A stretch of 64,000 nt of DNA from Hydractinia symbiolongicarpus (lineage: Eukaryota > Cnidaria > Hydrozoa > Anthoathecata > Hydractiniidae): contig NC_079885.1 in assembly GCF_029227915.1 (NCBI RefSeq), forward strand, positions 27,157,001 to 27,221,000, written 5' to 3'. Positions within the stretch are counted from its first letter, which is position 1. Each line of letters begins with the position of its first letter. The position numbers and the translations under genes are program-made. Positions 1 to 64,000 of the stretch are shown here, piece after piece. The notes under the pieces are model-generated. The model made no database searches. It was not told the origin of the DNA and was given only the letters and a program-made list of their open reading frames with translations.

Positions 1-1175
1 GCAAAAAAAGAGGGTAGGGCAGGACTTCTGTAGAGAGTAGAAGAGTTTCGACTTGTATTTCTGAACCAAGATACCCAAAATGTCTAGCTGAGTCACCTCA
101 AAAGAGGTCTGCGAACAGTCTTCAGCAGGAACTAGGCATTTCATTTATCCATAACTTGAGTCTTCACTCTTTAAATATAAGACCAGTGCAGTCAAACCCC
201 CTTGCTGACATAACTTTTATTGTTTTTGGGTTTGTTTCGAATGTGGTAACAAGTGGAGTCGTCACTCTCCAAAGATAGGACCTGGTGCAGTCAAACCCCC
301 TTGCTGACGTAATTATTTTGTTTTTCGTAATAAGTGGAGTCGCCACTTTCCAAAGACAAGACTACAAAAAAGTAAATAATAAAAATAGTCAAACGCCCTT
401 GCTGACTTAAACTGGAAGTTGTCGTGCTGACTGCAATTTACTTATGCTCTTCAAGGAAAAGGTTATACACCATTTTGCAAGGGACAACTGCTCTGTTTTG
501 CAATAAAACCACTTACCAAGCACTTAGTTATAAGCCACAGTAGTGTAATGACCATTATCCAAATTTCCAGTGTGGTTGATTACAACCCTTAAGTTGTAGT
601 ACTTGCAACAGGAGACTTCCCTTTGTACTGATTGTGAGATAACAAAACAGCAAGCTGTAATGATGGAACTAGTCTACTGACTCTTTTGTTTTTGAATTGT
701 AGAGGTTACACCCTGTAGAGATCTATATTCAGTGCAAGATCTCCCTTTTTACAAGTGATAGCACTTTCTACATTGATAGTTATAAAAATGGTGCCCGACA
801 CTCAGCTTTACACACATAGTTGTTACAGTGGGCCAGCCACAGAATAGTACCAGCCTTTCCTAACAGGGGTGGTGTCCCAAAATAGTAGATAAAAGGGACA
901 GGTAGAGTAGATTACAACTCCATCAGGCTTACGTTAACAATGACTCAGGGCAGCAGGATCGTCAATCCTGTGGACAAAGCGAGGAAACTATGCCTCCCTA
1001 CGGAACTGGGGTAACAAGTGGGATCGTCAGCCCCAAAGACAAGACAACCTCCGTTAACAGTTGTTCCAACTCTTTCCTTTGGTTTAAAGAAATTAATTTA
1101 CAAAGAGGTGGATAGCCACCGCAATGATGAACTCAACCTGTTATGTCTTTGGAAATAAGCTACAGGTTGTACTTT
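1..1175 (-). repeat. 3'-tail repeat of a retroelement family (inverted relative to 41.5-41.9 kb)
   Basis: This stretch has no credible gene. Several blocks recur in reverse complement near 41.5-41.94 kb: the CAAACCCCCTTGCTGAC motif (about 195-210, 292-307, 390-405), a hairpin-like GGAGTCGTCACTCTCC block near 256-271, the block at 60-120, and the block at 1095-1170 whose partner is 41862-41935. On the right these blocks follow the USP reading frame, so I infer they are the 3' untranslated tail of that retroelement family and that the left edge is another copy on the minus strand. The order of blocks differs between the copies, so this copy may be rearranged or tandem. Confidence 0.6.
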
Positions 1176-1179
1176 CTTT

Positions 1180-1559
1180 TATTAAATTAATGGAAAGCAT
1201 TGTTTTACGATTCTTCCCTAACAGGCTTTACATGTATTTGCAGTACGGTTTGTTTTTAAGCATTTCAACCAAAAGGGCAGCTCCAATTTTTTCAGTTGGG
1301 AACCTCAGGGATCTTGTCCCCCTTCTGCAACCCTTTCTATATTGATTTGTAAAGTGATTTGCTCCACTATTTGATCGCCAGTCTCCCCCTCTGCTTGTTA
1401 GGTTGGGTGGACTCAATAGCCCAGAATGGGTTTTTTTCTCCAGTGTCCTCAGCCGTACAGTAACAACTATTAAATTTCTCATTATAAGGAAGAATATTTT
1501 TTTAACCAGTAGATCTTATATTTTATATTTTCCTTTTAAGCTGAAATAATATTTATTCT
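1180..1559. other. No gene recognised
   Basis: Only short open frames without family resemblance are seen here. It may be a further part of the repeat to its left, but no second copy was found in the window. Confidence 0.4.
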
Positions 1560-1790
1560 CATTTGAAATTAGCTACCTCAAGCACTACCACCAACGCTAC
1601 AACTCTCGCACTTTGTGGGGGCGACCAGGGTTCGATTCCCCTTGGCTGCAACTCAATATCGGAAAGTGAATAGTACCATAGCCCGATTTAATGGAACACT
1701 GTGTGGGCCCTTGGAAACTCAAAATGAGCATTAAATACGCCATGCCCCCTTCTGGAACACGACGTACGTAAGGCTAGCCATGTAAAATAG
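1560..1790 (+). repeat. tRNA-derived SINE-like remnant
   Basis: A perfect RNA polymerase III B box, GGTTCGATTCC, lies at 1629-1639 and is followed by a CCTTGGCTGC stretch like a tRNA acceptor side. A degenerate A-box-like TAGCTACCTCAAGC lies about 60 bases upstream. No matching 5' acceptor stem or anticodon arm can be folded, so it is not a functional tRNA gene. B box plus unrelated tail suggests a decayed SINE; no second copy is seen here. Confidence 0.45.
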
Positions 1791-2149
1791 CGCCCAAATT
1801 GAAGTACGGCACCTTTGTTTTGCTACACGAATTTTTCTATACTATAAGTTTCGTAATAACACAGATAATATCGGTTATATTTCAGCTCAATAAATGTACA
1901 AAAATGTTAATAAACGTCATGTAATAAATAAAAGTAATAAAATTATTTATATATTATATAAAAACGAGTTAAAAATTTTTCGTGAAGATGATGTAGACTA
2001 AAAAGATTCGAGAAGGAGATAGCTGCGAGAACGAAAAAGAGAGGACTGTTGGGGACTTGATGCCTAATGTGTGCCAGCTATTAGAACAAACAAACAACAA
2101 AAATAAATATTGAAACAACAAACAATATAAAAAACAATATAATAACTAA
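1791..2149. other. AT-rich spacer
   Basis: AT-rich sequence without a supported gene. It lies just downstream of the minus-strand retrotransposon and may include its 3' untranslated region. Confidence 0.4.
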
Positions 2150-5100
2150 AACAGATTGTCAAAGCCTGGCTTCGTCACATGCGAAGCTGAAGTCATCAGC
2201 TGGCTCCACGTTAACCTTCACAGAACGACTACCCCTCAGACACAACAAAGCAGAACGCATTATTACAAAACTTAATTTACATCTTATCCATGACATTATT
2301 CGTTCATACTTTTGTCCCGTCTTGTTAGCAATCTTTTCAGCGAGATGTTTGTGAAATATGGTACCTTCTTGACTCATACCTCCATTAATGGAAAAAACAA
2401 GTGGAGTGAATGAGCCATGTTCAAGGTTGATGACGCGGTCGTTATATTTCCTCTTCTTTTCGCTCTCGTGATTCCTATATATTGCTGCTACTGGAATGTT
2501 CGCTTGTGAATTGGAGTTGACATTGGTAATTCGAACGTCGAAATAAGCGGATTGTCCCGGACGCCAAAAACTGTGAGCTTGTATATCTAGTCAAGCTTCA
2601 TCATTTTCAACGGGTTGTAGTTTCGGTTCAATTTCAACGTCATTGCATGCCATTTTAAGAAGGTTTGCCTCAAAATCTCTTACGTTGTCGTGACGAATAG
2701 AAACAAATCCTCCCTTTTTGCAGTTCATGGCATGATTCGTATCGAATGGTTGTCCACATGCACACTTTGATGGTATGTTCTTGACTTTGCGATTATATCT
2801 TAAAGCCAATGCATCACGGAATTCGTCCTTTGATAAATCAAATCCTTGGTCTTTCAGGGGGAGGACAGTAAGCCAACTTGATGCGCCTTTTTCGCAATTC
2901 TGAGAAAGAACTCTTGACAATTTATTATCAAGTTCACTGATTACATTCTCACGTTCTTGTCTATGTAAGGCTGTGACTAATTCCGTTCTGTCATGGCGAA
3001 CTTGTCTTATAGTTTCTTTTGAAGGGATGTCGTTACCTTGAGATACAATCACTTCAACAAGGGGTGCAGATATGACCAATGATGAACTACAATCAATTTT
3101 CGCTTTTTGAGTCAACACAGGTATGCCCATTCCGCCATCTCGAATTGGTAATTTGAACAGTTTACGATCAGTTTCAGATATGGTCTCTCCAAACAAAGCA
3201 GGCAGGAATTCGTCCTCGATGACTTTATCAAGTGGTGTGAGGAAATCCTCCATATTTGGAATAGTTCTCATAAAATAATTGAATTTATACATTTCGCCAT
3301 GAGTATAAGCAGCAAATGGGGCTTGTGGTTCGCTAATTGCGATCTTAGCTAATTTTCTCATTTCATTGCACCACTGATCCACTTTTTCCGTTGCATACTG
3401 CTTTTTATAATCTGCACTACCAATTACAGCTCCTAAGTGACGTTTTCCATCTATTGTGTATTTAATAGAGGAGCCACTAAATTCTTTTTTGGCAAGTTCG
3501 AGTACCCTATCGTCCTTCGCTATTTAACCACGATTTCGATTCATTAACATGGTATCCGTATTTGCGTCCTTCAGATATCACTAAGTTCCACCATCGGAGT
3601 AAACCGTTCACAGTGCCAGCACCTGTAGCATCGTCCGCCAACCAGACCTGCTTTACGGAAGCGATAGATCTCAATCGATCCTGTATAATAACGGTACTGA
3701 TCGCGTAAAAGGACATAGCAAGATTGTCTCCCTGAGTTGTGTCTTCTTGTGATAATAACTCAGTTTCATTTCGTACAATAAGTCTCGATGCCTTTCTGTA
3801 GGTATTGATTAGTATCGTGGCAAAGTGTGGACAAGTATATTGTACATTATGAAGTGCAACATTTCGGTTTAGTGTGTTGAACGCATTACTCGCATCTACC
3901 AGTATGACAGCCTCGCATTGTTCAGTCTCGAAAATAGTTCTCATCGCATGAATAGCAGCTTCGGCGCCACTTTCGACAACTGTAGCGACTTGAAGTGGAC
4001 CTGCGGCTATTTGTATGTCTTTTTTGAGAGTCCAGCCAATGGCTTTTTCTATTATACGGCGCAACGTCTCACCAACTCCAATGGGTCTGACACCAAGGTT
4101 TTTGTTCAATGGGATTAAATTACATGCGACAAGAGAATCGATTGTATTAGGGTCTACAATTGTGGTAGCTAATTTTCGAGTCAGAGTTGCGATTTGTTCT
4201 CGAAGCTCTTTTCCTTCCTGTTTGAACTTGTTGTTAACCAGCATATTTTTAAATTGGTCGGCATCCATCCAGGTCCTGCTGCACCTCGTGTTTGCTATGC
4301 AGCTATTCTTATGAGGTCTGCGTTGATGTTGTCGAAGTATGAATCTTGCAGCTGATTTAATGGTCCTTGTAATAAACTATTTGGTAGTATAGTAGCTGGA
4401 GACGGATGTTTTGCTCGAAGTTCTCTTATTGTCTCGTCATCAGCAGCTAACACGCCAGAGTCATTATTTTCAGATAGAAATTTTATGGCTGCGCTGACCT
4501 TTCCCTCCATCATAAGCTTTGCAAAAATTTGGGAAACGTCTGCTTCGGTTCTCATTTTACTACTTCCAAGTCTTTTCTGAATGGTTCGTCCCTCTTTTAA
4601 CAGTAGTGTAATATTTCCTCCTCTCCAGAGTTGTAAACGTTCGTCTAATTTTGCAGCGTGTTCTTTCGCTTTACTTTGTCTGGAGGGTTTTTGAAGAAGC
4701 AGACTAGGCAAGACCATGAACGTTTTAATGGAAACGGGTTTTAACTTCGTGTCTCTGTTAAATTGTTCTAGCCAATAGGACAATTCGCGTATGAAAACCT
4801 TCCCAGCTTTTCCAGACGGGAGCATGAAAAGATTTTTACGCCATTTAATGATCTTGTTGTATGCGTTATTTAGCTGAGTTTCAAAAACGTCTGCTGGTAT
4901 ACCGTTTATATTAACATCCCGTGCTAGGTTTTCCGGTGTATATAAGGGTAGATATGGTTGAATAACGCTTCGTGTCTGATGTGTAAAACGTCGGCTTCTA
5001 GCAGAGCAGTGGTGGTTTCTATTTCCTCATCATCATTTGTGTTATAAGAGTCGTTAAGCAATCCATTAACACGTCTTATGTACATTAACTCTTTCCTTGT

Positions 5101-5180
5101 ACATGAGCCACGGTGTATGTTCAGTCCTCGGAGACTTTCAAATTGCCTTTTGCATAAATCACACGTTTGAACCATCTTCT
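2150..5180 (-). pseudogene. Decayed retrotransposon with reverse transcriptase and restriction-like endonuclease
   Basis: Reading right to left on the minus strand: a C2H2-like finger (CDLC...HRGSC, 5175-5120), a linker domain (4825-4295), reverse transcriptase (4268-3507 and 3500-2591) with the catalytic motif WLADDATGAG and QEDTTQGDNLAM, a zinc-binding CACGQPFDTNHAMNC, then an endonuclease-like end (2590-2160) with RPGQSAYFDVRIT, ERKRKYN-type and WIRCKLSF motifs. The end looks like the PD-(D/E)xK nuclease of RLE-type retrotransposons. It is broken by an in-frame TGA at 2589-2591, single-base shifts near 3522 and 4265, a TAG near 4295 and a break between 4825 and 4924. Related proteins are common in cnidarians; the clade name is not certain. 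Confidence 0.8.
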
Positions 5181-5440
5181 CATAAGAAATATGTTTACAT
5201 GAAATGATTCAAGAAAGTTTTAAATCATAAGTATTTTGACGCGAGATCTTCGTTGTTAGCCCATTTCACTTCGTTAATATTTGCGGAAAATAACTTCTGT
5301 GTACCATTAATAAGGAATATAGCCTTCTTCTCTCGATGTTCTCTGTTGAAAACCACAATTTAACCAGTTTCTCTTAACCACTTGAAAACACGTCCTCCTC
5401 TTACGAATCAATTATCATCTCTCACACAGTAAAGAGCTTG
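5181..5440. other. Spacer between retrotransposon and ISL2EU element
   Basis: No gene is seen. It probably holds the 5' untranslated region of the minus-strand retrotransposon and the left flank of the ISL2EU element. Confidence 0.35.
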
Positions 5441-5444
5441 CGCA

Positions 5445-5580
5445 AAAGACGACGCAGTTGTTTATTACGCGGAAATTTTTAAGTTTCATACGGAGAGGCA
5501 GCGGTGTATACACCAATCCGACACTGCCGTAACCGCGTTCAATATGGAGGCCTGGGATCCTTGAGGGGGTGAAAAATTCC
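5445..5580 (+). repeat. Left terminal inverted repeat of ISL2EU element
   Basis: Contains TACACCAATCCGACA (5509-5523) and GGGGTGAAAAATT (5566-5578), both present in reverse complement at the right end. It is GC-richer than the surroundings. Confidence 0.7.
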
Positions 5581-5662
5581 AAAGCCGTAGGCCATTTTAA
5601 ATTGAGCAAACGAAGTATAAACATCATTCACTAACAAAAACCAGCAATATTTATATTTAAGA

Positions 5663-7377
5663 ATGGATTTCCATATGGTAGCAAAGATGAAAGTTGAAGA
5701 ATTGAAAGTCTTTTTAAGACTTCGTAATTTAAAACTTACAGGAAAGAAGGAAGAGTTAGTTGCAAGAGTGTTTGCTGCTATAGAAAATAAAGTTCAGCCT
5801 GTGAAAGGAGCTGCTGAAATCGAGCTCGAATTAAAAAATGACTATGAAAGCAAATTAAAATGCGACAGCAGAACTATTCCAGATCCATTTAAGATACCTC
5901 ATGGATGGCGCGATGAAGCTGAGGGCATGGCCTTTTGGCCTTTATTATTGTACCATGACATTTTCAGTTATTTAATGTTTTATCCCGCAGAACTGGGAAG
6001 CAAGGATTTGAGTGACTATAAAAATTGCAAAGCTTATAGTTACTAGCTATACATCTGGTTGGTTAAAGCCACTCTTATACTTTGATTTGACTGGAAGCCC
6101 ATATTGTATATTTAAAGGACAATGCAAGAAGTCACAGAACTTGAATGATCCACCACATAAATTGTGGCTAATTATTGAAAAAAACCCTGTTACAATAAGA
6201 AGTTGTTATTGTACGTGTATGGCAGGTATGAGCCAAACTTGCAATCATGTAGCCGCTGCAATGTATGGAATTGAGGCAGCAGTAAGAATGGAACCCTGCC
6301 TGTACTAGCAAAGCTAATGAATGGCTGCCAAATCATGCTGGGGTAGCTACCATAAAAGTGAAAGACATGAAGTTAAATCGTGACGACTTTAGTCAACGAG
6401 GAAAAAAAAAACGGCCTCTAGTGTCAACACCAAAAAAGACTTTTGATCCACTTGTTGACTGTGACACAAAATTGCTTCAGCTGACCGATATTGCCAATGT
6501 TGTTCAAGAAATAGCCCCTGGGAGTATTTTGTTCACGGCTGTGCCAAAACCAGAAGTGGACTTTTGTTGTGAAACTTCAGGCAAGCCAGCTGAAGAACTC
6601 AGGCTGATTCCTAGTGTAAAAGATGTGTTAGGCATTTCGAATAACACAAGTGAATTCCAGAAAAAGTTATATGTAAACTTGACAAAGGAAAATATTAAGA
6701 AAATTGAAGAACTAACACAGGGCCAAAGTACTAACGAATTATGGTTTAGCTACAGAAAAGGTGTAATCACTGCCTCAATGTGCCACGAAGTTTCCACAAA
6801 AATGGACAAAATTAGTAGAGGTGGTGGTGTCTGCGTAAATATGTGGGCATTGAACCACCGAGTATCCGGTTTAACTTTTGCTAATCCAAACATTCCAGCC
6901 TTAAAGTATGGTAGGGATATGGAGATTAAGGCTGTAAACTCATTTTATGAACTAATAAAAAAGAAACATCGTAATTTAAAGTTGAGTGAGTGTGGTTTGT
7001 TTTTAGAAAGATCGGTACCAGTAATCGGTGGAAGCCCTGACCGAATAATGACATGTGATTGTTGTTTGCCAGCATGCTTGGAGGTGAAGTGCCCATTTAG
7101 TGTCAACCATATGTCACCGACCGATCCGAATGTTAGGCTACCCTACTTAGTGGTTGATAAGGACGTGGTGGTTTTAAATAAAAATCACAAATATCACACA
7201 CAGTGCCAAGTGCAAATGGCAGTAACTGGGTACAAACTTTGTTATTTCGTTGTTTGGACACCTCATGGAACATTAGTCGACACTATAGTTTATGACGAAC
7301 CATTGTGGAACAACTTGAAGTCTAAATTTGTTACTTATTATAATGATTTTTACTTGAAGTCAATATATTGTAAATGA
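5663..7377 (+). pseudogene. SAP-SWIM-YqaJ nuclease of ISL2EU element (two frameshifts)
   Basis: The protein begins with a SAP-like helix-turn-helix (MKVEELKVFLRLRNLKLTGK, residues about 9-28). A SWIM zinc finger follows (CYCTCMAGMSQTCNH, near 6208-6250). The YqaJ exonuclease domain occupies the last 300 residues, with WFSYRKGVITAS, GGSPDRIM and LEVKCPFS carrying the expected acidic and lysine catalytic positions. YqaJ domains belong to the lambda-exonuclease fold and degrade DNA ends. The frame changes by one base near 6045 and again near 6288; the long 339-codon nuclease part (6358-7377) is uninterrupted. It faces the transposase convergently. The start at 5663 is the first ATG before the SAP motif. 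Confidence 0.8.
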
Positions 7378-7849
7378 TGTTTCTAATAAACAACTTATTT
7401 TGCACATTTATTTCTGTATCTGCGTTTTTTGACCCTATGTATTATCAAATTAAATCGGGCAGCAAATGAAAAAAATTAAGGTGAAAATAAATAGAATCAC
7501 TCCCGACAAACAACCCACAAAATTCAGAGTAATCCTGACGGTTATTTATAAAGAAAATGTTACGCACGCAGACCCAATCAAATCACTAAGACAAACAAAA
7601 CCGGCCAATAAAATTTCATAAAAATGTAAACATTAGAATGGAGGCCGTATTTGTTTTTTTGTTGCAAAATTTTGTAAATAAAAACTTGAAAGCTTTTAAT
7701 AAAAAAGCCCTGGAATTTAGTTTGTCTGTTAAAGTAAGGCCAAGGATATTGTCTAAAGGGAAAACAACAACATTAAATGAATTACTTTAGCTACAACAGC
7801 ATGTATTAAAAGTATAAAAAAGAATAAGTAACTTGTGCAATCATGTTTG
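7378..7849. other. Convergent 3' intergenic region inside ISL2EU
   Basis: AT-rich sequence between the 3' ends of the nuclease and the transposase. No gene is seen; an AATAAA-like signal lies shortly after the nuclease stop (7384-7390 region). Confidence 0.5.
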
Positions 7850-8755
7850 TTAACGTATAAGTCTGGGCTTAAGATTACATAGAGCAGCACATGCCTTGAC
7901 AATGTCATCAGTATGCTGCATCATAGTAATAGGTAAAACAGTTTTCAAGATGCGGTAGAACTTCACACGATTAATAGCACGCTCCACATGTATTCGTAGA
8001 TTGGCAATTTCTTTAGTGTTCTTGCACTCAGTTGATGTCATCTGACTTTTAATTCCAGCACCAGGTGGAACACTCAAACTACAAAATTTTAGCAGTAGTT
8101 CTTCTCTTATTTGAAACCCTCTATCAGCCATTACTTCGTCGTCCCGTTCTAACAATTCATAAAACCCACTATCCTTTGTTATATATCGATCGCTGGCCCG
8201 ACCACCATAACAGTCAGATAAAAATGTTATGAAACCTGCAGGTGATATACCAATTAAGAATTTTATTGTGTTGTGGTGCTTGTAATCGGACCATGTAACT
8301 GCTTGGTTTAGTAAAGATTTTGGTCTTGCAATAAACACGTCAGTACAGTCAATAATTACTCTGCATTTCGAGTGTCCAGTTTTAATAAAGGCATCAGGTA
8401 AATTGTCTCTAATCGCTTCTCTTGGTAGCCATACAACAAGAGCGTTGCCTAGAATTTTGCCTAAAATCTGTATCCATGTCGTGAAAGTGTTGGAACAAAT
8501 AGTGGGTGAAATTCCGAAGCGGTCAGCAAGGTCTTCATTTAGTAAACCTAAACGCAACCTCATCAAAGTTAGCAAAAATTCGTCACAATGTGTAAGGATT
8601 TTGCTTGCTTGAGTAGAATAAGTACGTTTGACTTTGCTGTAGCTATTTGCACGTTTAGGGCCTCTCCAGTATCTGATCTTAGATAAGTATGGGTTCAAAA
8701 GTTGAAATACTGATTCAAACATGGCAATAGATACTATGCCAGTGTAAAAATTCAT
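7850..8755 (-). CDS. DDE transposase of ISL2EU element
   Basis: A 301-codon open frame with an N-terminal helix-turn-helix region (SKILTHCDEFLLTLMRLRLG then LADRFGISPTICSNTF) and a DDE_Tnp_4-like catalytic core. The likely catalytic acids sit in VIIDCTDVFI (about residue 137), LSDCYGGRASDRYI through DDEVMADRGF (about 180-210) and LRIHVERAINR (about 253-263). It cuts and joins transposon ends. The upstream THAP frame overlaps its start by a one-base shift at a run of A near 8754, so THAP and catalytic parts were probably one protein or joined by splicing. Confidence 0.82.
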   Translation of the reverse strand: MNFYTGIVSIAMFESVFQLLNPYLSKIRYWRGPKRANSYSKVKRTYSTQASKILTHCDEFLLTLMRLRLGLLNEDLADRFGISPTICSNTFTTWIQILGKILGNALVVWLPREAIRDNLPDAFIKTGHSKCRVIIDCTDVFIARPKSLLNQAVTWSDYKHHNTIKFLIGISPAGFITFLSDCYGGRASDRYITKDSGFYELLERDDEVMADRGFQIREELLLKFCSLSVPPGAGIKSQMTSTECKNTKEIANLRIHVERAINRVKFYRILKTVLPITMMQHTDDIVKACAALCNLKPRLIR

Positions 8756-9467
8756 TTTTTGGTCTGTCTATTTTTCGCCATGTAAAAACACTTTTTTTAG
8801 TATTGAAGACTTTCACTGTGTTGGCAGTTTTAACTTGTAATGTTAACATATTTATTTTTGATACAAGAGAATCGATAACATTTTTCTTGTAGCTACATCC
8901 CTCACATTGCTGAGTTAATGATGATGAAAAATGGGAATGTTCCGATACTGGTGAAAAGAATGATGATGATTGACATGGTAATTCATTATTAACATTATCA
9001 TCAACATTAACATTATCATTAACAACATTATCAACATTATCATTAACAACTGCTTCGTCAACTTCTTCATTTAACAATTTTTTTTTCTTACAGTTAGGTA
9101 CAACACCTGAACGAAATAATTCTCTTCTTGGTCGTTTTTGTAAGAGTTCGTAACCCATGTTCAAAGTTGGATCTGGATTGGCGGCAGTGGGCACCCCATC
9201 AGCAAAATGAAACGAACACACTCTGTCACTTCCAGCAGGAGTCCATTTTGATTTATTATGTCCTTCTCGCTTGATAAGTTTAATCCAATTCTGCCTTTGC
9301 TCGTTGTTGTTCTTAATGCTCGGAAAACAATATAAATAAAATGGTCGTTCGCATCCACATAATTCCTTGATAACATTGTTGTGTATATCACACAATTCTT
9401 TCTTCCACTTTCGAATTTTAAACTGGCTATTCGTACAACCATTAACAGCACAATTTACGCTGGGCAT
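8715..9467 (-). CDS. THAP zinc-finger N-terminal part of ISL2EU transposase
   Basis: The first 90 residues form a THAP DNA-binding domain: CAVNGC, later WTPAGSDRVCSFHF with the C-x2-H pair, and a proline/basic context. An Asp/Asn/Val-rich low-complexity stretch (residues about 137-158) and a coiled-coil-like segment with CEGCSYKK follow. Its end runs into the DDE frame in a different phase, with the continuation expected at MNFYTG. THAP domains commonly bind the transposon ends. The ATG at 9465-9467 is the only sensible start before the THAP cysteines. Confidence 0.75.
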   Translation of the reverse strand: MPSVNCAVNGCTNSQFKIRKWKKELCDIHNNVIKELCGCERPFYLYCFPSIKNNNEQRQNWIKLIKREGHNKSKWTPAGSDRVCSFHFADGVPTAANPDPTLNMGYELLQKRPRRELFRSGVVPNCKKKKLLNEEVDEAVVNDNVDNVVNDNVNVDDNVNNELPCQSSSFFSPVSEHSHFSSSLTQQCEGCSYKKNVIDSLVSKINMLTLQVKTANTVKVFNTKKSVFTWRKIDRPKNEFLHWHSIYCHV

Positions 9468-9560
9468 TTTGTTTTAAAAATAACAGTTTGTTTATGGCTA
9501 TATTTATTTTGTATGGATCATTGTCTTCTTTCTTTTCACTCTGTTTGCTCCTCTCTCAAC

Positions 9561-9690
9561 TAATTTTTCACCCCTTCTCCGCGTCCAGTCTCAAGACCGC
9601 GCCGCAATACAAAATGGTAGCCCAGCATGTCGGATTGGTGTATTCTCGCGTCCGGAGGGTCACGCGACAACTACGTAATTTGTGGCAGCC
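9561..9690 (-). repeat. Right terminal inverted repeat of ISL2EU element
   Basis: Carries the reverse complements of the left-end blocks at 9561-9574 and 9628-9642, followed by GC-rich sequence up to about 9690. Confidence 0.7.
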
Positions 9691-10046
9691 ATTATGAAAC
9701 GAGGAAAAACATTGTGAAATTTGAGCGCAATTTCCTTTTATTATGGAGCTTCGCACAGAGAATACAAGTAATGTCTTTCGTATTATATGCTCAACATAAA
9801 ATAACTCTAGATACAAAAATACAGGTTTATATACAAACACGTGACACACAGTATAAAACACAGACTCACGAACCACAGTACCATACTAAACAACATCCCG
9901 GGTGCTACATAAAACATAAATCGACTCGTCCAGTAATATATACATATAATGTCCACACGAAATCATGTAAAAATGTTTAACTGTTATCTCATTTTCAGTT
10001 GCGCCCATAAATTATCTGTCTGTTCCATAAGGGATACTTCTTTCTT
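9691..10046. other. Spacer with possible retroelement 3' end
   Basis: No conserved protein is seen. It lies directly downstream of the minus-strand Gypsy integrase tail, so part of it may be that element's 3' region or LTR, but no second LTR copy is present. Confidence 0.3.
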
Positions 10047-10612
10047 TCAAGTTTGCCATTTGTGAGCGGTAATTCGACTGGTTTTTGCTGTTTCAGGTGA
10101 TTGTACTTTTTTCACATACGTAATATTTCTTGTATATGTATTTCCTCTTTCACTTATCACTGTGACCATGTTATGATTGATGTCAATAAATTTAAAAATC
10201 GTTTTTTAATACTTCGACTTCGTTTTATCAGTATTCTTCTCTCTCCTCAGGATAACGTAATCGTTGATAGCTACGTCACATTCGGTTGCTTTCTCTTTCT
10301 GATTGAACCATTTTTTCGTTTTTCGATTGATAGCTTCTTGACGATTTCTCACTTCTGAATCTGATGGATGTTTTGGCTGATCGATGAATGGTATATTATT
10401 ATTGATGGATCTGTTGAACAGTAAACTGGAAGGCATTTGACCAGTTACCTTGTGTGTTGATGTTCTGTAATTTAATAACATTTTGTTTAATTCTTTTACC
10501 CAGTTTTTGTTGTCGTAAGATGCTGTCTGGATGGTTTTCTTGATAACTCTCATGAATCTTTTTACTACACCATTTGCTTGTGGATAATAGGGTGTAATAT
10601 GTTTGGCTTTGA
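10047..10612 (-). pseudogene. Gypsy-type integrase C-terminal fragment
   Basis: The minus strand encodes the end of an integrase core and tail: HITPYYPQANGVVKRFMR, then NWVKELNKMLLNYRTS and PSSLLFNR, all typical of Gypsy integrases. After a frame change near 10206 the tail continues as a basic beta-rich segment (MVTVISERGNTYTRNITY) ending at a stop at 10047-10049. The N-terminal part of the core is missing because the frame runs straight into an ISL2EU transposase sequence at about 10612. Confidence 0.8.
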
Positions 10613-11215
10613 TATCAATTTTTTTATATTCAGCACTTGTTATCTGACTTTTTACACGTGTACTTGGTGAAACAACTATTTTGCAAAAACTTAGCATTAA
10701 TTCTTCTCTGATTTGAAATCCACGATCTGTCATAACTTCATCGTCCCTTTCTAATAAATAATAAAATCCAGAGTCATTTGTAATAAATTTATCACAGGTG
10801 TGGCCACCATAACAATCAGATAAAAAAGTTATAAATATATATACAAAAGGACTTATGTCAACAAAATTTTTTAAAGTATTGTGATGTTTATGGTCTGACT
10901 AAGTAGATGCTTGATTTGTTAAGGATTTTTGTCAATGAACACCTCAGCACAATCAATTATAACCCGACATTCGGAATAACCTGCTTTGGCAAATGTTTTA
11001 GGCAAGTTCTCACGAAAGGCTTCTCTTGGAAGCCAGACAACAAGTGCATCACCCAAAACTCTACTTACAATTCCACTCTAAGTTACGAATACTGTGGAAC
11101 ATGTTTATTGTAATATCCAAAATGATCTGCAAGGTCCTCTGTCAGTAAGCCAAAACAGAGTTTTATCAAAACTAACAAAAACTCATCACGCTGTGTTAAC
11201 TTTATTTTAACGGTA
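10613..11215 (-). pseudogene. Second, diverged ISL2EU transposase remnant
   Basis: MTDRGFQIREELMLSFC and KSQITSAEYKK match the complete copy at 7850-8755, and upstream sequence to about 11210 keeps the DNA-level match to the same gene (TAACAATCAGATAAAAAAGT, lysine-rich helix-turn-helix part) with stops and shifts. The match stops at about 10613 where Gypsy integrase begins. The rest of this copy is absent or unrecognisable. Confidence 0.75.
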
Positions 11216-11857
11216 TTTTACAAGCCACTACCCCTTAATGAATATGCTCACCTATTTCAATTACTTGTGTTAAAATTTTATTCTTTTTACGGTCGCATGT
11301 TACCATTATTTATGTTTTTTACCATCTAATACAACAAGTAAGTCGAAGTACAGCGAGATTAAATTACAATTTTTACAGTAAATTAAAGCAAATAACTCTA
11401 TTATTGTGCCCCCTAATAAATCAACATGCAATTCAACAAGTAAGTCGCACGATAATCAAGCCGTTTCTTACATATTACGCCATATCGTTGATAAATATGC
11501 CCTTAACTACAAAATACATGCGTATGTATGTAGAAATTCTGTAGAGATTCGACTCACAGTATATAACGAAAGCCACCCTGGAAGATTTTTGTGCTTAAGC
11601 GAAATACTTTTTTGAAATTGCAACAACAAGGCTTTTGACTAAAATTAAGTACGTCCACCCGACTAGCTTGACATACCCTAAATCCGCCACTGCTGTCCAT
11701 AATATTTAATAAGACAATAGATATCATTCATTCCGAATGAGGAAGATTGTTAGACCCTATGAATCAACCATGGTTGCAACCTCCGCACTTAGCTAACTTT
11801 GCAAGGTCGATTCACCAAAAAGGGCCCGACTGGACAATGTGTGCGAGTTTATAGATA
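11216..11857. other. No gene recognised
   Basis: Mixed AT-rich sequence up to the left end of the pogo-like element. Nothing with family resemblance was seen. Confidence 0.4.
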
Positions 11858-11935
11858 CAGTGGAATCCCTCTAAAGCGGACACCATTGGTGCAAAAAAAA
11901 GTGTCCGCTTTAGAGGGATGTCCGCTTTATAGGAA
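11858..11935 (+). repeat. Left TIR and subterminal repeats of pogo-like element
   Basis: The outer 25 bases match the right end with one mismatch. GTGTCCGCTTTAGAGGGATG and TGTCCGCTTTATAGGAAG follow as inner repeats in inverted orientation to the terminus, so the end can fold back on itself. Confidence 0.9.
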
Positions 11936-12179
11936 GTTGACCAAAAAATTAGTTTTAGACCTAATTTTGACCAAAAAAGCTTTTTTTGTAGTACTGGCGG
12001 GTATCATGGGGTGACTTGCAACACTAGGGTAGACGGCAACATCAATAGATTTAGCTTATCGAGCAAAGAACCCAAGTTGGCTGTGTAAAGTAAGTTTAGC
12101 AGCTCAAATTTGTCGGTGTTGCAACCAACCTTTAAGTGTTGCTAAGGTTATAAACTAAGAAACCAAGTTATATTACGAA

Positions 12180-12285
12180 GATATATTTCATTTATCTTAT
12201 AGGTCATACGAATCTTTATCTTATAGGTCATACGTAGCATACGAAGATATATTTCATTTATCTTATAGGTCTTTCAATACACGTT
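12180..12285. repeat. Short direct repeats downstream of transposase
   Basis: ATCTTATAGGTCATACG-type units recur three times and ATATATTTCATTTATCTTAT twice, just beyond the transposase stop and inside the element. Confidence 0.6.
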
Positions 12286-12292
12286 TTTCTCC

Positions 12293-13900
12293 CTATTTGA
12301 AATAATCTTTGATTGAGGATTGTTTTCTATTTTGAAGCTGAAGTTCCTCAATCTTTTTCGTAATGGTTGACAACATTTCTTGGCATGTATCATCAAAAAT
12401 AGCAGATCGCTTAATTTTATCAAGCATAGTGATTAGCTCGGTGAAACCAAGCATTTCTTCTTCAACCACGTCTTCACTCTCATCATCATCCTCGGAAATC
12501 TCTTTGACCTGACATGCCATCTCTGGATTTTCAATTGCGTTAATGCTAGCTTCTCGGATTTGATGTCGCCAATTTATTTCTAATTCGTTAATTCTTGGCT
12601 CCGAAGCTGGAACATCGGCGTCAAAATCGATGTATTCTGCAGCAGACATATCTTCAGTTAATTCCTTCACCAGAGCTTCAAATTCCAAGTCATCTTCTTG
12701 ATCTTCCATCAATTCACTTTCTCCTTGAACTACGCCACATTTCTCGAAACAATTTTTGATGGTCAAGTTGGTTACTTCTTTCCACGCATCTTGAACCCAT
12801 TGAATGGCCATAAGTATGTCTACGCTCTTGATAATTTCAGTTGCAGATTTATTCTCCTGGATCCTTGCAAGCACGTATTTGACCAGTCTTTTTCTGTACT
12901 TCACCTTGAAGTTTTGGATGATCACCGCATCGAGTGGTTGAAGCCTTGAAGTTGTGTTCTTCGGTAAGAAAATGATTTTGATTTGTGAAAACTGGCCTAT
13001 CATTGACTCCGGATGACAGGTGGCGTTGTCCAGAAAAAGAATAACTTTTCTGTCCTCAAATAAAAGTTTTCTGTTAAAACGTGCCAGTACAGTTTCCATT
13101 ACTTGAGATGTCATCCAAGATTTAGGATTTGAAAAGTAGTGAACGTTAGCTGGACGCGATGGATCTTTCAATTTTTTAAAACAACGCGGGACTTTACTCT
13201 TCCAGATAACAACAGGCTGGTCGATCTTTTCCCCAGCTGCATTTACAAAAAAAGCGACAGTTAATCTAAGCTTTGACTTTTTCCCACCTTTTGCTTGTTT
13301 TCCTTTTTCCACTAACCCTTTGGCCGGTAGAGCTTTAAAAAAACAGCCAGACTCGTCCATGTTCCAAATATTTTCTAGTGAATAACCTTCAACCAATTCT
13401 TTGATCCTCTCCATCCAGGAAGTAACCGTTTCTGTAGAAACGTCACCAGCTTCACCAACAATACGACGTTCTTTGACGGAATATGTTGTTTTCCAACGAT
13501 CCAACCAACCGTCAGAGGCGGAGAAATTATCAAAATCGCTGTTCTGAAGTTTTTCCTTAATTTCCAACGCCTCCTCTTTAAGCATTACACCATTAGGGTA
13601 GATGTTAGAAGCGCAACATCTTTTGTACCATTCGAATAAGATCTCATTTATCTTGTGATACTTGCCATGGCGGTTACGTTTTTTTGTTTTCTCACGAAAA
13701 ATTTCATGTTGTTCACGAATTTTCTTTTCGTCTCTTAAAATATTTGCTGCGGCTGTCTTTCCAAGCTTGTAAATGTCTGCTAGTTTTCTACATCCAAGTT
13801 CTGGATTTTTTTTGGCGAAATCCAAAAACTTGATCTTATCATCTAATGATAAAGTTTTCTTCGCTAGTTTACCAGCAAGCTGCTGCTTCGACATTGCCAT
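12293..13900 (-). CDS. pogo-like transposase with C-terminal PIP-box-like motif
   Basis: Uninterrupted 535-codon frame. Residues about 17-60 are a psq/CENP-B-type helix-turn-helix (CRKLADIYKLGKTAAANIL); 85-150 is a Tc5/CENP-B second helix-turn-helix (SASDGWLDRWK). The DDE core has IWNMDESGCF (about 180), VILFLDNATCHP (about 290) and LPKNTTSRLQPLDAVIIQNF (about 315), giving the three catalytic acids. The C-terminus is acidic and ends QSSIKDYFK, which fits the PCNA-binding consensus Q-x-x-I-x-x-Y-F; pogo transposase is known to bind PCNA through such a tail. It is divergent from the HIRAN-like gene with 62 bases between starts. All domains are intact, so it could be active. Confidence 0.93.
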   Translation of the reverse strand: MAMSKQQLAGKLAKKTLSLDDKIKFLDFAKKNPELGCRKLADIYKLGKTAAANILRDEKKIREQHEIFREKTKKRNRHGKYHKINEILFEWYKRCCASNIYPNGVMLKEEALEIKEKLQNSDFDNFSASDGWLDRWKTTYSVKERRIVGEAGDVSTETVTSWMERIKELVEGYSLENIWNMDESGCFFKALPAKGLVEKGKQAKGGKKSKLRLTVAFFVNAAGEKIDQPVVIWKSKVPRCFKKLKDPSRPANVHYFSNPKSWMTSQVMETVLARFNRKLLFEDRKVILFLDNATCHPESMIGQFSQIKIIFLPKNTTSRLQPLDAVIIQNFKVKYRKRLVKYVLARIQENKSATEIIKSVDILMAIQWVQDAWKEVTNLTIKNCFEKCGVVQGESELMEDQEDDLEFEALVKELTEDMSAAEYIDFDADVPASEPRINELEINWRHQIREASINAIENPEMACQVKEISEDDDESEDVVEEEMLGFTELITMLDKIKRSAIFDDTCQEMLSTITKKIEELQLQNRKQSSIKDYFK

Positions 13901-13962
13901 GTTGAATGTGCATTAGAAATTAAAAATTCGAAATTCTTTCCAGTTTAAAATTTTACGCTGCA
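13901..13962. promoter_or_regulatory. Shared divergent promoter region of pogo-like element
   Basis: Only 62 bases separate the two oppositely directed start codons. This stretch must hold, or lie within, both 5' leaders, so the two genes are probably co-expressed. No defined core promoter motif is recognised. Confidence 0.45.
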
Positions 13963-14484
13963 ATGTCTTCACGATTCGAGTGCTATTTTAAAGTTAAAGA
14001 AGCTGAAGAGAACACAGATATGTCGAACGTTCAACTAAATGAGATGCTTCTCAAAAACATTGTCCAACAGATTGAGATTATCCTTATAAAACAGAAAGAA
14101 TATCGCTTCGACTCGTTTATCCGTGGATACCATGCTTACATGGACATATGGAGCCCAAAAGTCGGAGAAGAGAATTTTTGTTTAAAAGCGGAAGAAGATA
14201 ACGAACATGACAAGTTTGCTGTAGCTGTTACAGATGACGATAAAGTAGTTGGGCACGTCCCTAAAAACCTTAGCAAACTATTCAACAAATTCATGTCGCT
14301 TCCTAACTGTACCATCGGATGTAAAGTGACTGGGAAGCGAGTGAACCGTGGTGCTGGCTACGGACTAGAAATTCCTGCCCAGTACCAATTAATTGGTGTT
14401 GAAAAGGCAGTTGAGTGGGCCGAGAAAAATATAAGGAAAGTGTTGGACTCGGTAAATAACAAAAATCAAAGATGTACTAAGTAA
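13963..14484 (+). CDS. HIRAN-like accessory protein of pogo-like element
   Basis: Intact 173-codon frame inside the transposon ends. Residues about 52-148 resemble a HIRAN domain: RGYHAYMDIWSPKVGE, LKAEEDNEHDKFAVAV, VVGHVPKNLSKLF and GYGLEIPAQYQLIG. HIRAN domains, as in HLTF and Rad5, bind 3' single-stranded DNA ends at stalled forks. Here there is no helicase; the domain stands alone after a short helical N-terminus. The partner transposase has a PCNA-binding-like tail, so both point to replication forks. The ATG at 13963 is the first and lies close to the divergent start. The call rests on motif resemblance only. Confidence 0.75.
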   Translation: MSSRFECYFKVKEAEENTDMSNVQLNEMLLKNIVQQIEIILIKQKEYRFDSFIRGYHAYMDIWSPKVGEENFCLKAEEDNEHDKFAVAVTDDDKVVGHVPKNLSKLFNKFMSLPNCTIGCKVTGKRVNRGAGYGLEIPAQYQLIGVEKAVEWAEKNIRKVLDSVNNKNQRCTK

Positions 14485-14529
14485 AATGGTTTAAATTTTA
14501 AGAAAAAGTGACATTTCATCTCTTTATTT

Positions 14530-14743
14530 TTCCATTGTCCGCTTTATAGGGAGTGTTTATAAGGGAAACTGTCATTTGGTGCAAAGATTTTTTTCCGCTT
14601 TATAGAGTGTCCGCTTTATAATCGTCCGCTTTATAGAGATTTTTTTATGAGAGTTTGACCTAAATTCTGCCGGTGCAAAAATTTTTGTCCGCTTTAGAGG
14701 GCTGTCCGCTTTATAGGGTGTCCGCTTTAGGGGGATTCCACTG
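14530..14743 (-). repeat. Right TIR and subterminal repeats of pogo-like element
   Basis: TCCGCTTTATAGGG-like units occur near 14538, 14595, 14609, 14625, 14688, 14704 and 14719. The last one runs into the terminal GGGGATTCCACTG. Confidence 0.9.
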
Positions 14744-14745
14744 TA

Positions 14746-15014
14746 GTACAGTTAAGGCATGTTGCAAACAAGGTCAGGATAAGAGAGAAGTATATAATGG
14801 ACGCAAGAGAATACATTCACTTAAGTATCAGTCTGTCGCAACACCATCTCGGATAATAGCCATACGTAAAAGTAAAGCTTCAGTCTGTGTTTAATTCCGC
14901 CGCATCATCTGTTCACAACGGTCATTTGATTTTTGGTCTCGCTGAATTTGAAAGGCCAATTATTCTTTTTTGAACGCAAGTTCCTCTTTCCTTATTTTAG
15001 GGTACTAGATTTTT
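14746..15014. other. Spacer right of pogo-like element
   Basis: No gene is seen between the pogo-like element and the Myb-like remnant. Confidence 0.4.
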
Positions 15015-15015
15015 C

Positions 15016-15590
15016 TTGAATATAATTAACTGTATCAGAGCCTGTTTCTTCTTCTTTTTGGGGGTAACTGCCTTCTCCAAGTCATCTGACGACTTACTTT
15101 TACTCATCTCTCCTAACCTTTGGATTGAGCGTCTTCGAATCGCATCAGCAGACTTTCGTTCTTCTTGCAAATGCTTTACTTTTTTCTCAGATGCTGCGGA
15201 TTATTTCGACTTTCCTCCAATAATTCAGATACTTCTTCCAAAAGAGTGTCCAGTTCTGTCACCTAACACAGAAACTTTTTTATAAATGGTTGGGCAGAGG
15301 TAAATAAAAAACAGAAATAATTTAACAATATTTTCCACTAAAATTACAAAATCAAATGTTTAGTTTATGCATCATGGGAATGATGACAAGAAAGGGAATG
15401 TTTACCTCTGGATCAATGCCAGAAGCCTTTTCTTGATATGCTGTATTTCTAACATACTCTTTCAGGAGTTTGTTTAGATGATTTCTCAAAGATCTTTGAT
15501 CGACCTTGAAAAGTGGCTTTGCTATTCCATTTAACTTGCATGCTATGATTTCCCAACACTGGCCTTTTTCTCTAGATCCATCCTTGTACT
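15016..15590 (-). pseudogene. Myb/SANT-like plus coiled-coil repeat gene fragment
   Basis: On the minus strand, YKDGSREKGQCWEIIACKLN then FKVDQRSLRNHLNKLLKEY (15580-15420) resemble the Myb/SANT-like region of a multicopy cnidarian protein family. The exon ends with GIDPE at a GT donor (15405) and resumes after an AG acceptor (15263) with a Glu/Leu coiled coil (VTELDTLLEEVSELLEESR). A TAA and a one-base shift interrupt it before the basic end (KVKHLQEERKSADAIRRRS and a lysine tail near 15040). It is a decayed spliced gene; function unknown. Confidence 0.6.
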
Positions 15591-16020
15591 AAAATGGTTG
15601 GGTAACTATCAGTTCACGACAAAACAACATCGTGTTCTTCAGACCATAGTGTGGAGGCAACTGTAACCCCGCTGGATTTTTTTTAGAAGCAATATTTTGT
15701 GTTTTTCTGATATATTATTGCATAAATATTCAAAATTACCTTAATGCCCATTTTTATTTTCACCTTTTACAGACCAGGCGGACATAACAGGTATAAATCG
15801 CTTATTTGTATATACTTTATCACTATATGTGTATATTACATGAAGGTTTAGCCACTTGTTGGTAACATTAAATGTAATTTGACTATGCTGCACATGTTGT
15901 TAAAAGTTCAACTACAAAACCCATGATATGATCCCGGTCAGTAAATTACTAAATTTTACATTTGGGTGCAAATTTCAAACCACATGAAAAAAACAAGACC
16001 TATCATCTAATTGGTATTGA
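15591..16020. other. No gene recognised
   Basis: AT-rich stretch between two decayed minus-strand repeat genes. Nothing is supported here. Confidence 0.4.
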
Positions 16021-16342
16021 ATAAATGTCAGTTATCAATTCACTCATCATCGTCGCTTTCCAATTCACTGTGATTGTCTTTCCTTTCGCACTGGTTGTCA
16101 CAATTAGCGCGCATTCACATTTCAGTACAGAAAAGACCATAACGCTGACACGTACAACGTCCATTAACACACCCTTACTTGCATTTACAGGAGCAAATTT
16201 CTATGGTAGCCTTAGGTCCTGGTGGTTTTTTGTTAATACTGCTGGTAAATTCCCATCTTCCTCATTCCAACCACAAGTTGTTGGAGAATGCAAAGTAAGA
16301 TGGGTATTTCGACATTGTTTCCACACCATGCACATGTAGTGA
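16021..16342 (-). pseudogene. CXC-domain end of a repeat-derived gene split by Ginger
   Basis: The minus strand encodes MVWKQCRNTHLTLHSPTTCG and NEEDGNLPAV, then after a frame change a cysteine-rich run (ICSCKCK, GCVNGRCTCQRYGLFC, CANCDNQC) and an acidic end. The spacing looks like a tesmin/TSO1-like CXC region. At 16342 the frame stops at the Ginger insertion and resumes in the same frame at 23153, where LPPTAAALFEILRCH would join it. A TAA after CKCK and at least two shifts show decay. Confidence 0.65.
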
Positions 16343-16980
16343 TGTTCTGCCCGGATAATGAACATTGGCCTGATTAAGTACGGCAGCTTGCCCCGGTTAA
16401 GAACAGGGCAGAAAATACATAATCAGGGCAACATAATCAGGACAGGCCGGCTTATTACTCAAAAAATATTATTTGGCACTTATAAAAGGAACATAATCAG
16501 GGCAGGCCAGTTTATATACGACAGTGTAATATTATTTCTCACTTATTATAGAACGAACATAATCGGGGCAGTCCGACTTATGTATGACAGTCAAATATTA
16601 TTCGACACTTATAGAACGAACGTAATCGGGGCCGACCGGCTTATGTATAACAGTGAAATATTATTCGAGACTTATAGAACGAACGTAATCGGGGCGGACC
16701 GGTTTGTGTATGACATTTTTCTATTATTTCTCACTTATTATAGAACGAACGTAATCGGGGCCGGCCGGCTTATGTATGACAGTGAAATATTATTCGAGAC
16801 TTATAGAACGAACGTAATCGGGGCCGACCGGCTTATGTATGACATTTTTCTATTATTTCTCACTTATTATAGAACGCACATAATCGGGGAAGGCCGGCTT
16901 ATGTATGACAGTCAAATATTATTCGACACTTATACAACGAACGTAATCGGGGGCGATCGGCTTTTATATCATTCGTGACA
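16343..16980 (+). repeat. Left end and 63/66-bp tandem array of Ginger element
   Basis: After the terminus come about eight units of the form GAACGTAATCGGGGCCGACC followed by GGCTTATGTATGACAG and an AT-rich part. Unit starts near 16489, 16555, 16618, 16681, 16747, 16810, 16876 and 16939 give spacings of 66, 63, 63, 66, 63, 66 and 63. All are multiples of three, so a 206-codon frame (16358-16978) stays open through the array. CATAATC-like motifs also occur at the right end in inverted orientation, which suggests subterminal transposase sites rather than coding. Confidence 0.85.
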
Positions 16981-17148
16981 AGCAAATAGGAAAGTATCGC
17001 AAATGAAGCGAAATTCGCAATTTACGTGGAGCCTTTTTTTCTTTCGCCAGACAGGATGTCTAGTTTCTTACAAATTCGAAGAAAACGTTCGAAAAAACTT
17101 TCATTTAAATTTTTCAATCGTCGGAGCTACACTAGTTTTAGCTAATCC

Positions 17149-18866
17149 ATGGAAGTTCATCGCCAAAAATTTGAACAATTTGCCCAGCGTTACACAGGCA
17201 CTGGTAAAAGACCAACGAGTGGCACAATAACAAGAGAGTTCGGGAAGAAAATTTCCCAGAACTTAAAAAGCAATGAGTCGGACAGTAGAAAGGGTACAGA
17301 AGCACGTCGCTTCAGATTATTGACCCAGAAGTTTAAGCTGATAAACTGCGAAGAGCTGGGAATGGTGGATATTTTGATTGTGCCTTCACAAGAAGCTGTA
17401 AGTGAAAAATCGTGATTTCAAATTTTTAGTTCGATGTTCAACAATGTAAGTAATTATTATAACCGTTACTTTTTTCAGAAAAACCATACAAGTAATCAAT
17501 CGATACCTGAAGGTTACTTAAGAGTGGCATACGTAGATGAATTCTTTGACATCATACGCTCAATTCACTGTAATGAATTAAAACACGCTGGTGTGAAAAA
17601 GACGTTCAAAAAGGTATTAGTGTTTTCTTATCAGAATTAATAACTATATTTACATAAAAAATTGTACCCTAGACAAAATATAAAGATTGATACAAATAAC
17701 TACTCAATTCGTATTTTTCCTACAAGGTTTCAAGTTCATTTTGGGGTATCCCAAGATCGGCTATTGAAGAGTATATCAATCTTTGCGAAACTTGCCACTT
17801 AAAACAGCCACAGAAGACTGTACCGCCAATCAAACCTATTATATCAAATGGCTTCATGAAACGCTTCCAAGTAGGTTCGCACACACCTGAACTAAAATAA
17901 CAAAACGCTCTTAATAATGCTTGATTTTTCAACCGGAGATTTCTTTGCCTCAACATCAAATGCTTAAAATTTACATATGTTTGTTTTATATTTTTTATGA
18001 ACTTTTCACTTTCCGCTTTTTTAGGTTGATTTAATAGACATGAGTCATATGCATGATGGAGACTATAAGTATATCCTTCATTCCATTGATCATTGGTCGA
18101 GATTTAATTTTCTTGCTGCCCTGGAGAGAAAGGAAAGCGCTCCAATCACTGTTGAGTTGGAAAAAATATTTTCATTGTTCGGACCACCAAAGATCTTTCA
18201 TTCCGATAACGGTTCAGAATTTGTAAATAAATCAGTAGATCATCTTATCGAAGCTTGGCCAGGGGAGATTCAGGTGGTTCGTGGTCGTCCTCGCCATCCA
18301 CAGAGTCAAGGCATGATAGAACAGGCTCATATCAATGTGGAGCATAAAATATCAGTCATGATAGCTGAGTGTGCCAGTGAAACTAAACCTTGGAGCTCGT
18401 GGTTGCCACAAATATGTTGTAGGTTGATAACAATAGTTCCGAAATGCAGATCGAATTGTCGTTACTTATTTTTCATTTTTTCAATAGATGCCATCAGCAC
18501 ACAACAGCACAGCGCTACAGGATTTACTCCGTACGAGCTGGTATTTGGACAGTCACCAGCAACCACAATCATACCGACTGTTTCAAAACAGTCGAAGGTT
18601 ATCACTGATTCGAACTTTGATAACGATGAAGACATCGACTTTTTCTCCATACCTGTTAAAGAACAAATGAATTACAAACGTCATGCTGAACAGCCACACG
18701 ATGGTATGTACTTTTTCTTCAACTGAACTGAAATTAAAATTGACGTTTTATTATGAATTCTGTGTTTAATCTTTGTTGTGAATCAATTGTGTAGGCGAAG
18801 AGAATACGAATTCGAAGAACGTCACAAATGAAGCACATGTTATTGAAGACGATTGCGAAACTGGTT
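17149..18866 (+). CDS. Ginger integrase, exons 1-6 (H2C2 finger and DDE core)
   Basis: Predicted exons: 17149-17397, 17479-17613, 17727-17870, 18025-18418, 18488-18703, 18795-18866, all with GT and AG borders and consistent phase. The H2C2 finger is IHCNELKHAGVKKTF plus NLCETC. The catalytic acids are in VDLIDMSHMHDGDYKY, IFHSDNGSEFVN and RHPQSQGMIEQAHINVE. ATGFTPYELVFGQSP ends the core. The whole resembles the integrase-derived proteins KRBA2 and SCAND3, themselves domesticated from this transposon group. The enzyme inserts the element with a 4-bp stagger. Confidence 0.85.
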
Positions 18867-19089
18867 GTAAGTACTGACACGGTTTTAAAAAAAAATATAA
18901 AAACTTACAAGTGGACCTTCATATTAATGAAAAATAATCAATTTTCAAAGAAGAAACATATAGTACATAAAAATATTTACCATGAAAACCATCAACATGG
19001 TGCTTTTCCATTCACAAGACAATAAGAAATAGTAACGTCCATACTCAGTTTTTTTATATTTATATTAATAGTTCTTGCATATATTACAG

Positions 19090-19596
19090 CATTGTCAACA
19101 CTCCAACGACATTGGACTCCACGAACAACAGCTTCTAAAAAGATAAAAAGAACGAGAGAGGAGATGGTTCAACGGTTTGAGAAAAACCATTGCAGCAAAG
19201 TCAATGCTTATGAAGTTGGGGATAATGTCTCTGTTCGAGTCCCTAAAAGAGACCGCAGCAACACTCATGCTTCACGCATGCCATGTGTGGTTATCAGTGT
19301 TTCTGGTGACAAAGAGAGATATTATCAACTGCTTACACAACATGGCGTATTGCACAATAAATACAGATCTGGGGATCTAGAATTTTTCAGGGGAAATTTC
19401 AACATGGACCTTAAAAATTCTGATAAGTTCGTCAGCTTGAGGGAAGCAAATCGCCTTCAAAATGTAACAGATAATGTAGTGAGTCGATGTGGTTGTAAGT
19501 CAGGATGCAAAACAAACATATGTAAATGCATCAAAGAAAACGTCACATGCAATTTGAAATGTCATTCTGGCGTAAAATGTGGAAATCAAAAACCTG
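19090..19596 (+). CDS. Ginger gene exon 7: basic linker, GPY-like fold and cysteine-rich motif
   Basis: Continues the integrase. RTREEMVQRFEKNHCSKVN, YEVGDNVSVRVPKRDRS and YYQLLTQHGVLHNKY resemble the C-terminal region of KRBA2-like integrases. It ends with a cysteine-rich stretch, CGCKSGCKTNICKCIKEN then CNLKCH, likely zinc-binding and CXC-like. Acceptor CAG ends at 19089; the donor GT is at 19597. Confidence 0.78.
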
Positions 19597-19710
19597 GTAA
19601 GTAATAGGTGTCGAAATTGTATTGTTTAGTTGTGCTCCACTTTTGCTGATACTTCATTTCGTTATTGCTATTCTGAATAGGCTTCTAAAACAGATCTTTT
19701 TTTTCTCCAG

Positions 19711-20648
19711 AAAACATAGAACAATTTTGCATTAAGCTCCCAATGTTTGGTGGAACTGTGAACCTAAATGGACGAAACATTACATTCAACAACACTTGTA
19801 CATTGGACACATGGTTTTCAATATTGAAAGTGACTTTCAACGAATATCCTAGATTCTATACACGATTATGTGATGAATCTTGTGACCAAAATAAAGAAAT
19901 GCTCTGTTTACTAAATGATGCACAATATGATGCTGCCAAGCATCATGTAGCAATAGCACGTTCTTTACCTGAAAAAAAATGATATACTTAATTTTTATGG
20001 TGATGAGCATATCTTTATCAATACTTACTTGGGACCTGTGATGAAACATTGCATAACATCAAATTGCAATAGTCCAAATTGTCCTGCACCGAACAAAATT
20101 TTTAATGGTCAGGGACGTTCAAACTTCAGAACATTTGAAAAATCACCTATGGTTTTACCAGTTAATGTTGAAGTGGCAGGCTTGGACAGAAGGATTGATT
20201 TCCATTCAATACCTATGATGATGGAAATTATGTCAGCCAAGTATATGCCATTTTTCATACTTACTTACTTTTATGTGTGGCAACAACAAGGTAATGTATT
20301 TTTTCAAGTGTTTATATTATACAATAAAGTAACATTGTGGGAATATCAACTTTTTGACAACTATCCACATAGTTTTATTATAACTCTTTGTAAAGATATA
20401 TTTTCAATATACATGATTCCGAATGCCTTGACGCCACAATATTATGTCTAAAGTTATGTGTAACGAATAATAATAATATCATATAGGTATGACTTGGTTG
20501 CAGTTTCACTTTGGAACATGTACCACTACATGGGATTGTTGCGACACAACAATAGGTGGTACGAATTTGATGGTCTTAAGAAACCTCAAATAAAAAAAAA
20601 GTGATGGTGGATTTGAAACACTTTACAGACCTTCACACTGTTTATTTG
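19711..20648 (+). CDS. Ginger gene exons 8-9: possible papain-like cysteine protease domain
   Basis: Exon 8 (19711-20290) has NNTCTLDTWFSIL, which resembles the catalytic cysteine box of ubiquitin proteases, and exon 9 (20487-20648) has LWNMYHYMGLLRHNNRWYEF, similar to a His box followed by a W-Y-x-F/D end. The frame is broken after 19970 (eight A instead of seven fits), cannot be joined simply between exons 8 and 9, and is broken again near 20595 in an A-run. Protease identity is an inference; other transposons of this type are known to carry proteases. Confidence 0.5.
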
Positions 20649-20743
20649 GTATGTAAACATGTCATATCATAACATCGACATTACTTGTACTAAATTTTGC
20701 ACAACTGGACAGAATTTTTCGTGATGAATAAGATATTTTTTAG

Positions 20744-21449
20744 TGCTCAAGGAAGACTCACAAAGCAATGAAATAATACAAGACAAAGCCCACAGTGCAG
20801 AAGGTACTATACATTTAAATTGTTACACTACTTTGTATTGCAGGGTAATGCCTTTTTTGCACACAAAATACCATTTCTTATGCTAAAAATCTACAAGAAC
20901 TAGTTTGCTAATTTCATGATTATTTTGAAAATTTACCACAAATGCTACGTTATTTATGCAGTAAGCAGATAAGACTGAAATCTAAGGGCTAAAGCTCTAT
21001 AAAACATTTTTGAAGCATAAGGTATCTCCTTTTGTTTTTTTAAGGAAACTTGCAATCCTTGGTTGATGATTCTGAAAACCAAGAGATTGAAGGGGTATCC
21101 ACGACCATTCGTACCAAGCAAGCACAAAAATACACCCCAGGTATAACCATGGACAGCCTTCTTGCTTCAAAAAGTAAGTACTTCTTGAAAAAATTCGTAT
21201 AATATTTTGGATTAATTTTAGCGAATAAAATATCCTAAACTTTTTGATTTTTTTTTTTTTTGTAATCTTAACTATGATAACTTTTTTTTTAAGCTCCAGA
21301 AAACAAACAAGAAGAAACAAAAATTACTGCAGACATCAAAAGCCTTGAGGAAATCCTCAATGATAGCGATGACTCGCTTTTCTGCGTTGATAATTGCACC
21401 GACAGTTGTGATAAGGAAAAATTGGACAAAAAGAAAAAAAAGAGACAAG
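20744..21449 (+). CDS. Ginger gene exons 10-12: acidic linker
   Basis: Three short exons, 20744-20803, 21045-21173 and 21294-21449, with canonical borders. They encode polar, acidic, probably disordered sequence (DDSENQEIEGVSTTIRTKQ, EEILNDSDDSLFC) ending in a lysine run (KEKLDKKKKKRQ). No domain is recognised. They bridge the protease-like part and the PHD finger. Confidence 0.6.
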
Positions 21450-21592
21450 GTGAACTTGCCTAATATTTATCCAATTTCAAATTAGCCTAGATATCAAGAT
21501 ATCAAACTTTGTTAATTGCACTGAAAGGCAGCCAGGTAGCTAATTTTGAAGATTCAAATATTCACATACATTATCATTTCTATTATTTTAAG

Positions 21593-22009
21593 GGCCATTG
21601 CAAGCATATGTCCAAATGGATGCCTACAATAGGTGCAAGATGTTACTGTCTTGGTTTGTTAAGCGTGAAGACGCAGAGCTCATTACGAGCGAGAGTTTGG
21701 ACGTAGAAGTAGGTATGCTGCCTAAATCTATTAAAGCATTACCTGACTCTGTACGCGACGACCTTGTCCATGTTGATATTTTAAAACAATATGCATACAA
21801 AGGATTTATCGAACATCTCAAGAAATTGATACAAAAGAAAAAGAGAACATCAAGTTGGACGTGTGGCACATGCAAGAAGAGTATAGGGGCTCCCAAACGA
21901 AGCATAGCATGTGACAGATGTCTCACATGGAGTCATTTTTGTTGTACCGATCTGAAGAGAAAACCAAGTGTTAATTGGTTTTGTAAGAACTGTATTGAAA
22001 AAGTAACTG
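21593..22009 (+). CDS. Ginger gene exon 13: PHD finger
   Basis: The second half holds a C4HC3 PHD finger: WTCGTCKKSIGAPKRSIACD, RCLTWSHFCC and NWFCKNC. PHD fingers read histone H3 tails, so the transposon protein may choose targets by chromatin state. The preceding helical part (LLSWFVKREDAELITSESLD) has no assigned domain. Acceptor AG ends at 21592; donor GTAAGT at 22010. Confidence 0.82.
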
Positions 22010-22082
22010 GTAAGTCAGAATATTATGCCCCTGTTTATTTAATCCTAACTGTATGTGAAGCATTACTAACTTTGTTTTATAG

Positions 22083-22453
22083 TGATAATTGATTCTGATG
22101 AAGAGGAGAACCCACTGGAGCCGCAATGGAGGGCGTTTTTAACCCGATGCCTTGAAAACGGTATATTGAAGAAATACATAGAGAAATCTCTAGACCCACA
22201 TTGTAATCCGTTGCTTAACCAGAAATCAGGAGGTGTTTTTCAAGTTGCGGCTAATTTTGAGGGATTGAAAAGAACAGAGCCAGAATTCTATATGCAGATT
22301 ACAAAATATTTAGCAGGAACTACAAACTCAAAATGGTCAGATATAGTACGTGAATATTTATTGCAAGTTTATGCAGGTGAATTGCCATTTGGACGTGCAT
22401 ATGCTGACATGCTGCAATACATTGAAGTTAAACTTTTTTCATTGCTTTGTTAG
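22083..22453 (+). CDS. Ginger gene terminal exon
   Basis: Starts after AG at 22081-22082 and runs to TAG at 22451-22453. It begins acidic (IDSDEEENPLEPQWR) and continues as a mixed helical domain with QVAANFEGLKRTEPEFYMQI. No family is recognised. Confidence 0.6.
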
Positions 22454-23029
22454 AATATATTCTGGCTGATATTGTGAATATATACAGCACGTTTTATGTT
22501 CGGTTTAGACATAGATTTTTTCAATATGCTAAGGCTGAATCTAGCTTGGCTACCCCAGACCTTTGTTTATATTCATATTATGTTCTTTAACATGGTTTTA
22601 TCATTTATCAAAAAGGTGAAGCAGAGAAAATTATCGTACTATACACTCATTTTATAAGAAAACATTTTATCAGAACAACGAAGAATTAACATAAAATAAC
22701 GAGTGTGAAACCCTTTGTTAGTTCATATTTTTATTGTAAATACTGCTTTATATCGAGAAGAAATGTATCTTTGACTAATGTTTCATGCTAGCTACATTAC
22801 CCCATACCTAATTTGCGCGAAAAACTTAGCTATATTAAATATCTTCTAGAAGATTTTTTATCAGATTCAAAACCTTCATTTTTATCAGATTACCACGTTC
22901 ACAGCTTTGAAATTAGTTCTTTGGAATAACAGGTGTTTAAAACGAAACTTACCCACGTACATAAAGATTCGTCAATGTTTCATTTACAAAAGTCGGAAGG
23001 AAATGCCAATCACAGCCTGCCTGCCATTA
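22454..23029. other. 3' untranslated part of Ginger element
   Basis: AT-rich sequence between the last exon and the right terminal repeat. No second gene is seen. Confidence 0.5.
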
Positions 23030-23152
23030 TATCAGCGTTCATAAACCGGTCACCACGACATAATTAGGGCTAAAAAAACATAATCGGACCATGCGTACAT
23101 AATCCGGCTGTCCCGGTTGTAAACGGGCCGTTTTCGCAATCTGGGCAGAACA
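23030..23152 (-). repeat. Right end of Ginger element
   Basis: Contains three CATAATTAGGGC/CATAATCGGACC/CATAATCCGGCT motifs (23058-23110) and the terminal GGGCAGAACA. This mirrors the left-end motif family but without the long array. Confidence 0.8.
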
Positions 23153-26100
23153 GTGACACCTCAGTATTTCAAATAGAGCTGCTGCGGTTGGTGGCAGTTT
23201 TTCTGCTATATGTTGAAACTTTGAGAACAAATACCATCTTAATTCTCCTATGCTTTGCACTTGATCTGGTGCAAGCTTTACATAAGGTCTGATCACAAAG
23301 TATTCCAATCCCTGAATTTTTTTCTCAAGCAAACTAGTTGTTTCACCAAGAACTTTCAGTGCTTCTAACTCGTTTTTACTTGCTCATTAAAAACTTCCAA
23401 CAGTGTATCTTAGATTTCCCATTGATTTGCCAGTCTGGATTAAACTCGAAAAGAACTGCAGCATGCATCCAATGGCTTCAAACACAGCAGTGATACTAAT
23501 ATCTCTTACTTTTTCTTCTGCACCAGTGCGAAAAACTGTGTGGGGACAAAGCTCTGGGAAGTGGTAAATGAGCAGCAAAAAAACATCGGTATCTGGAGAT
23601 GATACATACAATTCATTAAACGGATTTTGTGTGGATAGTTGCAATGCCACCAGGATCATCAATGTATCTGCTTATATGATGGCACAATTCATGTTATTCA
23701 AGATAAAAAATTCATTGGTTTTTTCTGCGAGATACACAGTTTATTCTTGTTTCGTTTTGCTGTTTGAAAGAAATTGCCTTAGCGTTAGTGTTTCAATGTT
23801 TGTGTTGCCTTGGATTACGTGATGCATACCTTCAGTTTCCATTCTATTTTCTCTTGTTCTTTCTTTTACAGAGCATTCTATATAACGATTGCACACCAGA
23901 ATTATTCTTTCGAAATCAATTGACTTCTACTCAATTCGAAGTATATATAATTTAGCAAGATCTCGACAACTTTTTGTTGTCACATCTTTCTTCAGCGTAT
24001 TAAAAACTGCCATACCATCTAGTAAAGCAGTCTTACCATCGGAATTACTTTGTACATCAGTTATGTCATCAGTATTATCATCAGCAGCAGTAGCATCAAA
24101 GGATTTGATGGCATCTTCAGTTGCATGCGCAACGTTAGCTTTGTCCGCGCAGTGTAGTAACTTTCCATCCATACGACAGCAAATTCATGTGTTTCAAATA
24201 TCTCTGGAAGTTAAATTTCAGTTCGAGTTCTGGAAGTAATTTCAAATATTTTTATTAACGACTTTTCTTCTTTCAACTGAATAAGTCTATCATGAAGTTT
24301 AATTTTTGTCTTCTTGACAAGGTAAGCGAAGGTCTTAATATTTGTTTTTTTATAACGATCCCAAAAACTTTTAGGACCGATGATACAGTTCTGTATGAAA
24401 TCATCGTTTATCAGTGCACCTTTCTGCTTTTGATTTAGAACATCTTTCGTATTATTACTTTTGTTACTAATGTTTATAACGTGATCTTGATCATCAAAGC
24501 TCAAATTATATTCATCTAATGTTAAAGAAAGCTTAAGGACATTTTCTTTAAAACTGCTGCATATGGAAGTAGAAAGTTGATGATGGTAGCCTCGTTCGTT
24601 ACCATATCTGTAAATACCAAACAACTTGTCAAACATCAGTCTTATTAATGCAAAAGTCCCCTTGAGCTAAAAAATCTCCAAACGTGTGGTTCCTCTTCTT
24701 TCAATGCATACATCTCTGCTAGGTATACTGGTACAATTCGTGCGTAATTCTGTTGATCATGCACAAAGTAGTATTTGTGAAGAGAAGCCAGATGGAGTTC
24801 CCAACATCTTTGTTTTGTGCTGCGAAGGATCAGTAATAAACACTCAAACATTGTCATCCAATTTCTCTAGAACATTGCTTGTTTATTCAAAGTATCAATA
24901 ATTTCTTTTAACTTTTCAGCCAATTTAAATTGATTAAATAAGATCACCAGCTTTTCTTTTACCACAACTACATCTTCCTTAACGCCTACTGCGTCATATT
25001 CTTGCCCACCAAAATCTTTAACAATCATATCTATTTCTTGCTAGGTTCTTTGAGTTTTAAGGAATTTGTTTATGTATGCTTTATACAAGGTCAGATACAA
25101 AATTGTGAATGCCTCAATGCTCTTTTTCATATGTTTTCCATCCTTTATTTTTTCGATGGTTATGGGACCATAAATATCTGCATCAACAAAAGATTGATCT
25201 AACCCACTCATGTTAAGATACTTTCCCATTGAATTGAGAAAATCAAAAACTGTGTGTAGCTTACCTATCCTGAAAATAAAATTTTTGTTGACAATATTTT
25301 TAGCCTTTAATTTTATTGCTTTTATATATAACTGCATATCACAGAGAAATCACAGTCTTTCGGTCTGGGGTACTGACAGTATTTATTCCTTGTACAATGC
25401 AAAGAGCAGTGTAGAGTGTTGACCAATCAGTAGGAGATGTTCTGATTAGTGGAAGCATGCAGTGGATAGTCTTTTCATTTTCTCCTGTTGTTAATGAATT
25501 AAATGCAGCCCATGTGGGAACAGTGCGAAGACATGATAATGATGTAACTTGAAGCAATGACCAATGATCCCATCCACCATATATTTCTAACTCAGCATTG
25601 TCGATAGAATTTAGAAAACAGTCAAACGTTATTTTTTCGAACAGGTTCTGTGCATGTTTTTAATGAGTATACCAATTTTTTTTTGTAGCGACGCTCCTAA
25701 CTCTTCTTTTCAACTTTTTCTACACCTCCTATCTGCTGTCCAGTCTGCTATACGACTGTGGCTGTACCATGAAAATAAATCGCCTTTTCCATCTTTTGTG
25801 TCTGTACGGAAATCAACATTGTCTATAGCAAAGTAGATTGGACAATCAGGATTGATTGTATTTGGAATATAAATCCCGTTGTTTGCAATGACTTTTTTAT
25901 GGACATTATGAGCAATCTGAGTTTCCAATCTTAAAACCTTTTCATATGAGATTGATAAGTTCAATTGTGCTAAATGATTTACGAACCGTTTTCTTTTAGT
26001 TTCGTGGTGCAATTTCAGTCCAAGCCCTACAGTTAACGGTGTTCCAATAGTGCTGTAAAAACCTCGTTTTTCAGTAGGAGATTTGTAAATAACTTGGCGG

Positions 26101-27388
26101 TTTGTTTTAAAGGACTGCATTACCAATTGAGTTACAATTGAATCAACTTTATCAATTTTATCAGCCCGTATAATATTTTCCCAGGTGACATGTGGTCCAA
26201 CAATTATCCATTTTACTAAAGTACTAAGAAGTACTGGAGCTTCAAAATCAGTAAAGTTTCCTTTGTACTGCCAATTATTGTGAGAAATCAGCTCCTTCCG
26301 TAATATCTTTGCAGCTTTGAACAGCAAAATAAAATCGTCAGCATTACTATGAATACTGTCAGAATCAAAAGTTTCGCTTTCAGTCCTTGAACTGTATAAC
26401 TGTGTTGATTCATTTGCGCGATACGACTTAATGATCTTAACATCCCCATTTTGTTCTTCTATGAATTGTTTTAAATATTTTTTGTAGACGTCCTTTAAAG
26501 AACGTTTCTCCATTCCATTTTCTACGATAATACTTTTATAGGTCTCGTGAACAGTGTTCATATTAAGAATTCCTTGAGAAAGTTTGTACTCAAACAAATT
26601 CATGATTTCTATATGATTCGAACAAATTCATGATTTATATATATATCTATATACCCGAGCTTTATGATCTGCATCTATGAAATCTGTGCTTGCGTTCTTA
26701 CCAGCCTCTCTCTGTGAGTGCACATAACATTTTAAATGATACAGCACATTATTTGCTAGTGTCTGACGGATTATAGACTGAATTCAGCCGTATTTCTGTA
26801 TCTTTTTTCTCAATTGATGATGCACATTTAAATAGCCGTTGACCCATAGGAATCGTTGATACTTTATGCATTCCTCCTACTTTTTGTTGAAATATGACAC
26901 ATGCTTTTTTGTCATATTCTATGTGCTGTGATCGCAACAAACGCTGTGACTCTAGATTTTTTGTAGATAATATTCCCTTAGGTTGCCTAGATGATCTCCT
27001 ACTCGTACTGGCATTTTTTTTATCTATAAGGATCTTTCATATCTTTGCCTACACCTGTCTCGTTTAGTCTTGTTTCCGACACCCGCATAACATGAACGGT
27101 GGTAAACACATCCGGAAGAAACGATATCTGCTGCGTTAACATCACTTATAGTTTCCCAAAATTCCCTAATGGTAGTATCGCCATATTCAATGCGCTCTTT
27201 TGTGTAATTATACACTTTCTGAAGGACTTCAAGCGATAGAGATGAAACTTTGTTGTCCACAGGTTGTAAGCAAACAAGACATTTAGAATTATCAAACACC
27301 CAGTTCCTCCTGTTAGTGGGGGGGGTTGATCATCATCCATTTTTCCCTGCAGAAAAAAGCAACAAATAAATACTATTCTTTTAAACAT
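23153..27388 (-). pseudogene. Decayed multi-exon repeat gene with PIN/asteroid-like nuclease motifs
   Basis: Minus-strand blocks in order: a cysteine-containing start (CLVCLQPVDNK, 27299-27024), 26940-26749, a long domain (26603-25710, ending NPDCPIYFAIDNVDFRTDTK), 25557-25041 (SLSCLRTVPTWAAFNSL and GLDQSFVDADIYGP, KDGKHMKKSIEAF), 24857-24211, 24172-23690 with DGMAVF, and 23662-23153 with YVSSPDTDVFLLLIYHFPEL. DGMA and SPDTDV are like the acidic active-site segments of PIN/FEN-like (asteroid) nucleases. Stops and shifts separate the blocks. The same multicopy family is familiar from cnidarian genomes. It continues into the CXC part at 16342 across the Ginger insertion. Confidence 0.65.
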
Positions 27389-28600
27389 TTTATACTTGTT
27401 TGGCTAAGAATGAATACCTTTCTGTTCTAAAGGTATGCGTTGAATGACAGACGTTGATGTGTCAAGAACTATGCCTTAAAGTGCTAAAAAAGTTCAGGAT
27501 TAATTATAATTTATAACTCATCAAAAATTTAGAACTTTCAAGAAACAAAAACAGAAAAAAAGAAACATAAGTGTAATTACTTTTGATAAGTTTTAAAATA
27601 TCTTTTAATATCTGGTAAAATTTCAAATTCTTAACCTCTTTCTAAGCAATACTGTTTTCTTCTTGCAACAAGCTACAATTGTCAATGAATTCAAACTGTT
27701 AACAAATACACAAGTTACTTAAAGCTGCATGAGTACGACTATTATTAAATAACTAACTCACATAACGATCACTATATTTTCTTTCTATTTATACTTGTGC
27801 ATGTTTTTGTCTTGATATTACTAATTACTATTTTATCAAAGATCAACAGATTTTATGTAGTAGGTTGAGTTTTATGAATAGAAAACATACATAATCATAC
27901 ATAAATTAATATTAATGAGTTTTTACATCATTCTGTATGTCCGTTGCAATACACAAGAGAAATTTATTTTTGAAAAGCAGAATTTATTATGTTAATTACT
28001 ATGAGGTGACCAAATTTTGTATTTCTTTGATTTCTGATTCAAAACTAAACAACATTCTTTCTACCTAGAAATACTACAATAACTCTCCATAACAGCACTA
28101 TTTATCAACAGAAACATGACATTTAGATAGTCATTTCTGTACAAAACAGATCTGGTCTGTAAATTATACCTAAAGTTAATATAAAAATTGGGATTAAGGT
28201 GAATTTGATCCGTCATAGAATTGTTAAGAAGAATCTAAAAACAGATTCCTTCTAACAAAAAAATTCAGCGGGATCCTATATAGCCTAAATTGCCCCACAC
28301 TGCCATGTCTACCATGTCATTTTGACACTAAAATATACAAGAACAAAAATAATGTGAGAAATTAAACAGCTACCTAGCTAACTGCTGGTCTGAAGTTTAG
28401 TCTGAAGTTCAATCAAGCTCACAAAGCTTTAATAAGAGAAAAAAAGATGTAAAAAAATAAGTATGGCAGAAACGATTTACGAATAACGTTGTGATGCTGC
28501 ATAATAAATTCTTTCTTTCATTTTTTTGTAGAGGGACCTTTGTTTTCTTCATCCATGTTTTCTGCGTTGTGTTCATAGATCAGGTCGTGAGAATGATCCA
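27389..28600. other. AT-rich region without a gene
   Basis: About 1.2 kb of AT-rich sequence between the decayed nuclease-like gene and the BEL integrase. No conserved frame is seen on either strand. Confidence 0.5.
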
Positions 28601-29750
28601 GGGGGTGGCATTATCATTGCTCTTCGTTGTAAGAAGTTGACTTGGGGATAATGGTTGCATACTGTTGACATAATTCAGTGTTTCAACAGCCAAAGGTCGG
28701 AATTATCAATTGCTTCAGCCTCAGTCATCAAGGTAATTAGTGATTCTTCATTGAGAGAACCTGTGTGAGTCTTTAAAAGTGCGGTCAATAGGGATCTTAC
28801 TGAACGTATTTGTCGTTCCCATACTCCCTCCATATAGCTAGCTGCTGGAGGATTTTTCTTCCAAATTATCCACTCTGTACCATGGTTTGATATTGCGTAG
28901 TTCTGACTGAGCTCCCACAAAATTTGATCCATTATCAGAAATCAATGTTTCCTCTTCTGGCAATAACACGTCTTAATGCAAGTATAAATGAATCTGTGTC
29001 CATTGATGATGTTTTTTCAATATGGATAAGCACGACTGCTAAGACATGTAAACATTGCTCCATACCTTTTTAATTCATTCCTCCTAACCTTGATTACAAA
29101 GGGACCAAACATATCAACACCACAATACGTAAATGGCGGCTCTGATTGTAATCTCTCTTTCGGTAAATTGCCCATTAACTGATTATCAACGTTACCTCTT
29201 AAGCTACGGCATGTAACGCGTTTGTTAATAAGAGAACGTACAACTGTGTTGGCTCCTATTACCCAAAATCCATTTCCACGAAGTTCATTTAAGGTCATTC
29301 CTCTTCCACTGCGGGCTACCTTTTCATGACACCAACGAACAATTAATTCTGTTGTCTTCGTAATTTTTGGCAGTAGGATAGGATGGACGTTTTCGTCAAA
29401 ATTTGAGTTTCTTAGCCTTCTACCAACACGTAATATTCCATGATAATCAACAAATGGGTTTAATTTATACATGGTGCTGGATGAGGTTAAATTTGATTTC
29501 CTTCCCGGAGAATCGATTTCTGATGCAAAATATTTTCTTGCAGTAGACTGATAATTTTAGATGCTGCATGTTCCATCATGCAGACATTAAGATGTTTAAG
29601 ATGTGGATGATCAACTTTTAACAATGATTGTTCTTGTCTTCTTTGCTCAATACGATATCGTAATATAAAGATGTATTTAAAAACATACAAAACAAAGGCT
29701 GTTTCAGAATGGTGCTCTTCGGGCTCTGTTTTCACACATTAATTTCTGAC
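28601..29750 (-). pseudogene. BEL/Pao integrase region
   Basis: The minus strand encodes the integrase zinc-binding and core parts: LKHLNVCMMEHAASKI (29735-29487), LNPFVDYHGILRVGRRLRNS and TLNELRGNGFWVIGA, TCRSLRG, then FTYCGVDMFGPFVIK with the first catalytic Asp, a break at 29017, and [20 protein letters not shown] (28932-28675) with the last catalytic Glu. The middle of the core between them is reduced and frameshifted. The family matches the BEL copy at 32.8-36.7 kb, but a Helitron-like block lies between, so it may be another copy. Confidence 0.8.
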
Positions 29751-29779
29751 AGCAACAAGTATAGGTCTTACTTTCTACA

Positions 29780-30900
29780 GTTTATCATTGCCATCATGGC
29801 CCTTTGTCAGCATCTTTAGGTTCAACCGGGCAAACTAAATTAGAACGGGTTATACTCTCGTCATCTTCAGGTAAGTTTTGTTGAAATTGATTTTCAGCAG
29901 GACCCTTATCTCCTTCTAGTATGATATTTGGCAATTCCACAAATGGCAAATCGGGTAATTCCGAACGCATCTCTGGAAAATTTTGAATGCGGTCATATCT
30001 TATTGAGACATCCTTATAGTATTCATTTGAATTTTGACGTCCTTTCTTTTTAATAACCACTATTCCAACTTCTGAGGGTAATCATGGCAGTTCGGTAGCA
30101 ATTGGCATTCTTTGACGGAAACTGATGTAATTACCTTTTGATGCAAGCATGCCATACTGCAGGAGGTGTATATTCATAATGACAGTAATACGACGAATTA
30201 ATGCTACTTCTAGTATGGTTAAATTTGGAGATGTGGTGGTAGAAAATGCATATCCTTATGACGAATATTATCGTGTAACGGACCCAAGTCGTCATCATCA
30301 GCTGACAATGTACCTAAAAATCTAGGAGGTGTTCTAACTTTCTTTTTAAAACGAATAAGACTTTCCCTGTGACACCTATCACACCTACCATCGATGAATA
30401 TTTGCCAAGGCTTAACAGTAATTGGTTTTGTTTCATTTTTTGCAGTAGGTCTTATTGGAGGTGTTGCATGAAATACTGGGCGAGTTTTAAGCCAAGTTTT
30501 ACAGGTTGATAAACTATGTAATTTCTCACCTTCCTCAAAATGTATTACATTGCAGTTGACTAGTTGTTGACATGGAGTGTGTAGTTTGTAAATTGTGTGT
30601 AGTAACTGGCAGTGTAACAGGCTGCTTTTTTAAACTTAAATTCTTCAGCTTACCCACAGGTGTTTTACAAACGCTTTTTTGCATCTGTAAGTTATTCGCC
30701 CGCGCCTTCTTTTGCTCTTCATAGTTGTCTCATTGACTTCAGGTTCTTCATATTTAACATTTATGTGAAGACACGTTTGCTTTAGAGCAAGTTCTTTATT
30801 AAAAAAAAAATATTTTGAGGTCTGTTTTTTATGACAACAGAAATACGAGACTTTATTACTTTTTTCACTAAAAGACCTTGCTTTTCCATCAAAGTAATCA
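29780..30900 (-). pseudogene. Helitron-like N-terminal region (DUF6570-like)
   Basis: Minus-strand sequence near 30450-30240 reads WQIFIDGRCDRCHRESLIRF and TPPRFLGTLSADDDDLGPLH. After a stop or shift it continues with LASKGNYISFRQRMPIATEL, VVIKKKGRQNSNEYYKDVSI and LPDLPFVELPNI to the stop at 29794. This resembles the segment called DUF6570 upstream of Helitron-like helicases. Acidic filler with DKGP repeats ends it. The helicase part does not follow; BEL integrase begins instead. Confidence 0.6.
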
Positions 30901-31079
30901 CTTTATTTTTATCACATTTTTATTTGTTGTATCTTTAGGTTGAATTACATTATGTGATGACAAACAGGGAATTGTTTTAGGTGGACTGAGTCGTGTGGAT
31001 AATGCAACAGAAGGAGGCTCAAATTGTCATCAAAGACCAATGATTGGTAGTGATTTCTATTTACTCTTGCAAGCAAAAT

Positions 31080-31702
31080 AAAAGCACCTCAGACAATAGA
31101 TGTGCCAATTGCTGTTCCCTGGCAATATCATGTGTTTCATCATGAGTAGGACTAAAAAGTGTATATGGGTGCATTGAAGTACTAGTATCAGATGTTTTCA
31201 AAATGTTGACGCCCAGCATTATTGCAGCAGCTTGACTGAAAATTTCGTCAACATGAACAGTAGGTTTTGACTGAATTTGTAAGTCGCGTTCCCACTCTAC
31301 AGGGCTTTTTACTAAAAAGGTCCTATTATTTTAAAAAATTTCTATTTTTCTATTTTCAGGGACAAATTTGACCACAGTGGCTCGTAGTTCAACATGGTTC
31401 TGGAAATTAAGTTTAGAGGGGACAATTTGTCTGATCTTTGGCCGATCAAGTTGCTGTACTACTGCTCTATAAAAACAGTTGCCATCTCCTATCGTCACTT
31501 CACGATATGTTATATTTGACAGACCAATACTTCTAGCATAAGCAATTATATGGTCTGCAGAATTTGAATCATTTAAAAGATGGACAGCATAAGACTCTTG
31601 TATTGCCATTTGGTAGTCAATATCATTGTTATTGAAGGGTCCAGAATTGCTTTCAAAATCCCATAATAATCCCCTAATAACAATAACATTAATTTCAAAC
31701 AT
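31080..31702 (-). pseudogene. OTU-type cysteine protease domain, Helitron-like
   Basis: AYARSIGLSNITYREVTIGD then GNCFYRAVVQQLDRP contains the OTU catalytic motif D-G-N-C. VELRATVVKFVPENRK follows, then a break at 31331, and WERDLQIQSKPTVHVDEIFS plus MLGVNILKTSDTSTSMHPYT toward 31090. OTU proteases remove ubiquitin; they occur in Helitron/Helentron proteins and other transposons. It lies directly upstream of the DUF6570-like part on the same strand, so both probably derive from one element. Confidence 0.7.
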
Positions 31703-31939
31703 GCGAGATTGATGTTATATCATCTGCACAGTTGTTTAGACAACACATAAAAATTAATAAACTAAAAAGTTTCAAAAAATAAATGAAGTGGTTGCTATTA
31801 TCCAGATTGTCAAAAAACATTCCTTTATGGCTGTGGAAATTTGTTTTATTCTTATTATCATTACTGGAATGAATATCAGCTACATAAAACGAACCTATGG
31901 TGACACGATATGCCTGGACTGATATCATGATCATTTTTT

Positions 31940-32609
31940 TTTAATATGTGTTTTTACTATCAGTATTACAGATGCACCTAGCAGCAGTTATTGCACCTAA
32001 ATCAGATATGAACAGTAAATAATAATCAAAAAGATGCATCAAGCTGCAATTTGCACCTAAATGTTTGTTTGTTTGCTAGTAGAAGACACAGAAAAAATTA
32101 TCAAATAATACTTATTCAATAATCTGTGAAGTATCAAAAAATCACAGCAAAAAAACCCAACACGCTCCGATAAAATACCAAAAAGTGGCGCCGAAAGAGT
32201 ATATTTTGGTCGCTAAACCACGTGATCTGAAATAATGTTTGTGTTTCAAAAACTTCACGTGATCTATTTTATCCAATTAAATCGAAAAATACTTTTTTTG
32301 GAAAAATTTTCGCACTTCCGTATTAGTTCCGGACGGCAGTTTGTTTCACCATAGTTTTTATGACAAAACCAAATACATACTAGGGAGAAGGTTGAAAAAA
32401 CATAAAGGTTGCATATCTAATTTTATTTATAATAAAGTTCAAGCTCTTCCGCTAAAAAGAATATAAGTTTTTTAAAGGCTAAAATACACGGTAAGTTTAA
32501 ATGGACCGTTTAGTTGTAAAGCTTATAATTTCAGTTGCAAATATTTCAAATTCAATAGGTCAAACAAAGGTCTCAAATTTATATCGGGTTAATATATACA
32601 GTGAATAAT
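31940..32609. other. AT-rich spacer
   Basis: No gene is seen between the OTU remnant and the LTR fragment. Confidence 0.4.
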
Positions 32610-32805
32610 TGTTAGGGTTTCCGGCCAAACACCCAAAACCAGATCAGAGGACAAAATACGGCATATGTTTGTAAAAAATGATTTTGAAACGGTTCAAAAC
32701 AAATACAATGAAACTAAATTTAAAATAATTGATAAATAATTGATAGGAAAAACGGCAAGCCTGTTGAAAATGAGAAAACAAAGCCACATGAATAAAAACC
32801 CTTGT
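32610..32805 (-). repeat. 3' half of a BEL/Pao LTR
   Basis: Near-identical to 36325-36511: both share CCGGCCAAACACCCAAAAC, ACAAAATACGGCATATGTTT and GGCAAGCCTGTTGAAAATGA. On the minus strand both end with CCCTAACA or TCCTAACA. At 32805 the match stops at the reverse-transcriptase coding sequence, so the 5' half of the 3' LTR and the end of pol are missing. Confidence 0.8.
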
Positions 32806-35800
32806 TATACCTTTGAGGGTGAATCCTCCTTTATTTAAAACAATTTCCAATTCATCTGCACAATTCTTTGCCAAATCATCGGTCCTTTCTCCCGATAAAC
32901 AATCGTCTACGTATATGTCGTTACAAACCACTTTGTATACTTTAGGAAACTGAGATTGTGATATTCTAGCTGTTTCCCTCAAGCCTAATTCTGCTTGATT
33001 TCCACTCGATCGTACTCCTTATATTAAGGTTTTGATGACTTTCTTCTCGGGAATTTTGCTGATGTCCAATTCACTTTGCCAAATATATCTTTGATAACAA
33101 CAATCTTCCTGTCTCAATTTTACCGAATTGTACATTTTTTGGATGTCTATGTGATATGCTACAGGATACATTGACCATCTGATCAGAATTTCCTGTAACT
33201 TATTCATGTTATTTCTGCCCTTAGCTAGTAAGTCGTTGAAGCTGTACCCTGAATCAGTTGCTTGTGATGCATCAAACACCAGTCGGCAAGGAGTTGTTAC
33301 TGAGCTCGCCATGGAATGTAGTTTTTTATGTTTGATTCTTCCAACATTTTTTGTTGCTGATCGGTTAAATTCTTCACGAATTCTACATGACCCAAGGATT
33401 GTGATTTTGATTCAGATTTGATAGCACTTTCTTTGTCTTTTGAATTGTAGCTAAGTTTCTTTAGTTGTTGTTGGTAGACCTTCATTGCTTTGTGCTCGTT
33501 TGGTGTTAATTTTGATTCTGGATCTTGCATAAATGGTAGCTTTGCTATTGTTGTTCTAGAATTAGAATCTACTAGAACAGAATGATTAATTAAATCTTGT
33601 TCAACCTCTTCCTTAATACTAATTGCCTCTGTCTGTTCATGGTTTTTGCACTTAGAACACGACTTGCATTTAACACACCTATACGTTATCTCACTTCCAG
33701 TCTCCTCAGCTTTTAAAAACAGTTTACCTTGCATTGATACAAATAGTGAATTATCGACTGTGTAATTATCGTTATCGTGAAGATCAAAATTGCCTACCTC
33801 ATATCCAAGTAAAGACAAGTCCGGGTTTACTTGATAACCACTTCGATACAGATCCAACTGATTTGAGAGGAGAGTAGATTAGTGAATTTGGCTTGAGCGA
33901 AATTGTTTTTCAATTGACAAAAATATCTTGTGTGGGCCACCTATCACTCCAGATCCGCCATTAGCACTCTCAAAAACCGACTCATAAATGGTTAATTGAA
34001 ATACAGGTTTTGGATGGTAACGCAAATATTTTATACCTATCATAAAATCGAAATCTCCACCGACGCTTTTTGGTAGCTTTGGTAATTGATAATCACTTCC
34101 ATATTTCAATTGATGCGCTTGTTTTATTTCCGATTCAACTTCTTCAAGTGGGTACTGTGGAAACGTAGCGGTGATTTATTCTAGACATACTCCTGTCATA
34201 TTGGCTGATTTTTCATTAGATAACGGAAACTTCACTGTATAAATTCCATGAGTTGACTGTAACAATTCCGCCAACTCCTTCTAAATTAATTGGACCACAG
34301 TGTTCAACAACAGCTTTCGTTCCAAGGTGGTTTATCGCTGATCTTCTCGAAACAAAATCTCCACAACCACTATCAAAGAAAAAAGTATACTGATTGTTAT
34401 CAATGTATTTATAACTTGCAGTTGATAAATACCTTTCTCAGTTATAGTCTTTTCTTGTTGAGTTAAACTTAGAGTGGTGAGATGTATAAAATGATAACTT
34501 TAAATCTTTTGAAAAGCTTGGTAAATCGACTCTCTGCTTTAGTATAAAACGTTCTTTATACTGCTGAAATATTTTCTTATTTTCAGTGTGATCTTTATGC
34601 TCATCACAGACTAGCACGTTTTTTCTCGTTGGATATTTAGAATGGTAAGGATGCTGGCATACAAAATCCCTCTGACATTTGCCATCTTTGTGTTTTCCAT
34701 CCTGCATCGAAGCTCCCGGAAACAAACATTGAAAACATAAACCTTTCTTACGTAATTCCACAAATCGTTGCATTGGCGTCATCTCAACAAATTTCTTACA
34801 CGTAAAATACTGGATAACTATCATACCTTCTGGTCCAGATGTCGCGACATGGCCAGTATCACCACAAAAAGCACATTTACCGGTATATCTATCACCAGTA
34901 TAATGCACGTTTCCTTTGGTTGGTGGTTTACGATCCTTCTGCCGTTCTAATTCAGTCTTGCGATATACAATTAGTTTCTGTTGCTCGACTTTCATATCTT
35001 TCTCCAGAAAGACAATTAATCTGTTCCACAACTCCTGATCTACAATGTCTTTGTCACAAACACATATTAACCATTCATTCTATTATTTCCCATAATTCGG
35101 TATAACTTATCTATAGCATCGCCATTGTACAACTTGGCTTCTATATTATGTTTCTTACATAATTTCATTAAATCTTTTATTAAATTAATAACTTTGCTCA
35201 GTAAGTCAACAATCCTTTCAGAATCTTTCTACTTCCAAATTGAATCAAAACTTTTCAAATACTGCAACTTTTTGTTTAGGATAATCCTGGGGTCACCATA
35301 CGCACTTTGTAATCGCTGCCATATCTCTTCGATATCGTCGACTGAAGTCACTAATGACAATGGGGAATCCTCTAAATAATTATTTTTGAGTAAATCTGAC
35401 ATCAAACGTCTTGGAGTTGTCCTGGAGTAAATCTTTTCAAAATTATCTCTGAATGTATAAATATCAACACCATGATCATATCCATTGAAATTACCGAGTT
35501 TTATATTTAGCTTGCTGCCTTGAAAAACACTTTCCTTTTCTAATTCTCTGTTTCGAGTTTCTTCTTCTAACTTTTTAGTATAACTTGTAAAGCTTTAGCA
35601 ATCTCTTCATACTTTCCTAATAAACCATCTACATGTGATACGTTACCCTTTTCCAATAATAGCTGTGGTATTTTCGTAGAAACCACAATCACCTTTCTCG
35701 TTATATCATGTAAATCGCTGCTTCTACTAGACACTTCATCATTCGCTAACCCTACCAAATCAATATAAATTTCAATCTATACCTCCGATAAAATTCTTGC

Positions 35801-36300
35801 AACGTCATCAATTAAATACTTTGCATGCTTTTCTTTACTTGTTTCCTTCACCTGCTCCTCTACGAAATCTTTTAATCTTAATTTGTGTTTGGCATCATTT
35901 GCGTCCTGAATAAAACCTTTAATAGCCATCATCTTTGAATTAAAATTTACACCATAGTTGGATTCATATTCACTTGCCTTGTTCCGGAGCTCTTTATCTC
36001 TCGTTCTAAATACAGTGCGTAATTGATTAATTTTTTCAAGGGCTATATTTAACTCTTTCATCGATTGTGAAATGTTCACAATTGGATTTTCGTCTATAAA
36101 ATCGCCTATATCGTACGAAACTGTGTCAATTTGTACCAAAAGGTCATCCATATCTGTATCGCGCAAATTAAACTCCTGAAATAATTCTGTTAAATTAATA
36201 ACGTCTAACTGCTTATTTGGTTTGATAACTCTTTTTCACTTGTATGCAGCTCCTTGTAGTTTATAGCAAATTTTGATCTTTTACTTCTTTGCATAAGCGC
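32806..36300 (-). pseudogene. BEL/Pao gag-protease-RT polyprotein, decayed
   Basis: Minus-strand order: gag start near 36293 (MQRSKRSKF, with an early shift), coiled gag region (36166-35567), zinc-knuckle part (35031-34438; CAFCGDTGH and CFQC), aspartic protease near 34350 (FFDSGCGDFVS), a linker (34109-33297; GGSGVIGGPHKIF, CVKCKSCSKCKNH), then reverse transcriptase (33312-33019 LVFDASQATDSGYSFNDLL, AYHIDIQKMYNSV; 32982 onward NDIYVDDCLSGE). YVDD and the double Cys motif are typical of BEL/Pao. Several stops and shifts are present. RNase H and integrase are absent at the expected place. Confidence 0.85.
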
Positions 36301-36324
36301 CTTCGTGTTGAACGCTGTTTGAAT

Positions 36325-36749
36325 GTTAGGATTTCCGGCCAAACACCCAAAACAAGATCAGAGCACAAAATACGGCATATGTTTGTAACAAAATGATTTT
36401 GAAACGGTTCAAACTAAATACAATGAAACTAATAATTGATAAATAATTCATAGGAAAAACGGCAAGCCTGTTGAAAATGAGAAAACAAAGCCACATGAAT
36501 AAAAACTCACCAACTTGCCAGATTATTGTGCTGAATGCCCTGATAAAATTTGCTTGTTAAGACTAACTTGAATTGAGAAATATTTGAATTTGAATTGAAA
36601 AATAAGTAAAAAACGCTTGATGTTGATGCAACTCTCGCTAAACCTCGGAGTTTGAGAGGAAGACTTTTTACGTGTTGAACTAAAAATGTATATATTACAA
36701 GAAATGATCGCGTTGACATGACACACAATAAACTATACAACAATTAACA
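36325..36749 (-). repeat. 5' LTR of BEL/Pao element
   Basis: The downstream half matches the repeat at 32610-32805. Read on the minus strand it would start TGTTAATTG at 36749 and end TAACA at 36325, giving short inverted ends. A GTGAGT donor-like site lies inside near 36510. The flanks do not show a clear target duplication, so the outer border is tentative. Confidence 0.65.
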
Positions 36750-38348
36750 ATACATCGGGTAGAGTGATTACAAATGAACACAGTGATGGAGAACAGACAA
36801 AAATAACAGGTGAGACATTGAACGAGAATGAAGACATAAGGGACAATGAACAAACATGGTGTATAACATTTAACAAAATAAAAAATACAAGTTCTTCAAA
36901 ATTTTACTTTTCAATTAATAACGCAACAATAATGTTAGCAGAATTATGTGCCAATACAAGTATTTAAACAATCGCTCATAACGGCAAAAAAACTATCATT
37001 TTTTCATAAATCTGAGATTAAAAGTTAACTTGGTTCCAATGACAACCACATTAAAAAGTCAAGATATAGAAATAATCAGAATTTGCGTCTACTTTAAGAA
37101 ACTTTTTACATTAGATCGACTAAATGTAGACAGATATATATTTTATATACATGAACGTTAAACCCGATCAGCTGATAAATATTGATATTGAACTGCAATA
37201 TTGTCTTTTTAAAGACATTTTTCTCATAGTTATAACAAACCCTTAATAAATCATAGTCTAAACCAATAAATGCAAGTTAATGTTGCAGCATAAGCACACG
37301 TTAGCAGCTGTGCAGTTCGGAGAAAAAATATAAAGGAAAAAACACAAATTATAGCATCCTTAACATGTATTTAAGAGTATATGAATTTTTACCAAAATTT
37401 TGGTTACAATTTAAGAACTAGCTTAATGAAGCAGCAAAATGCTTGGAAGTGATTTGTGTCGGTACAAAACCAACAAACAACGAATAATGAAACAATTGCA
37501 CTTTGTAAAGAGGATCTTAAGCAACATTAAGGGCATAAAAACTGTTGCTTTTGCTTGTATTCGATCCGATACACGTTTTTTACAGGGTATTTACAGGGTT
37601 CATATACAACTTTTAAACCAAAATTTTCCCTGACTTTTCATTGAATTCTATATTCTTTTCCCTGAGTCACTGAGTGGAAAGGCCATGATTTTCCAGCATA
37701 CAATCAGTAAAAAACCCTATCAAGACATTTAGTAGTTTGCAAACGAAAACAACTTATATTGTTTTTGGTATGATGAAGTAACTACGGGTTATAAATGTTC
37801 CTTAAATTTTTGAGGTTTTTGAAGCTGCTGGGTTTGTTTATATAGATACAAAACTAAAAGAGTCAAAAAGTGTATTCCTGAAACTTTATAAGACATGACT
37901 GCGTAGTAATAGACTTCTTTGAACATAACAAAAATCAAAAAAGAAAGAAGAACACCTAAATCTATAATATGCGTTATTAAAAATAACAGAAGAAGGATAA
38001 AAATAAAAATAATAAGGTAAACACATAAAATCCAGTATTTTCATACATTTATATGCAAACAAAAGAAACAAAAAAAACAACGATTAATCATTTGTTGCTT
38101 TTTCGAATTAAAATTAACGAACCTGAATAACCAAGCCCTGATATCTTACTAATTCCACAGAAATGCGATCAACTAAATTAACTTCCTTTTTCTTTTTCTC
38201 ATTTGACACTAGTTATATATTGGGGATGCGTAAGGAAGGGCTGAGAAATCAAAAAACGTACGCCAAATGATAATCTGTTTAATCGCCTTAAACCCTCCTA
38301 AATGCATCACCTTGTACGAAGTATATCACGAATAGACGTGTCAAGATA
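36750..38348. other. AT-rich region without a gene
   Basis: Only short, low-complexity frames are seen. Nothing is supported. Confidence 0.5.
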
Positions 38349-38758
38349 CCTTAGGGATTTTATTTTCGCGGGGACTTAGTTTAGCAGATTTTTTTTTACT
38401 GGAATTCGGCGGGGAAAAAGGGAATTAATTTTCACAAATTTAGTGTTGAAGAAAATTTCGCGGTAAGTTATTTTCGCGAATTGTGCAAATTTGAAAAAAC
38501 AAACTATTCCGGTGAGTTATTTGGAAACAACATACAAAAGAGAAAGGAAACTGTCCCAGAGAAAGTTAAATATCATTGTCTTTTGTATTAAAATTTCGGA
38601 AAAAGAAAAAAATCTTGCGAGATTTTATTTTCGCGGATAAAGCCGATTGCAAATTTCAGGGGTATTTAAACTTTTCACGGGAACTTAATTTCGTGGTTTT
38701 GGCAAAACTCCAAAAAAACAGCGAAACTTAATTCCCGCGAAAAATATTCCCCTTAAGG
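38349..38758. mobile_element. MITE with TA-flanked inverted ends
   Basis: CCTTAGGGATTTTATTTTCG at 38349 matches the reverse complement of the end at 38758 (CCTTAAGGGGAATATTTTTCG, one inserted base), with a diverged inverted match of roughly 40 bases. TA lies on both sides (38347-38348 and 38759-38760). Internal CGCGGGAATT-like motifs repeat. No coding sequence is present, so it is a nonautonomous element, perhaps of the Tc1/mariner group. Confidence 0.7.
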
Positions 38759-38760
38759 TA

Positions 38761-39754
38761 TATACTTCAATTATGAGGGCCAGTTTCTTATCACTTTCGT
38801 TATGAAAACCATACAGTTCAAAATATTTTTCATGGGACAGGGAGGGGGGAGTTGAATTAAATTATCGTTCAGCATACATTTTGATTGTTAAAACATGATT
38901 GAAACCTGTACAGAAATTAACCTCGTGACTTTAACACTTTTTTTTGCCTTTCCCCCGTCTAAGGGATGACGAAGTGATGTATTTTTTACACTTAGATTTT
39001 TTAGAGTATACTCAAAAAACTTTGTAAACATAATAGATAATTATAAACATGTACTTTTATGGTAATGTAAAAATAATAAAAATAAAAGAAACCAAAGCTC
39101 TTTCACAATTAAACAATGTTCATTTTCTTTTTTTTCACTTCTGCTTTTTCCTCTTTCATTGTTAATTTTATTTCGAACAGTTCCAACAGTAATTCCTTCC
39201 TTGTTGGCGAATTTTTTCAGATCATCAGAGTCTACACAAACACAAATATTAAATATTCAAAAACATGTTTTCATAATTAGTGCAAAACATACATGCAATA
39301 CATACCAGGCCATCCATTTTTTTATTTTTTATATGTCTTCCAAACTTTTGACGACCATTGGATGTATTTTCTTTCTTGTTGAACTGCAAAGGAAAACATT
39401 ACAAGATTAATTTATACACGAAAAGTGCATACAAATTTCAATGATTTCATTTTTATTCCGTCCAAATAGGAGAGAAAATATCGTCCTGGAAGCAATTTTC
39501 ACAAATTGTACGAAATATGCGAAATAAAAAATTACGAATAGTCTCATTTAGTTGCAATTGAAAATCTTTGATCAGATTGTTGGAATCTTAACTTTGCGGA
39601 TGTCCGCCCTTGTCTGGTAATTCGCGGAATTTAGGTTTTTGAAAACAAATTCGCAAAATTAATTCCGCCATCTTCATTATCATTTTCATTTCTTTCCTTA
39701 AGTTATTTCTTTAATGAAATTTTTTCCATAATTTAAAATGGTTAATTATTAATC
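38761..39754. other. AT-rich region without a gene
   Basis: No conserved frame. TTCGCGGAATT-like motifs near 39610-39665 resemble parts of the MITE to the left and may be another decayed piece. Confidence 0.4.
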
Positions 39755-39885
39755 AGGGGAATTGAGAAAGACAAAAGTTGCATTCTGTGCAAGAAACCAT
39801 CCTCAAATGTCTCTCACATATTGGGTGCCTGTAGGACCTCCCTTACGCAGGGTACACATACCGTCATGACTCGGTTTTAATAGTT

Positions 39886-40413
39886 TTGGTTAAGGCATTA
39901 AAGGAGTTTTTGGTATCATATGAACCTCTTAAGGTTTCCAAGTGCAACAAAATTAATTTCCTTCCGGCCGGTCAATCAACATCTAAGAAGAGGCATACAA
40001 AGTGTCCAGGCCTTCTTCACCTTGCTTCCGATTGGAAAATACTGTCAGATTTAGATTCCGTTTTAGTTGTTCCACCATACATTGCAATAACACAACTACG
40101 CGCAGACGTGTTATTAATATCCACTTCTTCAAAAACTGTAATTATGGTAGAACTGACTTGTCCATGTGAAGAGAACACGGAATATTGGCACAAACGAAAG
40201 CTTAACAAATATTCTTCACTTTGTTATGCTATGAAAAACAATGGATGGATCGTGCATTTCTTTGCCATTGAGGTGGGTGCAAGGGGTTTCTGTTCAGAAT
40301 CAGTAAGGACCTGTTTTCGTCGCCTTGGTTTCCCTAACAAGCCTTTACGTTCCCTATTAAAATCCCTAACTTTTACCTCCATGAGTGCTTCTTTTTACAT
40401 CTGGATGTCTTGA
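39886..40413 (+). pseudogene. Endonuclease-like C-terminal domain of retroelement
   Basis: ITQLRADVLLISTSSKTVIM then VELTCPCEENTEYWHKRKLN and IEVGARGFCSESVRTC resemble a PD-(D/E)xK-like region found at the end of certain multicopy cnidarian and other metazoan reverse-transcriptase proteins: a D before a hydrophobic strand, then E-L-T. A one-base shift near 39862 separates it from the upstream zinc motif. An in-frame TGA at 40411-40413 ends it, but the same frame continues into the USP domain, so it was one protein. Nuclease activity is inferred. Confidence 0.7.
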
Positions 40414-41467
40414 AATTCTACCACTTGGGTTGAGCCTGAAAAGGCCCCAATCATTCCTGAAGTTTCTTCTGTTACAAATATGGAATGTAAGAAATCAAAA
40501 ACCCCTGAGAAATCTTCCGCAAGTCACACAAAATCTTGTAAAATCAAAAAACCCGAAAAACTTGCTACAAGGTCTTCCAAAAGAACAGTCGCATTGCCAT
40601 CTTACCCTGATTTTAGGAATAGCGGTCTAAAAAACTTGGGAAACACATGTTATGCAAACTCAATCTTAAAATGTTTTTATAACCTTCCAAAAGTTAAAGA
40701 AGCCATTTCTGTCAGCAAAACAACCTCAAAGTTAGGCGAAGCATTTGTAGGTGTTCTTCAAAGTTTGGCTGTTTCTAGAAGTCCAGTTGATCCCTCCCAT
40801 TATTTGCGGGCTATGAAACATCATATCTCAGCTGCGAAGGGAAGTGCATTTAATATCTTTGCTCAGCACGACGTCCCCGAGGTTCTTGAATATCTCCTAC
40901 CTGGTCTGTCATTAGACTTTCCATTTCTTGGAAGTCTTTTTAGTATTGGCATCAAGACATCAACCACTTGGAATTCATGTCATATTACCAGCTACTCAGA
41001 AGTTATAGCACCATGCATCCAACTTTCTCTGCACCCTACGTTACAATCTTTCTTAGATAATTTCTTTGAAAGCGAGGAGTTGTCAGACACCAATGCCTAC
41101 TTCTGCCATGTTTGCAACGCTCATCAAACTGCTCTAGTTGAAAAAGAGGTAGTGTCGTGCTGTTCCCATCTCATTTTACAGCTAAAACGTTTTGCCAGTG
41201 CCAACGGCCTTGTGTCAAAAGTTGCCTCTCTTATTACTGCTTACCCTGGTACCCTTTCCATACCTTTTACCGTAGATGGAGAAGTGAAATTTCGTAAGAA
41301 TTTTCAATTAAGGGCTATTATTAAATAATGGTCACTACACAACCATAGCCTTCGACCATAAGGTACACAGGTGGATACAATGCAACGATAGAGCAGTAAT
41401 TTTCTGTGATGACCGCCTTATTAACAGTCACGAGTCATATGTTTTCTTTTTAGAAGAGCTGAGATAA
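40414..41467 (+). pseudogene. USP-type ubiquitin protease domain in the retroelement polyprotein
   Basis: GLKNLGNTCYANSILKCFYN is the catalytic cysteine box of peptidase family C19. Later come the zinc pair CHVCNAHQ, HLILQLKRF, and after a one-base shift near 41326 the histidine box NNGHYTTIAF plus WIQCNDRAV, ending at TAA about 41465. The finger's first Cys pair is not obvious, so it is a compact USP. It would cleave ubiquitin from proteins or process the polyprotein. It is in frame with the endonuclease-like domain (40480 minus 39886 is divisible by three), separated by one TGA. Confidence 0.85.
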
Positions 41468-41945
41468 GAATATTTTAACCTGATTGAGTCAGCAAGGGGG
41501 CTTGACTACACTCAGTCTTGTCTTTGGAGAGTGACGACTCCACTTATTACCCCAGTTAAAAATAAAACAAAATCAAATAAAAATTAAGTTAGCAAGGGGG
41601 TTTGATCATACTAGGTCTTGTCTTTGGAGAGTAACGACTCCACTTATTACCTGAGTTACCGTCCGCGGAACTCTTCGAGGTGACCCAGCTAGACATCCAG
41701 GGTACTTAGGTTCAGAATTATGGGTCGAAACCTACCTGCCTTTGGTTAAAGTTCTGTTCATCTTTTCAAATGTGTTTTGTCCTTTTTATTTTTTTAGATT
41801 TTTTTTAATTAATTTCTTGTAAAAAGGGAGAATTGTGCTTTTAGAGGCATTTTCTCTAGAGGAGTACAACCTCTAGCTTATTTCCAAAGACCTAACAGGT
41901 TGAGTTCATCATTGCGGTGGCTTGCCACCTCTTTGTAAATTATTT
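41468..41945 (+). repeat. Retroelement 3' tail with repeated hairpin-like motifs
   Basis: GTCAGCAAGGGGGCTTGACT and a second diverged copy (from about 41586) are each followed by TCTTGTCTTTGGAGAGTGAC and GACTCCACTTATTACC. GGAG/CTCC can pair as a small hairpin. The block at 41860-41940 matches 1090-1175 in inverted orientation. Confidence 0.65.
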
Positions 41946-42213
41946 TCTAATTAATAATTATTAAGTTTTATAGGGATTAAGATAATCTATTTCTTTTTAT
42001 TAGTTTCTGTATATTTTCGGACTCCAATTTCAAGAATATGGAAATAAGTATTGTGAAAACGGATACGATAATTTCGAGAGCAGTCTACGAGTTGTATCAC
42101 ATAAACTTTCGTGTTCAAGTACAATAGTTTGATTTATTTGGCGCAAAATATTCCACTTTAGCAATATTTTCATTTTCGGTAATTACGCAGCAATTTTTAA
42201 GATATTATTCTTT

Positions 42214-45200
42214 TTATTGATGCATGATTTGTTGGGGCTCCACATAATTCGAAGCTGTTGTTTATCACAGGTAAGTACAATCAGCTAATTTTCGCAATTT
42301 CATATACTATATATATATCAACAAATTAAAAAATATGGTACTTTTTGATTTTTCTTAGTAAGGATTAACAAAATTGTTGATTAACAAAACCTCACCAGTG
42401 CATTTTACAGAATTCTCAAGTTCGCTATCTTCACTTGATTCAGACCATTCAGAAGGTTCATCATTGCTCATATTTTGAAAATGCATGGATTCCTCAGATG
42501 TTTCTAAATCGTTAAAAACATTGTAACTTCATTGAAAAATCAGGGAAAGATTAGGGAAAACAGAATATGGAGCATCACGTTACAAAAAAATTGTAACTTG
42601 TTTATAAAGAAGTTAAATGCTGACAAAAAATGAAAGCATAGGATATCATTTTGAAAACACGAAATCATGGACATACTTTGAGAAACTTTCTTTTCTTTTT
42701 CTCGTGGGTGCTAAAAGGAAAATGGCTTTCAGTCATTTTGCAATCAGGTATTGTAACAAGGTTAACTTACACAACAGAAATACTTAAAAAATTGACTATT
42801 TATACTGTCCTTTCCTAGTAACAAATATTCTGTGTGATGTTTTGTGACGTCACTATATTTCTGAGATCGTGTTTTCGCTATTGATCAATCTAAGTCGAAT
42901 AGGTTGGTTTTTCACGTAAATTTTGTTTACATAGGGGCTTCTTTTCGAAGCCACATTTTATTTGCAACATAAGGTTCTAATCATTCAAAAAACGAAAATG
43001 TTTCCAATAATACATAATATTTTGTGAATAAAATCTTATTGTTACGCAATGAACTAACCGCAAGTTTTCTCTTTTTTAAATGTATCGTTTCGATGATTTT
43101 GTCTTTTTTCTCCCGCTTGTACACTTTTCTTCATTTTCTTTTTATTCGGTAGTTTTACGGTCTTCGCTTTACTTGTTTCTATTTCAGCATTTTCATCTAC
43201 AAAATACATTACAACTTAATTCAAGCCTGTTTGTAGGTAATTACGAACAAGTTAGACCTGAATAGAATGAAGAGTCAAAACAACTTAGCTACTTTTAAAT
43301 TTAAATTTCTTGCTTGGCTGCTCACAAATTTTCAACTTTTAAAAAAACTTCAACACCCAAGGAAAAGAAGTAGTCAATATGAACACCCATAATTCTAAGT
43401 TTTACCTTTACATTTTGTTTCATTTTCTTCAACTAAGTTAGGACCATTTTTTTCAAAGTTGTTGTCATTCTTTATACTTTGCGCTATAAAAAGATATGCG
43501 TTTATTTCACTTTTATAAAATTGATACACAAGAATAAACTGCAGAAAAACCGCTCACCATTATCAAGGACAGATAGATGTTTCCCAGTTTACAATAGTTG
43601 TCGATGAGCAGCTGGTGCTTGGTATATCATTTTATTAATTCTCTCACTGTGCCCAAAATGATAATAGGCCAAACTAATTTTGAACTCTGATAGACCTAAT
43701 CCAGCAATTAAGGTACTAAGGCGATGTCGGTTACTTGTTCCACTAATTCTTTTTCTGTTGGCAATTGGAAGTTTCGCACAAATCTAAGCTATGCCATCCA
43801 GAGCAATTATTATCAGAACCTTGGCTGCTGGGAAATATGTATGACTTTTCTTCAAGGACACCAGCATCTTTCCTTACTTGCTCTTTAGCCAACAACTTCA
43901 TTGCAGCAACAGTATCTTTAGGAATAAAAACAAGAACTAAATGGTTGACTCCTTTTCCCAATTGAAATGTGATCTTTGTTCCAAAGCTTAAGTTGGTTTC
44001 TTTTGCAATGTCCTGTATCCGCTGTTTGTCTAACCATTCATCCTTCTCAGCTTCAATCCACTGCGTAACGGTTAGACGCGATGGTTCTCCACCTCTTCGG
44101 CCATTATACAGCACAAGACGAGTGCAAGCACAATCACGTAGTTCAACAAACGTATGTCTGTCTATGATGGTAAATGGATCTGATGATAAGTGGCTTATCC
44201 TTTTAAGCACATTATCTCGAATTAGTTGGACATCGCCTTCATTTGGAAGTTGTGCAGGTTTTTTAGTTTTCACATTCCTTCTCTTGTTTAAATCATACGT
44301 TGCGTCAGCGAATATTTCGTCTTTGCGTAATTTCAGCAATACCAAAAAGTTTTTAATTTTTTCTGCATCAACATCATTATTTTTATCAAGGTAATAACCA
44401 ATTAGTTTTTCGGCGGCGTCTTTCACCACGTAATACAAGGCTGTTTTAAGCCCTGACTTTTGAACTTCCAAATCAGAATGAGTGTAGGATTCAATAGAAT
44501 ATTTCAGCACCTCAAAATTTTCCCTCAGAAACATTTCACCAGCATTGTTGTTGTCATTACAACAATCTCTTGGTACTTCCAACATCCTATCTTTAAACCT
44601 GGAATAAACATGTGCCAGACGACGCATGTCGCTTCGAACAGACCGTTCAACTTCCATTTTTTGTTTAGTCTTCTTTTTATTTTGCCATAGAGGCGATAAC
44701 CAACCATCAAAATAACGGGATCCGATTTCGCCAGAGTACCAACGGCTTCGTCTTTGATGATGTTCAGAATTCTCTGCTTAAATTGATAATCCGATAGCTT
44801 CCATGACTCATCACTAGTACAATCCAGAGCAATTGTAACAGGAAATTGACAGGAGTTCTTTGAGCAGTCTGCCTTGTGCCTAGCTTTAAAGGTTTTGGCA
44901 AGAGATCCTTTGCAGGTGGTGCACATAACAAGAACATTATGATTATATATGCAAATTTTTCGAAAGTTAGCGAAGGCTCTCAGTCTTTCTTTTCGAGGCA
45001 TGCTCAAAGCATCCTTCGCATCTGGATGATGCTTATGACATAAAGTGATGTGTCGATTTAATTTCGAATGCTTGATCTTTTTATCGCAAACAAAACAGTG
45101 TCTTAATGGTATTGAGTTTATCTACGAATAAACATACCTATACAGGATACAACTAAGCATACATTTTCTGCTCATCACACCTAAGCTACTTAACCGTGAA

Positions 45201-46897
45201 AGTTTATTCTTACACAATGTTTAGCATCAAAATTATATTTTTTGCTTTTATTGATATAATCCGCCATAAGTTCGCAGTAATTTTAGTGCTGAGCAATCCA
45301 GATGTTTTGCACATTGGAAGATATAACGCTAAAGGTGTAAACATTTTTCCATTTGAATGACGAAAGGGAGTTTATATATATATACTTTTTTAAAGTAAGA
45401 AACCTTTGCGTTTGACACACCGCAACAAAACACGAGTAGATGTGCTAAAAACAAGCACGGGACGGCATATATATGGTGTTTCGGTAAAAAATTAACATAT
45501 CGAATGATTTTTAACAGGGTATTTTAACACTGCTTGTGTCAATGAAAGTTCCAGTTATCTGGATGACAAGTAGTGCTTTAAAATCACTAATTTCAATGTA
45601 AATTCAAAATTTATCAGATTTGTCGGAGACAAAGGGGTTCAAATAAGCAATTTAGGAAGGAAAGTTTAAATTGGCAATATTACAAAAAGAAGTTCTTGAG
45701 CATCAGTTATTTTTATTTCAGCAATAAGTCTGGATTCAACTTTTAAATCCGCCCCCAAAAATAGTTTAAAAATATGAAATTTAGGAAAACAAAATATCTC
45801 AAGACCTCAAATAGCATTCATGCACTATATTCTTGGCGAATATGTTAGCGACAGCCACTTGCAAAAATCTTTCTCTACCTCTATAGACAGCCATTATTAA
45901 AAACGCACAACTCAGATTAGCGCCTTTGCTTGTGTTTTGCATCAACGTCAACGAAACAAACAAAAAATAAAATTACCTGTTTGGCTTCATTTTCCTCAGA
46001 TTTTTCCACTTTCTAGTAAAAAAAGCCAAAGGTTATAAAAGTTATATCAACTGTAAAACATAAGAATACATTTTTAGCATCCAGTGAAGTTTTACCAAGA
46101 TCTTTTAAAATAAACAAAAAACAAACACTACCTCGTTGGCGCTTTTCTTTACAGATGTTTCTTTCTTCTAAAAAAAATGCAAATTACAGGCTATAGGAAA
46201 GATGTCAATCGCAACATTATGTAAATACACTCAGTTCAATTCTTCTTTGATTCGATTGCTACAGCAACTATATGTCATATCGTTCTAATTTAGTTCGTTT
46301 AATGTCAATTCTAGGCCTGATTATAATATATAAAATAGAGTGGCTTTACATACTTAAAAATACGAATAATACTTTCGACATAAATAGTAAAATACCAATA
46401 AGCCCTATAATTATAAGGAACCTAACTTTAACTCTGAATTTCACAGCTTGCGTAAAAAAAGTCAGGGATTAAGAAAAAGAAAGGACACTTAATACTTAAA
46501 AAAATTGATAACGTCAAAAATTGTAGTTATGCAAACCGAACATTCTCCTTTTAGCACCACGGAACATTACCTCTATAGCAATGATGTTCCCCACTTTTCC
46601 TTCCTCGTCTGTATCAATGATGTCCATATCGTCTTCAACATTTAATCCGCAGTCATTTTTAACAGAAATCTGAAAGAATCGGCATTAAACAATTTATGTT
46701 AGTGGTGTAATTTTATAGCATAACGTGTTTTTGACCATAAATCCTCTTTAAATACTTTTGATCAATTAAGATAAAAACCTTTTGATTTTTATCCATTTAC
46801 ACTTGCCTCGTTTGTATAACAAAGTACTGTATGGAATTTCGGAATATCGTACACAAAGCTGCTATTAAGTTACCTCACATATGAATGGACTGTCCAT
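42214..46897 (-). pseudogene. Zinc-finger tyrosine-recombinase gene, damaged (second YR gene)
   Basis: Predicted exons on minus: 46874-46897 (ATG), 46571-46669, 46132-46167, 45977-46012, 43558-45121, 43406-43483, 43059-43196, about 42678-42711, 42396-42526 and 42214-42254 (TAA). Early exons are acidic then lysine-rich. The long exon has a C2H2-like finger (HCFVCDKKIKHSKLNRHITL then CH), and a recombinase with YNGRRGGEPSRL (Arg), NRHRLSTLIAG, YYHFGHSE and NKMIYQ (Tyr). Such motifs are widespread in cnidarian Crypton-like proteins. Frame shifts near 44690 and 43785 and a stop after HRQLL show damage or assembly error. Short tail exons are phase-consistent. Confidence 0.7.
43558..45121 (-). pseudogene. 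Finger plus tyrosine-recombinase exon of second YR gene
   Basis: Starts after an AG at 45122-45123 and ends at a GTGAGC donor (43557). It spans the finger, a helical N-terminal recombinase part and the catalytic part described in the gene entry. Tyrosine recombinases cut and rejoin DNA through a phosphotyrosine link; here the likely nucleophile is the Y of NKMIYQ. Two single-base shifts and one stop interrupt it. Confidence 0.75.
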
Positions 46898-47714
46898 AGT
46901 AGCGGATTAGCATTTACGAACGAAAGTGAGCAGGTTATGAGTTATAAGTTACAACAACAGAGTCCATTTTGGAAATCCAGTTATATATCATATGAGAACA
47001 TGCTTTATTCAGAAGGATTTTTGCAGGCCCAGAATTCGAACAACAATTTAAAATCATTGCCAAAAGAATCAGTCACATTAGATCTTAATAGAAAATTTTT
47101 TATTAATTTTTTTCTATAAATTTAATGATATTAAAATATATGTACAGTAGATGATAACTTCACCTTTATCATTAAATGTTTGCACATCTAAAGCCTATGA
47201 ACAAGACAAATGTGACTTTTACTTATATGGCAAAAAAGCGTCTAGAGACTTTCGATCTAAAAACGAATACGTGAGATTACAAACTTTAGACAATTGACCA
47301 CTGAATTATAAAATAGCAGTTTAGTATCTTTCATGGCAATAAACAAATCACTCAATCTATTTATGACGTTATGTTTTATAATGAAAAATGTTACACCATG
47401 AAAATTTTACAGCGTTCATTCTCACAATTTTAATTTGATAATATATCGAATTAAAATTGTGGAAGTTGTTTTGAAGTTCCATGTCATACCTTATACTGAA
47501 CTGATAGTATTCTAGTCTTTATCGGAGTTGACACTTTGACCTAAAAGCATTTAAATTTATATAATTGATAGTAATTTTAGATGCAATTATGTCTAGGAAG
47601 TATGACATTCAACAAAGTATGTATTACAAAAGCCTATACCAGTCTGATTTCCTCATATGGACAAAGATTCAGGTTTAACTTCTTGAATTGCATGTTCAAG
47701 AGTTTATGAATTAC

Positions 47715-48190
47715 ATACAGACGAAATATAATTCAAAACATCAAACTCTGAAATATCTTCTACCTCTTCAGAATCTTCTACCATGGACTAAAAGGAGAAT
47801 AAACATTATTATTTTTATTAACAATTATGCTAACACAAACAAATTATGATTTAAATTAATTTAACATCATTGCCGTAATTTCTGTTATGTAAACCGTCAA
47901 CGTAATCATAAAAATATAGATGATCACAACAATAATAAAGCAAAACTAAAACGTCCATGAATAGTGTACCAAACTCAAACAGACTTACCATAAAGGGAAG
48001 TGAATTTATCAACCTAGTAAATAAATACGTAAAGAATTTGAATAATATTTATTAAACTTTATAACACCAAGACTCTCCATTGCCAGCACTGTGACATTAA
48101 GAAAAAAGAAACAAAAATTATACATGTTGTCACTGGATTTTAGTCCCTTATCTTCACTGTCCGAAAAACCTGGCACCATATTTTCCATCT
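47715..48190 (-). other. Possible isolated small acidic exons
   Basis: SMVEDSEEVEDISEFDVLNY (47786-47718) and MENMVPGFSDSEDKGLKSSD (48188-48124) are each bordered by AG and GT and resemble the acidic exons of the neighbouring recombinase genes. Their phases do not join each other, so they may be leftovers of another copy. Confidence 0.35.
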
Positions 48191-48539
48191 TAAAAATAAA
48201 GAATGTTAAATTTAACAAGAACTAGTTTAAGATTTGGCATTGAATACTCAGTAAATAATTTAGTAAGAATGCAAGCCTCACTCAATCTACAACATTTTTT
48301 GAAAAAGTTTGTCTTATTCTCATGCTAGAACAGATTGTGTGCTATGTTTCATAAAGCTTGTATTTCTTAGCAGCCACTCTCACAACGAGTCTTAAAAGCT
48401 ATAAATCAAAAATAACAATTTTAAAAGAATCAGGTATGTAAAGACTCAATTCACTAATAAAAAAAATCATTTTTACTTGGCAGCCCATGGCTCAACTGGG
48501 ATTTTGTACCTGACCTTTAAAAAATTATAAGGTGATGCT

Positions 48540-49620
48540 TTTCTTTAAACAGCAAAATGTCCAATTGTCAGTCACATGAATGTCAGTATCAGTCCTTCCA
48601 ATTGGTACAACTTGATGCAACCTTGCATAGTGTTCTTTTAATGTTCTGAAAACACCAATTTGAGCATTGTCAAATTTCACATATATTTTTTAAACATAAT
48701 TATTATGATACAATATGTGAAAAACAGTCCCTATACACCCGTTGATTAATCCATCATCAATATCTATATTTGTAGTTAGCATGACCTGGGCACCAATTTT
48801 AAGAACCAATTGCAAGACCACCACTATCAGTTTGTTTTCTATTCAAAGCTTCATCAATAATATGAGATGGTACATCATTTGATATTTCATCAATAGCATT
48901 TATTTACCATTTACACGTTGTAACATATCTCCATTATTTTTCAGAAAAGGCACATTTTCTGCAAATGAATAAAGGGCATCAGCGGGATAGTTGTGATCAT
49001 TCTTACTGATAAACCTTGATTTCAAAAGGTTTTCATCCTCTGGTGTGAGATGTGCAGTTCTTATATAGTTTAACAGATTAATAAAAACATCATCGCCTTT
49101 CTGTCGCATGACTTTTGTAAGTTCAGCTAATTTGAAGTTATGCCATAACTTTAGGATGCTTACAAGAAAATTCATTATTTGAGTTAACACCCTTTCCCAT
49201 GACAAGGGAAAGTTGATAAATATCACTGCATACTATCATGCTTTTCCAGCAAAAGGAACCCGACTTGTTCCTCCAAATATTTCTATTATTCTTTGCTGGA
49301 TATAGACAAGAAGGGCATTTGAAACCATTGAAATTTTATCAATTATGATAATACACACCTCTGCTAACTTGTTTCGTAAATGAGTGTGCGTTTTATCACT
49401 TAGGGGGACATAATTATTCCCATGAATTCCAAAACATGAATGTACTGTTGTACCTCCAATGTTTACAGTAGCTACACCTGTTGGAGCTACAAGACAGACT
49501 CTTTCTGCTGAATGATATATTTACTTTTTGTCAAAACTTCATGTAACTGCAGATATAGCTTTTTAAATATTTATTTTTCCTGTCCCTCGACCGCCATCTT
49601 GGTTATCTTCGACCTTCTTC
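48540..49620 (-). pseudogene. PIF1-type helicase remnant (Helitron-like)
   Basis: Minus strand: a Walker A-like GGRGTGKI near 49590, VCLVAPTGVATVNIGGTTVH, VCIIIIDKISMVSN (Walker B with Glu changed to Lys), NFKLAELTKVMRQKGDDVFI and LTPEDENLLKSRF, ALYSFAENVPF, NRKQTDSGGLA, and NVKFDNAQIGVFRTL near 48660. These are PIF1 helicase segments as found at the C-terminus of Helitron proteins. Stops and shifts occur throughout. It may share an origin with the OTU block at 31 kb. Confidence 0.75.
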
Positions 49621-49845
49621 TTCGTTAAAAATTTTCATTCTAGCTACAGTCTTTTTTAGTGGCACGTGACCCTGTTACGTATTATTTCAGTAGCGCTTTA
49701 ATTATTACAGACTGCATAGCCAGAACATATACCTTCGCGTAGCAAAGTGAAACGAAAGCTGTCTACAAACAATTATTTTTTTAAAAAAAATAGAAATGTT
49801 TCTGTATATGTTCTCACATAGCTAAGCAATCAAACGAAAAATAAA

Positions 49846-49940
49846 ATGTGCATGATTTTTATTTCAAAGGACTTTTTAATTGAGACGCAAGTTGCGCATG
49901 ATTTTTACTTCAAAGGACTTTTATTTGAGACGCAGGTTGT
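49846..49940. repeat. Short direct duplication
   Basis: CATGATTTTTATTTCAAAGG and the following GACTTTTAATTGAGACGCA occur twice in direct orientation about 42 bases apart, with few differences. Confidence 0.6.
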
Positions 49941-50196
49941 GAAAATTACTGATCATTCAGCATGTCACACATTTGTGTCACAGTCCTGGTCTTTTGAGGT
50001 GCGCGAGACCGCCCCCGTACCTCGGCACGCTCCTGCAACAATGGAGCAGCGTATTTAATCGCGCACCAAAGACACCCTAGTCGTGCACAAAAATGGCCGT
50101 ACTGGGCATTTACAAACCACCCAATCAACGCTGCGATTATTTTCTTGAAAACCTTGGTAAAGTCCTAGTTCGTTTCATTACGAAAATTGTATAATA

Positions 50197-52570
50197 ATGG
50201 GCGACTTTAACAGCCACGAATCCGAATTATCAATCTTAAAAACTCACTATAATCTTTCAAACTTAATTGATTCACCAACTTGTTACAAGAACCCTGCGAA
50301 CCCATCCTGTATTGATCATATATGGGTTTCTGACAAGAAAAGGTTCACAAATAGCTGTGCAATAGAGACAGGACTGTCCGATTGGCACAAACTCACTGTG
50401 ACTGTTATAAAAGCGGAGATGCCAAAAAAGAAACCCCGCATTATAAAGTACAGGTCTATAAAAAACTTCAATAAATCCGAATTCCAAAAAGGCCTTACTA
50501 AGTCAATGGAGTTACAGGAAGTGAATTTCGCAAACCTCGATGTGGCTTTTAAGAACGTAATTGAAAAACATATGCCAGTGAAGCAAAAGATGGTTAGAAA
50601 CAATCATGCACCATTTATTACGAAGAGAGTACGCAAAGAAATTATGATGAGAAGTAGAAAAAGAAACGTATATAATTCGAATCCAACTGCTGAAAATTGG
50701 AACTCTTTTCGAATTCAAAGGAATAAGTGTGCAAAGATTGTCAGAGATGCAAGAAAGAATTATTACAGAAAACTTGACGTGTCGAAAGTTCGAGACAACA
50801 AAGAATTTTGGAAAATCGTGAAACCAAATTTCTCCGAGAAAGCAAACAAGGAAAATATAACTTCGTTAGTCGAAGATGATGCTGTTTTACGAAATAAAGT
50901 TGAAATTGCAAACGTCACGAATGATTATTTCGTAAATATCACAAGATCACTGAATTTAAACAACATCCCTGAAAACAATCTGGGAACAGCTGATGATTGC
51001 TCTCGTACCGAGGTTGATGCAATTATTTCAAGTTTCAAAGAACATCCGAGCATAAAAAATATCAAATCAAAATTCCCCAAAAGTGCTGACATGGACGAAA
51101 TGAAATTCTGTCATGTTTCTGTTGAAAAATTAAAACTTTATATTGGTTCTTTAAAAAGTGGCAAGGCTTGTCCAGAGGGAGACATACCTGCAGATCTTCT
51201 CAAAGCTCACGCAAATGTTTTTGTTAAGCAGTTGAGTCACTGTTTTAATGACTCAGTAGATAGGTGCATCTTTCCTGAGTCTTTGAAATTTGCGGATGTG
51301 TCTCCACTCTACAAGGCAAAGTCTAGGGTCTGCAAAGAAAATTATCGACCAGTTAGTAAACTGCCAAACATCGCTAAGGTGTTTGAAAAAATCTTATTTG
51401 AACAGATAAGTGAGTTCATGGAGGGGAAAATGTCCCCTATCTTGTCTGGATTCAGGAAAGGATACAGTAGCCAACATGCTCTTTTAAATCTAATGTGCTT
51501 TCTTCAAAAAAAGTTGACTCTAAAAAGTGTGTTGCTGCCTTGCTCATGGATCTAAGCAAGGCTTTTGACTGTATTAACCACAAGCTACTTATTGCTAAGC
51601 TTCATGCTTATGGATTTTCTTCTAGTGCATTATCTTTTATTTGGAGCTATTTAAAGCAGCGCTTTTAAAGAGTAGGTATTGATGGGGTTTTTGGTTGTTG
51701 GAAGGAAATTTTTTCTGGTATACCACAGGGGTCAATTTTGGGGCCGTTACTGTTTAACATATTTTTAAATGATTTTCTTTTTCAATATGACGTGAATATG
51801 CCGCCCTGCTCTGATATTCTAGTGTGTAACTATGCTGACGATAATACGTTTTGTGCATCAGCTGAAACCTTTCACGAAGTAAAATATATTTTAGAACAAC
51901 TTTTTAGGTCAGCAGCTTTATGGTTTTCCGATAATGGCTTGCAATTAAACGCAAGCAAATGCGATTTTATAATATTCGGAAAGCCAGAAAGTCCACAAAT
52001 CCGGCATTTAAATTTAAATGGAGCAATTTTATCTGCATCCAAATGTGTAAAGCTTCCTGGATTGTTGATAATAAACAGAAAAGTTTATTATATGCAACAT
52101 TCATAGCATCTGAGTTCAATTATTGTCCTTTAGTCTGGGGATTTAATAGCAGGAAATCTATTTCAAAGGTGGATAGAGTTTTAAAAAGGGCAAGGTCTCA
52201 GTCTAAAGTGGAATCCATTTCTTCTGCGAAAAGAATTCATATGCAACATTGTAGACAATTACTAAAAGAGGTCTACAAGACGAAATGGAAATTGAATCCT
52301 TCCTACATGGAAGGTGTGTTTCAGTTTAGAAATGATACTGGATATAATTTAAGGTCATCAAGTGCTTTAGTTAGACCTAGAATAAAATCTTCAAAATATG
52401 GGCTGCAAACATTTGGATATATAGCCTCCCAATTATGGAATTCTCTTCCTGATGAAATCAAATCTGCAGAGTCTTTGGTTAAATTCTGTAGAGCTATGGG
52501 CGAATTTTCTTCTTTCCAATGCAAATGTCGGATCTGTGCAGAATACATAATTAATTTAGGAATTATTTAA
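50197..52570 (+). pseudogene. Endonuclease/reverse-transcriptase ORF2 of non-LTR element
   Basis: IMGDFNSH and CIDHIWVS plus LSDWHKLTV are the C-terminal endonuclease motifs (the D and H of the active site). The reverse transcriptase has GSLKSGKACPEGDIPADLLK, ENYRPVSKLPNIAKVFEKIL, SGFRKGYSSQHALL, then after a shift LMDLSKAFDCINHKLL, a stop near 51668, SGIPQGSILGPLLFNIFLND and the catalytic NYADDNTF. The C-terminal part (NYCPLVWGFNSRKS, LRSSSALVRPR) follows in another frame. It copies its own RNA at a nicked target. Confidence 0.85.
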
Positions 52571-52779
52571 TTTTTCGTGTAAACAGTCGATTTTAATTAG
52601 TCTTAATAGACTAACCATCTTCTCCAGTAGAGTCTTTCATGTTTTTTAGCCAAAAAGCTTCCGGATTGATTCTACTAGAGAAATGGTATTTTATTATTAT
52701 ATATTATTAGTTTTTTTTATTAGTATATTTTATTAGTATATTTTAAATCTTTTGTACATTATCGACTATAAATAAAGCA

Positions 52780-52889
<110 letters not shown>

Positions 52890-52910
52890 AGATTCACCAA
52901 ATTGCTGGAT

Positions 52911-53105
52911 TGCTCCCGAAATGCAAATTTCGTAATCAGTCTTTAAATCGATCTAGCATCTTCTGTAGTAGGAAATACGTGGCTGTTAAGTGCCAAAAAG
53001 AAAGTTCCATGCCTCTTTGATGGAATTGAAGTTAAAAATTTCTATAATTTACATTTACAAAAAAAATTGAGCAGAAGTGCGCAAAGCGTTTGCATTTCGG
53101 GAGCA
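52911..53105. repeat. Short foldback element
   Basis: TGCTCCCGAAATGCAAA at 52911-52927 and its exact reverse complement at 53089-53105 enclose about 160 bases. Related ATTTCGGGAGCA motifs recur near 53515 and 53703, so more than one piece of the family is present. Confidence 0.6.
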
Positions 53106-55122
53106 CGCATGTTTTCTCGGGCTACATTGACCCCCATAAGTTGTCCTTTGGTCCCATATTAGCTTGCTTTATTCCCTCTTAAATGATAGAATCCCACTCC
53201 ATTCCACCTTTATTTTATCATATCTATCTAGGAAAAATACAAAAATTTTGATAAATTTGGTTGAGTCAAGTTCATAGTGTAATATCGGGTATGTGTTACG
53301 TACGCTGATGTAAAATGCGACTTCGATAGCGTTTGATTTTTTCAGTGTAACTCTCATATCATCTTTAAACACTACAAAACCAGTTCAAATCCTTTTGCTT
53401 CTTAACAAAGTGGGTCTGGGGTATGTTTAAAGGATGGAATGGAATAGTAAATATTTTTTGAAAAAAAATTATAAGCATTTTCTCGAGTTTTTGCCTTCAA
53501 AAAATTTGATTTGAATTTCGGGAGCAAAAATTTAAGGCGTTTTTGTGTAATTATTCTTAAAAAATGTAATTACACAATGCGGTTCAGTTGTTTAAAGAGA
53601 AGGAACAATTCACACAACTCAATTCAAGAAAAAAATTGTTACAATTTATATCAATGTGCTCGATTTGACGCATGCGCAAAAAGACCCAATTTTGAAATTT
53701 GGATTTCAGGAGCAATTCCCTGGATAAATTGTTACCTTAAAAAGCGCAAGTTTATTCTTGTTTCAATAGGTTTCCAGTTGTTCATTAACGTGCAGTACTA
53801 CAATAAATGAATTAAGTTAATTTTCTGTCAGTTCTTAACAAGTAGTTGAAATATTCTTGCCCCCTATTTTGTGGATAAGTCGTATGTAGCTTGTTTTTAT
53901 GTATTTTTTATCTTACCAACTCCCGTATTCCTCATAGATAGGACACGTAGGTAGAAAGTTGGTATAGGTGATTATTATGATGACACAACGACAGGAAAAT
54001 TGCTGACGTCAGCATTTTTGTGAAGGTTCCTTATTTCTGCTGACATCATCAAGTTCATTGTTGTTTTAAAACCATTGAAGAAGCTTCTTTCTTCCTCAAT
54101 TATTTGAGGGGTAGTCATTAGTATGTGCCATTTGCAGGTTCGAGTTTTTAGTTAACAAATTGTGGTTGTTCCACCGGACTTTTACATTTTTTTGGGTATT
54201 TCCTATGTATGTTTTCCACATGTTAGTCTGTCTTAATGTTTAGCGGAGGTGCCCGCAAGAAGTTTGTACGTGGCGTATTAGTAATTATAGCGTTTCGTTG
54301 TTTCATTGATGCACAAGACAGATGTGTTGCACATAACATTATTGCGCGCAAGAAGATCGGTGCTACGGAAACATAAAAAACGTCCGGGCTGGGCAAATTC
54401 CTGGGTTTATCCATGGGCTGTGGACTTATATGAATTTATTTTGTTTACATACGGAAAATCTGCACCATTTTTACTAATTACCATCCCTACGTAAGCGGTG
54501 CTTGCCAGAACAGCAGTTAATGTATTAGTTTTAGAACATTGTATGTAGCTATATCGACTCCTACAGTTTATTTTGCTAACATTATGACAATTACTTCAGA
54601 GTAACATCTTTGGTACTACCTACGAATGTCCTGTGGGAGAACATCTTTCTCTATACTGTATCTAAGAATAGTTTGATATGTTGGTTAATACACGCCATAA
54701 TAGACACTGTAATGTTAAATGTGTTTTATTTAGTCAGAGACGCCGTGAATAGTAGTTTCTAAGGCAGAACAATATGGTAATGCTGGAAAAAGGTAAGTTC
54801 CTTACAGAAATGTTCATATAAACACAAACGTTTACTTGAATTATTATTTCTAACGGAATAATTATCGGGAACATTTGTTAATACAATGTTGAAAATTAAT
54901 AACAATATATCGTGTTGCAACATACAGTTAGATATTCATTAGTTAAAAATAGCTCTGAAAGCGTATTACACGAAAGAGGTGTATGAGAGGATGGTAAATT
55001 AAGAAAATGATCAGAAACATTTTGTTGGTGGGAATTGATTTGGTGGGAAAATAAATTTCACTTTTTGATTATATTTTTTTATTGCTACTTTCTATATGCA
55101 TGCTGGGAAATATACTAATGTT
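53106..55122. other. No gene recognised
   Basis: About 2 kb of AT-rich sequence without a conserved frame. A short plus-strand ATGGTAATGCTGGAAAAAG followed by GTAAGT at 54773-54797 looks like a tiny first exon, but no partner was found. Confidence 0.45.
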
Positions 55123-55442
55123 CTAACTAGCATTGTCCTTTGCAAATTTCTTTTTCTCAGTGCGAACTTTCATCACTATTGTGGTTACACCGTATTTTTC
55201 GATCAAATCTTTCACAACTCTGTCAGCTTTGCTTGCACTGCGAATATCTGCCTCCTTAATTAATTTACTTCCTGTTATCAGGTCTCCAAATTTTCCCCAA
55301 ATTGATTGGCTATCTTCGCTGGAAAACTTCACCCTATCTTTTCTAGTTCCAAACAAGGATGAAGTCGTTTCACACGTCGAAATCGATGTATTGTCGCTGA
55401 TCAGAGCTTCATTATCGTTAAAAGGGGCTTCTGGTTCGTGCA
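55123..55442 (-). CDS. Terminal exon of the fusion gene
   Basis: Begins after ACAG in phase 1 and encodes about 106 residues to TAG at 55123-55125. It has an acidic Ser/Thr-rich first half, an IWGKFGDLITGSKLIKEAD helix, and a Lys-rich end. No family is recognised beyond loose similarity in position to Crypton C-terminal tails. Confidence 0.7.
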
Positions 55443-58400
55443 CTGTTAATTCTAAATGTTTAATTTTCTATTTTAATTATGTACATTTTTAAAGTTATCC
55501 GTTTTAATTTTCCTTTTAAAAGCTTTTTAGAACAGGGTTGTATGTAAATGTGTATTATTTAAGTATAACTGAGTTATTGACGCAACACCTTTTCATTTTA
55601 TTTTAACCATATATGAAAAGCAACTTCAACGCCTCACTCACAAAATATTAAAGGTATATTGACGGAGAACAACATGATTAGCAATGTGAAGTTAATACAC
55701 CCCAGAGTCCTTCGCCTGTTACCCCAGTACGGCAGTTTGTCATATTTATTTTGGAAAAGCAAAATCTAGTGACTACAGTGACTGGACACTTTTTCTAAAA
55801 GCAGAATATATTTTTTACAAGATAAGTCTCCAAGTGCCACGCGAGACAACGCAGCGAAACTTGTAAATTACATTTGTTTTGAAAATATGATTTTTTGGGA
55901 AAGAAATGGTTAATAGTAGTCACTTTCTTTTTTAAAAGTCTAAGTTTTTTAAAAAACGTAAAGCTTACAGGGGAATTATAACGTAATGTGCAGAAAGAAT
56001 GGGATAATAATAAATTGCGTAATCAGGTTAAAATTTTAATAAGAAAACTAAAAATCAATTTGTGAAAACGTATTAAAATGCTATGTCTCAAATTATTACC
56101 TTTATCTCTAACTTCATCGTTATTCTGTCTCTTCGTCTTCGACATGATGAAATAACGAATTTTATCTCGTAGCTGTAGTGAGGTAAGATTAAAAAAGCTC
56201 GGATGTAATGTTGACTTTTCTTTCACGACAGTCAGAGTGATTTTACCATCACTTATCTCCTTTGCAAAATGCACTTTAATGGCATCCTCTAGAGACACAT
56301 CAACGTTATTCTCAGTTTGGCGTAGGACAGATCTCAGCTCCCTACTTGTTTCTGCGGCACTTTTTGACTTTTCTTGCAGAAAGTACGACCGTCTGGCTGT
56401 TGCCTTGGAGTGGCACATTAAATTTGCCAACTGTTGCTCCAACTCTGGCCTCAAAGAATGAGTTTTAGTGACACACGTCTTGCGGACTAGTGTTGCATTA
56501 AGACGTGGTCGCAGCAAACTCCTTCCCACTGCTTTATTCCAAAATGAGTTCAACTGGCCTGTGGCCATTGAAGAAGACATTTTATTTCCGCTCCAGCTGG
56601 TAAAAAACGGGTTGTTGGCAGAACCTTTTTCGTCGTCTAGGCCTTCTAGCCTATTTCGGAAATGTTGAAAGAATATCGATGATTCTTTATATAGATTTGC
56701 AGTGAAGCAAATTGTCGCTGGTCCCGACGTCGCTATTGTTTTGTGGTTAAAAACACTTACAATATATACTCCATTTTCCATTTTCCCCGTCATGAACTCT
56801 TTGGTTGTCATGTTAGCCAAAGCACCGGTCCTTGACGCGTTATCCAAGCAGAGATAAGTTAAGATATAATCTCGAACAGAGGTAAATTGCTTGAATGTTG
56901 GAACTTTACCAGTGGCCAACACTTCCTTGATATTCCTGCGACAATTGGATACGTGTGTTGAATTATCGAAGGTGTTGACCTCTTCAGCTGTTATGAGCTG
57001 ATCTAACTGCTCCAAATCTTTCATCCATTTGTCGCTTTTGGCCTTCTTTCTATACTCCACAATCCAGTTTTCCATGATAACTATCATGCTTGGACAGTCC
57101 TTAACGAAATCTTTGAAAAGCACAGGTGTGTCACACAAAATATACTTGTAAAAATGACATAGGGAATGGAGATAACTTTTTATAGTTCCAGCTTTTCTCC
57201 GTTTTTCAAAATTCAGTAACCATTGATTCCTGATCTTCATGCGGTCAAAAAGAACGGATAATTCGTATGAATCTTGGCTGGTGTCCTTTAAAATCAGTTG
57301 CACTTGTCTGGAATGTTGTTTCGCAGCACGTTTATTTTTTCGCTTACCATCAGGGCTAACCAACCACAATTCAAATTTGTCAAAATGTGACTCATTCCTC
57401 CATGGTGTAATTATAATATCCATATTCTCATCCTCCTCATCTTCATCCTCACTTCCATCCAAATCTTCAATTCTACATTCTAGAAGGAAAAAAACTTTTA
57501 AATGATGATTTTCCTCAGGGAGATAAATTAAATTCTTTACACTAAGCTATTGAAAGGCTAAAATAATATAATACTATGCATTTTTTACTAAGAAAATCCT
57601 TATGGTTCAACAGATTCAAGTATTATCAAGTTACTTACGCGACATGTCTTTGCGGAAAATTTATAGGTAAAAAATTCCTTTAAATACTTAATATTTTCTT
57701 GTAAATAAAAATTAACAAAATAATTTTTTTTAGAATATCCTGCCACTTACAAACAATTAGAAAATGTTCTTATTACGGACTGTTTTTTGTTTGAATCCTT
57801 TTAGGTTAAAAATTCTGCTCACTGTTTAAGTTCAAATTTCTTAAGCATAAATTTTAAGTTGAACAAAAGTGGCAAATTTCTTTAAAAAATCCTGTTTAAT
57901 GCTGGATAGAAACAAGTTTAATGAGAAAAGTTACGCAAAAATCATGTACAGAGAATAAAGTCGATATTTTCTTCATAACTTGCACGCTTCAATATATGTT
58001 CATATCAAACGCTCATATCTTAGGAGCAAAATTTTTACGCAGCGTTGTTACAAAAGAGGAGGGATTGCATACTTTTTCGGTAAACAAGTCAAACCTTACA
58101 TACCTAGTGAATCGTTTTTGCTTGTTATTGGCAATTTACTACGGACAGGTTCTATAAATAAACAAATTAAAAGTAGAGTACGTCACAAGAAATACATTAA
58201 AGGTCTTCTGTTATCAAAAGAAAACTGTAGTTTTTAATGGTTGTTTATAAGACAGGTCATAGAATGAAAAATTATACCTTGTTCTTGTTTTTCTTCGAAA
58301 CGGACAGATAAAGGCTCAATCGTCGTTATGGAAGGAGCTGAGATGAGATAAAGACGATTTATTGACAATTATTGTGACATCATAACAGAAAGGATGAATT

Positions 58401-61400
58401 AAACAATCAAGAGTGCCATGACGACTTCTTATCAAATATGCACTTAAAGCTAAACATACATACCTAGTGTCTCATTGAAAATTGGGAAATCTGAGTCAGG
58501 TTCTATAAATTAACCGAATAAATTGTAAATAAGCAGCAAAATTTTGTTTTTAACGGTTTAAAGTGCTAAAAAAGCGCTAACTGGGACAGAAAACATCTTT
58601 TCTTTTTTGTATTTGAGAGAAATTAGGATAGTTTTGTGAAACGGACATGCGCTTTCGCAGAAATTAGGATAATGGTTATACCTATTTCTTCCGTTTCTTC
58701 TAAATCGACAGATAAAGGACCAACACTTGCTATGGAGGGAGCTAAGATGAGACAAGGAATCGTATATTATTAACAGTGAAAGTAATAAAATAGCGAATCA
58801 ACGAAACAAGCAGCAACCAATCACCCTAGAATTATTTTTTTTTATAAGCGCCTCCCTCATTTAAGCGCCCCATGTAACAAGTATTGTTCCCTCTAAAAGA
58901 AAGAGGCGCTTAATAGAATTTTTTTTCAGATTCGTATCAACCAAAACAAAAAACAAAAAAACTCGTAAATGATTTTAAAAAAAAATCTTCTTATTAAAAA
59001 AGTTACAGCTTAATTTTCTGGGAATTTTAACTGCCATGTAAAACTTTTAACGTAGTATTTCTTCTTTTCGCCCCAACAAAAGAAAGAATGAACTTAACTG
59101 GTTATTCATATTCGAATCACTAGAATCTTTGAAATGTTATAAGGGTCTCCTTGTTTTAAATACACACCCCTGTGATAATCTCCCTCCCCTAAAAACTGGA
59201 AAATTATACTTGCCTTGGGCAACTATGAAAATTCACATTTTAGAGCTTAGACGGTGACGTGTTTCAGTGAAAATCTGCTTTTTTTTAAATTTCGCGATTG
59301 AAAGTAGCCTTTTTTTGGAAAAATGAATGAATGAGTGAATGAAATAATGAATGAATGAAGAGATCGTTTATTTGTAATAGTTAGTTATAAAACATACAAA
59401 CCTACCTCTAGAAATCGTGGAAGAAGATTTTCGATGCTTAACCAAAACAGTTTCTTCTTGTCTTTCGCCTAGTGTACATAAAAATAGTTTTCTAAGCAAA
59501 TTATCACCCTAATTTTCATTAATTATAACACCCCAGATCTGTATTGAGGGTTTTGGGTGTATATTGATTTCGTTATTAAAGTCATTGTTCAACTCACTAG
59601 GTCATAAAGATTTTTAGATTCAAAGCGCAAAAAAACATTTGCATAATGTCACATGAGAATAAATTTTTCCGACTTTATAACATCTTTGCTTAACCTAGTC
59701 TTTTAACAGCGCACTTTTGAAAGTAATCTTGTTTGATTCACCTGTTTTTTAATCGTAAATAAAGTGTGATTTGAGAAGTATGTTGTTTTTAACAGGGAAT
59801 TAATCAACAGGTTAATATTTTAATTCCAGTGCGTCTCACTTTAAGAAGAAAGAAATTATTACGGCATCCAATATCAAACATTTATTTTTTGAACAGGCAC
59901 ACAATCGTATGTCAACAAAATCTGCAATTAACAAAGTTAATAATTTTCTTACTAGTTCTACGCTCTCTTTCTTCTCGCCTACGTTCCGCAATATTTCTAA
60001 CCTTTCTCGAAAACCAATCTTCATCGCTGCTATCATTGGAATTCACAGGCGACATATTTTCAGCAACTTTGAGGTACTTCATTCCACCATTCCTCATGAT
60101 CTTGTTTTCCTCTTCCCGTTCGCTACTTTCGCTGCAACTACTTGTCGCGCTATCTTCGCTTAAACCATTTTTAGGTGTAAATTCCTCGAAAGCAATGGCC
60201 TCTTTCATAGCAGCCTTAAATTTTTTGTTATCTTTAATTTTGTGTGTTTCTCTCAAATGATTTTCTATTCGAACAACCACTTTTGAGCAGCCCAGAATGG
60301 GACAAATCTTTTTCCGGTAAAATCGAGGTTTGGTTTTCCTTTGCTCGTTGGCTAATCTTTTTCTCTCGTTATTTGAACTGATTCCGCTTTTATAACTTTT
60401 GGCATTCTCTTCCGTTATCTGATGTACTCGAACAAGATGAACCACTAAATCAGTCTTGTCTTGAAAGCAGACTGGACAAGTGCACACTTTTCGTTTTCGT
60501 TTCTGTGGAAAAGTGCTCCTCAAAGATTTTTCCCATAGATTGAAAGTCTAAATAAAATTTTAACAACTATTAATTTCGGTAGGTACCTAATGTTAACCAT
60601 AAACAAAGGTGAATTGCTTACTTTTTTGGCTTCAGCTACATTTCCACTCCGAATCAACTGACACAATCTTTCTGTGACGTTCAAATCCTTCAATAAGTAT
60701 ATTTTTCAGAAATACTTAGTAAATGTTACAAGATTTGTCAAAAAATAAGTGGGAAAAGTTATTACTGTAATACCTTTTCATCACAGTTTTCTTTTCGCTT
60801 CACACGTTTCATAGGTGGCATTTCTGGTAGCGGGTTATCCTAAAAATGGGTATATTGTCAGTGTAAATTATTTGCCGATCTTGAATTAAATCTACATTTT
60901 AATTATTTTGTAAAATTGAAACAAAACAAATGCTTGTCATTTCCTTGTGTCATATTATGGTATTTTGTTATTTATTTCTACGAAAATAGCATAGGATATA
61001 TTTCCAATCGCTTTTAGAACAATTCCTCTTATAACGACGTTCCTTTAAATAAAATAAGATCGTAAAATCGTAAAATAAAATAAAGTAAAGAGCCTAAATC
61101 GATAAACTCAGATAGTTTTACAGAAGATCCTAAGTAAACATACACGTAAGCGTCTAACTTCTAATGTTAATTCATCGACATCAGCAAACTAAAAGTAAAC
61201 ACGTATTGCTACTATAACTATAGCATTCTGTTACCACTGATAGTCATTTGTAAAGAGTGTTAGGCAACTTGTCAGTCCAAAATGCTCATATAAAAAACTT
61301 CCTTAAGTGCTGATTAAGCAGTAAGGTACGTTACCTTTTCCTGAGCATCGGTAGGATTAAAAATTTCATTTAACATTTCCGCCGCATTGTATTCTTGAGT

Positions 61401-63761
61401 TGGCAATACTTCCACTTTCTACAGGCACAGAGAGTAAAAATAACAAGCTCAAGAAAATGTATAAAATGCCCTACAAGAATACTAAATAATGAAGGAATTA
61501 ATAAACAAATAAACTTGTTTTTACTCTTCCATGTCTAGCAGGTAACAGTCAAAATATATTAATACATTGCAATTATACATGCACTTACATTTTAGCTTCG
61601 GTTAAGAAAACTGGTAATGTAATTAGAAAGCCAGTTTCAAATGAGAAATGTTTAAAACTAACCATATCTAGAACTGGTTTTGAACTCTCAGTTGTATCGT
61701 TAATGCTTCCCTCACCTGTCGCCTGTCTTTTATCCTACAGGAGCAAATTTTTGGAATGAACAGCGTGTTATTATTGCGATATCAATATAGATTTAGAAAT
61801 ATTAAAAACTAACTGTATTTGAAAATTCCCTTGCGCTCTCAACTGTATTTTCCCCGCCTTTGTCAACTGTCTCTTGTCTTCTACCCTACGAAAGTAATAC
61901 AATTCATAGTATAAAGGCTATTTTACCAAAGATTGCGTGTTATAATTGCGAAATCGATATATAATGGAAAATAATAAAAACTAACTGTATTTGAAAATTC
62001 GTTCACGCTCTCAACTGTATTCTCCCCGCCATCGTCAACTGTCTTCTGTTTTCTAGCCTGCAGAAGTAAAATAATTCATAGTATAAGGGCTATTTTACGT
62101 GTTATAATGAACTTGAGATATTTTCAGCCTTGTGATTTTGTTAAAATTTCTTAAGATTCTGGACTTTCAAGACTAAATTTCATATATTGGGCATTAGCTA
62201 AGTTTAAAAGTTTTTTTGGTAAATCTATTTTGAGTATCTAAGCAGAACGTATACTTTAACAAGATTCAAAATCTTATGATACCAATTTTCATTATGTAGA
62301 TAAAGTGCCCAATTATCAAATAGTACCTTATTCTGTGGATCCACATCAATAAATGTTAATCCATCTTTTATGTATTGACTTCTTGCCAGTGCAAAGTCAA
62401 CGTCACAATCACTGTTTTTCTAAAAGGTTGTGTCAAATGTGGAATGGTTATTATTTTAAAATTAATCACATTTCGTCCACATCTAAATAATATAATCACC
62501 TTCTTATTCTTTTCCTTTAGTTTACTTAAAGTGTATTTTACCTTGGACCTCTTATCCTATAAAAAGACAGTATTCAATGTAGGCACGCATAGGCTTGATG
62601 CATTAACATAAAGAGAAATTCACAAACCTTTCTCCACCAAAGACCGCTAGCTCCATACGAGTATCGCAACTCCTCACCAGGGCAAATGTCTTTTAGTGCA
62701 AATAAGCACAAGTGCAGGCGTCCATTTAACAAAACACTTTTCATTGCAGAGTTGGGAAACTTTGAATCGTTGACGTATTTTCCTAACCTTTCTTCGTGTG
62801 TTGCATCAATGCTATAACATAAAAGTCAGATGTTACATCAACAATCTTACGTACTTGTTTAAGTTTACACATTTTATATTCGAAATGAAGAAAATATTTT
62901 TTGAGAAAATATTCTGTCTGAAAGAAAAAGTAACGGTAGGTGACTTACCATTTATTTTTATAAAAAAATAGGAACGATCCTATGTCATCTGGATAAGTTT
63001 TCATCAACTCATCACCTTCCTCTTCTGTTAGCAAAGTACCAGGGTACTCCAACAAGAAATCATTCTTCTGGAAGTTAATCGTCGCAAAAATTCCATAACC
63101 TACACGAGATCAAAAGACTCAAAAATAGACCTACAAATAAACGAGCGACTGAACAAACGACTGCACGAACGACTATTCTTACCAATGTAGTCATCGATGT
63201 AACATTTTTCAAATCCAGGAGGATCGGCTCCGAGCTCGCAAAAGATTTTTGCTACCTCTTCTCCAGTTTTTTTTCTTGATTTTTGTGGCTTAAGATAAGA
63301 TGTTCATTGTTAGACTATTTTATGGTTACATTTAAATAAAACAACGGTTTGTAAGAAGCGGATATTTTCAACATCACCATCAAAATTTACTAAGGAATTG
63401 ATTTTTCGAATACGTTAACTGATATAATAGCTTTTGTGAGCATGGCAAACCACTCTTCGTATAAATACTAGGCGTTCGTTGGTTGGGTGATAGCTTTTTG
63501 AAGACTCAAGTATTGTTTGTTTTACACAAACTCGTCCCCAGCGCCTTTTCTCTCCTATTAGTAAAAAAGAGACAAAAGGCACTGGTACGAGTTTGCGTTT
63601 TACAGTTACTATAATCTTCTTAGTACCAAATAACTTCTTATACAAATACATTGCCTTCTATTTCATTCATCTTCGCTGAAACTCTACAATCACTAGTTTA
63701 AATTTTTTAGTTCTATATCAACTAAATAACTCACCTCTCTTGATCTGATTTCTGAACTCAT
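55123..63761 (-). CDS. Intact 19-exon SET / zinc-finger / tyrosine-recombinase gene (Crypton-like)
   Basis: Minus exons: 63735-63761, 63183-63288, 62949-63099, 62628-62811, 62542-62556, 62500-62514, 62327-62419, 61986-62057, 61814-61885, 61663-61734, 61335-61418, 60774-60839, 60622-60687, 59953-60547, 59406-59468, 58682-58741, 58278-58337, 56100-57479, 55123-55442. All have GT-AG borders and matching phases; lengths sum to 3,501 nt, i.e. 1,166 codons plus TAG without a stop. Residues 45-156 are a KMT5A-like SET domain; 157-341 are acidic/basic linkers; 342-540 hold two C2H2-like fingers; about 601-1060 is a tyrosine recombinase; the last 106 residues are polar and basic. Intactness next to damaged relatives suggests a young or selected gene. 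Exon prediction is by eye; the two 15-nt exons are least certain. Confidence 0.82.
56100..57479 (-). CDS. Tyrosine-recombinase exon of the fusion gene
   Basis: 1,380-nt open exon. After an acidic start (GSEDEDEEDENMD) come a helical core-binding region (residues about 670-790) and the catalytic domain: LDNASRTGALANMT (Arg near 817), FNHKT (Lys near 847), LVRKTCVTKTH (second Arg near 933), and LMCHSKATARRSYF (His near 957, nucleophilic Tyr near 966). The set R-K-R-H-Y is complete. Style fits Crypton recombinases. Donor GTAATA follows at 56099. Confidence 0.82.
58278..58741 (-). repeat. Duplicated 60-nt exon pair
   Basis: Exons 58682-58741 and 58278-58337 are both 60 nt, phase 1, and encode APSIASVGPLSVDLEETEE and APSITTIEPLSVRFEEKQE. 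Acceptor and donor contexts match (CTCATCT-AG and GTATAA). Confidence 0.85.
58848..58915. repeat. Small inverted repeat in an intron
   Basis: AAGCGCCTCCCTCATTTAAG and the inverted GAGGCGCTTAA lie about 45 bases apart and could form a stem. It looks like a remnant of a short nonautonomous element. Confidence 0.5.
59322..59360 (+). repeat. (GAAT)n microsatellite
   Basis: GAATGAATGAGTGAATGAAA and neighbouring units form an imperfect 4-bp repeat in an intron. Confidence 0.85.
59953..60547 (-). CDS. C2H2-like zinc-finger exon of the fusion gene
   Basis: Residues 342-540. CTCPVCFQDKTDLVVHLVRV then H is one finger (C-x2-C-x9-H-x4-H), and CPILGCSKVVVRIENHLRET then H a second, C-x4-C type. Basic KRKRKVC precedes, and an acidic serine-rich stretch (SSCSESSEREEENK) plus an Arg/Glu helix end it. 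It probably gives DNA or protein targeting to the recombinase. Donor GTAAG follows at 59952. Confidence 0.8.
61663..62057 (-). repeat. Three tandemly duplicated 72-nt exons
   Basis: Exons 61986-62057, 61814-61885 and 61663-61734 are each exactly 72 nt, phase 0, and each is followed by GTTAGTTTT. The first two encode nearly the same peptide (RKQKTVDDGGENTVES against RRQETVDKGGENTVES); the third is diverged (DKRQATGEGSINDTTES). Flanking introns are also similar, so whole exon-intron units were duplicated. Confidence 0.85.
62628..63099 (-). CDS. SET-domain exons (3 and 4) of the fusion gene
   Basis: Residues 45-156: GYGIFATINFQKNDFLLEYP matches the SET start (G-x-G-hFA, then DFLLEY-x-G); CIDATHEERLGKYVNDS and LHLCLFALKDICPGEELRYS then YGASGLWW match the SAM- and lysine-binding end, closest in style to KMT5A/SETD8. 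SET enzymes methylate lysine, KMT5A acting on histone H4 K20. The usual N-H-S is N-D-S at 109-111, a change in the SAM pocket that could weaken activity. Y145 and Y147 of the GEEL-x-Y-x-Y-G motif are kept. Confidence 0.8.
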
Positions 63762-64000
63762 TTTCGTGTTCTGACTTTAAATTAACTATTTTTTCTGACT
63801 ATTGTTTATAACCTGCTTTTTAAAAATATTTATACACTAAATGTTGTACATTATTTTACAGGAATGTGTAATGTGTCAAACCTTGCTCGACTAAATAAAC
63901 ACTGACACGACAACATATATACGAACTGAAAGCTGCCCTAATTAAAAGCCATACATCACACTTACGTCTTTGACGTAGCTTATAAGTTGTTTCTTAGTAA
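63762..64000. other. 5' flank of the SET fusion gene
   Basis: AT-rich sequence upstream of the predicted start codon. It would hold the promoter or more 5' exons, but no defined signal is recognised. Confidence 0.4.

Follow-up and report, generated by a model that had tools for sequence, protein, structure and literature searches.

The gene on the minus strand at 63761-55123 of the window, the stretch of 64,000 nucleotides from Hydractinia symbiolongicarpus that was analysed, is real. It very likely belongs to a young, CryptonV-like tyrosine recombinase (YR) transposon, inserted in a microsatellite and encoding a single protein with a KMT5A-like SET domain, two zinc fingers, a Cre/Xer-fold YR and a C-terminal helical domain. 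The domains of the predicted protein stand in this order. The original prediction was of a GT-AG fusion gene of 19 exons and 1,166 codons; the gene is open and the start codon was reproduced, but there are 21 GT-AG exons and 1,208 codons. Copies on three chromosomes, and an unspliced SET-zinc-finger-YR frame of 1,272 codons at a related locus, L022, support the further prediction that SET, zinc fingers and recombinase lie in one gene. Gene, element and neighbouring features are:

63735..63761, minus strand: exon 1, start codon
63183..63288, minus strand: exon 2, SET domain begins; protein 100% identical in the C15 copy
62949..63099, minus strand: exon 3, SET, GxG motif, GYGIFA
62628..62811, minus strand: exon 4, SET; NDS where NHS is expected; GEELRYSYG
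62542..62556, minus strand: exon 5, 15 nt
62327..62419, minus strand: exon 6, linker
61986..62057, minus strand: exon 7, linker exon of 72 nt, one of a tandem-duplicated pair
61814..61885, minus strand: exon 8, the other linker exon of this tandem duplication, also 72 nt; the C4 copy has a frame shift here
61663..61734, minus strand: exon 9, linker exon, kin of exons 7 and 8
61335..61418, minus strand: exon 10
61144..61188, minus strand: exon 11, located via the NCBI protein
60774..60839, minus strand: exon 12
60622..60687, minus strand: exon 13
59953..60547, minus strand: exon 14, two C2H2-type fingers at about 60478-60422 and 60304-60242, read by eye
59406..59468, minus strand: exon 15
58682..58741, minus strand: exon 16
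58464..58502, minus strand: exon 17
58278..58337, minus strand: exon 18
58104..58151, minus strand: exon 19
56100..57479, minus strand: exon 20, tyrosine recombinase, by fold and catalytic columns
55123..55451, minus strand: exon 21, coding for the C-terminal helical domain and ending in the stop codon
YR catalytic residues, minus strand: R 56832-56830, K 56742-56740, T..R box 56493-56482, H 56412-56410, Y 56385-56383
52888..64000, minus strand: in-window part of the element, with its 3' end at 52888; it runs past the right window edge to 72406 on the same scale
52780..52887, no strand: (AGAT)27 microsatellite adjoining the 3' end of the element
43553..45109, minus strand: decayed, frameshifted recombinase outside the main element, a relative of a second SET-YR family

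A domain search returned a SET profile for the SET part (PF00856, E 4.1e-16), and the closest solved structure is KMT5A/SETD8 (E 2.8e-16). Residues N109, G140, E141-E142, Y145 and Y147 are invariant in all four aligned rows; with the GxG motif, these are taken to be the NHS-motif Asn, the GEE and the catalytic Tyr pair. The NHS motif itself reads NDS in 4/4 rows. Profile, GxG, Asn, GEE and Tyr pair together place the SET part, at the level of sequence, with the KMT5A-like SET lysine methyltransferases. It differs from the solved KMT5A/SETD8 in being N-terminal, in having NDS for NHS and in being joined to a recombinase.

The exon 20 product has a Cre/Xer/lambda-integrase fold, and all five catalytic columns of the complete R-K-R-H-Y recombinase that had been predicted were found. 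Among non-gap rows of the alignment these are R in 28/28, K in 28/28, R in 27/28, H in 27/27 and Y in 26/26. The His of the HxxR box, part of the R-H-R-Y tetrad, is present in 0/28 rows, with Thr in 23/28; since it is replaced in all 28, recombinase activity is not assured. Searches of the YR exon against NCBIfam and PHROGs, and a sequence search of the PDB, gave nothing informative, and 332 pattern matches in viral contigs yielded 0 that were confirmed. The Pfam match of the fingers is weak (zf-Di19, E 0.012) and homology of the fingers was rejected at a profile probability of 31%. Homology of the C-terminal domains was likewise rejected, with 104-314 of 1000 shuffles equalling the pairwise scores and profile probabilities of 4.8% and 25%, as was a strong profile link joining the two YR lineages (hhalign probability 7%). 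Mean pLDDT is 67.9 for the full-length structure model of P0037, which is NCBI's product for the C4 copy.

The element carrying the gene is about 19.5 kb long, introns included. The whole unit, again with its introns, is also found on C4 and C15 at 98.5–99.5% identity, the window copy being on C11. The window and C15 copies have (AGAT)n on both sides and unrelated flanks, while the C4 copy has (AGAT)n at its 3' end. A subterminal motif of 17–22 nt is common to both element ends. The 3' end followed by GATA occurs at 12 sites in the genome (10 exact and 2 mismatched), a count that cannot give the share of ends in GATA since the search pattern includes GATA; the reversed pattern has 0 sites across the genome. 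It is inferred that the microsatellite is the insertion target rather than the element's own end. The (ATCT)27 tract of the window was considered as the mere tail of a neighbouring LINE, and this was rejected because each of the three copies has a GATA tract adjoining its 3' end. Upstream of the gene, over 8.6 kb, the only ORFs of at least 110 aa are two antisense fragments, RT-like by eye.

The C15 copy is also open over all 1,208 codons. In the C4 copy, exon 8 is frame-shifted and its donor is lost, and large indels set both of these copies apart from that in the window. Changes in the exons between copies number 17N:7S, 15N:5S and 18N:6S, against about 3.8:1 predicted from site numbers, and pN/pS is 0.63–0.79 on small counts. 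Strong purifying selection is thus not seen. The gene had been described beforehand as young or maintained: youth is favoured, the copies differing by about 1%, whereas the N:S ratios do not speak for maintenance.

It is unlikely that the locus instead holds two neighbouring genes of the same element, a short KMT5A-like SET gene (exons 1–6) followed by a recombinase gene that lacks SET and has its start near exon 9. Such a division would agree with the 945-aa NCBI product of the C4 copy, which lacks SET and whose initial Met is the final codon of exon 9. Long YR1 relatives, Clytia proteins included, begin without SET, and a precomputed SET is present in 0 of the 12 found by words, the C4 product being one of these. 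Nor has the linker clear similarity to relatives, 46 of 1000 shuffles being equal in the best case, and exons 7 and 8 have diverged as much as their introns (84% unit). The NCBI product was rejected as proof of two genes, since its lack of SET follows from the shifted exon 8 of the C4 copy; all 11 differences between the gene model and P0037 recur among the differences of that copy. Ahead of the last codon of exon 9 there is no in-frame Met in exons 5–9, and no AATAAA or ATTAAA occurs on the coding strand in any intron from exon 6 to exon 10. The length of the in-phase three-exon chain was reached by 1/300 shuffles and 7/234 window segments, with thresholds set by the exons under test and with shuffling that erases tandem origin. 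Control segments of the window allowing an in-phase chain are 7/234 at 216 nt, rising to 28/234 at 72 nt, and this tells against the fused reading in that exons 7 and 8, as duplicates, weigh little more than one exon. The same fused order is however seen in P0049, P0050 and the unspliced L022, which argues for the single fusion gene.

A lone or host gene was rejected on the finding of dispersed copies. It is accordingly very improbable that the gene is a domesticated one, in which a former YR transposon protein with SET has been retained as a site-specific chromatin regulator in the manner of primate SETMAR. The twenty introns, the SETMAR precedent (PMC6326780) and the embryonic activation of Hydractinia KMT5A-like genes (PMC10368294) would fit a host gene. 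Against it, several chromosomes bear near-identical units with introns, two of these units lying between microsatellites, and changes between copies show no visible bias against replacement. A SETMAR-like gene would be a single one under purifying selection, and this gene is multicopy with the pN/pS given above. Segmental duplications that broke at microsatellites by chance, with no transposition, are equally improbable. Microsatellites are recombination-prone, the unit is about 20 kb, and the large indels between the window copy and those on C4 and C15 could be accommodated. Against this, the same two ends are found in unrelated flanking sequence on different chromosomes, 12 sites have the 3' end, the second SET-YR family ends in a different microsatellite, and the unit itself codes for a recombinase and has repeated subterminal motifs.

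The transposon reading also agrees with what is described for Cryptons. The copies on C11, C4 and C15 form a dispersed YR-encoding unit without its own reverse transcriptase, two of them with microsatellites on both sides, and this supports the Crypton-like carrier named in the original prediction. CryptonV (Repbase; Kapitonov and Jurka 2012, Repbase Reports 12:2034) is cited in PMC8869645, where these elements are described as cnidarian YR DNA transposons, some families of which insert specifically in microsatellites. In keeping with such insertion, the element has (AGAT)n at its ends and the second family has (TA)n at its 3' ends; the likeness to CryptonV as a cnidarian YR DNA transposon in microsatellites is one of description. 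CryptonA and CryptonI (Kojima and Jurka 2011, PMC3212892) are, like this element, YR DNA transposons of animals with no terminal repeats, but SET, two zinc fingers, the C-terminal domain and the replaced HxxR His are features here. The animal Cryptons of PMC3212892 have no C-terminal domain, and the terms SET domain and methyltransferase are absent from its text. A literature search that paired SET with Crypton or with tyrosine recombinase gave no such fusion among the matches listed. In human SETMAR, a SET methyltransferase lies upstream of a mariner transposase, and it is the DNA-binding part that directs the methylase to transposon ends; this is a single domesticated gene linked to H3K36 (PMC6326780). 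Both proteins have a SET methyltransferase fused upstream of a DNA-mobilizing enzyme, but here a KMT5A-type SET is joined to a tyrosine recombinase and multiplied on mobile elements.

The zinc fingers and YR would bind the subterminal repeats, and the YR would excise the element as a circle and then recombine the circle into GATA repeats. The same protein would hold SET at the element ends or target, where it may methylate histones; the substrate, judged by kinship alone, could be H4K20-like. Methylation would most likely serve to hold the chromatin of the element itself in a permissive state during early embryonic life, or to determine the state of the insertion site. Should the protein be made, a selfish element would deliver its own chromatin writer to recombinase-bound DNA, and this would be a new transposon route against host silencing and a natural case of targeted histone marking.

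Other SET-YR loci are present in the genome. At least 112 SET matches were found, a lower bound with 150 of 232 candidates scored, and 20 stretches were hand-picked from these with repeated-score groups favoured. A downstream YR on the same strand is present in 18 of the 20, from at least two YR lineages; L025 and L026 have SET and no YR within the stretch examined. Two NCBI proteins of H. symbiolongicarpus combine SET, zinc finger and YR. Copies of the second SET-YR family are 98.8–100% identical, and the three examined have their 3' ends in (TA)n.

PMC10368294 describes up to 65 KMT5A-like genes in Hydractinia, most with an N-terminal SET and the longer ones with other domains, 22 of which are switched on in the embryo, and an expansion of predicted H4K20 methyltransferases in Hydractinia and sea urchin. 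Its KMT5A-like genes number 24 in Hydra and 61 in sea urchin. The words 'recombinase' and 'integrase' are absent from its main text. SET lies upstream of YR in 18/20 of the loci sampled here, and many of the published 65 may belong to SET-YR elements. A wider reading, given slightly less than even weight, is that a group of animal YR transposons bears its own fused histone methyltransferase and controls chromatin at its ends or targets. Dozens of Hydractinia 'H4K20 methyltransferase' genes, the 22 embryonic ones included, and perhaps those of sea urchin, would then largely encode such proteins, and the unusual embryonic H4K20 programme would be partly written by mobile elements. This would be a simple reading of the published puzzle of scattered, divergent KMT5A-like genes in Hydractinia and possibly sea urchin.

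Apart from the pogo-like pair and ISL2EU transposase parts, the other mobile genes around the gene had been described as damaged. The sole one checked, the second recombinase at 45109-43553, is frameshifted.

The window gene is best read as one sample of a group of SET-carrying tyrosine recombinase (YR) transposons that insert into microsatellites. Its GT-AG exon chain, on the minus strand, runs from 63761 to 55123 and is open throughout. These limits are exactly those of the original prediction; the nineteen exons and 1,166 codons proposed with them were not reproduced, the model obtained here having 21 exons and 1,208 codons plus stop. An initial chain of 20 exons and 1,189 codons was extended through comparison with an NCBI protein, which added a 45-nt exon and 12 nt to another exon. 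The closest NCBI proteins are from Hydractinia symbiolongicarpus, and the contigs of P0037, P0049 and P0050 match in length, respectively, contigs C4, C2 and C7 in the assembly to which the window belongs. The window itself is C11:27157001-27221000. The core interpretation, a SET domain, zinc fingers and a YR in a Crypton-like element, holds and is strengthened by the genomic context. At window 61763–62098 a 172-bp intron-exon unit is duplicated in tandem, generating exons 7 and 8, and exon 9 resembles an older copy.

The suggested genome search for further copies and element ends found both. The window unit recurs, introns included, on contigs C4 and C15, with 98.5–99.5% nucleotide identity. 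All 1,208 codons are open in the C15 copy, despite a 2.9-kb intron insertion (L029, C15:5684000-5686882). The ends of this insertion resemble short inverted repeats (CACGGCGGG / CCCGCCGTG). The C4 copy, which is without the stretch 69086–67013 (window scale), is LOC130641636, and all 11 differences between the model and its NCBI product P0037 are found again in it. Between the window and C4 copies there are 24 differences in 3627 nt of exon and 40 in 5011 nt of intron; between the window and C15 copies there are 20 in 3627 and 31 in 5000, exon and intron divergence being about equal. Replacement to silent changes, as raw counts with no formal test, are 17:7 (window-C4), 15:5 (window-C15) and 18:6 (C4-C15), for a site ratio of about 3.8:1. 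Recent copies that are drifting fit these differences better than a guarded host gene.

The 3' end of the element is an identical sequence followed by (GATA)n in all three copies. Beyond this repeat the DNA differs between the window and C15 copies, and the C4 flank consists of GATA repeats up to the end of the examined stretch. The 5' end lies in (AGAT)n in the window and C15 copies, both of the copies in which it was reached. With both ends located, the window copy is therefore about 19.5 kb long, reaching 8.4 kb past the window's right edge (fetched stretches L031, L036 and L037). A 17–22-nt motif is repeated close to both ends in both orientations. Across the genome, 12 sites on eight contigs carry this 3' end with GATA (10 exact, one with 1 mismatch and one with 2), and none carries the reversed pattern. 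On contig C14, two SET matches are each separated from such a 3' end by about 10 kb, the same arrangement as in the window. Antisense reverse-transcriptase-like fragments were seen by eye in the upstream part of the element, at about 67220–67850 on the window scale (L036, L037) and in L034.

It is quite likely, judged from the sequence, that the gene makes one SET-YR fusion protein. The alternative is that two separate proteins are made, as might be suggested by P0037, the SET-less product that begins at the last codon of exon 9. However, exon 8 of the C4 copy is frame-shifted and has lost its donor, and exons 5–9 contain no in-frame Met upstream of that codon, so that the chief argument against a fusion falls away. 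Two proteins would also agree with the precomputed SET annotation, present in 0 of 12 long relatives of the window-type YR found by words (one being the C4 product), and with the bridge of exons 7–9, which is without clear conservation in relatives. The exons of the bridge are duplicates, and 28 of 234 window segments would accommodate an in-phase chain of 72 nt. Yet the three bridge exons keep phase 0 over 216 nt; 1 of the 300 shuffled sequences and 7 of the 234 window segments also give a chain of this length, just 1 of the 234 with three exons. Neither AATAAA nor ATTAAA occurs on the coding strand of any intron from exon 6 to exon 10, the C15 copy is fully open across the fusion, and fused relatives exist. 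These features argue for the single fusion protein.

The PF00856 profile has at least 112 matches in the H. symbiolongicarpus genome, many with identical scores across contigs. Twenty SET stretches were fetched, chosen with the repeated-score groups in mind, and 18 have a same-strand YR downstream of SET; no YR was found within the approximately 9 kb fetched for L025 and L026. Eight stretches on five contigs (L009–L016) are a second SET-YR family with the P0049-type YR, its copies being 98.8–100% identical to L011; L039–L041 also belong to this family. All three copies with an examined 3' flank (L011, L012 and L013) end in (TA)n, beyond which the DNA differs between L012 and L013, while L011 is still TA repeats at the end of the examined stretch. 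Tandem repeats of about 114 bp lie upstream of SET in this family. At other loci among those chosen, a SET seen in a single match is paired with a YR distantly related to that of the window. L022:1808-5626 is a single unspliced frame of 1,272 codons in which SET is followed by two zinc fingers, one DBF-type (PF07535, E 9.9e-12) and one C2H2-like, and by the greater part of a YR, as far as the second of its boxes. The NCBI proteins P0049 and P0050 start with SET and carry a YR of the second lineage downstream of it. Between the window gene and P0049, SET identity is 56%, whereas the YRs could not be aligned significantly in the same comparison and match weakly as profiles (hhalign probability 7%). 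Related SETs beside YRs that do not align significantly indicate that two or more YR lineages have acquired or retained SET.

Tyrosine recombinases excise circles and exchange strands at short matching sites. The element may be excised as a circle, with strand exchange at the GATA repeats. The fingers and YR would bind the subterminal repeats, and SET would methylate histones nearby; candidate benefits are open chromatin for embryonic transcription, easier integration, or a mark left where the element inserts. In SETMAR, the transposase part is described as able to carry the SET domain to transposon ends (PMC6326780). Animal Cryptons are described as having no C-terminal domain, and 'SET domain' and 'methyltransferase' are absent from the text of that paper (PMC3212892). 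Some CryptonV families are reported to insert specifically into microsatellites (PMC8869645, where a Repbase report on cnidarians is cited for CryptonV); CryptonV is also listed in PMC5753468 and PMC4455052, and PMC4157794 and PMC3627910 are among the prior work. The reported KMT5A-like expansion in Hydractinia reaches up to 65 genes, 22 of them switched on in embryos; the early-expressed genes are not neighbours of each other, and the long genes of Hydractinia and sea urchin are alike at both ends (PMC10368294). The main text of that paper contains neither 'recombinase' nor 'integrase', and the passages on the topic in the Hydractinia genome paper (PMC11067881) contain no Crypton and no tyrosine recombinase. 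Cnidarian YR transposons that insert into microsatellites are known, and so, separately, are fusions of SET with a transposase. Our searches of the open-access literature found no earlier description of a SET-YR fusion, nor of the two features combined in mobile, multicopy elements.

A further recombinase is present in the window:

43553–45109, minus strand, frameshifted recombinase that carries a zinc finger at its N-terminus and is close in sequence to the open frame L011:5942-7648

No SET was found near it, and its sequence suggests a remnant of the second YR lineage. Other mobile-element frames neighbour the gene at window 2591–5026, 6286–9473, 12293–13912, 18025–18726 and 50161–52570; the types among them, named by eye, are reverse-transcriptase-like, ISL2EU/THAP-like, pogo-like, integrase-like and LINE-like.
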